A stretch of 64,000 bases of DNA. Source: Tubulanus polymorphus. Its lineage: Eukaryota; Nemertea; Palaeonemertea; Tubulaniformes; Tubulanidae. Shown here in pieces: positions 1 to 64,000 of this stretch (positions are counted from its first letter, which is position 1; every line of letters begins with the position of its first letter). The stretch lies in the NCBI RefSeq assembly GCF_964204645.1, contig NC_134034.1, positions 2,078,072 through 2,142,071 on the forward strand, read 5' to 3'. Under the pieces are notes generated by a model, which searched no databases, was not told the DNA's origin, and worked only from the letters and a program-made list of their open reading frames with translations. The position numbers were made by a program, and so were the translations under genes.

Positions 1-324
1 GAATTTTATTCGTACAGTAAACAATGCTCAAGTCGGATCTGTTTGAACTTGGATATTCGTTTGTGACGCAATGTGGAATATATGATTACTAAGTCGGATA
101 TCGCTGATGTCCTTAAAGGTCCGAATTGAGCGGAGTCTACTAAATTTCTATATTTTGTTCTCATGAGCCAATATCCAGCGCCGTCGATTACTTACGTTTA
201 CTTTCTAGAACCCGTTTCCTGCCGGTAGTTAGAATTTTCATTTATAATTCGCCGCATGTTGAGGAAATGTTATTTTATTCACTTAAGCGCACTGCAACTA
301 TATCAATTTAATCTTAGTTTTCGT

Positions 325-603
325 TTAACCCTTTCAGCGCGTCTACACCGCAATGCGGTGTATAAGTCGGTGTATAAGTCGCTAGTACACTGCACCGGGT
401 GTATTATGTAATAATTAGTTTTTATCTCTATTGAAAGATGGCAGCACCTGTCAAACATAGTGAAATACTAGTAACTAACGATACACCGCACCACGGTGTA
501 GACGCACTATAGCTGTATGCCAGTTATTCAATACACTGGGGTGGAAATTTTTTTTAATTTTCGAATTATCTCCAGCACTTAAGGGAAGCACTGAAAGGGT
601 TAA
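325..603. mobile_element. TTAA-ended MITE, ~279 bp, with internal hairpins
   Basis: The ends are inverted: TTAACCCTTTCAGCGC at the left and GCACTGAAAGGGTTAA at the right, each including TTAA. Inside are short palindromes of the type ACACCGCAnTGCGGTGT and a shared segment, GAAAGATGGCAGCACCTGTC. Near-complete copies lie at 36184-36479 and 61329-61624 and partial ones elsewhere. TTAA target choice is typical of piggyBac-like transposases; that link is inference. Confidence 0.8.
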
Positions 604-741
604 TCTGAATTTCTCATAAATGAATTTCATCGATCCTGAATGGTCCTGAAAAAGCGGGGCTAACTAATTACATGAATCCATCCCTCACCGTTTTCGTACT
701 TAAAAATTCAACATATTCTCTTCATTCGCGGTTTCTTTCAG

Positions 742-1987
742 GCAGCGCCAATACGGCCACGCTGACGATATCGCCGCGCAAAGTTCGTCAGATTTCCGAC
801 CCGATTTTACAACTGCTCAATCAACTTCATAAAATCATCTATATTTGCCAGGTATGTACCGAAAGTCTCAATTCACTCGGGGATCGGACCGATAGGAAAA
901 TTACAGTGGCAACTTACCCGGAACAGAGTTTAACGCTCGTTTGTTTGTTTTTTCTACAGTTACCGCCGAGTTTGTGTCACAACCCGCGACGTCGCGCAAT
1001 CGAGATGTTTAAACGAGGTTTATTCACTTCGCAAAGTTCATCGTTGAATTTGAAAAACGAACTGAAAAAAGTAAGTAATCAATATCGCGAATAAATCCCC
1101 CTGTGACATCATCAGATAACGTATTGATTTAACACTTCTAGAAAAGATGGTTTCTCCCATAGCTCTCCCTATGAAATCATGAATTTGATTTAACTGTGAA
1201 GGCGGCCATCTTTTCTGGAAGTGTCTATAGATCAAATCATTGGTAGGTTATTTGATGATGTCGTAGGGAGATGTGTGAAGGCAGCCATCTATTCTGGAAG
1301 AGTCTACAGACAAAATCACTAGTAATTTGATGTCATAGGGGGATTTATGCAGACAGACATCCTAACTGGAAATGTCGTTAGATTAAAACACAAGTAGACA
1401 ATTTGATGATGTCATAGGGGGATGTGTTAAGGCAGCCATCTTTTCTTTAAGTGCATGAACCAAATCATAGGTGGACTGTTTAATGATGTCATAGTCTGAT
1501 TCATAAAGGCAGCGAAAATGGGTCTATAGATCAAATGATAATCATGTAATTTGATGATGTCATAGGGGGATTTATGGAGGCAGACGTCTTTTCTAAAGTG
1601 TCTATAGGGCCTATGTCTTTTTTTCTGTAAAACTATATGCGCATTATGGTTATATATTTGTAGCTGCTGACCGGATCACAAGATCTCATCGATTTCAACT
1701 CAGTCGGTGCGCTGGGAGCAGGCGGTGCCGGCGGATTGGTCGAATCTCCGCTGGCGAGTCGCCAGTTCAGTCGACAGACGAGTCGCGACGCGTCGGCCGC
1801 CGGGACGGATGACTCCGACATCGGTTTCACCTACGAACAGATGCAGTCGATTATCGAGGGCGCGCTCGTCGAGAGCGGATACTACGACATGTCGACGACC
1901 GCGCGTAATAAAAACACGGGCCTCGGACTGATCGGTAATCAACAGTTCGAACAGGCCAGACGTAAAATGTCTTTCGACGTTCCGTAA
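742..1987 (+). CDS. C-terminal three exons of an unidentified protein
   Basis: Three exons join in frame: 742-851 (acceptor TTTCTTTCAG, enters needing one upstream base, donor CAG|GTATGT), 960-1070 (acceptor TTTTTCTACAG, donor AAA|GTAAGT) and 1664-1987 (acceptor TATATTTGTAG, stop TAA at 1985-1987). Together they give 180 complete codons. The first two exons are helical and basic, with a segment reading RRRAIEMFKRGLF. The last is low-complexity (Gly/Ala-rich, then Ser/Arg/Asp) and ends with a polar segment, YEQMQSIIEGALVESGYYD, and a tail ending MSFDVP. The GC-rich coding stretches stand out from the AT-rich surroundings. The N-terminal part lies left of the window. I do not recognise the family. 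It looks like the tail of a large helical-repeat cytoplasmic protein, but that is only an impression. Confidence 0.8.
1140..1615. repeat. Degenerate ~75-bp repeat cluster with TGATGTCATAGGGGG core
   Basis: About six diverged copies lie in the intron before the last exon of the 742-1987 gene. Each contains the core TGATGATGTCATAGGGGG, then a stretch like GGCAGCCATCTTTTCTGG, then GTCTATAGATCAAATCA. The same family recurs at 2570-3075 and in a PAN2 intron at 36815-37205. Confidence 0.8.
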
Positions 1988-2497
1988 GCTCGTGGCTTTC
2001 GAAACCGGAGGTATATTTCGGGATGTACAGTGAGAATAGCGTCGTCGTAGCTGCGATGATCATTGCGCAAGGGCGGGTTTAGGGGGGTTCACTGGGTGGA
2101 CTGGTCCGCCCCTTCAAAATGTGCCCTTCAAAAAATCTGAAAAGATATATTTTGCAAAGAAAACTTTAAAAAGACGAAATATAGATCCAAATGATCCCTC
2201 ATAACAGCAGGAAAAGCCCCTTTCTGCTCTGAATTTCTTTGATAGGGCGACCAGAACTCCCACCAATGTTTTGTACTCGTAGCCTTCGCATTGCGAAATC
2301 TCACCCTTTTCAGTTACAACCCATTCTAAAAATCCTAGATCTATCCTCGTTGCATTGACGACTTATCCAAGTGACGAAATATCACATAGTGAATTTAATT
2401 GGAAATAGAAAATTGGGACTCAAAAATCGTGACGACGTAAGCGATGTTTTGACTTTCAAAATGACGACTTACGAGTGTATTTTTTTTTCTTTCTGTA

Positions 2498-2503
2498 AAT
2501 AAA
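2498..2503 (+). terminator. AATAAA poly(A) signal
   Basis: This is a canonical AATAAA 510 nt after the stop codon of the gene ending at 1987. A second AATAAA lies near 4532, after a 41-bp minisatellite, so a longer 3' UTR is possible. Confidence 0.4.
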
Positions 2504-2569
2504 GCCACCGGTAAAAGTTCTTTCAAAAGATATTTCTGCTGACTAGACACTATAACACGGATCGGGTTA

Positions 2570-3075
2570 TTATAAAATAGTTCATTGCATCCATGAAGTT
2601 CCCTGATGACATTACTAATTTCATGATGTCATTAATGCATTACATCAAATTGCTCGTAGACAATTTGATGTACTGCATTAATGTAGGCTGACATCTCTTT
2701 CTGGAAGTGTCTATGGACCAGTAATCACTATAAGACAATTTGATGATGTCATAGGGGGATTTATGTAGGGGGCCGTCTTTTCTAAGAGTGTCTATAGATC
2801 AAATTACTAATAGGTGATTTGATGATGTCATCCTTGCGCCATCTTCTCTTAAAGGGTCTGTAGATTGATAAAATGATGTCATAGGGGGTTTTATGGAGGC
2901 AGCCATCTTTTCTTGAAGTGTCTATAGATGAAATATTCATTCCATGATGTCATAGGGGGTTTTATGAAGGCAAACATAATTTTTGTAAGTGTTTAAAGTT
3001 GAAATCATAATTTATGATGTCATAGGGCCATTTTATGGTAGTAGCCATCTTTTCCGGAATTGTCTACCAATGATT
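2570..3075. repeat. Second cluster of the TGATGTCATAGGGGG repeat
   Basis: This holds about six diverged copies of the repeat seen at 1140-1615, here downstream of the stop codon of the first gene. Confidence 0.75.
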
Positions 3076-3509
3076 CCTCAAAAATATGGATGAAATTTAT
3101 ACATATGTTGAACTGGTCTTTTCAGGGTTTATCTTCTCTGAAATTTGTGGGGAGGGAGTACTCTCTGAGATGAGGAGGATTGAAGGGGTAATTCAGTCAT
3201 TTTTTCAAACATTTACCTATTATTTGTACAGCATATTTTTAATTGCTCATTCGTGATTAATGATTAATTTATATATCGATGAAAATTGATCAATTTTCCT
3301 GAAATGTATTCATCATCTTCAAGCCGTCCATCTACCTACCTACCTGTCCACCATGTTTTAAATCATAATAAGATTATCATTATTCATTATTAAGATAATT
3401 ATTAATAATATTGTTAGTAAGTCAGTACTTGTTAAATGTTTTAAGAATGTCCACTTTGTGTCTCATTGTTAACAGTTAGTTCGTTGTACAGATGAAATTT
3501 GTATTACTA

Positions 3510-4005
3510 TGATTGTCCCCGATTGTCGAGAACAATCTCTGAAAATGGTTTTCTGTCCCCTGATTGTCAGGAACAGTCTCTAAAAATAGCATTCTGTCCC
3601 CTGATTGTCAGGAACAGTGTCTGAAAATGGTTAACTGTCCCCTGATTGTCAGGAACAGTCTCTAAAAATAGTATTCTGTCCCCTGATTGACAGGAACAGT
3701 GTCTGAAAATGGTTAACTGTCCCCTGATTGTCAGGAACAGTGTCTGAAAATGGTTTACTATCCCCTGATTGTCAGGAACAGTGTCTGAAAATAGTATTCT
3801 GTCCCCTGATTGTCAGGAACAGTGTCTGAAAATGGTTTACTGTCCCCTGATTGTCAGGAACAGTGTCTGAAAATAGTATTCTGTCCCCTGATTGTTTGGA
3901 ACAGTCTCTGAAAATGTTTAACTGTCCCCAGATTGTCATGAACAGTCTCTAAAATGGTATTCTGTCCCCTGAATGTCAGGAACAGTCTCTAAAATGGTTA
4001 ACTGT
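3510..4005. repeat. 41-bp minisatellite, about 12 copies
   Basis: The unit begins CTGTCCCCTGATTGTCAGG and continues AACAGTGTCTGAAAATGGTTAA. CCTGATTGTCAGG is itself a small inverted repeat. Copies differ by a few substitutions (TCTCT or TGTCT, GGTTAA or AGTATT). It lies in the 3' flank of the first gene. Confidence 0.9.
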
Positions 4006-4009
4006 GGGG

Positions 4010-6240
4010 TCGCTCATGTTCTCATTCCACATAAATGTTAATTGTTAAATAGCCGTCCATGTGTTATAAAAATCGCCAGTCAAATTTTAAATGTAAATAC
4101 ATTCAGAAAAAGTAAATATATCATGTTTTCTTCTCCCTGTTTTACACTGATCTTTTGTCGATATTCTTTTAATTACATGACAACTTAATGTACAATCAAT
4201 TAATTCCATGTCAATAGTCAGATTTTTATTGAATATTTTATCATTTGCATGACTTGATATCTTATTTCATCCATACATTACAATCAATATACGAACGTTT
4301 GGATTTGATTTTAATGTCCGTCCAGAAATTTTTTATCTCATGCATGTAGCTTATACTGTCCGTATTATGTCTGTGTTCCCTGAAAATGGTTTACTGTCCT
4401 CTAATTGTTGCGAGCATTCCAAACTTCATGGTTCCTCTATTGAAAATCAATACAATCGCAGACGATACATCTTTTTAACCGTTATTTTCAAACGAGTCAA
4501 TGTAAATATATACATGTAATATACACTGAGAAATAAAACACTAAATCTTCGTTGAATTTGTGATATTGTTCTTTCACTTTTTTAGTTTTTGAAAGTTGCT
4601 TCTGTTTCCTTGGTTTGTAGGCTAGGGCCAGTTGAACAATCGAGGCTTAGATTGGAGACCTGTTAGACCAACTTAGTTATAGCTATCTCAGTTAATTTAA
4701 GACCGAATCCTAGGATTAGAGCTCACTTCTGGGCTGTAGTCGCCGTTGTACAGCTGGGCCCTCTGTCCACTTGATGGCGCCCTGGTTGGGTTTTGAAGGT
4801 TCTGATTCTTTCCTCAAGGTGGCGTGAACGGTTAAGCTTGAAGGTTCGTATACGTTCCACTAGGTGGAGGAGAAGTCAAGCTGTCCCGAGGACGCAGTGT
4901 TTCACCTCTGATTAAGAAACAGAAATTGTCATCAAACCAGAATAGTCAAAATTCTTCTACACAGCCAATATTCGTTGAGATTTCAGACAAGCAACTAAAG
5001 CAAATTTGTTATCAGAACTCGAAAAACATCCACCTATATCATCATCCTTATCCCAATTAGACGGCCGACGAGAACAGGGAAGCTGGATACAATTCTGTCC
5101 CACCTTTCTCAAGCTGGAATTTCTCGATGAACTACAGTTCCGGTTCTAGTCAGCTTGGAACGACTATCTTTGAAATTACGTACGACTCCTTGCACCATGG
5201 AGAAATGGTCTGACTCTTACGGGTTTTGATTCTGGCCAGTAGATTGAAGGCTATGACTGAACATTCCAATGACTGAACACTCTAATCTGCTCAATCAGGT
5301 GATGAGTTTTGGTCCATATATGATATATGTAAATTCTCTAGTTTTTACGTCTATGGTCCACTCCACTAGCGGCTCCATGATGATGATGATGGCCGGCAGT
5401 GGTTGGAAAATATACATTCTTCCGTTTCGGTTTGGCAGCACCGTTTTAGTTTTAGATGTCTGCTGAGGTCATACGCAACTAAAAGAAACGATTCTTTGTA
5501 GTAAACTACCAAATTTATTAATGTACCTATATACTGACATATATATCTAACATTCCTAGATCCGCGAATCGATCTACATCAATATTCGATTAAAGACATC
5601 AGATTTAAACGACATTAGATCTACGACATTAATGCAAAACGCTTTGAATATCATATATACATACTATCATGAATTGAATGAAATATTCAGAGAAGTAGAT
5701 TTCCCAAATTGACTGAGTTTTAAATCCTGAATGTTTAAGCCTATATACATCTTCACCCGTCAAGGGATTCGAACCCACTACGCTAAAGCTGTTCCCCGAA
5801 CCCCTTGACCTCACGAGTCGTTGGAGTCGTTACTAGCCGACCAGAATCTGGTCGTACCAATCACAGCGCTTGTAACAAACCGTCAGTAGACTTCTGTTGG
5901 TTTTCCCGTTAAATTGACCAATCAGCGAACGTTTTACCGAACAAGGAAGTATTTCGCAAATCGATATATGACGTCACGCGCAACAGCGCCAGTAATGAAA
6001 TCACGCTTCGTGAGGCCAGGGGGCTGGTGGAAGCGAGTTCAGGAGTGATACCGGACCCCTGGCAAGCGAGGATGGGATATGGGAGGTCTATCCGATACAA
6101 AGACATATTAATTTACCAATATATACACGAATATGCTCGCTTAAACTTATAATATCAGTAAATCCAAAAAACTCTCGCTCTCCCCCTAAAAAGTCTACAA
6201 GAGAAATTGAAAAACTATCGATATGTTTGAGTTTAGGTGG
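4010..6240. other. Non-coding flank between the first gene and the Ig-like gene
   Basis: I see no supportable gene here. There is a second AATAAA near 4532 and a tRNA-like B-box region near 5760. A dispersed repeat at 6006-6090 (AGGGGGCTGGTGGAA, then a TACCGGACCCCTGGCAAG-like segment) recurs at 61636-61715. Short open frames here have no splice context or family similarity. Confidence 0.6.
5758..5830 (-). repeat. tRNA-derived SINE-like fragment
   Basis: On the minus strand an A-box-like TAGCGTAGTGG runs directly into a B box, GGTTCGAATCCC. No cloverleaf can be folded, so this is a decayed SINE head and not a tRNA gene. Confidence 0.4.
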
Positions 6241-6269
6241 GGGGGGGGGGGGTTTATTGAGTGGAACTG

Positions 6270-6625
6270 GCCGCGCTATAGACACCGAGAACCAGTTGCA
6301 CAGTCAAGGCTTACGGCCGACTTATAGTTCCATAGCCAAATGCCCGCGTAAGATCTTGGTTCCATAGCCAATCTAATGACTTCAGCTTAAGCTCATTTTG
6401 GTTCTATGACCAGTCTAAGCGCAACTCGATTCTATATAACCAATCTAACGACTAATGACCAATCTTAGCTCATTTTGGTGTTACGTGTAGCAAGAGCCAA
6501 TCTAACAACGTTGGCGTAGGACCAGTGTAAGCTGATTTTGGTTTCATACCCAATCTAACAACTTAAAACCATTCTGAGCTCATTTTGGTTTTTATAACCA
6601 ATCTAACACCTAAGGTAACACTGAC
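6270..6625. mobile_element. Nested copies of a GGCCGGTT-ended MITE
   Basis: Repeated modules like CTAAGCTCATTTTGGTTCTATAGCCAATCTAAC match the interior of the family whose best intact copy is at 43890-44029. At least three partial copies are run together here. A homopolymer G run (about 6240-6252) marks the left edge. Confidence 0.6.
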
Positions 6626-6845
6626 TCAGTCTCTTTAATGCTGACAGCCGAAATCAAAAACACGCTTATTTTTGGCCCAAAGGTCAATAACAACTCAATA
6701 GACAGTCTACGCTCATCCTGCGCGAATCGCGAATCTAGCAATTTAAGCGGCGACTCTTTTCCTTCGAGAGACTCCTATTATACCGCGAAGTCATGACTGG
6801 GCAACATGGTCCCAGGCGTCCCCGGAAATAGACCGAGTGACGTCA

Positions 6846-9800
6846 TTATTCCTCCTTCTTCCTACGGCGTCTACGTCGTCTGCGTTTACGGTTTTTCCTC
6901 GGTTTGGTTTCGTTTTCATGTTTGTTACGTCGCGGTTGTTTCGTGTGCGCGACATCCAGAAATATCATTTGCATTTCCATGTTTCCGTACGGACTTTTTA
7001 TCCGCACGATGTAGCTACCGGTGTTCTTCCGCGTTACGTTGTGTAGTCTTACCCGGAAGTCTAACCAGCGACTGTAGTACCGCCCGTTTGCAAAGTGTGG
7101 CGCCACCAGTATTGTATACTGCTTCTCTGAAAAATGTATTTCAAATCATTTAAGATAGTCCAATGATATTTCCTTGTCCCTGAAAATGTTCCATCATAGG
7201 CTTGAATCCCGGAAACATTTATGTTGCACGCGTTAATTTCATAAATTTCAATTACTGCAGCAATACAGGATTCCACTTGTGGCAAGTGAGGATCCGCCAA
7301 GTGTCGCTAGTGTGCAGTAGGACATCTACTCATTATTAGCAATTCACTTGTGGCAAGTGAGGATCCAACATGATAAACGAAAGAAAGATTAACGAAGCGA
7401 AATTTTCGCTAAGACCGCGACTGTTAGTCACGCCACCTATACTTACTGTATTTCATTTTCTGCCAGTTATGAAACACGTCAATCGATTTGACTTTACCGA
7501 GAACCTCGCAATACAAATCTACAATAGAAAATGCAAATTAATTCTATAAAGATCGAGATCTGTCCTAAATTTGGCATAACGCGAAACACTGGCGCTAAAA
7601 CCTGACTGAAAACATTTCTGAACAATATCAGCTGGGTTTAGTTGCTAGTGCAATATGCGATCTTTTCAGCTGGGTTTAGTTGCTAGTGCAATATGCGATC
7701 TTTTCAGGCGAGGACATAAACCTTCATTTTCCAATCAAAGCGCCCCCTAGTGTCTGGAAATGGAATTTTGCATTCAAGCGCACGTCGTCAGTAAACTTAA
7801 GAACACGGTACACGCACACTCGCGCAAACTCGCGCGCACACTCGCACACACATACACCTGCCTGATTTCCAATCAGAATAATTTTTAATCGCCTGGTCGC
7901 GCCGCTGAAGTCATCAATTTCCCTCGTCGGTGCAAATCGCAACAATTCCACGTCGGGTTCGATAAAAATTCAATTTCGCACCGTCCGATCGAAACCGTCC
8001 GTAACCCGTCTAATCAAGCAGACGATATTGCTGCGCTGGAAACCTGTCCATTCGAGCGGAATGATCATGTTACGTTGGGCGATTACACAAACGCTTTACG
8101 TCGATTCCGATAACGGAATCAAGACGTTTTACAAGACGGATATTCTGCGACGTTTTATGTCTTAAACGGGGGTCGACAATTGTGTCGATTCAACTCTCCA
8201 AAGGATTTCCTCTCTCATCTCTATTTCTATTTTTGTGTCGTCTACCCAGCATTGATCGATGTCACTGATGACGATGATTTGTTTCTAGTTTTATCACCGT
8301 GTTGTGTATCAAAAATCAAACTTGACGCTTGAAAGAACTTGAATTTTGGAACTTGAGTTCGGTACAAAATATCAAGGCACAGGAGTCCACGTGAAGCACA
8401 GTTAGGACAGGTCTTGTGTTGTTGGGGCGGCCCTAGGAAGGTGTCGACAGGTTCAAGCATAGTATCTTAACTTTATATCTTAAATGCCAGTTTTAGTTAT
8501 CTAGATATCTCCGAATCTAATGTTTTAGGTTCGGTTGGTGAGAAGTTGCAAAATCTTATTTAATGACACCGTTTTTCATCTTCTGATATATCCTGATACT
8601 GTACCAAACAGCATCTATTGAGGAAGCTAAATAACGTACCGACATATGGTATGGGTTTTCGGTCCCAGTTACGCGTTATAGCGTTACGACATCTCCACAA
8701 CATCACATCCGTATCGTACATACGTAAATAATTGTTGATATCCTGAAATTAGTTTCAAGATTTATGATTAGAATAATGAGAAAAAGCTATGAAATATCGT
8801 TCAACACGCTCGTATAGCTAGCACTTTTATTGGCAGCTTTTCTACAAAAGGGAGGGTCAATTTAAAAGCTAAAAAAGGCCTACCTTTGGGGCAAATCAGA
8901 ATAAAAGGCGAAAATATTGCCCCTAAATCTAGGCTAGAGGAAGGTTAATCGTAGGAATTGATGGGACTCGAACCAAAGACATCGAGGCTCGGAGGCCAAC
9001 TAACAACCCACGGGGCCACTTAACCGTGGTGACCAAATATCAAGTTTGTCTGGTTTATGTAGGCGTTCGGTGACCAGCCAGGTTAAGTGACCAATCAGGT
9101 GTGGTGATTTTCAAATGCCCTATTCACCGACAGTTCGGAATTCTCTGCTTACTGGAGGTTTTTTTTTTATCAGGTCCGAGATTTGCAAGGGAAGTCTTCT
9201 TAGGCCAACCTTCCAACAAAAATTCAACATTGAGAAAAAAGATAGAGCATAGGACGACAGTGATTCGAAATAAGACTTTAAAACTCAGGGAAAACATTTA
9301 CATCCGTAAACAATTCCACATGGCTAGAAAAGTTGTATTAAACCAGAAACGTGAATATATACATGCACATGTAGTAGTTTGAGGGTTAGAAACTCTGCCC
9401 TCGCAGGAGTGGGAGCATAATGGGCATGTGCCCCCGTCGCGATCTTCCCGTACGTTTTTGAGACGGCAATATTTTTCAGGGAAATCATTCCACCCATAAC
9501 TGATAGATCAACAGCCCCAATGATAAGCTTATATTCTCATCTATGTCACTGAAGGGCCTGAAAATTCCATTTAAATGCACTGAAACTTCATAATCTTCCA
9601 AACCCCTTCACGGCTTCACGGTCACTAATACGTGGACACTGGCCTTTTCAGTATAGATGCCCTTTTAATTTGTCATGATTTCTTTGCGCTCCTGTTAAAG
9701 TCCGCCTCTGGGTCTTCATAACAGCTTCGACGGGTAAATATTGGCTCATTTACCTGACGAAGCTGCTATGAAGCGAATAACTCGCAAGTTTTGATAAAAT

Positions 9801-12800
9801 CAAGTTGACCTTTACGGCAGATCTAACAGCAGTCTTCGCGTTTGTTTGATAAACAATTTTAGCGGGCCAAAAATGATACATCATAATCGCTACAAGAAAA
9901 AACAAATTTCACAAATAAATCATACGACACGTTTTTCACGAATCGCTTGCACGGTTAATTTTCTTCGATCGCTTCCGAGTCTGAGTTGATTAAAGGAGAG
10001 AAAAAAAAACAATTTGACAGAAATCTAAATCGACATCGCGTCCGTAATCATCGCGCTTCACAGGCGGCGCGGCGATCACGTGACGACGTGGTGCGCACGC
10101 ATGCAGAGCGCGGCGGAAGTAACTAGCTGTCTCGTAATTAGTTAAATTTACGTTCGAACACGGGGAGTAGACAGCGCAAGTTCTGGGAGATGGGGCGTGA
10201 CAACAGACTGACGACGTCATATTAGTCTTTGAACGTCACAGATGTGTGAAGACTGACTACGAAGATGGAACACATATAGATTCAATATTTATCCTGGCTA
10301 CTTCAGGTTCTACACAAACCTTTGCGTTTGGGATCAGTTAAATCATACCGCGTATTGAAATGATCATAGAACAGTGGAACTGACAACGGTGGAACTGGCA
10401 GGGGTTCAGAGTTAACTTTTAAGAAATATAGGATTGAACATATTGACAATAGAATATTTTCTGGGGCCATCTTCACACAAAAATTACACTAACAAAACTA
10501 TGGAACTGGATTCAAAATCAAATTAAAACCCACACAACCGTGGAACTGGATTCAGAGTCAAATTAAACCCACACAACTGTAGAAATGGATTCAGAGTCAA
10601 ATTAAACCCACACGACTGTGGAACTGGATTCAGAGTCAAATTAAACCCACAAAACTGTGGAACTGGATTCAGAGTCAAATTAAACCCACACAACTGTGGA
10701 ACTGGATTCAGAGTCAAATTAAACCCACACAACTGTGGAACTGGATTCAGAGTCAAATTGAAACCCGCACAACTGTGGAACTGGATTCAGAGTCAAATTA
10801 AACCCACACAACTGTGGAACTGGATTCAGAGTCAAATCAAACCCACACAACTGGAACTGGGTTCAGAGTCAAATTAAACCCACACAACTGTAGAACTGGA
10901 TTCGGAGTCAAACTTAACCCACACACATCTGTGAAACTGGGTTCAGAGTCAAATTAAGCCCACACAACTGTCGAATTGGATCCAGAGTCGAATGAAGCCA
11001 AAACCTGTGAAACCGGGTTCAGAGTCTAATTAAACCCACACAACTGTGGAATTGGATCCAGAGTCGAATGAAGCCAAAACCTGTGGAACGTAATCTTCTA
11101 ACGAGACCTATTTTTCATACGATTGTGACGCGTATACGGCTGCTGTTGTTATGAAGTTATCACACTTTACGCGGCCTGTGTATAAATGATGTATTGTTTT
11201 AGATCGCTGATAAATGCCTCCCTCGATCGTATTTAGAAGTGAACGTGATCAGAAATTCTAAATTGGAAAATTCCATCATCCGTTTTTCGTAAAATTACAG
11301 CTCACTAGTGTCTACTGTATCACGCGTGAAACACGTGAAACACGTGCAACAAGGCGCCTTTTCGTTAATTCAGAAATTGGTTTTTACAGATAGCGCGGCG
11401 ATTGCTCATCTTTATACCACTTTCGGGCTTGGGGTAATTTTTCACTTTCATCCTACTGAACGTCCCCTGTAAAAGGTCGTGTACGTAGACCCCTAGGCCC
11501 GGTTTTATAGACTGGTATTGCCTTAAACCTAGTTGTGGCTAACACAATTGAAAATGAATGGAGTTAGCCCCCATGTTAAAAGGTAATACCAGTCTATAAA
11601 ACCGGCCCCTGGGATCCAGTTCTACAGTTTGTGCTGGTTCATTGACTCTGAACACAGTTCCACAGTTGTGTGTGTTTACTTTCACTCTCTTCGTTTTAAG
11701 AGTCCACGGTTAACTTCCCATTGATTGTGGATCCAGTTCCACACACGTTTTTATTTGACTCCCAGCCCAGTAAACCGGTGCTTTTATTTCGAAAAATAAA
11801 CAAAAAGCGTTGTCAGATTTTCTTGATAACAATAATTCTAATCGCCAGACGAACTCGCGTCGGCCATTAGGAACAATGCATCCGTGTTTTAGCGGATTTT
11901 TAGCGATACTCTGTGAGAGACTAAAAGAACTCGACGCGGCGACTACTGATAAAACCTATACCCTTATCGAAACGCCTGCGAGAGATAAGAGATAAACCCT
12001 CAGCCCGCGGATATAAAACAACGTTTTCACGATTGATAAATCTCAATAACTCATCGACGTATTTCCGCTATGCGTTTACTACCGGGCAGACGAAAACCAC
12101 TTGACGATACATAAAGAAAGCAAATTTGATAAAGAATTCAATAACTGCGGAATAAGACCCTAGACCCCGCTAGATATTTACATTAGCCGATTTATTATTT
12201 GCTCGCGTGTCTTCTCGAGACGGTACACAAGAGGTTTCCCTTTCTTATCGCGCCCGAGATGATAAGCTTGTCTCGTAAGCTTTTTCGAATTAGGAAACCT
12301 TCCGAAGCCCTCGGACGACGAGAAGTCAGTTGCGCATCTAACTCTCAGCTGAAATCAGCTCAATTTCGATTTTCTATAAACTCTTGGCTCAAATCTTGGT
12401 TCTGTTAATCAAGTCAGATATTGGGTATAAATTGATCGGAATAGTCCGGCAACCAATCTAGCCCCGATATTGATGACGTAGTGCGCATCCACTAGCACGA
12501 TATTCTAATTGATTATCAAAAATGTATGGAAAATGCATCGGGTGCGTAAGAAAAGGTCCGCAATTTTACCAATGACTGCGACTGCAAAGTGTCTTATTGT
12601 AAAGTAATGTTTATATTCATTGTTTTGATGTTTTCTGATCAGAGTACCAAATATTAAAACCAAATGAGAGCTGACCTCGCATCAAAAGGTCGAGCCTTCG
12701 CCGCTTGGCTTTACCAGGGAAGTGTGACCCTTGCTTTACTGATCTGGTTTAGGCCCACTCATAGTTTATATTGCGCGCCCCTTGGAGGGCCCTAGCCCTA

Positions 12801-15800
12801 CGGGCCTGTTTCACAATTGTAATTGTTATTTTGAAACGTCAATATTGATGACGTAGTCCACATCGACTCGCACAGCCCCTCTTAGATAGCGCGTCGTATA
12901 GCTATCAATGTAAAGAAACATTTTTAACGTTGTCAAAAATGAGTTAAATTGCTATAATTAACTAGAATTTGTGCATGAAAATTCCTGATTTTCCGAAGCG
13001 ATGTTAGTATTAATGATCTATCCGCATAGGGATCACAAGGCCTGAGATACTTTCGGGTGATTAAGCATTAAGAAATAGCAACTTTTCAGAAAACAAGACA
13101 GAGCTAAACAGGAAGTTGATAATCAAGTGTGTTATCGTCATTAGCGATTATTGCTTATCCACAACAGTTAGTATGATTCCGATGATGTCATATAGGTGGA
13201 GCTTTCTTTTCAACCAGGGTTTAAAATAGATGGAAATATGAATTGCGTGTCCGAAATTCGTCCGACCGAAGCTATATTGAAAGGTTTCAGCTATATCTAT
13301 AAATGCCGCGGAGATAGAGCTTTTCCGTTTTGTTTGCGTAGGGCTTCAAAGACACAACGACGCGATACGTTGGTTATCCAGGCATCAATCTGTATTTGTA
13401 ACATGGTACCCTTCAACTCGTCAGGTATTCACCACGTATATTGTAGTGTGAAGTGTGGACGATCAGTTTTTGAAAGTGTGCTGATAAAATGTCTCTAGTC
13501 TGATGTTTGTCGTTCATTCATTTTGAATTTTGGATTTGAAATGTCTCGGGCGAAGTTCTTAACAAATGTGAAGTGTGGATGATCAGTTTTTGAAAAATTA
13601 GCCGATAGAATGTCTCTAGGTCTGGTGTTTGTAGTTCATTTCTAATTTCAAATGTCTCAGGTGAAGCACTGAACACATGTGAAGTGTGGATGATCAGTTT
13701 TTGAAAGTGTGCTGATAAAATGTGTAATGTCTGTAGTTAATCTCCAATGAAAACTATATCAGATGAAGTACTGAACGCGCACGCAGGACTGGACAATCAA
13801 AACCTGGAAGAATGGTGATAAAATATCAAATATCTGCCGACGGGGCAGGCTTCAGATTGACACCTGCACGCGAAAACACAACATCGTGACAAATCAAAAA
13901 TCTAAAAAGAAGTCACAAGAAGAAAGAAGCAAAATCCGTCGTTGTAAGTCACTTCAGGTCTAGTAAAACCGGTCTATTTTTTCCTATCTAACGAATGCTG
14001 ACGTGCGGCACCGTAATGTAATTACCACGTGTTATGAGTCATACGTGTAAGTGCCGCAGACGTCAAACTTTGTGGCGACGACGACGGTGGCGATGATTTT
14101 TTCGTCAAACAAAAATGACTTTGCAGAAATCTTTTGACGGAGAAAGAATCATCACGAACATCTCATCCGCAAGAGAGAGAGAGACACAGCTATCTTTCTT
14201 CGTGTGCGAATATATTGATACTCCGCGACTCAACGTCGCAGCTCAATGTGAAGGGGTTCGACAAGAACCCTGTTTTACAATCACGCGTAATGGGTTCACC
14301 ACGAACCCACGTTTTTTGAATACAAAAAACCCTCAAAACTAAGTATGTTTTTGATAACGTTGGGAGTTCATCAAAAAGCTATGGACCGAGTTAGAATAGT
14401 TGTAACTGTTCTTTTCTTTGCAGCTTTATTCTCATTCAAACTTGTTACCAACAATAAGTTTTAACCTTCAGCGGCCAGTTGCACAGTCGTGGCTTACATT
14501 TGAAACCAGCCTAAGCTCATTTTGGGTATAAGCCAATAGAATATCTTAAGACCAGTCGTAGCCCAATAACCTATCAAACAATTGGGTACGGTCTAGCTAC
14601 CCCCCCCCCAAAAAAAAAATAAACTTTACCGGACCGCCATGTTTGTTCTCGGTCATCACCTTAAATCGGGTTCATTTCCAAGAGTACGCGTAGTACGTGG
14701 GCGCACTATTTCCGGTTCCGGAGTGTAGCTCGAGTAATATTGAATATAATAATATTCGTGATTAATATTAGAATGATATTCATTGTATTTCATGTGGTCA
14801 CAACAGTTTATTAGGTTCCCCGCACTAAGTAAGTATATATAAGGGTCCATTAGTTATATTAATATTTTACTGTCGTGACTGAAAGCAAGTAATTCATTGC
14901 TATGTAATGAATAGCGTTCAGATTTCTACAATCATAGGTAAAAGTAGGTGTAACCTAACTTATTATATACAGGTGCCGACCAAGCGACAAAGCTAATGGT
15001 TTTACAGATATGTTTAGGGCAAATTGATATTCGTTCGAGGTGATATTCTGGGCCCAGTTCCAAAGTCTTCCTTTCCGCGGTCCTAAGCTTATGCCTGGTC
15101 TCACATCTAGTCGTAAGTTGTTGGAATGGCTGCATAACTAAAATGAGCTTAGACTGGTCCTAAGTTGTTAGATTGGCTATAGAACCAAAATGAGCTTAGA
15201 CCGATCAAAATGAGCTTAGACCGATCTAACTGGTTGTTAGAAATGCTATAGAACTAAGTTAGTCTGAAACTGGTCTAAAATTTCAGACAATGACTTAGTG
15301 CAACCCTGTGGTTAGTTTGCTTGGTGAGTTCGATATTAGTACCCGCTCGACTCGTCCGCGTTTCAATAAAATGGCGTCATTCATCATCGTCAAATTGTGT
15401 CGAAAATTTCGACGGTTATTAAAAACTAGCACATCATTTTTTTTCTGATTGTCGGCTGTCGACGGATTCTTTGTTCGAGTAGTGAATACCTCGTAGCGCT
15501 GTTTCATGTTTACACAAAACAGACGAAGATGATTTATTATTTGTTTTGTCACCATCTGAGGAGAGGAAGGAACTGATAATGTTATGACGTTCCGATGTTC
15601 CGATGTTCCTTATATTCTGTCGTCTGCCGTTACAACGTCTCAAGTACAGATTTTACGAGAGTCGCGTTGCTGCCATATAAGTTATAGTTTTCTGGAAACC
15701 CCGCGTATCCGATTGGGGATGCTACTGTGGCAATAGAAGATCCACTGGGGGCGCTAGTGTGAAGTCGGTCTTGCTCATCGGGGGAGGCATGATAACGTTT

Positions 15801-17503
15801 CATGGGTTCGAGTCCCATGACTGCTCGCAGTGTAATAGGATTATTCTTGTGGAAAACCACGACCCCGAACGACGTTCAGCGAGATCTTGCACACGGGTAC
15901 TGACAATGCTGCTGTGGCAATTGTGGATCCACTAGGTGTCGCACTAGTGCGGTTAGTCTTGGCGACTTTTCGAACTACATTTCATTTTTTACCGTACTTT
16001 ACCGAATTATATAAAAACTACTTAAATCCAAATACCCTTTCGGAACCTTGATGTTTTAAAAAGTCCAACTTTTAAACTGGCTTAATTTATCAAATAAGGT
16101 CTAGATGTATATATATCCATCCGGTAGTGTGTGTAAATAGTATGTTGTAAATAACGTTTGTTATATTTCAAAAGACTTTTATTTTCTTTTTTTTGTAAAT
16201 AATTATAAATACTGTTTTTCCTCCATATACCATGGAAATGGTTGGGGTGAAATGAATATTCGTTTTCGTATTCGTATTCAAGTTATTATCATCTTATCTC
16301 ACCACGTAACATGGGTATATGAAACAATGCTACTGATGTACCAATCGATCCGAAATACACAAAGAATAAGGATTCATTTGTAGAACACACGAAATCCCAA
16401 TCAGTTATTTGTATGTTTTCAAAACTCTAGTTATCAGCGGGGCCGCTTTGAAAAAGCTCTATGAACCGTTGTTCGACTGTCTGAGTTGAATTGAAGAAAC
16501 GAAAACGTCACCAAACGAAGACGTTCACAGTCGCCTCAAAGACGATGCTTCGTTCTCCGTTGAGAGCCATTAATTATAGATATCATTGGCGATATAAATG
16601 CGAGTTGGCAGTTTGCTTTTAACAGGATGACAACAACTCGACAACCAGTATAGAGAGATCACAGTGCGGAGTGTGTAATTACGGGGAATCACGGCTAGCT
16701 GTAAGGCACGCCCGACATATCGCACCGCCGTTCAACCCACACCGCAATCATAATAACAGTCGCTACCCTTATACGCTCTCCCTGTTTAACTCCGCCGCAC
16801 GCGCTATTTGAAGTTGTAACGCAGGTCTTGCGCTGCGAAATGGCGCATAAAGATCAGGAGATTATTGCCGGTGCTTATCGCTTAGAGGTCCGTTATTTGC
16901 TGCGCCCGTATCGGCGGATGAACATCAAAAGAGTTTTATCACTATGATCATAACCTAGGCGATATACTGTATGGTCAACCACGTTTAACGGGCTATGTAA
17001 GATCGTTATCATGACGTATTTCGAATCTGACCAATCGTCGCTAGATATAGATATTGCGCAGTTAGCTGAACCGGGGGTCAGCGTAATGCGTGATATACAG
17101 TTACAAGCTCATTTTGTTTCTATGGTCGATCTTACCACTTAAGACCAGTCTGAGCTCATAATGGTTTTATAGCCAATCTATCAACTTAATTAAGACCGGT
17201 CTAACAACTTAAGACCAGCCATTTTGGCTCAGCCAGTCTTTACTCAAATATAACAACTAAACCTTTTGTATATAACAACTTAAAAATGATGAACCATGTG
17301 AACCATGCAACGTTAAGTTCTAGTAAAAAGCCCATCCTAAAATTATAAAAGTTTAAGTTGGGTTCACCTACCTGATCATTCTTGAATGTCACCGACTTTT
17401 TGTTCGACGTTTCATTTTCATGGTTCGAATTATAGACGGCGCCACATGTCGACAAAACAACGAGACACGTGACCGTGACGTAGCTCAGAAAGTTGGCTGC
17501 CAT
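6846..17503 (-). CDS. Secreted Ig-like V-type protein with polyarginine tail (4 coding exons, 195 aa)
   Basis: Coding exons in transcript order are 17503-17372, 8742-8640, 7518-7447 and 7126-6846 (stop TAA 6848-6846). All donors and acceptors are consensus (CAG|GTAGGT, TTTCAG, CG|GTACGT, TTCTATTGTAG, ACA|GTAAGT, TTTTTCAG), and all phases match exactly. Residues 1-22 form a hydrophobic signal peptide. Residues 80-161 look like an Ig V-type fold: B-strand LYCEV (Cys82), C-strand Trp97, and the E-F stretch FRVRLHNVTRKNTGSY. The normal F-strand cysteine (D-x-G-x-Y-x-C) is Val143. The only mature cysteines are 62 and 82. Sequons are at Asn30, Asn132 and Asn174. The tail after about 164 ends in eight consecutive Arg, two Lys and two Glu, suggesting heparin or nucleic-acid binding. 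I do not recognise an orthologue. The gene model is inferred from sequence only. Confidence 0.85.
7245..7365. repeat. CACTTGTGGCAAGTG repeat, partial copies
   Basis: These are copies of a roughly 80-bp repeat built around CACTTGTGGCAAGTGAGG, GATCCACCAGGTGTCGCTAG and TGTGCAGTAGGACATCAACT. They lie in the intron between the last two exons of the Ig-like gene. The family is widespread in the window. Confidence 0.8.
7629..7706. repeat. Perfect 38-bp tandem duplication
   Basis: The sequence starting CAGCTGGGTTTAGTTGCTAG is present twice back to back with no differences, in an intron of the Ig-like gene. It is a recent local duplication. Confidence 0.9.
8948..9034 (-). repeat. tRNA-derived SINE head
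   Basis: On the minus strand, ACGGTTAAGTGGCC resembles an A box and GGTTCGAGTCC (8974-8964) is a B box at tRNA-like spacing. The intervening arms do not fold into a clean cloverleaf, so this is a SINE remnant. It sits in the 5' flank of Ig-gene exon 8742-8640. Confidence 0.5.
10480..11095. repeat. 39-bp minisatellite, about 15 copies
   Basis: The unit is CCACACAACTGTGGAACTGG followed by ATTCAGAGTCAAATTAAA. Later copies are more diverged and shortened. CACAACTGTGGAACTGG is also the terminal inverted repeat of a MITE family found at 43005-43114 and 44276-44600. The array lies in the 8.6-kb second coding intron of the Ig-like gene. Confidence 0.9.
11496..11609. mobile_element. MITE with GGCCCGGTTTTATAGACTGG ends
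   Basis: The left end GGCCCGGTTTTATAGACTGG and the right end CCAGTCTATAAAACCGGCC are near-perfect inverted repeats around an approximately 75-bp interior. Related ends occur near 19440-19550, 35700-35810 and 52352-52443. Confidence 0.75.
13435..13790 (+). repeat. ~105-bp repeat with GTGAAGTGTGGATGATCAG core
   Basis: There are three to four copies of a unit containing GTGAAGTGTGGATGATCAG, TTTTTGAAAGTGTGCTGATA and AAATGTCTCAGGTGAAGCAC. The same family occurs at 25770-26180, 33440-33730 and 33875-33945 on this strand, and inverted at 53880-54335. Confidence 0.85.
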
Positions 17504-18760
17504 ATTTGTGAAATTAACCCCTGTAATATAGAAAAAAAACGATGATACCCAATTAGATAGAAAAACTTTACGCTCGGAGAGTGATCACAATAGCAAAAAG
17601 CCGTTTAGTCAGCCGAAGTACATTGAAAATTGAAGTAAAAAGCCTCAACCATGAATTGCCATTTTCAAAAACTAAGAGAATAGTGATGTTTAGACTCAAG
17701 TCTATGAACCATTTCCAAAAAAAACTAAGAGAATAGTAACGCTTAGACTCAATTCTATAATTGTGGTTTTTTCAGGCGAACTATAGACAATCACTTGTTT
17801 ATGGAAATCATTCAATCTAGACTCGACTAAAGATTCTAGATCTAAAATTTAGATTTCACGCCGTTGTTGACTTTGTGAGGAATTTCACCGCATGCAATAG
17901 AAAACGGTTGAAACATTTTTAAATGAAAATGTTTGGTTTGGTCTAGAGCGCTCTCTCGGACCTGGCACGTGATGGAGAGGTCATTAAGAGGGCTGGGTGT
18001 TAATTAGATATTAAAACGCGCGCAGATGTTTTCGATGGTTATTTTTTCTAGATGAAATAACAAATTTCACTCGACCGAGTTCTTCCCGGGATTCGATATC
18101 CATCTCAACGAGGGGTTATTCCGTACAAACTATCTAATAAACTCATTACGAAGTTATTGGCCCATATATGAGTTGTGACGGGCAGAGGAAGCCGTATATC
18201 TAATAAAAAGTTTATTTTCAAACAGTTTTGAGATTAATTCTAAACCTCATACCCGGAGACAGAGGAACTGAAATAATACGATAATGAATTACAGTAAAAG
18301 TTTCTGCTGATGACGAAATTCAGTCAAAACTTCGCGAAATTGTCAGAATAAACTGTTATATCATCAACTGTGTGGATTTTACTCATTAACTCTGGAATTC
18401 TTGATTTATATCAGGCTGCTACCAGGCCTATGTTCCTGCGCCCCTGTGGGGCAATACCCATTTTTTCGGCAATTATTTCGAAATATGTTTTATGTTTTTC
18501 GAAATATGTAGTTGAATGTTTTGCAGCCTTTAGTTGTTTTTTAAAGAACCCGCGCAGAAAATAAATTCGCGTAACTCAAGCGCTGTATAAAAAGTCATCT
18601 TTTTCTCGTAATGATCATAGCGAAAAAAAGGATTACCTGATATTCATCGTAAAGCGGTCCCTCGGTTCCATCGTGTTTAACAATTTCAGCGCCGACATTC
18701 GACTGCAAACTTCCGAAGCGAATTGAATTGCGCACTGCCTTACTCTCCTAGTCTCTGATC
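17504..18760 (-). other. 5' UTR exon and intron of the Ig-like gene
   Basis: A strong acceptor (TTTCTATATTACAG) ends at 17521, so the start-codon exon runs 17520-17372 with 17 nt of 5' UTR. A matching upstream donor, ATATCAG|GTAATC, ends an exon at 18637. That exon probably extends to about 18760. Its ATGs open only a short upstream ORF, which closes just inside the next exon. Confidence 0.6.
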
Positions 18761-18775
18761 TCGCGAGTCTCTCTC
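18755..18775. promoter_or_regulatory. TCTCGCGAG promoter-type palindrome
   Basis: TCTCGCGAG sits at 18759-18767, next to the presumed first exon of the Ig-like gene and in a CT-rich, CpG-containing stretch. TCTCGCGAGA elements are a known class of TATA-less metazoan core promoter motif. No TATA box is apparent nearby. Confidence 0.35.
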
Positions 18776-19059
18776 TCCGTCTCACTCACTCTCAGTCAGG
18801 CGTTGTTGAAAATCTCCCGAGTCAAATGATCTCACGTACCTCGTCGCCGTACACTTCGCGCTCGGAACAAAAATCGTCGTCGACTTTTTATTATTTCGAA
18901 AGTAGATAAAAAAAACTTGGATTTCGTTTCTACGATTTTTTTTCGTTAAAGGAAATATTTCTGTGTAAATTCCGCTCCGTCGTTCGGAGAGTGGAATTGA
19001 TAATCGGGGATTCTTCCTCCAGCCGTAGACGAACACACGAGCGTGCACGTGACTGTTTG

Positions 19060-21200
19060 TGAAATGCCATCGCTGCGCATGCGTGAATCTAGACGACGCA
19101 CTTCAACTTTCATATGGTTTCGACTATAAGTGGCCGCGGAACCAATAATCGAACGGTCTATATAGGCCTATAGTGCGGTCTTTAGCACGCCTTCGCGGCC
19201 ATCTTGAAACTAGGTCCGGACTACAACGACCGTGCTCAATCCCGTGGTCGACTATTCCCGCACAGGTAGTTCCTACTCTGACATTCGGTTTCACTTAGTT
19301 CAACAATAGTCGACTAACTCCGATTAGGGATTATATTTGGCTTATTATTGATTATTCTTCGCGAACAGATATTCAAAATTGGAAAAAGAATTCTTCGAAA
19401 AATAAAAGTTTTCAGTAGATGAATGTAATAAGTGTAATAATCCTGAGACCAGTTTTATAGACTAGTGACTGGTCAACTTCATCATAGTGGTTTACTTATC
19501 ACCCCGAGTCAAAGTTAAAACAGGTCCATAAATCCAGCCCTTAGTTCAATTCCCGTTTAATAGCCAACGATGTGCCCCTTGAATTCTAGGATTTTGTGGC
19601 CAGTTCCATGAGTGAGAGCCAGTATGACTCACAACTCCATAAATGTCACACGAATCCGTAGAGTTCAGTGGATCGCTGACATCGTCGTGAACTAGGTTTT
19701 TACTCTCAAAAGTGGGACCGGCAAAAAAGGTCCGCTAAACCCGATTTAAGGTTCGGGAAATATGTTCGGAAGTCAGAAAAGTGATTTCGTTTTAGTTCGG
19801 GTGAGTCCTAAGTCCGAATCTGACATGTCCGGAGAAAAGCGAGGCTTACTGTAGATCTATCACTATGGACCCGACAGCGACGAAACGTGCTTGATCTTAT
19901 ACATATTTCGCGACGTTGTGTCAAAACAAACAGACCACGGGTCAGAGATTCTCCAAATATATGTATTCAGATTGCAGACCGACGACAAGTTAGGAAAATA
20001 AAAAACAGCAAGTTTGAAGGACTAACTATTATACGCGCCTTTGATGAAGAAAAAGCAACTGAACTGTCATTGAAGCACGGTCGTTTTTATTTGATTTCCT
20101 ATTCACTTCATTGTATCGCCACCTAGTTTCCTTGCTGTAGTATCATATTTTGTTTTACATTTCACATATTTTATTTGCAAATATTCTCTATTCCTATGTT
20201 ATCCATTATAAAAGCGATTATAAATGTATGTCCACTCTTGTACTGTTTTCCCTGTGTTTTGATGTTAATATTTTATTGCATGTCATTTCCTATGTAACTT
20301 GTATATTATATGGAGCAATAAAATTGAAGTTCAAGTTCAAGTTCAAGTTAAAGAAACTAAAACAAACTTCAATCTTTCATTTAAAGAAGCAGAAATATGC
20401 TTGAGACTAATGACGTAGATGTCTTGCATCCACGTGACCGACGCCATATTGGTTGGCGAACACAATAACTGATTTTCGTGATTGACGCTCAAAGTTTGAT
20501 CGGTTCCTTCACAGTGACGGCTTTCAAGACCAGTAGTTATATAGCCAATGTAACTCTTAATATTTAGGACCACTTTTGGACTTAAGTCTCGAATATGGAC
20601 CCTTTTCACTCAGCACTGATAGTGCTTACCCCTGACGGAGCAAGATTGACTTCACACTAGCACCCCCTAGCGGACTCTCGATGATCACCGTAGCATTGGC
20701 AGTGCGCTTAGAAGATTATATCTTCAAACGAGTGCCATCTAGTGAATCATCGATAGCCACAGTCCGTTCTGCGCGCGTCTCCAAATATCTAGTCAGAACT
20801 TCTAAAATCCTATCTTTTACTTGTCAAATATTTACCGTTTATTGTACACTGTTATTATCATAGTCAGTTTGTTTTCGTTTTTAATATGACCGGTTGTTGT
20901 TCCATTTGTTTTGCCAGACGACGATCGTACGTGTTACCTTTATTTATTAGAGCTGCCAAACCTCGAATGTTCTTGGATTCGCGAGTCAATAGAAAATAAT
21001 ATGCAGTAACGGTTAGACTTGCGACAAAAGATGGCACTTAGCCAATCAATAAGTCTAATTTATGTATCTTGATATGGTTGGGAATAGTTTTACTGTATTT
21101 GCTTTGTTTGTGAAGGGGATAGCGCGTACGCAGTCCCCCACTACCAGAAATTGTACACCCGAGTCTCCCACATTTGGGGAGATCGTATGGGTCAACCAGT
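19060..21200. other. Spacer between Ig-gene promoter and LINE insertion
   Basis: No gene is supported. The stretch contains a MITE-like inverted segment near 19440-19550 and a LINE 3' tail near 20110-20352. Fragments at 20640-20760 of the form CACTAGCACCCCCTAGCGG resemble part of the CACTTG repeat. Confidence 0.55.
20110..20352 (+). mobile_element. 3' end fragment of a non-LTR retroelement with AAGTTC tail
   Basis: An AT-rich stretch ends in GCAATAAAATTGAAGTTCAA and continues as a short AAGTTC tandem. An AATAAA followed directly by a hexameric microsatellite is typical of the 3' ends of CR1/RTE-type LINEs and their SINEs. No reverse transcriptase is visible upstream, so only the tail is present. 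Confidence 0.45.
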
Positions 21201-21241
<41 letters not shown>

Positions 21242-22114
21242 CTCAGATACTACCATATATATTGAAAGCCTAAAAATTTTAAATGATGAGCTGTAGTAAT
21301 TAGAGAGAGATTCGACTATGTCTATAGAAAAGTGTTCAAATAGGTATGTTAAAGTTAAGTTGGCGGCTGATGTTTATTGAGAGCTAAGAGCTAAAAGCAG
21401 TGAAAATGAAGCGAGTTTGATATGGCAGTCGGTCTCGTATCCTAAATATCGGATACGATAGTCCTTCATCATTGGCTTTTTTGTTTTTGCTTAGGGTTAG
21501 GTGTATTTGGATTTTGGTAGGTTAGTTTCCTGTTGTTTGACTATGTGCTGCAAGAAAGGGGGACATTGTAATAGTTAAACAGTTAAATAAGCATTTAAAT
21601 ATTTGAAAAGTTGGAAAAGTCTTCTGCTTTTCGTCTCGAGGAAAGAGGAACCTGAAAAGGAATTAAGAAATTTCTTTGAATTAATGGCGCGCTGCGCTGC
21701 GCTGGCGCTGCAAATTTGCTTTGCTTATTCGCTGGTACCGATAGTAATAATTTGGTGTAGTCAAAGGATTTTCTGTATAAGTTATAGTACGTACAGGTGG
21801 GATAGTACTAAATACGTGGGATGTAATCTTTTATTATTTATCTAATTTTTACGTAATTACATATACGTATAAGAAACACTGTTTCTTTGTCAGTTAGTCT
21901 AGGATAGAGTTTCGTTGGGTATGTTAGCAGGTAGGGAAATTTTTGGGTTTGTGTCGGAAACGACTATAACACAAGTTTCCTGCGGGGTGTATACATTAAG
22001 AATATGTCAAGACGGGTAGCAACAGCATTTAATAAAATAGTGAACGCTGTTCGGGGGTTATCAGGGTGACGGTTCTGAGTATACATATGTATAATTAGGA
22101 TATTATATAGTTTT

Positions 22115-23266
22115 GATCTACAGTATGTTGCTATAGCATTACGCACTGTAGATCTGCATAAGGTTTAATGCCATTTTTAGACAATTTATGCTGGATTACA
22201 GCGTGGTATGATATCTATTATAGAGTGTACGTAGCTATTTTCACAGCAGTACGTGCACAAGCTTATGTATAAGGAATACATAAATATGCTTATATATACA
22301 GGTTCTATATAGAGTTGGTGTCAGGAGTTCATCTACCAGTCATTTCACTTTGGGTATTTATAATAGTATCGTTTGAGGGTGGATTTGGAAGTTAGATCAA
22401 GGGGTATTAGAAGTTTTCTATGATCTGTAATGTGTAGCTATATAATATATTTATATATGCATTACACATAAGACAGGTCTGTTTTTGCTGCTGATCTTTT
22501 TGGGCGGTCGTTCGTATCAAGAGACGCCTGTGCATAATGTTTTCCTTGGTACGAGATAAAAGGTGTACCAGTAATGTATATGCCTTGAATTCCTTTGGGC
22601 TTTGACAAACGCAGATCGTTCATGCAGAGGAGACGGTTGTCAGATATACGTATTCGTCGAAAATTGGTAGCGTAATAATGAACGTTACATTTGGGGTAAT
22701 TTTCAATTGTGGGGTATCAGAGTGAATATTCTGATTTTGCAGAAGTCTAGTCGGGAAACTAGTTTTGATCTATAGTGTGTAGCTTTGTGCATTACACAGT
22801 ACAGATCTGCAGATTTGCCGTTTTCTGAAGTGTACGTAGCTATAAATACAGCAGTACGCACAGATGCATATGTATAAAAATACATACCTATATATGTATA
22901 GTTGGTCTTACAGCCGCTTCGCTTGGGGTTTTACCAAGATAACGTATTATGGTGGTTTATACGGTGTGTAGCTATAATATATGTTGAAGCAGTACACGCC
23001 TGTATTAACCCACAATTTTATACAGCGGTGATAGTCTTTCAGATATTCTATATCTCAGCATGTGTAGTGCAGATACAGAGATTATTGAAAAGTAAAAGGG
23101 AGGTTCCGTTCATGTCAATACATATTTGACTTCCAGGTTTAAACTCCTCTTTTCAAAGCGTATTTGGAGAGGATGGTTCTATAGTATAGTGATCACACAT
23201 ATGAAGAGTTTGGTATTATATGGTTGTGTAGCTATTATTGTACAGCAGTACACACTCTAAACAACC
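22115..23266 (-). ncRNA. Array of related bulged stem-loops in the LINE 3' UTR
   Basis: Seven stem-loops share one design: GTGTA-GCT, a loop, then GC, a two-base bulge (AG or AT), and TACAC. Positions on the + strand are 22115-22154 (outer arms GATCTACAGT and ACTGTAGATC), 22225-22258, 22422-22479, 22767-22807, 22830-22861, 22966-22997 (outer pairing 22954-23010) and 23226-23253. Loops and outer arms vary while pairing is kept, including compensating changes such as GTGTACGTA with TACGTGCAC. They lie wholly within the LINE 3' UTR. The function is unknown; RT recognition of the 3' UTR is one possibility. Confidence 0.55.
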
Positions 23267-23629
23267 CTGTACTTTTATGTACAGTCACGTAGAAACGCCT
23301 GGAGGAAAAGGAAAGAAAAAGTTGCCGTTGGTTTCAATCTTTCTATTAGCAAGCAGAGAGAGGATCATATGGGTTATAGTCTTTACATATTTGAAAGTAG
23401 ATTCGTTACAAATTAGGATCACGCGTGTGTCGAGCCAGGTTCATATTGGGATATTGTATATATGTTTATAAACGTATTACACGCATGTAAAGAGAATATG
23501 ATTTGTGGTGGCGGATTTCCTGAGTTTTAATGTACGGGCATTCAAGCGTAGTATAAATGGTTATAAAGGGTTTGCCCCGATATTATTTTTGAATATGTAT
23601 GAAATTTTAGTGATGTATACGTACATATC

Positions 23630-23690
23630 TACATATACCGACATATACATACGTATTCATATATACACACATATACATATAGACGTTGTG
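23630..23690. repeat. TATACATA-type microsatellite
   Basis: This is an imperfect alternating run of ATACATA, ATATAC and CACACATA just below the LINE stop codon. It is low-complexity sequence inside the LINE 3' UTR. Confidence 0.6.
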
Positions 23691-23742
23691 TTTTTGAAAA
23701 ATAATACCAAAATAATACTGCGTACATAGACTCAACAGTTGT

Positions 23743-25080
23743 TTACGATATATTAGTATTTCTGATTTTATTTTCTCTTCTAAACTTTGCTATTTGATTT
23801 TTAAATTCTAGTATAGGGGGTATAGGTATAACGTTTTTATGCTTAGTTTGGTTTCTGTGTTTCCAAATGATGAATTTATAGGTTGTGATAAATATATTGG
23901 CGTTGTTCTCAGCCTGTTTGTCTTTGTACTTAAATTTAGGATGAAAGAAAAATATCAGTTCCCTATCGAGGGTATTGTTCAATAAGGTATCTGAACTCGT
24001 ATTTTTCAGATATTCAAGCAGAGAAGTTTTTATGGGTTGTATATGTTGACACAGTATAAAGGTGTGATCTAAGGTTTCTTTTTGATTACAGTGTGGGCAG
24101 AAGGCAATGTATTTACCCTTTGACATGGGTAGTACATCATGTACAATCCTGTAGTTCAGTTCCTGGAAGTTGTCAGGCATTGTTTTTGACCAGATGATTT
24201 TCCAAATTTTTTCGTTGATTAGATGAGGGTTTCTTCTTTGGATGTTAATTTTAATTTTTTCAAATTTAATAAGGTGTAGGTATAGAGTTTTCAAAGTGTC
24301 TGTCGGTTGGGTCAGGTCATATCCATTGTCTTTGATCTCTTGTTGTAGTAGATTGAGTATCTGATAGTCTGGTCGAGTGGTTAGTTTTAATGGAATGTGT
24401 CTTATATCAATATTAGGGATAATTTTCTTGATCTTTAATGATCCAAAGGCATAAATAGTGAAGTCAGCCCATTGTGGATATATGTGTTGCATGGTTAGCT
24501 GTTTTAGTCTAATAATTTTTTGGAAGAGGTGTGCTTTGGCTTTTTGTTTTATATTCGTAACTCCACATCCTCCTTTATCTAATGGTAGGTACATTGTTTC
24601 TCGAGATATTGTCGGCATTTTATTGTTCCAAATGAAGTTAAATAATTCTCCTTGGAGTTTTTGTTCATACATTTGGGGGAGTGGGATAAATTTTGTTATG
24701 TACCATAGTGTGCTGAGAATATAAGTGTTAGCTAAAGTCGCTCTCTGTCTAAAGTTGATGTTTCTAATTGTCATTATTTTAAAAGTATTGGTAATTTTTT
24801 CCAAGAGAGGTGTCCATAATTCTGAATTTGTCACTTTCCCAATTTTTAGTCCTAAAATCTTAATAAAGTCTTTAATATATTCTGTCGGGTATATATATTG
24901 TGGTTTAGGGTTTATCGAAAGTATTTCTGTTTTTACGGTATTTATTTTGGAGCCGGAGGCTTTACTGTATTCGTTAAAAGTTTCAAAGGTCGCATGCATC
25001 TCATTTGGAGATCTAATAAAAACATTCGTGTCGTCAGCATATTGGGTTAGTTTAGTTAAATTTTTACCGCCAGGATGCAT
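23743..25080 (-). CDS. LINE ORF2 fragment: reverse transcriptase core to C-terminus
   Basis: This is an uninterrupted 445-codon frame. It begins just before the RT active-site motif QYADDTNVF (the YADD box), continues through the thumb region (KASGSKINTVKTEIL, then ILGLKIG), and includes a conserved LDKGGCGVTNI segment typical of L1/Tx1-type elements. Near the C-terminus CPHCNQKETLDHTFILC matches the cysteine-histidine motif that ends many LINE ORF2 proteins. The frame remains open upstream of the ATG (HCTKTGI), so the ATG is an internal Met and the product is a truncated fragment. It is not a host gene. It would lack endonuclease and the N-terminal RT blocks and so should be inactive. Confidence 0.9.
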   Translation of the reverse strand: MHPGGKNLTKLTQYADDTNVFIRSPNEMHATFETFNEYSKASGSKINTVKTEILSINPKPQYIYPTEYIKDFIKILGLKIGKVTNSELWTPLLEKITNTFKIMTIRNINFRQRATLANTYILSTLWYITKFIPLPQMYEQKLQGELFNFIWNNKMPTISRETMYLPLDKGGCGVTNIKQKAKAHLFQKIIRLKQLTMQHIYPQWADFTIYAFGSLKIKKIIPNIDIRHIPLKLTTRPDYQILNLLQQEIKDNGYDLTQPTDTLKTLYLHLIKFEKIKINIQRRNPHLINEKIWKIIWSKTMPDNFQELNYRIVHDVLPMSKGKYIAFCPHCNQKETLDHTFILCQHIQPIKTSLLEYLKNTSSDTLLNNTLDRELIFFFHPKFKYKDKQAENNANIFITTYKFIIWKHRNQTKHKNVIPIPPILEFKNQIAKFRRENKIRNTNIS

Positions 25081-26194
25081 TATACCAGTCTTTGTGCAAT
25101 GACAGGCCTCGCCATAGGGGCACCGCCTTCCAGATCACGGTGAGCACCCCTGTGCCAGGTAAGTATGCTTACGTAACGTCAATATTTCTATATATACGAC
25201 TGACCTTCTTGGTACCTGACCGGTGTCCAGATTATGCAATAAACAATCAATTCTATTCAGTTTTACCAAAATCATTAAAGACATGGAATTTGACTTGGAA
25301 TTCTACGCAGTTGGTGATATTTTTGCCGATATTGATCAAAGCGTTTATGAATATGTACTTTGTAACGATATTCCGCCGTACACAATTAAAATCTAGCATC
25401 TGGTTATACCGTTATTTGCCGCTACGTGGCGCTAGTAAAAATTCGTCCAAAATATGCATGAATAGTCTCAATTAGTTACTATGTCATTTCTGTTCATTCA
25501 AACAAGTCTATTGTGTCATTGAGTTTGTAATTTTTCTACCGTGTTAGCAAATCTTTAAATGTTGTGTTGCCCCTTTGATACCTGTGATGGGCTCGAGTGT
25601 TCAAATGAATTGATAATAAATTGAAAGTATGTTTCCTATTGAATTTGTTGACTTATAAATTGTTTTTTTTTTTGTTAGTATCACCCTATGAATGTGAGTT
25701 GTGGAGCAACAAATACTAATAATATGGATATTAAATCAAGCAACATAGATTTTCATGATGTATTATGTCAACGAACTGCTGAGCTCAGGATGATAAAATG
25801 TCTTATGTCTGGTGTTTGTAGATCATTTCCATTCTCAAATGTCTCAGGTGAAGTTCTGAACACGTATGAAGTGTGGATGATCAGTTTTTGAAAGTGCGCT
25901 GATAAAATGTCTAATGTCTGGTGTTTGTAGTTCATTTCCAATTAGAAATGTCTCAGGTGAAGCACTGAACACATGTGAAGTGTGGACGATCAGTTTTTGA
26001 AAGTGTGCTGCTAAAATGTTTAATATCTGGTGTTTGTAGTTCATTTCCAATTAGAAATGTCTCAGGTGAAGTAATGAACTCATGTGAAGCGTGGACAAAA
26101 TGTATAATGTTTGTTTTTCATTTTCAATTAAAAATTGCCTCTGAAGTCCTTAACACACGCGAATTCTGGATGACCAAAAATTGGAAGGATTCCA

Positions 26195-26335
26195 GGGGCC
26201 AGTTGCACACTTGTGACTTAAGTCTATAAGTCGTCTTAAATCTTAAAACCGGTCTTAAGTGTTTAGATTAGCTTTAGAACTAAGTTGGTCTTAGACCGGT
26301 CTTGAGTCTGAAGCCATGACTATGCAACCGGCCCC
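26195..26335. mobile_element. GGCCGGTT-ended MITE, 141 bp
   Basis: The left end is GGGGCCAGTTGCACAC and the right end is CATGACTATGCAACCGGCCC, an inverted pair. The interior is rich in CTTAAG and TGGTCTTAGACCGGTCTT and is itself quasi-palindromic. It belongs to the same family as 43890-44029. Confidence 0.8.
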
Positions 26336-26658
26336 AGGTGATAAAGTATAACTGGGGGATCGGGGGATCGAACTCGAGTCTCAGCCATTACTATGAAACC
26401 GACCCCTGGTGATAAAGTATAACAACTGGAGGATCGGGGGATCGAACTCGATAGGGAAAGCAACACCGTTACTTAAGGACCGACTAAAATTTACGAATTG
26501 AAAGTACACCTTTTTTTTATATTATAACAATCATTTATTCATTTTTATTCATGATTCGTGTAATCTTTTTTTTTTCAAATTCAAATACAGAAACATTTCA
26601 CATGAACAAAGAACATGTTATACGTTTATTATAATAGAAAATATCCATCGGAGCCACA

Positions 26659-26693
<35 letters not shown>

Positions 26694-27948
26694 CGTAATA
26701 ATAGCGGTCGTTATGATGATGACGTCACCAGATTTTTACAAACGAATCTACGTACATAATATGAGCCTATAATCACTTGCATTAAGACGTTACCCCTATT
26801 AGACTACGTAAAAATCCTCGCGTAAAACTGGCTAGCGTTTGGGCCGTAAATATATTTCGCCGAGTTGAGAATCAACGGGCCAGCTCTCGGGAGATAACCC
26901 TCCGTTTTAACTCCAAAACTCACATCTATCGAACTGCCCCCCCCCCTCGGTCTCAACAGTTGGTTTCTGTTCGATCGATCTCGGGAGCAATCAAATCAGA
27001 TTGCTCCAATGTTGGATAAATGCTGCAGCGACGATGTTTGTTTATTTGCCTAGCACTTCAGGAACTGGTTCCATAGTCAAGACTAAAATCCGAAAGTGAT
27101 CATGAATCTTACACATCTTACATTGGTGCTGTTTATCTCGGTAAACCATAAATTCGGTATTTTTTGTAATAAAATCTGTATCATCTATATATTACACTCA
27201 GTTTCTAATTCGGTGACCTCTTAATTGGGAAAACAGATCCAGCTCCAAACTGTACTGACTGTTACATTGGCAATTGCCTATTTCTCAAAATCGAAGGAGT
27301 TTTAAACGCGTTCCTGACATTTTGCTCAAATCAACAGAGTTTAAAGAACCTCAAAAAGCATTTACGGTTTAAAAACGGGTTTTTAAGGAATCACGTGACC
27401 CGTAGTCTTAAGACCGGTCATGAATTGTCAGATTGACTGAAGAACTAAGATGGTCCAACTCTTAGACCGCCGTTATGTCGAGGCCATGACTATGGAACCT
27501 GCCGTTCTGAACGAGTATTTTGGTAAATTCACCCGGCCTGATACCTAAGTTACCTGATTCAGCCAGTAACGAATGAGCAAATTAGGAGTCTATCAGGGGA
27601 CACTAAAATTCACCGAAGCGTTCAATCGCGACCCTAGCAATCGTCGGGAAACCTACGACTTCCCTCGGAGATACTTAAATTCGAAGTTAATTCCGATCGA
27701 CACAGGGCGCCGTAGCCGCAGCCTCGCATTCCAGAGCCCAATTCATTACAATAATATACACACCAACGATATACAAAAATTCAAAAAGTTTTTTTTTTCT
27801 GCAAAAATGAGAAAAAAATGCCGATATATCCCGACCGAAGACGACCGGCCCGATTGGTAGTGTTCCGAGCTCTCCGATTGGTCGATCGGTCGAGTTAACC
27901 CGATCGTCGACCAATCAGAGATCGTTTTACATATACATGTGTATATTT

Positions 27949-27952
<4 letters not shown>

Positions 27953-28046
<94 letters not shown>
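27953..28046. repeat. AT dinucleotide microsatellite
   Basis: This is an uninterrupted TA/AT run of roughly 90 bp. It produces artificial Tyr-Ile repeat open frames. Confidence 0.95.
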
Positions 28047-28047
<1 letters not shown>

Positions 28048-28393
28048 CAGTTATTGAACACGGCACTCAAAATAGATACAATATAACTATATTATTCTGA
28101 TTTCCCATAAAAATATACAAGACAATATTACAATCTAAATATAGAGATATAGATGCACAATTAATAATAATAATAATGAAAATGAACCGCTACTATTAAT
28201 CCCGAGATATAAATCTGTTTAGATAATCCCGAGATTATCTACCTGTACTAAAGTATATCCAAAAACTGCCGTTATGAAATCGAATATCTAATCCCAAAAA
28301 GATGAATATATGCATCATTATTTACACCTCCGATTAAACAGCATTTGAGTAATAGAAGAGCCTGGCGATGCCATTTAGGGTTCCAATCTTTTA

Positions 28394-28595
28394 TAAACCC
28401 CACCAGTACAGGTGCGTTGTGAGCCCCACCAGTACAGGTGCGTTGTGAGCCCCACCAGTACAGGTGCGTTGTGAGCCCCACCGGTACAGGTACGTTGTGG
28501 GCCCCACCAGTACAGGTGCATTTTGAGCCCCCACCAGTACAGGTGCATTGTGAGCCCCACCAGTACAGGTACGTTGTAAACCATGCCGGTACAGG
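28394..28595. repeat. 26-bp minisatellite, about 8 copies
   Basis: The unit GCCCCACCAGTACAGGTGCG plus TTGTGA is repeated with small changes (CGGTACAGG, ATTTTGAGCC). Open frames across it encode a Cys-Thr-Gly-Gly type repeat on both strands. This follows from the tandem structure and is not evidence of a gene. Confidence 0.9.
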
Positions 28596-29893
28596 AGCGT
28601 TTAAATCCCAAACACAGATCGAGACACGCACAATGAACAGATACACTATAGTATGGACTATTTACAGGTCACTCTAAATGAAAATTGCTGCCAGATGTTT
28701 GTACGCTTGATTCCCGTTAACAGACGGTACAGGTGGCGCTGCTACTTCCTTCCATTATCTTATCTTATTCGAATCGACAAAATAAAAAAAGAAATGGCCA
28801 TTCACAGAAATATCAAAGCACAGAAAATTCAACTAAAAATCTTAATCAGAGAGAAATAGTTAACACATTCCCTGATATACACCATCCCCATAATTTGCTA
28901 CATATTCCAAAATGTATGTCATTTTTCATTATTCCTGAACACCAGAGGGCGCCTATTGCTGTTATAACGACAATAGTCATCAGTTGGTCATTCGGTTTCG
29001 AGTTGTTTTCGTAGGAAATTGTTTTTTCGCGGTGGTAAATGCCTTCGTAGGTTAGAGAATGAACAACTAGACATGAATAGGTTTTCAATCGAAAGGGACG
29101 CCATGTATTCATTGGTCGGAATAAGATTTTACCGCGCCGGTTGTCCGGTTTCATAGACTAAGGGCCCATCAGCCTTATATCACTTGGCTTTTAAGATTGG
29201 TTACAGAACGACAATGAGCTTAAACTAGACTTAACGTCTGAGATTGGTGATCGAACCAAGATGAGTTTAGACTGGTCTTGTATATAAGCTGCTTTGACTC
29301 TGCAACCGGCCACAGAGGGTTTGACCAGTTTTCAATTACGGTAATATCTTAAGGGTTAACCGAGAGGCCTAGTTACTTCACTGTAGCAAATATTTGCGAA
29401 ACGTGCTTAAAGCCTGGTCTATGGGCTTAAGTTCAAGGAAGGTAAGATCTTTTCAAATTAATGTTTGTAGTTAATTTTCAGATGAAGCACTGAACACAGA
29501 GAGGAGGACCCTTAAAGGGATTGAATGCGCTCGTCAAGCGACGCGGCTACGGGCCTAGTCTACAAAACCGGGGCGTCCAACGTACGACAGAATTTACGCG
29601 AACAGATGAAGAGGTACTTTACAAACATCCGATAGACGATACTGAGCCATCGTAGCCCAAAGAGCAGGAAGGCCGCGTGTGGATCCATAATCATTCTTAA
29701 CAGCACATTTTTAGTTTACACGTTTAGGAACTCGATTGTTCATATCGTCCGTCGACGCATACGCCATTAATTTGAAGGTCACGCGGAGCCAAGTTCATTA
29801 ACAACATACACAATTATCATATTCAAATACGCACAAATCGACGAACAAAAAAATACCGTAAATGAATTCGCGCGCGCGCGCGCATTACGCGCC

Positions 29894-30022
29894 GGTATAT
29901 AAACCGTTGCTAAGAAATCCCGAAGTTTTACAACAAAAATGGGACCAATAAGTTGGATGAACGGAGGCATCGAGCTCCGCAGCCTGGAACCTGAACCCCG
30001 TAAAAAAGACATTCGACATTAA
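29894..30022 (+). other. TATA box followed by a 27-codon micro-ORF
   Basis: A GC-alternating run (CGCGCGCGCG) leads into GGTATATAAACC at 29894-29905. An ATG in good context (AAAAATGG) follows at 29939 and opens a frame of 27 codons ending TAA at 30020-30022. The arrangement resembles a compact promoter and start. There is no similarity I recognise and no splice donor in frame. Confidence 0.25.
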
Positions 30023-30171
30023 ACACCGTTGTTCGCTGTTCGTTTGTCGATTAACGAGGTTAAGTGCCGAGCGCGCCTGAATAGTGGCTTCCGAGTACGG
30101 AAAGAATGGTGATAAATACGTTTGGGGGTCCAGGATGCGGATTGACGATGCCTACATCGAAGGATAGATGT

Positions 30172-30177
30172 TTTATT
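30172..30177 (-). terminator. AATAAA poly(A) signal of PAN2
   Basis: On the minus strand AATAAA lies 62-67 nt beyond the PAN2 stop codon, giving a short 3' UTR. Confidence 0.7.
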
Positions 30178-30238
30178 CTAGCAGCCCAGTGTACGCACAC
30201 ACGCGAGCGAGCGCGAGTGAGTTAGTTCTGTGGCGATT

Positions 30239-33200
30239 CTACGACGTTCTCTCCGCCGGTTCCTCGCTGCCGTCAGGAACCTTCCAGCTCAGTTTGCGGC
30301 CGCATTCGTACAAATCTTTCAGCATGTCGGCGATGAAGTGCGGACCCTTAGCTTTCTCCTCCTGGTATTTCGCGTAGAGTTTCAACGCGGTTCGCGCGTC
30401 TTCGATCGAATCGTGAGTCACGCTTTGGATGTTCGTTTCTGTAAGAGATTAATATACAGAGTCCCTACAGATCAGTGATTCCTGGATATACAGGGTCCCT
30501 ACAGATCAGTGATTCCTGGATATACAGGGTCCCTACAGATCAGTGATTCCTGGATATACAGGGTCCCTACAGATCAGTGATTACTGGATATACCGGGTCC
30601 CTACAGATCAGTGATTCCTGGATATACAGGCTCCCTACAGATCAGTGATTCCTGGATATACAGGGTCCCTACAGATCAGTGATTACTGGATATACCGGGT
30701 CCCTACAGATCAGTGATTCCTGGATATACCGGGTCCCTACAGATCAGTGATTTCTGGATATACAGGCTCCCAACAGATCAGTGATTCCTGGATATACCGG
30801 GTCCCTACAGATCAGTGATTTCTGGATATACAGGCTCCCTACAGATCAGTGATTCCTGGATATACAGGGTCCCTACGGATCAGTGATTCCTGGATATACC
30901 GGGTCCCTACAGATCAGTGATTACTGGATATACAGGGTCCCTACAGATCAGTGATTCCTGGATATACAGGGTCCCTACAGATCAGTGATTCCTGGATATA
31001 CAGGGTCCCTACAGATCAGTGATTCCTGGATATACAGGGTCCCTACAGATCAGTGATTACTGGATATACAGGGTCCCTACAGATCAGTGATTACTGGATA
31101 TACAGGGTCCCTACAGATCAGTGATTACTGGATATACAGGGTCCCTACAGATCAGTGATTCCTGGATATACAGGCTCCCTACAGATCAGTGATTCCTGGA
31201 TATACAGGCTCCCTACAGATCAGTGATTCCTGGATATACAGGGTCCCTACAGATCAGTGATTACTGGATATACCGGGTCCCTACAGATCAGTGATTCCTG
31301 GATATACAGGCTCCCTACAGATCAGTGATTCCTGGATATACAGGGTCCCTACAGATCAGTGATTACTGGATATACCGGGTCCCTACAGATCAGTGATTCC
31401 TGGATATACCGGGTCCCTACAGATCAGTGATTTCTGGATATACAGGCTCCCAACAGATCAGTGATTCCTGGATATACCGGGTCCCTACAGATCAGTGATT
31501 TCTGGATATACAGGCTCCCTACAGATCAGTGATTCCTGGATATACCGGGTCCCTACAGATCAGTGATTCCTGGATATACAGGGTCCCTACGGATCAGTGA
31601 TTCCTGGATATACCGGGTCCCTACAGATCAGTGATTACTGGATATACAGGGTCCCTACAGATCAGTGATTCCTGGATATACAGGGTCCCTACAGATCAGT
31701 GATTCCTGGATATACAGGGTCCCTACAGATCAGTGATTCCTGGATATACAGGGTCCCTACAGATCAGTGATTACTGGATATACAGGGTCCCTACAGATCA
31801 GTGATTACTGGATATACAGGGTCCCTACAGATCAGTGATTACTGGATATACAGGGTCCCTACAGATCAGTGATTACTGGATATACAGGGTCCCTACAGAT
31901 CAGTGATTCCTGGATATACAGGCTCCCTACAGATCAGTGATTCCTGGATATACAGGGTCCCTACAGATCAGTGATTCCTGGATATACAGGGTCCCTACAG
32001 ATCAGTGATTACTGGATATACAGGGTCCCTACAGATCAGTGATTCCTGGATATACAGGCTCCCTACAGATCAGTGATTCCTGGATATACAGGCTCCCTAC
32101 AGATCAGTGATTACTGGATATACAGGGTCCCTACAGATCAGTGATTCCTGGATATACAGGCTCCCTACAGATCAGTGATTCCTGGATATACCGGGTCCCT
32201 ACAGATCAGTGATTTCTGGATATACAGGGTCCCTACAGATCAGTGATTACTGGATATACAGGGTCCCTACAGATCAGTGATTACTGGATATACAGGGTCC
32301 CTACAGATCAGTGATTACTAGATATACAGGGTCCCTACAGATCAGTGATTACTGCATATACAGGGTCCCTACAGATCAGTGATTACTGGATATACAGGGT
32401 CCCTACAGATCAGTGATTCCTGGATATACAGGGTCCCTACAGATCAGTGATTCCTGGATATACAGGGTCCCTACAGATCAGTGATTACTAGATATACAGG
32501 GTCCCTACAGATCAGTGATTACTGGATATACAGGGTCCCTACAGATCAGTGATTACTGGATATACAGGGTCCCTACAGATCAGTGATTCCTGGATATACA
32601 GGGTCCCTACAGATCAGTGATTCCTGGATATACAGGGTCCCTACAGATCAGTGATTCCTGGATATACAGGGTCCCTACAGATCAGTGATTACTGGATATA
32701 CAGGGTCCCTACAGATCAGTGATTCCTGGATATACAGGGTCCCTACAGATCAGTGATTCCTGGATATACAGGGTCCCTACAGATCAGTGATTCCTGGATA
32801 TACAGGGTCCCTACAGATCAGTGATTCCTGGATATACAGGCTCCCTACAGATCAGTCATTACTGGATATACAGGGTCCCTACAGATCAGTCAATCCTGGA
32901 TATACAGGGTCCCTACAGATCAGTCAATCCTGGATATACAGGGTCCTTACAGATCAGTCAATCCTGGATATACAGGGTCCCTACAGATCAGTCATTACTG
33001 GATATACAGGGTCCCTACAGATCAGTGATTCCTGGATATACAGGCTCCCTACAGATCAGTCATTACTGGATATACAGGCTCCCTACAGATCAGTGACTCC
33101 ATGAAATAATAAATGTGAGATAATCATTCGGTCAAACGTCCCGATGACCTCATCAAACTGATTTATAATCTCGGTTATAGCTACAATTGGATGAAGGGTT

Positions 33201-36200
33201 ATCGTGTATGTAACTTACTGAGGAAGTACCAGGCTAGAAACTTTAATGAGATCATTCGCTGTCTCGGTAAATGGAATAATTCAACCGTATCGAATACTTG
33301 TTGTTTAGGGACCTAGAAAATACGACAAAAAAACAAATTCATTAGAATATATCGAAATCGACACATACGATGACGATAACAACAGAACAGGTGTCAAACC
33401 CGTAGCCTGGAAGTCAGCCCCTCGGACACTTACAATTGTAATATGTGAAGTGTGGATGATCAATTTTTGAAAGTAGTGTGCTGATAAAATGTCTAATGCC
33501 TGATGTTTGTAGTTCATTTTCAATCAAAAAGTTCTGAACACATGTAAAGTGTGGATGATCAGTTTTTGAAAGTGTGCTCATAAAATGTCTAATGCCTGGT
33601 GTTTGTAATTCATTTTCAATCAAAAAGTCCTGAACACATGTAAAGTGTGGATGATCAGTTTTTGAAAGTGTGCTAATAAAATGTGTAATGCCTGGTGTTT
33701 GTAGTTCATTTTCAATCAAAAAGTCCTGAATGTAACAGGAAGAAACATCTGTCCTTCCCGAGATTCGAACACTCGATGCCTGGCGTCCAAGGCAGACGCT
33801 CTACCGCTGAGCCAAAGGGAATATTCCCGCTAGCTGAGCTAGTACGAACGCTTTTATACACCCTGTCACATGAACATATGTGAAGTGTGGACGATCAGTT
33901 TTTGTGGAATAGTGATGAAATGTCTGGTGTTTGTACTAGTGTATCCAATGTCCGAAAGGCTGCTGGTCGACACGCCAGGGCTACTAGTCAGCCTCGGGGC
34001 TACACTTCGACATCCCCAGGGTGGCTGGTCAACACACTTGGGCTGCCGGTCGACGCCGCGATACTTACGACGATGTTGATGACTCGGAAGTCTTTTTTCA
34101 GTCCGTGACCGACGAACACGACGCCGCTGTCGACGAGGTATCTCAATTTCACGTACGTCGACTTCAACGTCGTCAGGTGTTTCGACGAGAAGTTCGCGTC
34201 CAAATCGCCGGGTTTGATTCCGGAGAACTGCGTCAGATAATCGACGACCTGTTCCTGCGTTGATATGTAATCGTCCAAAAACGGTTCGCCGACTTTATCT
34301 CCGCCCCTGCGAAATAAACACGTCAAATTTATTTTCAAACGTACGTTCGCGCATTTCTATCGCCGTTGGATTTCCGCGACCAGACCAATGGCCGATATTT
34401 CGATATTCTTCCACCAGGTGGTGCTGGATTGTGGGGGTAGATGATTTACGATTTCTCATAATAACTACATTTATTTATTTACCGCTCTCCACCCTCCGCC
34501 TATTAGAGTTAGGTTCACATAAAACATATACATCTTCCCTATTGCCCCCCCAAATTAAATCCTTTAAATCCTGGCGCTCTCCACTGCCTATTAGAGTTAG
34601 GTTCACATAAAACATATACATCGTCCCTATTGCCCCCCCAAATTAAATCCTTTATAATCTTTTAAATCCTGGCGGTGGCGTTGTTCCTTCTACCGCCAGG
34701 GGGCATTGCATTTTGAACCACCAGAAGGCCTTGTACCCTTCGCCACCAGATGGTGTAGACCTTTCGCAGGATGGCCACTTTTACTTGATTGCTTTCCCCT
34801 GACTATTTATTCCCTGACACGCACGTTATTTTCCCTGACTTGATCTGCTAAGAATCCGATCAATTAACTCAGTCAAATGCATAAGATATGGAACAAAAAT
34901 GATTTTACGCGCGATCTAGCAATCTCAACAGATTTCTACGACTTTTCCCTGATTTTTAGCTTTTTACCGATCCCCGACCTTTTTTCTTTAAAGAAAAGAA
35001 ACTTCCCCGACCGTTTCGCCCCGATTTCCTCGTTAGTGGCGCCACCCGGTTGCGTCTTACCCTCGGACGCACGTAATTCGCGCGCACGTCATCTGCGACG
35101 GTTTGATCGTCGACTTCGTGCCGTCGCTGCGTATCTCCGCCTCTTCCTGATTCAACGTGACGAACTCGGCGTCGAGCCCGACGAGGTCGCCCTTGCCGGG
35201 ACACTCCTCAGGCAGCAGATGAGTGAACGTCAACTGTCTCCGGCGCGGACTGACGATCGAGCCGTAGTCGAACAAAACGTCTTTATTAATCGGGTTATCC
35301 ACTGAAAAACGAGGCGCACACATCGTTAACCCTTACAGCGCTGACTAATTCATACAGAAAGTAATTCAATTCTAAAAAAATTCAACCCAAGTGTGTTGAA
35401 TAACGGGCAGATGGCGCTAGTGCATTTACACTGCAGTGCGGTGTATCGTTAGTTACTAGTATTTCACTATGTTTGACAGTTGCTGCCATTTTCCAAACGC
35501 GATTAAAACTATTTACTCATTACATCAATACACCGCGATGCGATGTACTAACGAAGTCCGTCGTGGTTTTATGCGTCACACTGCGGTGTAGGCGCACTGA
35601 AAGCCAAGGGGGTTCAATTGAAAATTGGTCCTGAAAATGGCTACAAGGACTCTTAAGAAGTTAAAACAATTGAAATTGTTTATGCAGCAGATCGGAAGAA
35701 AATCTGCGGCTGGTTTTACAGACTAATGTCAACGTTGAGCGTCGAGGCTTTCCTCGATTCCCTGGAACCCTGGCTTTAAGGATAATACCAGTTCATAAAA
35801 CTACCCCCCCCCTCCTCCGCCGGGACTTTATTTCGCAGTCAGAAATGTTACCCATACACTAGTCTATCTCACTTACCTTTATAAGGATATAGTTTCGGGA
35901 GGTCGCTTTTCATGAAATAAATACAGCACGGAATCTTCCAGTCCAACGTGAAATGCACCGCTTCGTGCTGAAAAATACGAGAACAGGTTTTACGCATTTT
36001 TTCAGGTTTTCACTTCGTTCACCGATTCAGTTAATACACGTAGCACGTCAATCGGAATTCTAGTATCACGAGTTCCCGCAATGAAATCCGCCCTTCGTTA
36101 AGGACTATTCATGAAGCGACCGATTCTACTTCGAAACCAAACTTGATAAATGAAATCGGGCCGTTTACCATTGATGGTATCAATTAACCCTTTCAGTGCT

Positions 36201-39200
36201 GGCTAATTAATACCATAAAGTGCTGAAGATAATTTGAAAATTCTGAAAAATTCCACCCTAGTGTATTGAATAACGGGAATATCACTATTGTGCGTCTACA
36301 TCCTGGCGCGGTGTATCGTTAGTTACTAATATTTCACTGTGTTTGACAGGTGCTGCCATCTTTCACGAGAGATGATTAGTAATTACTAATTAGATCAATA
36401 CACCGCAGTGCGGTGTACTAGCAAAATCCATCACTGATTCGTACACCGCACTGCGGTGTAGACGCACTGAAAGGGTTAAGAGTAGTAGGCAAAAATTCCA
36501 TTTTAACTGAGAGAGATTAACTTCGAAATATCTGAACAATTTTCTGGGACACGCTGTTTAATATATGAATAATTTACCTTTTCGATTGGTTCAATAGCGA
36601 AGTCGTTGAATAGATACCACTGCGAACAGGTGACGCCCTCTTTCATCCGGTGATAACTGTCGCCTACGTGCACGTGACTCACGAGATTGCCGCCCGATTT
36701 CGGGTCCTGTATGTGACCGACGGTTCCGTATAGGTCGTAGTAGCAGACGCGCTCCGACGCGTCCGTCTGTTTCTCATCCTAGGAAAAATATACGCTATCA
36801 ATCGGCGGGCAGAAGACACTCTAGAATTCATGATATCATAAGGTGATTTAAAGGGGCAGCCATCTTTTCTGAGAAGGGGCTGTAGATCAAATCATTGGTA
36901 AGCGTGATTTTTATGATGTCATATGGGGATTCATGGAGACATAATATCTGAAAAAGTCGACATATCAAACTAACTTTTAATCTCATGATGTCATAATTGT
37001 ATCTATGTTGGCAGAAGCTGATGATGTCATAGGGGGATTTATGGAGGTAGGCATCTTTTCTAGAAAGGTCTACAGATCAAATCACTAGCATGTTGATCAA
37101 TGACGTCATAGGGGGATTTATGGAGGCAGACATCTTTTCCGGGAAGGGTCTTAAATTTGATGATGTCATAGGGGGATTAAGGTAGAAAGGCATATATCCT
37201 GTGAGTGTTTGCAGTTTTTTATATCGACTCACCAGTTCACTCGGTCGATTGACAATTTTCAGTTGTCCGTCCTCGAGTTGTATGACCTTGATACCGTACG
37301 GGACCCACGCCGGGTAGTTCGGCTCGTCGCACGGAGGAGTGTGCGGACACTCGCGCGAGTACAAACCATCGGCGCTGAAATCAAAACACGTACGATGCAA
37401 ATTTTCACGAGCTGCCGGAAACGCCATCGATTTCGCATCAGGGTCGAACAAAGCGAGCTGTGCCACCAGATGGCGTGACTCGCAGTGTGCTCAAAATTGT
37501 ATAATCGAAGTTCGGACGACCAAGTTACTACTAGCAACACCGGGTGGATCTCCACTTGCCACAAGTGGAATCCTCTATCGCCACAGTAGTACATGTCCTA
37601 CTGCACACTAGTGACACCTGGTGGATCCTCACTCGCCACAAGTGGAATCCTCTATCGCCGCAGTAGTTGATGTCCTACTGCACACTAGTGACACCTGGTG
37701 GATCCTCACTCGCCACAAGTAGAATCCTCTATCGCCACAGTAGTACATGTCCTACTGCACACTAGCGACACCTGGTGGATCCTCACTCGCCATAAGTGGA
37801 AACCTCTATCGCCACAGTAGCACATGTCCTACTGCACACTAGCTACACCTGGTGGATCCTCACTAGCCAAAAGTGAGATCTTCTAGCTGCAGTAGTACAT
37901 GTCCTACTGCACACTAGCTACACCTGGTGGATCCTCACTCGCCACGAGCGGAATCCTCTATTGCTGCAGTAGTTGGTGTCTGACTGCACACTAGCGACAC
38001 CTAGTGGATCCTCACTTGCCAAAAGTGAGATCTTCTAGCTGCAGTAGTACATGTCCTACTGCACACCAGAGACACCTGGTGAATCCTCCCGCAGTAGTAA
38101 CGATACTCACCCGGGATGACTGAATTTACAATCTTTACGTGTACACGCGGCTCCGTATCGACACGGCCTCAAATTCATCATACATGGACTGTCGGGTTTC
38201 ACGTTACCGGCGTTCTGCTTCTTCAGAGTCTACAAAATATCATCAACATTTTCATTTTACAGATAATACCGTATTAACCCTTTAACAGCGACGCGCAATA
38301 CGATCCGTTCCATTCGGAGTCGAACTGGAGCCACCCACTGGAGATACGTAGTGGTTAATCTGAACCACGTGATTTGGATATTCTTAGGGCCGGCCATCCG
38401 CTACGGAAAGGGTTGGATTCGCAGATTCTCGGAGTTCTGGATTTTCGTGAAACGTTTTGAAAATTTGCTTACATCTTGTTGTATTCGCCAGAATTCCAAA
38501 TCTTTCGTGTTGTCCAAGTTACAGTTGATGACAATCATGTCCGGCAACTTTCGAATGCTTTTCGTCTGGGTCTGAAACGGAAAATGATAAGTTCATGATC
38601 AGTAGAATCTTAGATACTGCCCGGAAAATGTCTCAAACCGCATACAAAGGGTTAATTTGAAACAGGATCTTAGATACCGGCCGGAAAATGTCTCAAACCG
38701 CATACAGAGGGTTAATTTGAAACAGGATCTTAGATACCGGCCGGAAAATGTCTCAAACCGCATACAAAGGGTTAATTTGAAACAGGATCTTAGATACCGG
38801 CCCGGAAAATGTCTCAAACCGCATACAAAGGGTTAATTTGAAACAGGATCTTAGATACCGGCCAGACGAACACATCGCAAACAACATGCAAAGGGTTAAT
38901 GAAATGTTTTGCGCAGTGAATACTAACGTGAGGTTGGTATCTATTACACGTATTACACCAGCCCTGCGTCGTCTGCTCGCTGCATATACTACTCTGTAAG
39001 ACATCGGAGAACGAATACTGACGAGGTTGCTTCTCCTGTCCTGAAACATCGATAAACAAAACATCTTGTTACTACGCGATTACCGCGACCTCCTCGGTGA
39101 ATACGTTATCCGAAGAGTCAGTTACTCGCAACCGTAGAATCGAGACTGGAATCATGACGACTTTCTCATCGTCGATGGACTTTGCTAGTACATCGTATCG

Positions 39201-42200
39201 CGGTGTATCCATGTTATTAGTTTTTTTAACTCCATTGAAAGATAGCAGCACTTGTAGCATGGAAATTACTAATTTTTTAATGAAATTTTCAAATCTTCTC
39301 CGGCACTTTTGGGTATTAATTTTAATCTCTATTGAAAGATGGCAGCACTTATCAAAACATTTTAATACGCAGTAACTAACAATACGCCGCGCTTAAGCAC
39401 TGTGTCTCCTCTATACAATGCACTGGGGTGAAATTTTTCAAAATTTTTAAATCATCTCCAGCACTTTTGGGTATTAATTTTCATCTCTATTGAAAGATGG
39501 CAGCACGTGTCAAAACATTTCAATACGTAGTAACTAACAATACGTCGCGCTTAAGCACTGTGTGCCCATTATACTATGCACTGGGGTGGAATTTTTCATA
39601 ATTTCAAAATCATCTCCAGCACTTTCGGGTATTAATCAGTCAGCACTGAAAGGGTTATTTGAGTTTAGGTTCGACTGAATTCATCGAGCACGTACCTTGC
39701 GGTAGACAATCAGGGTACGACATATTCATCGATAAGGTCACCGAGTTTCTTTCCGTCTCCAGACTACAGCGACATTTAAACTTATTCACAGTTTCCATAC
39801 AGAACAGTTTCTCCGGCATCAATAACCTCCTGGAACATGATATAATACATATAAACAAGAAAGTTGGTTGGGATTCAGTTTACGCACGTAGGCCGCTGTT
39901 ATAATTTGAAATTAAGAGCGGTCTATAAACCGGCCGCCTGTAGGTTAACTAGTCTAACCCGCCCCGAGATGTTAGATGAAATTTCGAACTGGCCTGAAAT
40001 ATTTGGCCCTCAGGATCTAAGTAAACGTATCACATACTTTTTCAGGTTGTCGAATTTCGAGCCTTCGACCGGTATTACCGGGGCTGGTTGCGTGGCTGCG
40101 GCTGCGTCAGACGGTTTCTCATCTTCTTTCTTATCGTCTTCCCCCTCAGTCGCAGCAGCGGCGACGGCACCGCCTTCGTTCTTCTCTTTCTCAGCTGCGG
40201 CTACTGCGTCCTGTTCTTCAGCCTCCTCCTCTTTTAAAGCCGTCATACACTCCTAGAAATACGCGAATTCATCGAAATCGTTTACTGTCTCTCAACTCGA
40301 TGGTCGAGCACCGTACGTAATAATAACGCCTAAATATAATAACATTGGCTTGAACGTGTAACCTGTTTTTCATCATATGCTTTTCGGTTTGAAAGTTCAG
40401 TCAACCCCCGATCATACGGCCCACATCGGTGCAGAACGATTTTGGCGGTATAGAGACTGCGGCGGTATATCGGCGGGTGTTTCGCTATGTTTTTGTATTG
40501 AGATGTACATTGAGAAAACCTGGCGGTAGGCGGCGGTGTATGGGAAGGTTGTATATTGGGGGGTTGACTGTAATTCTATCGAATGTCCTTGAAATGAAAG
40601 CTCATTGAAAGATACACCGTCTAATAAATGAAATTAGCTTCAACACCGCACTAACATATAGCCTCAGACTGATAAGGGTTAAGTGCTAATCAAGAGTCTT
40701 CCTGATTATTCATCGTAGACAATCATGAATGCAGATTGATCAACTCGGTGAAATATTCTCAGCAATCTCAACGCTATACCGAGTTCCCTGCTTCTAAACT
40801 CGGAGAAATATTCACAGCAATCTCAACGCTATACCGAGTTCCCTGATTCTCAAATCGGTGAAATATTTACAGCAGTCTAAACACGACCGAGTTTCCTGCT
40901 TCTTAACTCGGTGAAATATTTACAGCCATCCCCCGGAAATCCTCACCCCAAGTTTCAGGAATATCCACAACGACAGACGCGCGCCGAAACGGAGTCTTAC
41001 CGAATGAATTTGCTGCAGTATGAACCGGTTCCAGCTCTGTATCAATCGCGGGTAATTCACTTTGCCCGTCTGCTCGTCGGTCTCGCTCAACACTAAACCG
41101 AGGCCGGACACTTCCGGAATCGTACGGAACGCACGCAGAAAATTATTCGCCTGAAAATTAAAATAACACGAGAGGTTTGTTAGAAGTTTGCAGTGAAAAT
41201 CCAGACATCGAAGTTGAAAATTGATAATGGATTGATTTTGGCTTAAAAACCGACTGCTGGTCGTTTCATCTGGTGCGATGCGCAGTACGCGAACACGCTG
41301 GTGCACGTACCTGACAGGTTTGTCCTTTCTGTTTGTCGAGCATGTGGAACAAAAATCCCAGCTCGCAACTGATGCACGACTCTTTCTGACACAGGTGCGA
41401 CAACAAGGCAACGCGCAACGGCTCAATGAAATACAACATCTGAAATAGGTTCGCGATCATTTCGATTAACGATTTATAAGGCAAAAAAAAATTGATACCT
41501 TGTTTCTCCGCTCTGCTGAGCTTAAATGTCGACCCGGCCGGCTGCCTATCTACCCTATACATTACTTTTTTTAAAATCGTGATCAATTTTACCATAACAG
41601 ACCCGGCCGCTATAGAAATGATCTGTTTATAAATTTTATCATATTTTACAAAAATGACCCGGCCGCTGCGGAGAAACAAGGTATCATTTTTGTTTAGCCT
41701 AAATCTTGGATTGATAATCTACCCCAGTGCGTTGAATAACCACCGACAAAGTATTTTCATAATGATTTTTATCAAAATGTGTAGTGACTATGAACAATGC
41801 CTTGTCTGGACAGTGACATCTATCTGCTGTCGTCAAATTTATACGACAATTAGGCATATAGCATTAAATTTCAAATAGAAGGACAATTTTTTTCTATTTC
41901 GGGACAATGTTCTGATTGTCTAAAACCTTTTCCATAGCTATAGAGACAAAGAAAACAAAATTTCTGTTGTTTTTCAAAGGCCTGGAAAAATATTCCCATT
42001 TCCCAAATCCCTACTGGGCTCGGTTTCATAGATGCTGAAGAAAAATTGTCCCTAGGAACATTTTGAAATTTTGCCAGTTATTACCATGGGGTGGGTTTCA
42101 TAGATGTGGAAGAAAAATAGTCCCTGGGAAAATTTTGAAATTCGTCAGTTATAACCATGGTTTCTCATTATTACGATGGTGGTTGTCACCCAAATTGAGG

Positions 42201-45200
42201 ATTTACCCCTAGGGATAACTTAGATACCCAGTCTATGAAACCAGGCCCTGGTTTCTCATTGCCACTATTATGGTACTTGTCACCGAGATTGAGGGATCTA
42301 CCCCTAGGGATAATAACAGTGTGATCATCAGTCTATGAAACCGGGCCCTGGTGAAGACACAACCCTAGGTGAAGCATTGAAGCAATGGCGAGTATTTCGA
42401 AACAGAAATCCATAATTACCTGTAACATAGCATTACAGTAAGCGTTGGGAATATGAGTCTCTAAACCGGCGAAGTTCGTCTTGTTGTAGTGTCGGAAATC
42501 GAAATCTTCCAGTCCCAATTTCGAGTATTTGATCTCGACTTTACGATAGTGTTTCGGCACTATTATAAACGGATCATCGCCTTCAAAAAGATACCAGTAT
42601 TTACTTTTCAGTCCAGGTATAGCAGCGAGTATCGTTCAAGATAGTTATTCACAGAACTCTAAGTCACGGGGATAGTTACAATAAAGAGTGTTTACAGTAG
42701 TAAGGCTAGGGCAAAAGTAAGCACTTTTTGATTATACGTAAAAGTAAACACTTTCTGAGGCAAAACTGACACTATTCTTATCACTTAAGATCGTGGCCCT
42801 TGTCCTCGTTATTTCGTTTATACAGGCATTAACATTGGCCAAACACATAAATGTCCGAAAAAATAATTTAGGATACCGAAAGTCCAAAGTAAGAGCGTTG
42901 TAAGAACTTCGACAGCAATTTTGGTGCAAGATCAGCACTTTTTAAGGGCCTTACCAAGTTTTCTCGATAGAAAGCACTTCTAAGCACTTGTTATGAAACC
43001 TTCAGGACCCAGTTCCACAGTTGTGAGTTAGAGTTAACTCTGAGTTAAAGTTAGTTCATTTTCAATGTTTTAACCCAGGGTCAAATCTTAACTCAGAACT
43101 GTGGAACTGGACCCAGAACTTTAAAAATATTTTCAGACATTGTTTTTGAGGCACAAGGGGGCAGCCCCGTATTTAGGGGACAAGGCGAAATCGAGTATGT
43201 ATCAGGGATGATTGACAGCTGCTAATGTGTCAGGAATCACGATCGACCGGTGAAAGGGGCGGAGTATTCGAATGAATTAAATTACCTCTTCCCGACGGAG
43301 AGTCGGGCACCGTGCGTTTTTTGTTGCCTTTCGAATCATTTGATTTCAGTTGATACGGGACCTCGTTGCGGTGTCTGGTGCCGGGGTTCGGGGCGTAACC
43401 CACGTTCTGCGTATACTTTACTGTACGCAGGATTTCGGGATCAACTGCTTGAGGACGTCTGCAATGGAACATCACGCCGAATCATCTAAACATATTCTTT
43501 ACTTACATATTTCATTATTCCGACAATTTACCTAAGGCAACTGATTCACACCGGCTACCTTCCTAACATTTATAAATTCCAGGGATTAAAACGGCCCATA
43601 TTGAAAAAAGAATTTTTTGGGAAACAAAAATCAGTAACTCTTAGCCAATAAACTTACTTTCTTTTGGTCAAAATGTTAATAGTTTGGGCCTGAATTATAC
43701 ACTATATGTTTTTGACAAACCGAAGAAAAATCGCCGCAGCAATAAAACCAGAACCCGTCAAAATCGGCCGCGGCAATCGAAAAATTGCTTCCAACGCGCT
43801 CGTCAAGAGATTTCCAGGTCAATGGCCACGCCCGAGATTCATTATTGCTGCAGGCTGAGGGGGGATTCGTTATCATCAGTTACACTACAGGGGCCGGTTT
43901 CATAGTCGAGACTTAAGTCCAAAAGTGGTCTTAAATCTTAAGACTGGTCTTAAGCTGTTAGATTAGCTACATATCTAAAAGAGTCTTAGACTAGTCTTGA
44001 GACTAAGTCACGACTATGGAACCGGCCCCAGTATTCCGGGTAAGATGAGACCGATGAATGTATACCTATCACGCTAGCGTTTAGCGGACGGTGTCACGGA
44101 ATCGTCGTTACCTGTAGGTTTTTTCGAGAAGGTAATCGGGCATGTCAGAGAGTAGTTTCCCTTGCGTCGGGTACTGCATCGGCACCAGCGAGTATGGAGT
44201 TACTTCGTCGTTAATGTGCAACGCTTGCAACGACTCCACCTAAAATACGCGTAGAGTGAGAGATCATGGTTCTGGGTCCAGTTCCACAGTTGTGAGTTAA
44301 AGATTTAACTCTGAGTTAACTCATTGAAAATGAACTAACTTTAAAACTCTAACTCACAACTGTGGAACTGGGTCATGGTTCCTACAGGGTCCAGTACCAC
44401 GGTTGCGAGTTAACTCATTGAAAATGAACTAACTTTAAAACTCTAACTCACAACTGTGGAACTGGGACCAGTTCCACAGTTGTGAGTTACGATTTAAAAT
44501 TAAGCTGTATAAACCCGAGAGTCCCATGCACACTGACACTAACTCATTGGAAATCAACTAACTTTAATTCTAACTGTGGAACTGGGTCCAGATCGGTAAT
44601 TGTTTTTTTTAGGTAATGCTAACCTAAATTTTCGAAGTCAATTATTATCAGTCACGCTATTTCGTTGACAGTTTCAGATTTTAACCCCTTGTTCGCTTCC
44701 TCCTATTTTTCGGTCGAAGATTCACCCCCCAATGCCCGCTGCACCCGAACTACCCAACTTACCGGATCGGCGAATGTTGTATCCCTCGAATACGTGTTGA
44801 ACACATTTTCTTCGTGACTTTGAGCAAACAGATGCAGAAAACCTACGTACGAAAACAAAATAAGCATCGATTCGAAAAACATTTTAAGATTCAAAAGTCG
44901 ATTCAATTGTCGATACGAAATGAGCGTATTCGAATTTGAACTAACTTTCGTGATCTTTAATATCATATCATTATACAAGCGAAATATATGAATGTTATTT
45001 TTCGAGGCGCCGACAAACTTTCAACACGGTCCCTACGGATCGGTTATCTCTGCATATAAGGAGTTTCCGAGGAATTTTAATAAAATTAGTTTCAAATTGA
45101 GAAGAGCGTCTGCATCACTTTCATATCCGAACACTCCTCGGGACCTAAATCTGTTTAACTTGTTCGGTGACTTTGTTAGCCAATTTTTATACCTAAAATC

Positions 45201-48200
45201 GTTTTCTAATTCGGTGAGCGTCTAATTGGGGAAAATTACAAATCCTGGTCTCAACTCTACCGACCGTAGTCTACAGGGGCCTTAAGTCCAAAAGTGGTCT
45301 TAAGTTGTTAGATTAGCGATAGAACTAAGTTGGTCTTAGACTGGTCTTAAGTCTTAAGCCATGAATACGCAACTGGCCCCTGTACAACTATGTACAAACT
45401 AGACGAAAATTTCATCTCAAAATTTCAAGGAGTTTTAAAGGAGTTTCAAGCACATTCAAATATCAACAAGGAGTCGTTGGGACCCGGTTTCGAGTTCTTT
45501 TTTTTTCGTTCGAACGACTCACCTCCCGAATCGCCGAATCCGAGGGCCTGATAACTGGTCGACACGTCGCACGCCATGATCATAGCGCCCTCTGTGTGCA
45601 CCTGATATAAACATAGTTGAGGATTCGATACGGACGCCGTGTCCATCAACTGGAACTGACCGGCCTAGAAAATAAAAATTCAACGGAAAATTACGTTAAA
45701 TGGAATCATTTACTCAGAAACAAGGGTAGAATTACCCGCCACCTAAACCGCAGTAACATACAAGAGTCTACTGTATTTCACAAACACGTAGTGTTTTGAA
45801 CCCCTTTTTTTTTCTTTCTAAAGACTGACCTGTGACACGACGGCTATGCGGTTCGGATATTCCGAAATGAATCTGATGAACATCGGATCTATCGAGGCTT
45901 GTAACGGCGCCACGGCCCTCATCACTCGCAAATCATAAACCTTCATGTAACGATCCATAGTTAAACTGCCCATCCTAGAAATAAAACAATCGAAATCACA
46001 AAATAACACCGGAAAATCCTGACGCTAGCGTCTAGCAGAACATACTGTGGCAATAGAGGATTCCACTTGCAGCGAGTGAGGATCCACCAGGTGTCGCTAG
46101 TGTGCAGTAGGACATCAACTACTGCGGCAATAGAGGATTTCACTTGTAGCGAATGAGTATCCACCAGGTGTAGCTAGTGTGCAGTGGGTCATCAACTACT
46201 GCAGCAATAGAGGATTCCACTTGTGACAAGTGAGGATCCACCAGGTGTAGCTAGTGTGCAGTAGGATATCAACTTCTGTGGCTATAGAGGATTCCACTTG
46301 TGGCAAGTGAGGATCCACCAGGTGTCGCTAGTGTACAATAGGATATCAAATACTGCGGCAATAGAAAATTTTGCTTGTGGTGTGGATCCACCAGGTGTGA
46401 CTAGCGTGCACTAGGACATTTACTTATGCGACAAAAGAGGATTCCACTTGTGTCAAGTGAGAATCCACTAAGTGTCGCTAGTGGGCAGCAGGACATTAAC
46501 GCCATCTGGTCACGTGTCATATCTATCGAAATAACCCCAACGCTGAGGGGCCGGTTGCTCAAGGGTTGGTTAAACATAACCGACGGATAAATACGATAGT
46601 AACAACGAACTTATAACCGTCACTACGTCAACTATCCACCGGTTACCTCTTGATCGACTTTTCAGCAACTGCGACCGCAGAATGTTAGAGCGAAGTGTTC
46701 AGTTAATTTACCTGTTCGAGAATCCGCATGTAACGAGTAAGTTATCCCTGACGTCGAAATCGGACAGCGTTCCGTTGTGCGCGTCGAGAACGTGTTCAGC
46801 TTTCAGTGTGTTCGGATCCCTCAGTGTCACCTGTCACATCAAAAACGCATTACTACATTTTGTCAACACACAGGGGCGGGGAGCTGCTCGATCTTAGAAT
46901 TCCCTGATTTCCACAGAAATGCCCAGATTCCCTGATTTCCCTGCAGGGAATTTGAATTTCGAAATTTTCTTATTCGATTAGAAACTCTAAACCCTTTCAG
47001 TGCGGTGTATCAATTGGTGAAACACCGCTATAAAAACAGGTTAACAGGTTGCGATTAAAAGGTTCGCTTGCAATTCTTCAATTTTCTTCAAATAGCAATT
47101 TTCTCATTCGATTAGAAACTCTAAACCCTTTCAGTGCGGTGTATTAATTGGCGAATGACTTTGCTCTAATACACCGCATCGCCGTGTATTTTCGTTTTGT
47201 CCACTGACCTTTCCGCTGGTGTCTCCGGCGCAGATATATCGATTAGAATAACGCAAGATCGCACATCCGTGTTCACCAACTTCCATCTACAAACGACGAC
47301 GAAGCAATTTAGAAGAATTATTTTGACAAAAAAAAAAAATCGCTAAAAACCAGCTGTTGCTAATCAAATTCTCATAATTTAATCAAAAGTATTTTCCAAG
47401 AAATGTCTAAAATCTTTATGAGCTCTAGACAATCTAAATCTTTAAAAGTCTCCCATAATCGATTTGTAACTTTAACATCTTAAGTCCCGCCATCTGGTGG
47501 ACACGAACTGAATTAGCGTACAATCCCCATACGACTAAACTCATCCTCGTAAAAAACCGACTTTCCTACGGTTAGAAATGATATTTTGGAATCGGAGGGT
47601 TTTTTGAGAGGGTGTCGAGGGGTGACGGGGACCCTGCCATTATTCTACAGATCGTGTTCAGACTCTCATCGCCGAAATACGCACCAGTCTTAATCTTCTG
47701 CCTTGGTTGAAATCGAATTCGATTACCGTTTTCTGGTGACCGGCGATTAACAAGGAGGTCGGGCTGTTCTGTAACATACATTGCATATTCTGCAGATTTT
47801 CATCTCTGAAACACAAAAAAAAAAACTGAGTTTCCTCAACCCCTTGATTCACTATGCACAAAATAGTTATTTTGGTTTGAGGTTCCTTTTCCCCCTAAAA
47901 CCACCGAGGCCAGTTGCTCAAAAGTTGGTTAGAGTTAACCAATGGATAGTTCATATGATGACAATTGAAATTTCATTATTACTATGGTATTTAACGGCCG
48001 GTTATCTTAAACCAACTTTTCAGCAACTGGCCCCTGAACGCCAATCAAGGCATCGTTAGCAGGTTTGAGGTTTCTTGTTCCCCTCAACCCACTGAGTGCC
48101 ACAAAGGGTATTTTCAGCAAGTTTTAGAGGTGTCTTGTTCCTCGCGACCGATCGGTGAGATTACGTACGTGTAGGAATATTGAGAGTTGCCGAATCTCGC

Positions 48201-49830
48201 GTAACACCGCAGCATGTCGCTCGTCAGACAGACGATACCGCCCTCTAGCGGCAGAATTTGTCGTATATCGTTCGTCGGATGAACTTGAAACGATGTGTAT
48301 TTTTGCAACGTCAGCGAATAGTAACTGGTCACGTGACCCTGCGGCAAAAAATTGAATACTTCAAAAATACAGGAAGAAATTTTTTTCTCAGTTAAATACA
48401 GAAAAGCAGATTAATAATCGCACAATGAGGACTCTACGTTCGACTGTGGCAATAGAGGGTTCCACTTGTGGCAAGCGAGGATCCACCAGGTTCGCTAGTG
48501 TGCACTCAGACATCAACCTCTGGATTCTTCTCATATTCGATTAAAGTCTATCCATAATTTCTCAAATTCTTTGAATGGTGATCATTAAAAACCACCTTAA
48601 ATATGAACCTTAAGATCATCTGAGTTTATCAAAATGAGTGATTTGCCTAATTTCTGACGAGGGAGGCTAAAAATCTAGATGAAAGTTCATTGAAAGTGAA
48701 CTAGATTTTGACGGGGTTGTCGCACTGTTACGCACGCCATCTAGCGGGATAGCTGGTGGCACGAAGTTTTCATTGTTCGTGGAAGTTCGGGGTACATAGG
48801 AGTAATAAGGCTGAGGCGAAAGAGAATCTTTTTTTCTAGTAGCGCGTTCGATTATCTCCTGCGAGTAAGTCCGGGTATACCCGGCGATTACCCGGGCGCG
48901 TTTCGATTTATCAGTCAAGTGGTAGTTCGGGCTTCCCCGGGGGTGGTTTAAAGTGAGCGACTCCCGGAGCAGGTCACTTTAAACTTCCCCGCCCGGAAGC
49001 CTGAACTATCACGTGACGGATAAATCGAAAGCGTCCGGGATACCGTAAGAATTTTTTAAGCAATTTTGTACCAGGTATCTCTTATCATTCAAGATAGCGC
49101 CCATTTGTCCTTATCCACAACATAACGTTTGGGGTACGACTTAAGCTTAGTGAGTTCGAATCTCTTAACGGATGAAGATGGAGGGAAGGGAGAAACAGAG
49201 AGTGCAGAGCCGTCGGAATGGGGGCGGCAAGGGCGGCCACAGCCGTGCCACTTTTTAAAATGATCTTTTTTTAATGTTATTTCCTCTCGTTATGGATATC
49301 ATGATTTTCATAGCCAGATGCGCTCAGAATCAATCTCAGAAAATCCAAATAATTTTGGGGGAGGACCCCTAGAGCTACCTTTTAGGCTTTGCTAAAATAC
49401 AGCTGCGTGGCAATCACGTTCTTTACCAGTTCATCAATAAAATCAATAGCCGCCCCACTGAAATGTTCCTTCCCTGGAGTGAAATAAAGAGACCGATACT
49501 AACCCCTTGGTTTCCCATCCAGAGCAGTTCTTCCTGAGTGTCGAACGCGACCGCCGACAACGCGAACCGGTCGCCACCGTCGGCCATTATAGAGTGAATC
49601 TCGGGGAATTCGTTGTCCATGTTTCCGGCGGGACCGGCGAACATCGGCTGAAATGAGTGATGGTGCCCGCCGTGGTGGTGGTGGTGCTGCTGGTGGTGAC
49701 CCTGATGCTGCATACCGGCGCCCGCGTGGGGCATGTGCCCGCCGCCGCCGCCACCGTGCTGCCCGTGGTGGTGGTGCCCGTGATGGTGCGGAGGCCCGTG
49801 GTGACCGCCTCCGTGACCTGCATAGTCCAT
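30239..49830 (-). CDS. PAN2: PAN2, poly(A)-specific deadenylase subunit (25 coding exons, 1269 aa)
   Basis: This is the catalytic subunit of the PAN2-PAN3 complex, which shortens mRNA poly(A) tails in the cytoplasm. Exons: 49830-49504, 48338-48169, 47805-47685, 47286-47209, 46830-46712, 45974-45830, 45664-45523, 44842-44763, 44239-44112, 43458-43286, 42580-42420, 41439-41311, 41150-41001, 40252-40038, 39829-39696, 39040-38928, 38571-38473, 38229-38111, 37374-37233, 36778-36578, 35967-35877, 35301-35061, 34306-34069, 33312-33219, 30438-30239. All phases agree. Order: His/Gly-rich N-terminus (1-60), WD40 region (to about 400), PAN3-binding linker (about 437-500), a USP-like domain with Ala541 replacing the catalytic Cys, and a DEDD exonuclease with Asp1056, Glu1058, Asp1165, Asp1217 and His1212. 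Human PAN2 is 1202 residues. Oddities are an acidic Ala-rich insert (642-712), a CCCH zinc finger (851-866) and a 2.6-kb satellite in the last intron. Confidence 0.98.
30454..33097. repeat. 34-bp satellite in the last PAN2 intron, about 77 copies
   Basis: The unit is TGGATATACAGGGTCCCTAC followed by AGATCAGTGATTCC, repeated without spacers for 2.64 kb. Point variants (CCGGG, GGCTCC, ACTGG, TTCTGG) recur in a fixed order. The private variant CAACAGATCA at 30771 reappears at 31451, exactly 680 bp (20 units) later, showing a higher-order duplication. The last copies near 32840-33060 carry GTCATTA or GTCAATC variants. The array sits between coding exons 33312-33219 and 30438-30239. Confidence 0.97.
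33440..33945 (+). repeat. ~105-bp GTGAAGTGTGGATGATCAG repeats around a SINE head
   Basis: Three copies of the repeat (33440-33730) are followed by a tRNA-like SINE head and a further partial copy (33875-33945), all inside a PAN2 intron. The SINE seems to have inserted into the repeat array. Confidence 0.8.
33751..33820 (-). repeat. tRNA-derived SINE head
   Basis: Minus strand: GGCTCAGCGGTAGAGC (33813-33798) is a near-perfect tRNA D-arm/A box and GTTCGAATCTC (33770-33760) a B box. The anticodon stem is mispaired and the acceptor stem has a mismatch, so this is a SINE or tRNA pseudogene rather than a functional tRNA. Confidence 0.6.
34498..34665. repeat. Direct duplication of ~80 bp in a PAN2 intron
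   Basis: GCCTATTAGAGTTAGGTTCA through AATTAAATCCTTTA is present twice in tandem with two or three differences. It is a local duplication. Confidence 0.85.
35326..35616. mobile_element. TTAA-type MITE, right end decayed
   Basis: It starts TTAACCCTTACAGCGCTGAC and contains ACTGCAGTGCGGTGTATCG and the shared GCTGCCATTTTCC stretch. The right end has drifted (GCACTGAAAGCC). It lies in a PAN2 intron and belongs to the same family as 36184-36479. Confidence 0.65.
36184..36479. mobile_element. TTAA-ended MITE, 296 bp, near-intact
   Basis: The ends TTAACCCTTTCAGTGC and GCACTGAAAGGGTTAA are perfect inverted repeats including TTAA. Two internal palindromes, ACACCGCAGTGCGGTGT and ACACCGCACTGCGGTGT, sit near the right end. 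This is the best copy for defining the family. Confidence 0.85.
36815..37205. repeat. TGATGTCATAGGGGG repeat cluster in a PAN2 intron
   Basis: There are five to six copies of the family seen at 1140-1615. One copy reads ATGACGTCATAGGGGG, a perfect cAMP-response-element palindrome. Confidence 0.75.
37545..38095. repeat. ~80-bp CACTTG/CAAGTG repeat array (inverted orientation)
   Basis: About seven tandem copies of the unit built on CTACTGCACACTAGTGACAC, CTGGTGGATCCTCACTCGCC and ACAAGTGGAATCCTCTATCG lie between two PAN2 exons. It is the reverse complement of the arrays at 46030-46515 and 58470-58745. Confidence 0.9.
38602..38870. repeat. 60-bp minisatellite in a PAN2 intron, 4.4 copies
   Basis: The unit GGATCTTAGATACCGGCCGG plus AAAATGTCTCAAACCGCATA plus CAAAGGGTTAATTTGAAACA is repeated almost identically. 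The open frame through it on the minus strand is fortuitous. Confidence 0.9.
39215..39657. mobile_element. Overlapping partial TTAA-type MITE copies
   Basis: Two or three right halves are joined. Each contains CTATTGAAAGATGGCAGCAC and ATCTCCAGCACTTTTGGGTA, and the block ends GCACTGAAAGGGTTA at the right. Left ends are missing. They lie in a PAN2 intron. Confidence 0.65.
40745..40925. repeat. 55-bp minisatellite, about 3.3 copies, PAN2 intron
   Basis: The unit AACTCGGTGAAATATTCACA plus GCAATCTCAACGCTATACCG plus AGTTCCCTGCTTCTA is repeated with few changes just downstream of the exon 41150-41001. Confidence 0.85.
41493..41686. mobile_element. 194-bp MITE with 19-bp perfect inverted ends
   Basis: TGATACCTTGTTTCTCCGC at the left is exactly repeated in reverse complement at the right. 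GACCCGGCCG occurs three times inside. It lies in a PAN2 intron, flanked by A/T-rich sequence without a clear target duplication. Confidence 0.85.
42005..42350. mobile_element. GGTTTCATAGAT-ended MITE, nested copies
   Basis: Left ends read GGCTCGGTTTCATAGATG and right ends CAGTCTATGAAACCGGGCCC. At least two copies are overlaid, sharing CCCTAGGGATAA and ACCATGGTTTCTCATT. They lie in a PAN2 intron. Confidence 0.65.
43005..43114. mobile_element. GGACCCAGTTCCACAG MITE
   Basis: GGACCCAGTTCCACAGTTGTG and its inverted partner CAGAACTGTGGAACTGGACC flank an interior rich in GAGTTAACTCTGAGTTAA. Further copies, partly merged, lie at 44276-44600. It lies in a PAN2 intron. Confidence 0.8.
43890..44029. 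mobile_element. GGCCGGTT MITE, 140 bp, intact
   Basis: GGGGCCGGTTTCATAGTCG and CGACTATGGAACCGGCCCC are inverted ends with one mismatch. The interior (CTTAAGTC, TGGTCTTAAATCTTAAGAC) continues the pairing, so the element can fold end to end. It lies in a PAN2 intron. Confidence 0.9.
44276..44600. mobile_element. Two to three merged GGGTCCAGTTCCACAG MITE copies
   Basis: GGGTCCAGTTCCACAGTTGTG and CACAACTGTGGAACTGGG recur, facing each other, at about 44276, 44378, 44388, 44467 and 44590. This indicates two complete copies and one degenerate copy next to each other in a PAN2 intron. Confidence 0.75.
45021..45262. repeat. Dispersed repeat related to the 34-bp satellite
   Basis: It starts GGTCCCTACGGATCGGTTAT then CTCTGCATATAAGG, closely like the satellite unit. 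It then runs through GCGTCTGCATCACTTTCATA and TTCTAATTCGGTGAGCGTCT. Copies with the same order are at 58950-59165 and, for the second half, 27080-27290. Confidence 0.6.
45276..45380. mobile_element. GGCCGGTT-family MITE, 105 bp
   Basis: TACAGGGGCC at the left and GGCCCCTGTA at the right are inverted. The interior carries GGTCTTAAGTTGTTAGATTA and TGGTCTTAGACTGGTCTTAA. It lies in a PAN2 intron. Confidence 0.75.
46030..46515. repeat. ~80-bp CACTTGTGGCAAGTG repeat array
   Basis: About six copies of the unit: GAGGATTCCACTTGTGGCAA, GTGAGGATCCACCAGGTGTC, GCTAGTGTGCAGTAGGACAT and CAACTACTGCGGCAATA. It lies between PAN2 exons 46830-46712 and 45974-45830. Confidence 0.9.
46547..46676. mobile_element. 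GGCCGGTTGCTCAA MITE
   Basis: GGGGCCGGTTGCTCAAGGGTT faces ACTTTTCAGCAACTG at the other end. A better copy is at 47907-48034, with ends GGCCAGTTGCTCAAAAGTTG and CAACTTTTCAGCAACTGGCC. It lies in a PAN2 intron. Confidence 0.7.
46985..47200. mobile_element. Partial TTAA-type MITE copies
   Basis: Two left ends (AACCCTTTCAGTGCGGTGTA) lie 125 bp apart, with one right-side hairpin, ACACCGCATCGCCGTGT. It is a rearranged remnant next to PAN2 exon 47286-47209. Confidence 0.6.
47820..48140. mobile_element. SINE tail fragments flanking a GGCCAGTTGC MITE
   Basis: Segments at 47820-47900 and 48055-48140 read like the 3' half of the tRNA-derived SINE at 60820-61006 (CCCCTCAACCCACTGAGTGC, then AAGGGTATTTT). 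They flank the MITE at 47907-48034, which seems to have inserted between them. Confidence 0.55.
48895..49035. mobile_element. ~130-bp hairpin-forming inverted repeat in PAN2 intron 1
   Basis: The arm at about 48901-48955 (TTTCGATTTATCAGTCAAGT through GGTTTAAAGTGA) pairs with 48973-49030 (TCACTTTAAAC through CGGATAAATCGAAA) around a 17-nt loop. It is GC-rich compared with its surroundings. It is probably a foldback MITE. Confidence 0.75.
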
Positions 49831-49878
49831 TTCACTACCGAGTGGTGGTTATGGTATAAATTCAATTCGCGGAGTCTT
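49831..49878 (-). other. PAN2: PAN2 5' UTR part of the start-codon exon
   Basis: An acceptor (CTTTCATTACAG) precedes 49878, so at least one noncoding exon lies upstream. The start codon has good context (GAAATGG). I could not place the first exon with confidence between here and the DCTN2 start at 51280. Confidence 0.6.
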
Positions 49879-51279
49879 CTGTAATGAAAGAAAAAAAATC
49901 GAACATTCAGAAAAATTTCATTCACGAAATAAATTTTTCAAGGCATGCCATACTTGCAAAAATTTATTGAGCAGAAATAAAATTTTTTCTTTGTAACATG
50001 TGCTTCGGGATCGGAATGACAGCAGTTCAAAGACATGAGAAACATAAGTTTACATGAAGGAAACGCCGTACCAAGTTAATATGGAGCCACCCACTGAAGA
50101 AAGGGATGGCTCCGAAATCCATGATTCATAGAATTGCATTGAATATTCAAGTACATCGGCCTCACATGAAACTGTGGATATCTTAAATTTAGGGATACAA
50201 CAGAAACCTTACTCCACCTGGAGCCACCTGTTAGACGATGGGAAGACTCCAAATATAATAGGAGCACTCCACCAATGCGTGATTCAAGAAAAATAATTGC
50301 AGGCCTACTAATCTAATCTTCATATGATTGATTTTGAACCGATGATTCTGCGTAGCTTTCTTGTGTTCAACTGATTTTAATCATCTACAATGTGAGAAAT
50401 GTGAAGAATATTCACATCGATACAAACCGTTACGACTTTCGAACTCTTCCGTTTCCTGCGACCTTTTCTTCAGTTTATAAAATTTAGATTTTCAGAAAAA
50501 AACCAACAAAATTTCAAAATTGAATTAGTACTCTAAAAATGAGAACACATCAGTGGAATTTACACAACTGACCACAGAAACAATAGCAATATTTTTAAAA
50601 GAATCGACCATGCCGTGATTGATTGATGATTCAGAGCCAGGAACTGGAAGAGGAAAAGCATGCTGCTTGTTCGCGGGATCCCGAACATTTTTGCATCAAT
50701 GCTGCCTTCAATTCCTCCAACTCGAACCAGATTTCCTGCCCTCAAAAGCGATCTTCTCAAAAACAACATATACCTTCGTCAGATTCCTGAGATCGGCTCG
50801 TCTAGCTGCTCTAATTGGCGTTCTGGTTGAAAAAACAAAAAATTCCGTGTTAAAAAATCAAAGGTGAGACGACGCCATGTTTTACTATACGGCTACGAGT
50901 AAAACGAGGAATTGGATTCGGAGTGGGGCTTAAATGTTCCACATTTTTTCCATTTTCGTGCGTGTAAAAATCATGGAAGTGTAAACTTAACACTTTAAAA
51001 TGAACCATTAAAAAGGTTTTTTAAATTCCTTCAAATCATCGTCATTTTTAGTCCGACGCTTTTTCGAAGAAAAAACTGATTATTGCAAAACCTCGACTGA
51101 ATCGACGATTACAAATTGTCCATAGCTTTTACAAAAAAAAGACTTTGATATACAACAATATTACTAAGGCTACTAGATTTATCCAGAAAAAAATGAAATC
51201 AAAAAGGATGAATGGTATGGTATGAATTTTTATGAATTTCGTCGTGGCAAGTCGGTTTAAGATGTCACTTCATTTCAAG
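49879..51279. promoter_or_regulatory. Divergent PAN2/DCTN2 intergenic region
   Basis: This 1.4-kb spacer separates the PAN2 5' UTR exon and the DCTN2 start codon, which point away from each other. It must hold the DCTN2 promoter and probably the first PAN2 exon. Apart from the element at 50080-50285 I see no strong TATA box or known motif. DCTN2 starts in a CAAGATGGCGGC context, which resembles a YY1-type (AAGATGGCGGC) initiator element. Confidence 0.45.
50080..50285. mobile_element. GGAGCCACCCACTGAA element
   Basis: GGAGCCACCCACTGAAGAAAG at 50084, then ACTCCACCTGGAGCCACC and GGGAAGACTCC near the right side, form a quasi-inverted element between PAN2 and DCTN2. Related GGAGTCACCCACTAAA and CGGAGCCACCCGC pieces are at 60415-60490. 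Confidence 0.45.
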
Positions 51280-54200
51280 ATGGCGGCGATCGATCCGAAA
51301 TATCAAAATCTTCCCGGAATTGTAAGTAACTTTTAGACCGACTAACGAACAAATCTAGAATCGGAAACCCCGAATGATGCCGATCAGGACATTTGAATCG
51401 TTAATTCGCGATGATTTGTGAAGCAGCGTGAAATTTATCTCGATGGAAACGGCTTGTCAGGTTGTAATGTAGGCCTATTCTATTTCGATGGGGGACAATA
51501 AAATCCAGATTTTATTGAGTTGAACGTCACTGACACTGGTAAGGTATATCCATAAAAAATTCAAATTGTCCCAATAGATTTTGGATTAACTTCAGTAGTT
51601 TTTGGGGTATCGCACATTGTTTGAAGGAAGGTGACAAATTTTTTTTAGCGAAAAGTGTCAATCAAACGATTTGAGTAAACCTATTCTGATATTAAGTGGG
51701 CATTTCTCATACGTGTGTCTGTTGTAGGCTTACGATCAGCCGGATATTTACGAGAGCGGTGATTTACCAGAAGCCGATCAATCGAATCAACTAGTAAGTA
51801 TGACTGGGGCCTCTGCCTCGTGAGGTGTGACCATCAATTTTATTCCCAATTAATTGTTGAATGTAATTACTTCAAGTAATTGTTAAGTGCGAACTTAATT
51901 ACGCTCAATCGTTTTTGAATAGGCTACTTATGATAATTAATCTAATTAATTGCTTTTAACTACTTTGATTTTGTAGTTTATAATTTGGTCTCAAGAAAGG
52001 GTCTAATTGCTCAATAATTACCTTAGATGGTTGTTTAATTGTTTTTAATTACTCTGAATAATTGTTAAGATTACTTTGAATAACTGCTCCGTAATTAGCT
52101 TAGATAATCGTTTAATCGTTTTTGATAACTTTGATTAAAATTCTTTTGATTTGAACGATTTCATATTTTGTCACAGCCTCGTAAAAGTCGTTTTTAGTAA
52201 ATTGTCGGTTGTTTTCGCAGGAAGAGTTGAACAGTGAAAGCGTCGAACATGTACAATGTAAACCTAACGAAGCGTACTCTAAATTCAAAGGCTCCAAATT
52301 GGACTCGTCGAATTTAGGTGAGAGTCGACCATTTGCATTTACAGCAACCCTGTATTACCTTTAACCCGGGGGGCTTACTCAATTCATTTTCAATTGAGTT
52401 AACCCCCGGGTTAAAGGTGAAAACCAGTCTATATAACCGGCCTCTGTGCGTTAAAATTTCCCAGTCGTGACAGTGTTTTTAGTAAGAAATTAACAAGCCT
52501 GGTCCCTTCGAAAAACAGGAGGGTCCCATAATATGTCACATTCCCTGAAACGAAAGCTGGTTTGAAATAACAGGTGGGTCCTTAAAAAACGACAGACGGA
52601 CCCGGGACCTGGCTCTTATTGAAAACACTGCGTGATTTTATGTCCAAAAGTGGTCTTAAATCTTAAGACTGGTCTTAAGTTGTTCGACTGGCTATAGAAC
52701 TCAGCTGGTCTTAGACTGGTCCTAAGTCTAAGCCATGACTGTGCAACCGGCCTTAGAAATCAATCAATAATCAGATGACGGAAGCTGAGTGATGGGAGAT
52801 TCATGATAATCATTTATTCGTTTATATTGCGCAAAGCGTATAAAAACATAATCATTGCATTTTACATTGGACTAAAACGTTTTAAGTTAACGTCAAAGCT
52901 GAGTAAAACACAGTTAAGCGATCAATTTTTTTGAGCGCGGTTTAAAAGGATACGAATTCAATCTTCGTGTTCTAGGTTTTCCATACCAGGAAGTAACTGA
53001 GTAGAGCAAGATTGGACGAAATTACTGCATTTTGTAGTCCCTTGACCCTTACAACCCTTACAATGCCTTGTCCCACACCCCCCCACCAAAAAAAATGATA
53101 CTGGACCAATCATTCAGGTTTTGGTCCCCTACTTTAGTCCCTTTACTTATGCTATTGGAAATTTGTCTGATAGCTGAATTCTTTTTCACAATTTTCCAGG
53201 GATCCTCACTAATTTCCAGGGGAGCCTCACTAGTTTCCAGGGGAGCCTCACTAGTTTCCAGGGAGCCTCACTAGTTTCCAGGGGAGCCTCACTAGTTTCC
53301 AGGGAGCCTCACTAGTTTCCAGGGGAGCCTCACTAGTTTCCAGGGGAGCCTCACTAGTTTCCAGGGAGCCTCACTAGTTTCCAGGAAAACGCGGAAAAAA
53401 TTTCTTCTGTCTCGTAAAAATTTGTCTCTTAAATTTTTTTCGTAGATTTTTCCGACAGAATCAGTCAAAGTCGCCGAACTGGTTATGTGGCTTTACCCGA
53501 GTACGAAATGGTGAGTATTAGAATGATAATCTGATTTGGGAGTATAAAGGTTTCATAAAAAATGAACTGATTTTCACTACGAATAACTGAGTGTATCGTT
53601 GCGCCATCTGGTGTGTGTCGGCGTTACCTCGTTGCGCGATTGTCGCTCGTTTTAATTATATCGCGGGTCGTCGTTGCTGCGTTTTTTTTTTTCAGGCCAG
53701 TAGCGAGGATCGGTCGCAAGAATCGCCGGCTCAGAAATATCATCGTCTTCAACACGAGATCAGAGAGCTCGCCGACGAGACCAAGAAAATACAGGTACGA
53801 TTTAGACTATACCTTACTACTGAACGCGTAGTGCCCGGACACTTAACCTGAAACCTTGGATATTCAATTCTTTGTCACCATTAATGAAACATTTCTAATT
53901 GAGAATAACCAACAAACACCAGACATCGGACATTTTATCAGCACACTTTCAGAAACTAATCGTCCACACTTCACATGTGTTCAGTGCTTCACCTGAGGCA
54001 TTTCTAATTGAAAATGAACTACAAACACCAGACATGAGACATTTTATCAGCACACTTTCAGAAACTGATCGTCCACACTTCACATGTGTTCATTACTTCA
54101 CCTGAGACATTTCTAATTGAAAATGAACTACAAACACCAGATATTAGACATTTTATCAGCACACTTTCAAAAAATGATCGTCCACACACTTCACATGTGT

Positions 54201-57200
54201 TCAGTGCTTCACCTAAGACATTTTTAATTGAAAATGAACTACAAACACCAGATATTAGATATTTTATCAGCACACTTTCAGAAACTGATCGTCCACACTT
54301 CACATGTATTCAGGCCTTCACCTGATATCTACCGGTAGACATTTTCAAAATTTCATTATTCGAAACGGTTTTTTCGCTGATTTCAGGATAATTTGAAGGA
54401 TGATGAGATGGCGGATAAACTGTCACCGGTTCAACTCGCGCAGCAGACTGAATTCTTACAGCAACAACTAGCCGACCTGCATTTAGAGGCGTTACTCGGG
54501 CCGGATGCTAAAGTCGACCTCTCCGATCCAGAGGGCGCTCTTCAAAAGTATGATATCATTTTATATTTTCGTGGTCAAGATTTGATTATTTTGTTTGAAA
54601 ACTAATTGAGGAGTTTAAGTGTGAATGCAGTGCCACAAGTGGAATCTAATTGCTGCAGTAGTTAATGTCAAACTGCACACTTGTGAAACCTGGTGGATCC
54701 TTGCTTGCCACAAGTGGAATCCATTTGCTGCAGTAGTGTATGATGTCCTACTGCACACTAGCGACACCTGGTGGATCCTCACTTGCCACAAGTGGAATCC
54801 ATTTGCTGCAGTAGTGTATGATGTCCTACTGCACACTAGCGACACCTGGGGGATCACGATCTTCACTCGCCACAAGTGGAATTCTCTATTGCTGCAGTAG
54901 TTGATGTCCTACTGCACACTAGCGACACCTGGGGGATCTTCACTCCCCACAAGTGGAATTCTCTATTGCTGCAGTAGTTGATGTCCTACTGCACACTAAC
55001 GACACCTGGGGGATCTTTACTCGCCACAAGTGGAATTCTCTATTGCTGCTGTAGCGTGTCAGGATTGATATATAGAGGCCTTAATGTTTTTATTATTTTT
55101 CAGGCGGCTGTTGAAGCAAATAGATGCGTACAAACAGACAAAGGCGTCTCCTACAAAGGCATCTCCAACAGCAGCAGCAGCAGCAGCTGCAGGGAATCAG
55201 GCTGCCGGGGATCACATCACATACGAGTTGTTCTACAAACCAGAACAAGCTAAATTCGCGCATACTGCCAGGGTAAGCAGGGTCTGATCTAAGGAATGAA
55301 ATCCACTCGCCTGGGGGTCAAGCATATCTGAAATTTCGCTTGCCCCCTCCAGAAGCTACTTGCCCCACACGGGCAGTCCGATTGGTGGCGCTATCTTCCG
55401 TTGTATCGAGTGGGAAATAAGCTTTGTGACATAAAATTGCACTAGCCCGGGGGACAAGTGATAATGATAATCTACTTGCCCTGATGATAATATACTTGTC
55501 CCGGGCAATCAGACAAGTGCTTAGATCGGACCCTGGTAAGGGTTCCACCCTCTACTGCCACACTGTCCTTTCTACTACCATGGTTAGATCCCCTCTTTCC
55601 ACTGACAGGGTAAGCTTCCCTCTATTGCCAGGGTAGATAAGGTTGCCCTCTTCTGCCAGGAGGGTAAGTTCCGCACGTCGGGACAAGCCGTCCACCTCCG
55701 ATGCCAGACTTCGTCTTACCTCGCGTTTCGATCGTATTTTTCAGATGGCTGACTTGGAGCAGAGACTGGAAAGAATGGAAGCTGTTATCGGAAACAATCC
55801 AGAAGCTTTGGTGAGAAAACCATTTAAAAAAAAACGAACAGGGATCATTCATTTAATACGTACACACGAAATTTGACTTTTTAAACCCCCCTGTACGCAA
55901 AATTGGCCATTTTTTCATATACATTAAGCATTACAGTACGCAATTTCACTGACCCCTTCCCCCCTCCACTAATGCGTACGTAATAAATGAATGATCCCAA
56001 AGATTGATTACGTGTATTGAAACACCCGTCTGCCATGATGATGAATGTTACATTTTGTAGAGTGCGGTGACTTCGGGAATCGCCGATAAAGGATTAGTCG
56101 TAAGTATTCATTTTAATCGCGAGCAATCATTTCGAACCCCGTAGTTTACAAACGTTTTTATGTATAGATTGCAATTACGCAAAGCAATTGGATCGCGATC
56201 ATGTTTAACCCTTGCTGACTGATATTCCCGAAAGTGCTAGAGGATGTGTTAATTTGAATATTTAGAACAAATTCCTCCCCCAGTGTGTTTTAACAACGGG
56301 CCTATCCCTATAGTGCGTCTACACCGCAGTCCGGTGTATTGTTAGATACTTATATTTGAATATGTTTGACAGTTTTCTCTTTCAATAGAGATTATGGCTA
56401 ATAACTTATGACATCAATACACCACAGTGGGATGTACTAAGTCCCTCATTGAATAATACACTGCACTATGGTGTAGATGTTTAACCCTTTCAGTGCTGAG
56501 TATCAATTAATACCATATAGTGCAATCTTTCAATAGAGATTATAGCTAATTACTAATGACATCAATACACCGCAGTGCGATGTACTAGCTAAGTCCCTCA
56601 TTGAATTATTTGCTGCGCTTCGGTGTAGATGCACTTAAATTGATCCAGATTAAGCGAGTTTGTTTGGATTTTGAAGGAAATCATTCTAAAAATGAGTCCG
56701 CGTGGATTACTGATGGACTGTTGTTGTTGTTGTTTTGTTTTAGGCCGTCGTGTCGCATTTGAAATCGAAGATCGGATTATTCGATCCGGAACAACTCGAG
56801 TTGATCGAAGGACGAATGATCTCGCTGGTCGGTAAACTGAATCAGATCGCCGAGAAAAAAGAGGTCATCGAAGACGGGGAAAAACAAAGCAAAGTAAGCG
56901 AAATCGTCGATGTCTTACTGCACACTAGCGACACCTGGTGGATCCTCACTTGCCACAAGTGGAATTCTTTATTGCCACTCGTAGTTAATGTCCAACTGCG
57001 CACTAGCGACACCTGGTGGATCCTCACTTGCCTCAAGCGGAATCCTTGCCACAATAGTTCATGTCCTTATGCACAGTAGCGACACCTGGTGGATCCTCAC
57101 TTACCACAAGTGGAATCCTCCTTTGCCGTAGTAGTTGATGTCCTACTGCGCACTAGCGACACCTGGTGAGACTCGTCACAAGGGGAATTCAATATTCCTG

Positions 57201-58264
57201 CAATAGTTAATCTTCTGGGCCTGGCTTGATTAGTCGATGTCCTACTGTACACTAGTGACATCTGGTGGATTTTCTATTGCTGCAGAAACATTGCTGGATC
57301 TTATTCCAAAATATTAACCTGTATTAATATTTCTTCTGCAGGTATCTCAGTTGTATGATCTGGTGAAGAAGTGGGAGGTCGTCTCGGAGAACGTACCGCA
57401 CGTCGTCGACCGGTTGACAGCGTTGAAGGAACTGCACGAACAGGCGTTACAGTTCAGTCAGGCGTTAACACATCTCGATACCAGTCAACAGCAGATCGAC
57501 ACGACGATGAAAACACACGCCGACATGCTTCAACAGGTCGGAATAAAATCCCCCTAACCACTCCCTCTCCTCCCCAAGACGCCCGGAACAAGGTGGCGCG
57601 TACCTAGAAATAGTTGTAATTTCTTTTCTTTGAATAGTCGGGGAATTTTGCGAGGGAGTTAAAAATCCGGGAAAAGTCGTGGAAATTTGTCGAGACGGTT
57701 TAAGATTGCACATCTGTACCCTGGTCAGAATCGCCACTAATACTTCAAATGTTGAAAAAGTTGTTTCGAAATGAGAAAAGCACATCCCTCCCCTTCCCTG
57801 CCATGAATGCTGCTTCAACGTTGCTTGAACACCCTTTCCGAAAACCTCGGAGGGAATTTATCAGTTGCGCCTGATCCCTACTGATATGCAGTATTATAAC
57901 TCGATTAATTCGGATCAGTTTTATTCGGATTTCCACTTATTTCGGACTTCGAATTCCAGTCAGTCCCCTCTATGGGTTATTTCGATTCAAACTACAGCAC
58001 ATAATTCGGACCTTGTTTAATTCGGACAAAGTGTTCCAGTCCTAGGCGATCCGAATGAAATGAGTTCCGACGACCTGTATTACAAATTCTCTCACTTCTT
58101 CTCGCGCTCTACTGTGTATAACCGTTCGAAATTTATATTCAGCGTTTTTTTTTTTTTTTTTTAAATTTTCTTTTCAGTTGAAAATGACGTTCGAAACGAA
58201 CATGAATCAAATACAAGAAAATACGAGTAGTTTAAACGAACGCTTGAAAACTATCAATAAATAA
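51280..58264 (+). CDS. DCTN2: DCTN2, dynactin p50 subunit (dynamitin), 12 exons, 411 aa
   Basis: This is the shoulder subunit of dynactin that links p150 to the Arp1 filament. Exons: 51280-51321, 51728-51793, 52221-52317, 53446-53510, 53696-53794, 54387-54547, 55104-55272, 55745-55810, 56061-56099, 56744-56893, 57342-57536, 58178-58264 (stop TAA 58262-58264). All phases agree. The start MAAIDPKYQNLPGI matches the conserved N-terminus of dynamitin. DFSDRISQSRRTGY (about 69-82) matches the family's DFSDR motif. Coiled-coil stretches lie at about 100-175 (AQKYHRLQHEIREL, LGPDAKVDLSDPEGAL), 234-255 and 277-411. There is a Thr/Ala-rich linker near 191-211 with seven Ala in a row. Human DCTN2 is about 401 residues. 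Exon 9 is only 39 nt. The intron-11 donor is weak (CAG|GTCGGA). Introns hold 105-bp, 80-bp and 20-bp repeats. Confidence 0.98.
52352..52443. mobile_element. Foldback MITE in DCTN2 intron 3
   Basis: TTACCTTTAACCCGGGGGGC and GTTAACCCCCGGGTTAAAGG are inverted around a short TCATTTTCAATTGAG interior, ending CCAGTCTATATAACCGGCC. It is related to the GGCCCGGTTTTATAG family. Confidence 0.7.
52630..52756. mobile_element. GGCCGGTT-family MITE, left end lost
   Basis: The interior GTGGTCTTAAATCTTAAGAC and the right end CATGACTGTGCAACCGGCC match the 140-bp family. It lies in DCTN2 intron 3. Confidence 0.7.
53198..53386. repeat. 20-21-bp minisatellite in DCTN2 intron 3, about 9 copies
   Basis: The unit CTCACTAGTTTCCAGGGGAG varies in the length of its G run (GGGAG or GGGGAG), which alternates the period between 20 and 21 bp. 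It ends about 60 bp before the exon at 53446. Confidence 0.9.
53880..54335 (-). repeat. ~105-bp repeat array, minus orientation, DCTN2 intron 5
   Basis: Four copies in reverse complement of the repeat at 25770-26180: CAGCACACTTTCAGAAACTG, ATCGTCCACACTTCACATGT and AATGAACTACAAACACCAGA. The frames through it are repeat translations. Confidence 0.85.
54630..55055. repeat. ~80-bp CACTTG/CAAGTG repeat array, DCTN2 intron 6
   Basis: Five to six copies: CCACAAGTGGAATCCATTTG, CTGCAGTAGTGTATGATGTC, and CTACTGCACACTAGCGACAC. It is the same family and orientation as 37545-38095. Confidence 0.9.
56205..56640. mobile_element. Two partial TTAA-type MITE copies, DCTN2 intron 9
   Basis: Left ends TTAACCCTTGCTGACTG (56205) and TTAACCCTTTCAGTGC (56482) start two overlaid copies that share AATACACCGCAGTGCGATGT. 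Right ends are degraded. Confidence 0.65.
56900..57290. repeat. ~80-bp CACTTG/CAAGTG repeat array, DCTN2 intron 10
   Basis: Four to five copies begin only about 10 bp after the exon-10 donor (AAA|GTAAGC at 56893), extending open reading through the splice site. The orientation is as at 54630-55055. Confidence 0.85.
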
Positions 58265-58469
58265 ACAATAATCTCAAGAGAGAACATTTTATCAACACGC
58301 GAGGGAACTTTCGTCGACAATAACTGGATTCGGTTTCTACGATAATTGACATTCGATGACTACGTCAAAAACTTTCGAACGGATTATAGTAACGTCCGTT
58401 CTAAAATCTGGTGTCGTTTTGCTTTAATACGATCTGTGCTAAAATTGTTGTGTTTTCAAACTAGCTACT

Positions 58470-58745
58470 GTGGAAATAGTGGACTCAACACGTGGCAAGT
58501 GAGCGTAGGCTATTATTATCTACTACGATCCACTATGTGTCGCTAGTGTCAAGTGTGACATCAACTTCAGCAGCGATAGAGGATTCCGCTTGTGGCAAGT
58601 GAGGATCCACCGAGTCACTGATTTACAGTAGTGCGCTATTTACTGCAATAATCAACGGGATCCACCGGGTGTCGCTAGGACATCAACTTCAACGGCATTA
58701 GAGGATTCCGCTTGTGGCAAGTGAGGGTATCCGCCGTAGAATGGA
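58470..58745. repeat. CACTTG repeats in the DCTN2 3' UTR
   Basis: Three degenerate copies (GGATTCCGCTTGTGGCAAGT, GAGGATCCACCGAGTCACTG) lie between the DCTN2 stop codon and its poly(A) signal, in the orientation opposite to the DCTN2 intron arrays. Confidence 0.8.
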
Positions 58746-58882
58746 TGGGTTTTCTGCTTCTTGTAGCGAGTACTTAAAATAATATATACGATTATATTGT
58801 GAAGGGTGTTTTGTTTGGCTTCTGAAATAAGATGTAATTTTGTTATTTCCGGTAAACATTATTTAAAGATACGTTGTATAAT

Positions 58883-58888
58883 AATAAA
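58883..58888 (+). terminator. AATAAA poly(A) signal of DCTN2
   Basis: This canonical hexamer lies about 620 nt after the DCTN2 stop codon. The 3' UTR would contain CACTTG-repeat copies (58470-58745). Confidence 0.6.
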
Positions 58889-58949
58889 ATCATGGCGCAG
58901 AAGTAACTAGTTTTCAGAAGTGACTTGATTTCTGTACTCAGGAGTGATA

Positions 58950-59165
58950 GAGCAGGGACCCTATTATTGATCAGTCATTCGTGGATATAAGCAATTTGAA
59001 GATAATTTAAAATTTCTAGGAAGCGTCTGCATCACTTTCATATCCCGATTACTCCTCGGGCTCTAAACCATTAATCGGTTGTTTTCTAACCAAATTTTAC
59101 CTTAACATGGTTGTATCTAGTTCTTTAACCATAAAATAAAATTGTGGTCCCAACTACCGATTGAG
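58950..59165. repeat. Dispersed repeat related to the 34-bp satellite
   Basis: It has GGGACCCTATTATTGATCAG, then TCATTCGTGGATATAAG, then GCGTCTGCATCACTTTCATA and CTCCTCGG, in the same order as the copy at 45021-45262. It lies between DCTN2 and RPL27. Confidence 0.55.
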
Positions 59166-59581
59166 GCATAATGCACCATACTACTACCAGCTTTCAATTG
59201 CCTAAAAACTGAGAATTTTGATCAGCTTTTGTTTTGGACTTTTTCCAAGATGCAATTAAGGGCAGCCGGTGTTTGAAAGTTGTCATGTTGTGTTGGTCCG
59301 TCGAGCCCAGTTGGGGTAGTCCTGGTATATATTCTGGAATACTTATAACTTGTATTTGGATAAATATATCTCCATACATGAAGCTCAACCGTATGAAATT
59401 AATAATCGATTTTCCCAAAAATGGTCCAGATCTATCCTTGCTCGGGAACCTCCTCCGATGAGAAACCCAGATCCACCTCATATAGCTGAGAGGTTAACTG
59501 ACTCGCCATCCTGTACCGGTACCCAGGATTTAAGCAAATATGAAATGATATCAGAAATGCCGTTTTTTTTTCTATAATTTG

Positions 59582-59587
59582 TTTATT
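59582..59587 (-). terminator. AATAAA poly(A) signal of RPL27
   Basis: On the minus strand AATAAA lies 30-35 nt beyond the RPL27 stop codon. This very short 3' UTR is typical of ribosomal protein genes. Confidence 0.75.
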
Positions 59588-59616
59588 ATTTTTTTACACT
59601 GTCGTCAATGAAGTTT

Positions 59617-62089
59617 CTAGAATCGTAGCTTTTGGAAAAACCATTTATTTTTACCGGTCTTGTATCTGAAAAACCAAACAACGAAAAACATATAAGTATA
59701 CCTTGACTAATCACCCGAGATATTTTAATTCCTAGTGGATTTTGTTGAAGTTAAAACTGGACTTAGTTTCATAGTTTATTTAGTCAATATTTGACTTTAA
59801 AATTTTTTAGCAGTAATGAAAAATCCCATCTTCGGAATCAATGACAAATTTAAACCCTACAACTGGGTCAGGGGCGGAGTTAGAAAGTGCTCAGTAACAA
59901 TTTGAATTATTTTCTGAAATATTTCAATGATCATGAATGAAAATGTTCAAATTAATCGCCAATCAAATGATGGAACCCGAAGTAATATCGATTTCACAAT
60001 TAAACTGTGCATGAAACGAATCAAATCAGCACTTTCCGGGACAAAATACTGAAAATAATCAACAGTTAGTATTGTATTTTGAATAATTTGATACTTGCCT
60101 CTCTTCGAACTTTCCTTTCACTTCGCGAACGGCTTTACGTTTTAACGCCGGGTCCCGGAAAGCGTCTTTGTTTACGGTCTGTTTTTCCATCGGCACATCA
60201 ACGGAGTATCTGCAGAAATAAACAATTATCACTCGCCCATTGATCATCTTGAGATTTAAGATATTATTGAATAATATTTTATCCTAAAAAATGGATTTTG
60301 GAATTTGAGGGGTTTTGAGGGATTTGAGGGGCTGTAGGAACCGTGTATTCTCCATGTCACTAACTGGATAAAATTATACCTCAGAATATAATACCTGATC
60401 ATCTAGATATTTTCGGAGTCACCCACTAAAAGGCAAGTCGCTGAATGTTACCATTACAGATACGGTATTATCGGAGCCACCCGCTACGGTGGAACCTCGT
60501 TATAACGAACTCAGATACAAGATTCATCGGATATAACACAATATGATTGATTTCACACTGGATATAACGAACCATCGGTTATAACGAACAGATGTTCTGG
60601 TGCCGTGAAGTTTGCTGTAACCAGGTTCCACTTAAAAGGGACGTAGAATTTTGAAAATTCTAAGGAACACACTGAAGATAAAGGGATGACTCAACATGCC
60701 GTGATTCGGATGATTAGTTTCGAGAGCCATGGATACTAGGTACTAGGGAGCGTTCCAGACCGATCTGGTTTCAGAGAAATCGAGCTAGATTTTTCTTTTT
60801 AATTTTTTTTTTAACACCCTCAACCCGCTAAGCGCCACACAGGGCATTATAAGCGGGTTCGATGTTTCTTTTTCCCAATGGGGGAGAGACCAGAGAAGAA
60901 CCTTCGACCAAGAAACTCTGTCGCCACCAGGGTTTGAACCCATAAACCCTGGATTGACGAGACCAGTGACCGGTGGCTTAACCCGCTCTGCCACTGCGCC
61001 TCTCCTAGATAATACAATAATCGAGCTAGACAATACGATAATTACCTGGTCGGCATTAAATGGTTGAAATTGTAAACTTTAACGAACGCCTTCACCTTCG
61101 ATCGTTGCTTGATCTTCTTTTTGCTCATTTTCTTCGTGACGCGACGCGGATAACGATCGATGCCGGCGACGAGAGCGTGACCGTACGGTTTATCTTGAGT
61201 TCCGTCGTCGTAATTCTACAACGACAACAAAAACGTATTCTATAAGTAAAATCAAACCGTTAACGGAGAAGGATTTTCTAGTTTTCATTTTTTTTCTTTG
61301 GTAAAACCAGTAGTATGGTAGAATCCGCTTAACCCTTTCAGTGCATCTACACCGCAGTGCGGTGTACGAATCAGTGATCGGTTTTGCTAGTACACCGCAC
61401 CGCGGTGTATTGATTTAATTAGTAATTACAAATGATCTCTCATGAAAGATGGCAGCACCTGTCAAACACAGTGAAATATCAGTAACTAACGATACACCGC
61501 GCCAGGGTGTAGACGCACTATAGTGGTATTCCTGTTATTCAACACACTAAGGTGGAATTTTTCAAAATTTTCAAATTACCTTCAGCACTATAGGGTATTA
61601 ATTAGTCAGCAAGGAAAGGGTTAATAATTTTCTAGGGGGGGCTGGTGGAAATGAGGTCTGGAGCGATACCAGACCCCTGGCAAGCCTGGATGCTACAGAT
61701 CGGTCTTTCCAGGATTTAAGGGTACGTTTTCTTAAAGGGGATTTTAACCTATATATTAAGGGATGGATTGGCCGTCATTGTGACCAACTAGCTACTGGTG
61801 GTGGGCTGTCAGTCAGTCACACAGCGCAGGTTTCGGATTTGAAATCTCATTTTTTACTTCAGCGACATTCAGGGCAGAGTATGTAAGTAATGCGCAAGCG
61901 TATTGTCAGTAACCAATCAGAATAACAAAATTCAAGGCAATTAAGTGTTTATAAGAAATAATGCCCTATATGCGGCTAAATTACAATTTTCTAACCATTA
62001 TTTCTTACCTTGACTACGACAGCCTTGCGTCCGGCATATTTACCGGCTAGCACTAGGACTACCTTGCCTGACTTTAAAAACTTGCCCAT
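59617..62089 (-). CDS. RPL27: Large-subunit ribosomal protein eL27 (4 coding exons, 136 aa)
   Basis: This is a component of the cytosolic 60S ribosomal subunit. Exons: 62089-62009, 61215-61046, 60209-60099, 59665-59617 (stop TAG 59619-59617). The product starts [20 protein letters not shown] (a KOW-type N-terminus) and continues [30 protein letters not shown] and [20 protein letters not shown]. It ends [15 protein letters not shown]. The length (136) equals that of the human protein. The intron after exon 60209-60099 must use a GC donor (AG|GCAAGT). The nearby GT would shift the frame and destroy the invariant C-terminus. The ATG lies immediately after an acceptor (TTTTTTTAG|ATG), so the 5' UTR is on a separate exon. 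The gene is convergent with DCTN2. Confidence 0.99.
60489..60631. mobile_element. Pogo/Tigger-like MITE, 143 bp
   Basis: GTGGAACCTCGTTATAACGA at the left faces GTAACCAGGTTCCAC at the right. An internal ATAACGAAC pair repeats the motif. GAACCTCGTTATAACGAAC-type ends are characteristic of pogo/Tigger elements. It lies in RPL27 intron 3. Confidence 0.6.
60820..61006 (-). mobile_element. tRNA-Leu-like SINE in an RPL27 intron
   Basis: Minus strand: TGGCAGAGCGG (60993-60983) is an A box and GGTTCAAACCC (60941-60930) a B box, at the spacing of a long-variable-arm tRNA. A conserved tail with CATTGGGAAAAAGAAACATC and GCCCTGTGTGGCGCTTAGCG follows. Tail fragments of the same family lie at 47820-48140. 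Confidence 0.7.
61329..61624. mobile_element. TTAA-ended MITE, 296 bp, RPL27 intron 1-2 region
   Basis: TTAACCCTTTCAGTGCATC at the left and AAGGAAAGGGTTAA at the right, with ACACCGCAGTGCGGTGTACG and ACACCGCACCGCGGTGTATT inside. It has the same length as, and the reverse arrangement to, 36184-36479. Confidence 0.8.
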
Positions 62090-62602
62090 CTAAAAAAACA
62101 AATAAAATATACTGATGTCACTTTCAGAGATTGCAAAACAATTGCATCAAATCGTAAAAAAACAGAAAATTAAAAATGAGGATTTTCTAAGGTAATCATA
62201 ATGATGATATGATCCAAAATCAAGTTTTAATTTTGGCACTTCCAAAATCAGATTCTAAATTTTTTTCCGGTTTCCCAATTGAACAAGCCCTCAATACCAC
62301 TTTTTCACCATTAACAAAAACGAATTTGCGCTTGTAAATAAGAATCCAACATTATTCGGCAGTATTTATTCGGGAATTCGTATCTTAATGCCTCCAGGAA
62401 CGAGCACATTGATTTTACACGTAAATATCGATGGATCTCCGACCGGATTTTTAACCGATTAAAAGGCCTTTTTGAAGGTAATCTAGTTTTAATTTTAAGG
62501 CAAATGTCTTCCTATCAACTTATTTTCGGTTATTCGAGGCCGATTAGCTGTTGATAACGGTGATTTAGTCGGATTTTAGCGACATTGACAGCGAAAACTT
62601 AC

Positions 62603-62641
62603 GTCGAGCGTAGATCATATAAACCGGAAGAGGGGAAAAGG
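62603..62641 (-). promoter_or_regulatory. RPL27: Noncoding first exon of RPL27 with 5' TOP tract
   Basis: Minus strand: CCTTTTCCCCTCTTCC begins at 62641 and the exon ends GCTCGAC|GTAAGT at 62603. A C followed by a pyrimidine run at the cap site is the terminal oligopyrimidine signature of ribosomal protein mRNAs, subject to growth-dependent translational control through TOR/LARP1. This would splice to the acceptor immediately before the start codon at 62089. The transcription start is inferred. Confidence 0.7.
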
Positions 62642-63921
62642 TTGTTGGTAATTGGCGAAGCCACGAATAGTAGAACGAAGTATACGAACTCCTCTCGTGA
62701 ACTATATTTCAGGAGAGGATTCTCCCTCAGAAATGTTTTTACGAACAGAAGATACTTTCGAAAAATTCTTGAACTTGTGAATAAAAAACTTGGAAAAATC
62801 ATTTTTTCTCGTAATGAGTACGACACAATTTAGCAGGGACAAATAATAAATCCGATCTATAAAATCCCTCTATAAACCTATAGTAATATTCATAATTTTC
62901 CGGACTTACTTTTTACCTATGTTTGTTAATTCTTCTTCGCTTAGTTTTCAGTAAATTATATTTTTATTACATCGACGGCGAAACAAATTCGTATGGTGTT
63001 GTGTTTTATTTACTTCCGGGTTGTCAGATTTGACATTTCGGATGTTTCTCTTCTGACCGGTGTGTAGTTTTATTCAATTATTCAAGACAGTAAAGATGAT
63101 AGCTAATTGAATTATTTTAATGCAAGAGGGCAGTTTCATCTTTGCGCCCCCCAATTCTTCTTTCCTTTCAAATTCAAAGTTTACAGTCTCTCAGTCAGTT
63201 TTTTGCACCATGAATATGATAAATAAATTGGGTAGTCTGAATACCAGTCGTTGTTACCTGGTTACCGGTTCCCTACTACAACCGTTTTTTTTTGTAGAAC
63301 GACGGCTAGGTACAAGACTACATAATTGGGGTACCCATTGTTGCTCCCTCATGGGAACAAGGAATTAACTTTTGATATCTACGACAAGACAATTAGTTGA
63401 CTTTGCGATATTGTTAATGGCAGGTCCAGGGTGGACGAAAAGTGGGGCTAGGAAACGTTAATTAGTTTTAAGACAGGGGGGGCTTGTCATGGAAAGTTCG
63501 ATGTGGCTTCAGTTATGAAGTCTGTAAATGAAATGGTTAGCGCATGCGCAATACAGTAGAATGCTGACTTACAATATTGCTATTCGAAACCAAACGAAAA
63601 AATAATCTAGCGCTTTGCCTTTACCCACTGAGCCACAGCACATGACTGAAGTTGGATGAGTTGATTTATATATAGCCTCACCTAACCCTCATCCTATTCT
63701 TTAACGCATGTGTGTACGTAGATATAGTGCATGTTCCCCCCCTGACTGGAGCCAGTTTGTTTATTTTAAGACAGGAACCAAGAATAATATTGAATCTTTG
63801 AACCCCTAGATCCGTGAAAAGCCCCTTCGGGCGCAAAATCGAACTACCTCATCGGTGAAATCTGATGACGACCTCTCACACCTCGTCCTGCCATTAAACT
63901 GCTACTAATACGTTTTTACAG
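62642..63921. other. Spacer right of RPL27
   Basis: This contains the presumed RPL27 promoter and the left flank of the next gene. I see no repeat family from the list above and no convincing exon. The short frames near 62585-62833 overlap the TOP exon on the other strand and look fortuitous. Confidence 0.5.
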
Positions 63922-64000
63922 GTTGTGACTAAAAGCCGGATCATCGACGACGGATTAACGATGAGTTTACTGCAGGATATCGAATGTTTCAATCATTCTC
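63922..64000 (+). CDS. Partial exon of an unidentified gene
   Basis: A pyrimidine-rich acceptor (ACGTTTTTACAG) ends at 63921. Only one of the three following frames is open to the window end; it reads VVTKSRIIDDGLTMSLLQDI and then ECFNHS. The amino-acid composition looks coding. The rest of the gene lies to the right. I do not recognise it. Confidence 0.4.

What the first reader, a model, noticed from the sequence alone, without database searches (positions are those of the whole stretch)
6846..17520. Undescribed secreted Ig-like protein with one canonical Ig cysteine missing and an eight-arginine tail
Four exons, three of them too short to be obvious, join in perfect phase into a 195-residue preprotein. 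The fold hallmarks are present (B-strand Cys82, C-strand Trp97, the N-T-G-S-Y core), but the F-strand cysteine is Val143. The only other mature cysteine is Cys62, upstream of the usual domain start, so any disulfide must be rewired (62-82). The C-terminus is a run of eight Arg followed by KKEE. This combination of a small V-type domain without the standard disulfide and a polybasic secreted tail matches no family I know and suggests a heparan-sulphate-bound ligand or a nucleic-acid or microbe-binding effector.
Basis: partly seen in the sequence, partly recalled or inferred. Interest (0 to 1): 0.78.

Follow-up and report, generated by a model that had tools for sequence, protein, structure and literature searches.

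The report
Orphan secreted Ig-like protein, basic tail
The sequence holds what looks like a real, single-copy animal gene for a small secreted protein with one immunoglobulin-like domain and a strongly positively charged tail; no close relative turned up in the collections searched, but each of its odd features has a known precedent.

Summary
Four minus-strand exons splice into a 195-residue frame with Cys13/20/62/82, Trp97, Val143 and Arg184-191-KKEE. Codon statistics support a real gene: 15.4 bits against -23.5 (sd 11.0) for stop-free non-coding chains, P 1/3000. It appears single copy in a 268-Mb animal genome.

A V-type Ig fold is likely but weakly supported: Pfam V-set E 0.004-0.007, under the cut-off. 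Own-genome I-set and V-set profiles score it above 2000 and 1999 of 2000 shuffles. A half-domain model was uninformative.

The missing F-strand cysteine is not new by itself: 9 of the 30 best-scoring I-set domains of this genome lack it, and CEACAM IgV domains are proposed to rely on a salt bridge. Ig plus a basic, heparin-binding tail is known from Sema3A.

Most likely this is a lineage-restricted Ig-superfamily ligand tethered to sulphated glycans. Secretion, glycan binding, disulphides, transcripts and orthologues were not tested. The unusual part is the combination.

The parts
17372..17520 (-). exon 1: 17 nt of 5' untranslated sequence, ATG at 17503-17501, hydrophobic signal-peptide-like start (about residues 1-22) and N-terminal linker with sequon N30; an acceptor precedes 17520, so a further upstream 5' exon is likely
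   Evidence: no signal-peptide predictor was run
8640..8742 (-). exon 2 (103 nt, residues 45-78 and the first base of 79): segment with Trp60, Cys62, Trp70, before the B strand
   Evidence: lowest codon score of the four exons
7447..7518 (-). exon 3 (72 nt): putative B strand with Cys82 and C strand with Trp97
6846..7126 (-). exon 4 (281 nt with stop): putative C' to G strands, N-T-G-S-Y, Val143 in the F-strand cysteine position, then basic tail with Arg184-191, KKEE, stop
6253..6258 (-). possible polyadenylation signal AATAAA (an ATTAAA also starts at 6639 and another AATAAA at 5519)
   Evidence: consensus match only

Best explanation
A real gene, apparently single copy, encodes a small secreted glycoprotein of the immunoglobulin superfamily: signal peptide, short linker, one V-like Ig domain with only the B-strand cysteine, and a flexible Arg/Lys tail. 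The likely mechanism: the cationic tail (19 K+R against 4 D+E in residues 161-195) binds sulphated glycosaminoglycans and so holds the protein near the secreting cell; the Ig face engages a partner; furin-type convertases can trim the RKRR/RRRR sites and release it. The Ig domain would fold without the standard disulphide. Cys62 and Cys82 are either paired with each other or make a disulphide-linked dimer. Shown: exon structure, coding signal, one copy found, charge, sequons N30, N132 and N174. Inferred: Ig fold (about 0.75), secretion, glycosylation, tail flexibility, glycan binding, trimming, cysteine use.
For: Exons, phases and residues; coding signal; splice sites. Ig-like: Pfam V-set E 0.0062, 0.0074 and 0.0036 in three constructs. 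Own-genome I-set profile: whole protein 6.2 bits against a maximum of 4.9 in 2000 shuffles of residues 45-164. Profile alignment of 45-164 with the same I-set set: score 23.98 against a maximum of 23.82 in 200 shuffles, pairing Cys82 with the B-strand cysteine. Own-genome V-set profile: 11.2 bits, exceeded by 1 of 2000 shuffles, best stretch 79-146. All 5 PDB sequences listed for the core (a 91-residue piece from Pro74) are Ig-superfamily proteins, at E 0.79-1.5. The Arg run uses 5 different codons in 8, so it is not a slipped microsatellite. pI about 10.4 and net charge about +25 for residues 24-195. R-x-[KR]-R motifs at 182 and 184-188. Precedent for an Ig plus basic heparin-binding tail with furin sites: Sema3A, passages of PMC8465649.
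Against: Each Pfam Ig match is below the curated cut-off, and an unrelated family (DUF5659, E 0.0024 on the N-terminal piece) scores as well as V-set does. Neither profile alignment puts Trp97 on the conserved Trp: it lies 4 columns off and 2 off. One of 2000 shuffles beat the V-set profile score (15.2 bits), and the margin is narrow. Single-sequence comparison with the own-genome Ig domains gave nothing significant (best E 0.015, in a set that held one wrongly read locus). The half-domain AlphaFold model is poor (mean pLDDT 64.9, pTM 0.31) and draws the basic tail as a helix (residues 180-194), not as disorder. Its PDB fold search gave no match at E <= 0.001 and no Ig chain among the 50 rows shown of 651. 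Exon 4 was not among the V-set matches listed for the genome, a capped list. The signal-like stretch has no basic residue before it (sequence). No transcript, no orthologue, no test of glycan binding.
Confidence: 0.47

Rival explanations
1. A cationic secreted defence effector: the tail acts on negatively charged microbial surfaces and the Ig-like part gives recognition or stability. It would be lineage-restricted and fast-evolving, which would explain the absence of relatives.
For: High net positive charge; no relative found in the genome. The genome has a tandem V-set cluster elsewhere, so Ig-domain expansion occurs in this animal.
Against: One copy only, unlike typical expanded defence families (general knowledge); the tail is fused to a probable folded domain and has no hydrophobic run. 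Nothing here tests activity.
Confidence: 0.2
2. Not an Ig domain at all: an orphan beta-rich secreted protein in which N-T-G-S-Y, W and C resemble Ig hallmarks by chance.
For: All Pfam matches are under cut-off; the changed D (Asn137) and F-strand Cys (Val143) remove two hallmarks; Trp97 does not fall on the profile Trp; the fold search of the half-domain showed no Ig.
Against: Three profile tests beat all or all but one of their shuffles; B-Cys, a Trp and the E-F-G motif come in the right order, with 61 residues from Cys82 to Val143.
Confidence: 0.2
3. The four exons are part of a larger or differently spliced gene (extra exons in the 8.6-kb intron 1 or 5' of 17520), so the protein is not just 195 residues.
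For: An acceptor directly before 17520 and no stop between it and the ATG; intron 1 is 8.6 kb.
Against: Good ATG context (A at -3, G at +4) and a hydrophobic stretch right after it; phases fit without further exons.
Confidence: 0.1
4. No functional gene: a chance chain of open frames or a decaying pseudogene.
For: No transcript or orthologue evidence; an open antisense frame of 115 aa covers exon 4.
Against: GC-position spread reached by 0 of 5000 draws and codon score by 1 of 3000 control chains, good splice sites, no stop or frameshift; the antisense frame scores as non-coding.
Confidence: 0.03

Closest known systems
Class 3 semaphorins (Sema3A), Ig domain plus C-terminal basic tail
   Same: Secreted protein with an Ig domain followed by a disordered basic tail with furin sites that binds heparin with high affinity, and a cysteine used for disulphide dimers (passages of PMC8465649)
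   Different: No semaphorin family among the Pfam matches of the 195-residue model; the semaphorin propeller and PSI domain as defining parts are recalled
CEACAM N-terminal IgV domains
   Same: V-type domain proposed to be held by an Arg-Asp salt bridge where IgC domains have cysteines (passages of PMC4079198); CEACAM1 is the first-listed weak PDB match of the core (E 0.79)
   Different: Here an Arg (R117) aligns with the V-set Arg but the Asp is Asn137; E 0.79 is no evidence of homology
I-set domains of titin/twitchin-like giants (that naming of the own-genome loci is recalled, not tested)
   Same: 9 of the 30 best-scoring own-genome I-set domains (of 152 matches) lack the F-strand cysteine, 5 of them with Val there; twitchin 1koa is the first-listed weak PDB match of the whole protein (E 0.6)
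   Different: Those are multi-domain proteins (recalled); the present model has one domain, a signal-like start and a basic tail
Neuregulin/Vein Ig-EGF ligands (recalled, considered)
   Same: Secreted ligand with an Ig domain
   Different: No EGF domain follows; exon 4 ends in the basic tail and a stop

Membership tests
Immunoglobulin superfamily, V-set (PF07686) | Profile score above Pfam's gathering cut-off (26 bits) | tested here: not met
   17.2, 16.9 and 17.9 bits in three constructs
Immunoglobulin superfamily, V-set (PF07686) | B-strand Cys and C-strand Trp in place before a G-x-Y motif | tested here: inconclusive
   C82, W97, G139-S-Y141 come in the right order; own-genome profiles align C82 and the G-x-Y motif, but W97 lies 4 or 2 columns off the profile Trp
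Immunoglobulin superfamily, V-set (PF07686) | F-strand Cys pairing with the B-strand Cys | tested here: not met
   Val143; not strictly defining, 9 of 30 own-genome I-set domains examined lack it
Immunoglobulin superfamily, V-set (PF07686) | Two-sheet Ig sandwich | tested here: inconclusive
Class 3 semaphorin | Semaphorin propeller and PSI domain before the Ig domain | tested here: not met
   195-aa model with a signal-like start and a short linker before the domain; no such Pfam match
Class 3 semaphorin | Basic tail with convertase sites after an Ig domain | tested here: met
   R-x-[KR]-R motifs at 182 and 184-188; sequence motif only, and the Ig domain itself is probable, not shown
Glycosaminoglycan-binding secreted protein | Binds heparin or heparan sulphate | not testable with these tools
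   Charge only: 19 K+R against 4 D+E in 161-195
   No animal proteome or further animal genome at hand; no paralogue found in the own genome, no relative of exon 4 in viral contigs

The most novel reading that the evidence does not exclude
An undescribed family of glycan-tethered, single-IgV secreted ligands that dispense with the core disulphide and use the freed cysteine, with Cys62, for covalent dimerisation, released from the matrix by convertase trimming of the poly-Arg tail.
Probability: 0.2. Interest if true: 0.55.

Novelty: new variant of a known kind. Interest (0 to 1): 0.33.

Why it matters
If true it is a compact natural example of an Ig-fold ligand with its own matrix anchor and no core disulphide, useful for understanding how lineage-specific secreted signals arise from the Ig fold. 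It would not overturn known principles, because each trait is known separately.

Tried and rejected
Microsatellite origin of the Arg run: rejected, 5 different Arg codons in 8. Antisense frame as the gene: rejected, codon score -12.7 bits and GC highest at codon position 2. Paralogues in the genome: none found; the only match outside the gene has E 4.4 (which scores only its best candidates, 5 of 5 here). Viral relatives of exon 4: 85 pattern matches, none confirmed. NCBIfam: nothing. PHROGs: only E 0.012 and 0.15, unknown function. Other weak Pfam matches: DUF5659, V-ATPase_su_f, Neuraminidase, all under cut-off. Fold of exon 4 alone and its PDB search: uninformative. Literature: six searches of an open-access library, of which I saw the listings; no listed title or abstract start describes such a protein. 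This is no proof of absence from print. Of three papers I saw passages only (PMC8465649; PMC4079198; PMC11999971).

Noted but weak: the pentapeptide HENET, holding an N-glycan sequon, occurs in both linkers (28-32 and 172-176); P 0.001 by shuffling the linkers, chosen after the fact.

Errors corrected: one locus each was read on the wrong strand (L049, L062). Both analyses were redone. The codon score rose from 9.5 to 15.4 bits, the latter with the 12 V-set loci added. The V-set profile result changed from not above shuffles (4.3 bits, at least five of 2000 shuffles higher) to above 1999 of 2000 (11.2 bits). One search dropped 5 of the 64 loci L007-L070 for internal stops (L042, L053, L054, L055, L057). 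The non-coding control stretches (window 2500-6500, 9000-17000, 18000-33000) include a LINE fragment and, near 30.3 kb, a possible exon of the neighbouring gene. One search used a wrong frame offset and was not used for results.

Full report
Observation. The window is a stretch of contig C10 of a 267.8-Mb, 77-contig genome. Of nine open frames sent to Pfam, five gave matches at E <= 0.01: an RNase_T exon (34.0-34.4 kb), two UCH_1 frames (40.9-41.7 kb), a dynamitin exon (56.8-57.1 kb) and a reverse transcriptase; together the first three look like PAN2 (name recalled). On the minus strand the exons 17520-17372, 8742-8640, 7518-7447 and 7126-6846 splice with GT-AG introns in phases 0, 1 and 1 into 195 codons and a TAA.

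Is it a gene? Each exon has exactly one open sense frame out of three, and splicing joins those four. GC by codon position is 0.44, 0.36 and 0.56, and each exon alone is highest at position 3; the overall spread of 0.20 was reached by none of 5000 sets of four random pieces from outside the exons. With a codon table from 59 in-frame kinase, I-set and V-set exons of the same genome (59 of 64 loci L007-L070; five with stops dropped), the query scores 15.4 bits; 3000 chains of stop-free non-coding pieces of about the same lengths average -23.5 with sd 11.0, and 1 of 3000 reaches the query; 20 of 59 training exons, each left out in turn, score lower per codon. Splice sites stand at the 96th to 99.9th percentile of all GT or AG on that strand (weights recalled). 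The start codon has A at -3 and G at +4. It appears single copy: the four exons are each found once, and the only other hit has E 4.4.

Is it an Ig domain? Pfam gives V-set at E 0.0036-0.0074, 17-18 bits under a cut-off of 26. DUF5659 reaches E 0.0024 on the N-terminal piece, so such E-values alone are not safe. Tests with profiles made from this genome: I-set 6.2 bits against at most 4.9 in 2000 shuffles; profile alignment score 23.98 against at most 23.82 in 200 shuffles; V-set 11.2 bits, exceeded by 1 of 2000 shuffles, best stretch 79-146 with Cys82 on the B-strand Cys. Against it, Trp97 lies 4 columns or 2 columns off the profile Trp. The five PDB sequences listed for the core are two CEACAM1 constructs, CEA, JAM-A and an antibody heavy chain, at E 0.79-1.5. 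The distance from Cys82 to Val143 is 61 residues; by general knowledge that lies between I-set and full V-set. Structure prediction was possible only for exon 4, half a domain: strands that convert to 105-110, 124-135, 140-147 and 150-157, two short ones between, and a helix over the basic tail; pLDDT 64.9, pTM 0.31; no Ig in the 50 fold-search rows shown. I judge the Ig assignment about 75% likely.

How odd are the features? Among the 30 best-scoring I-set matches of this genome (30 of 152), 9 lack the F-strand cysteine (Val 5, Ala 2, Ile 1, Leu 1; letters printed). CEACAM IgV domains are proposed to be stabilised by an Arg-Asp salt bridge in place of the cysteines (passages of PMC4079198); here R117 aligns with the V-set Arg but the Asp is Asn137, so even that bridge would be weakened. 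Sema3A has an Ig domain followed by a disordered basic tail with furin sites, high-affinity heparin binding and a cysteine for dimers (passages of PMC8465649). What remains unusual is the combination in one single-domain orphan.

Mechanism. Most likely the protein is secreted, N-glycosylated, held on sulphated glycans by its tail, and acts through its Ig face; convertases may trim the tail. If Cys13 and Cys20 leave with the signal peptide, the mature protein has two cysteines. By general knowledge of V domains the A and B strands lie side by side, so a 62-82 bond is possible but not the usual geometry; disulphide dimers are an equal option. None of this was tested.

Verdict. A correct and careful observation of what is probably a real orphan IgSF gene; the interpretation as an unknown family stays open, and the separate traits are known. 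Orthologue and transcript data, not available here, would settle most of it.

Noticed in passing
   Followed up: no
window 23743-25134, minus: Truncated LINE-type reverse transcriptase frame of 463 aa (RVT_1 E 1.8e-6, 28.2 bits, just under the cut-off of 29.6; zf-RVT E 0.002).
   Followed up: partly
window 10481-11069 and 3514-3999: Tandem arrays of 39 bp x 15 (inside intron 1 of the gene) and 41 bp x 12.
   Followed up: no
window about 13.5-13.7 kb, 25.8-26.1 kb, 33.4-33.8 kb, minus: A dispersed repeat recurs at three places; its frames read alike ([12 protein letters not shown] and similar).
   Followed up: no
window 17408-17422 and 6906-6920, minus: The same pentapeptide HENET with an N-glycan sequon (residues 28-32 and 172-176) stands in both linkers that flank the domain (P 0.001 by shuffling, post hoc).
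   Followed up: partly
window 34.0-34.4 and 40.9-41.7 kb, minus; 56.75-57.08 kb, plus: Neighbouring genes: RNase_T and UCH_1 frames (PAN2-like, name recalled) and a dynamitin exon.
   Followed up: partly
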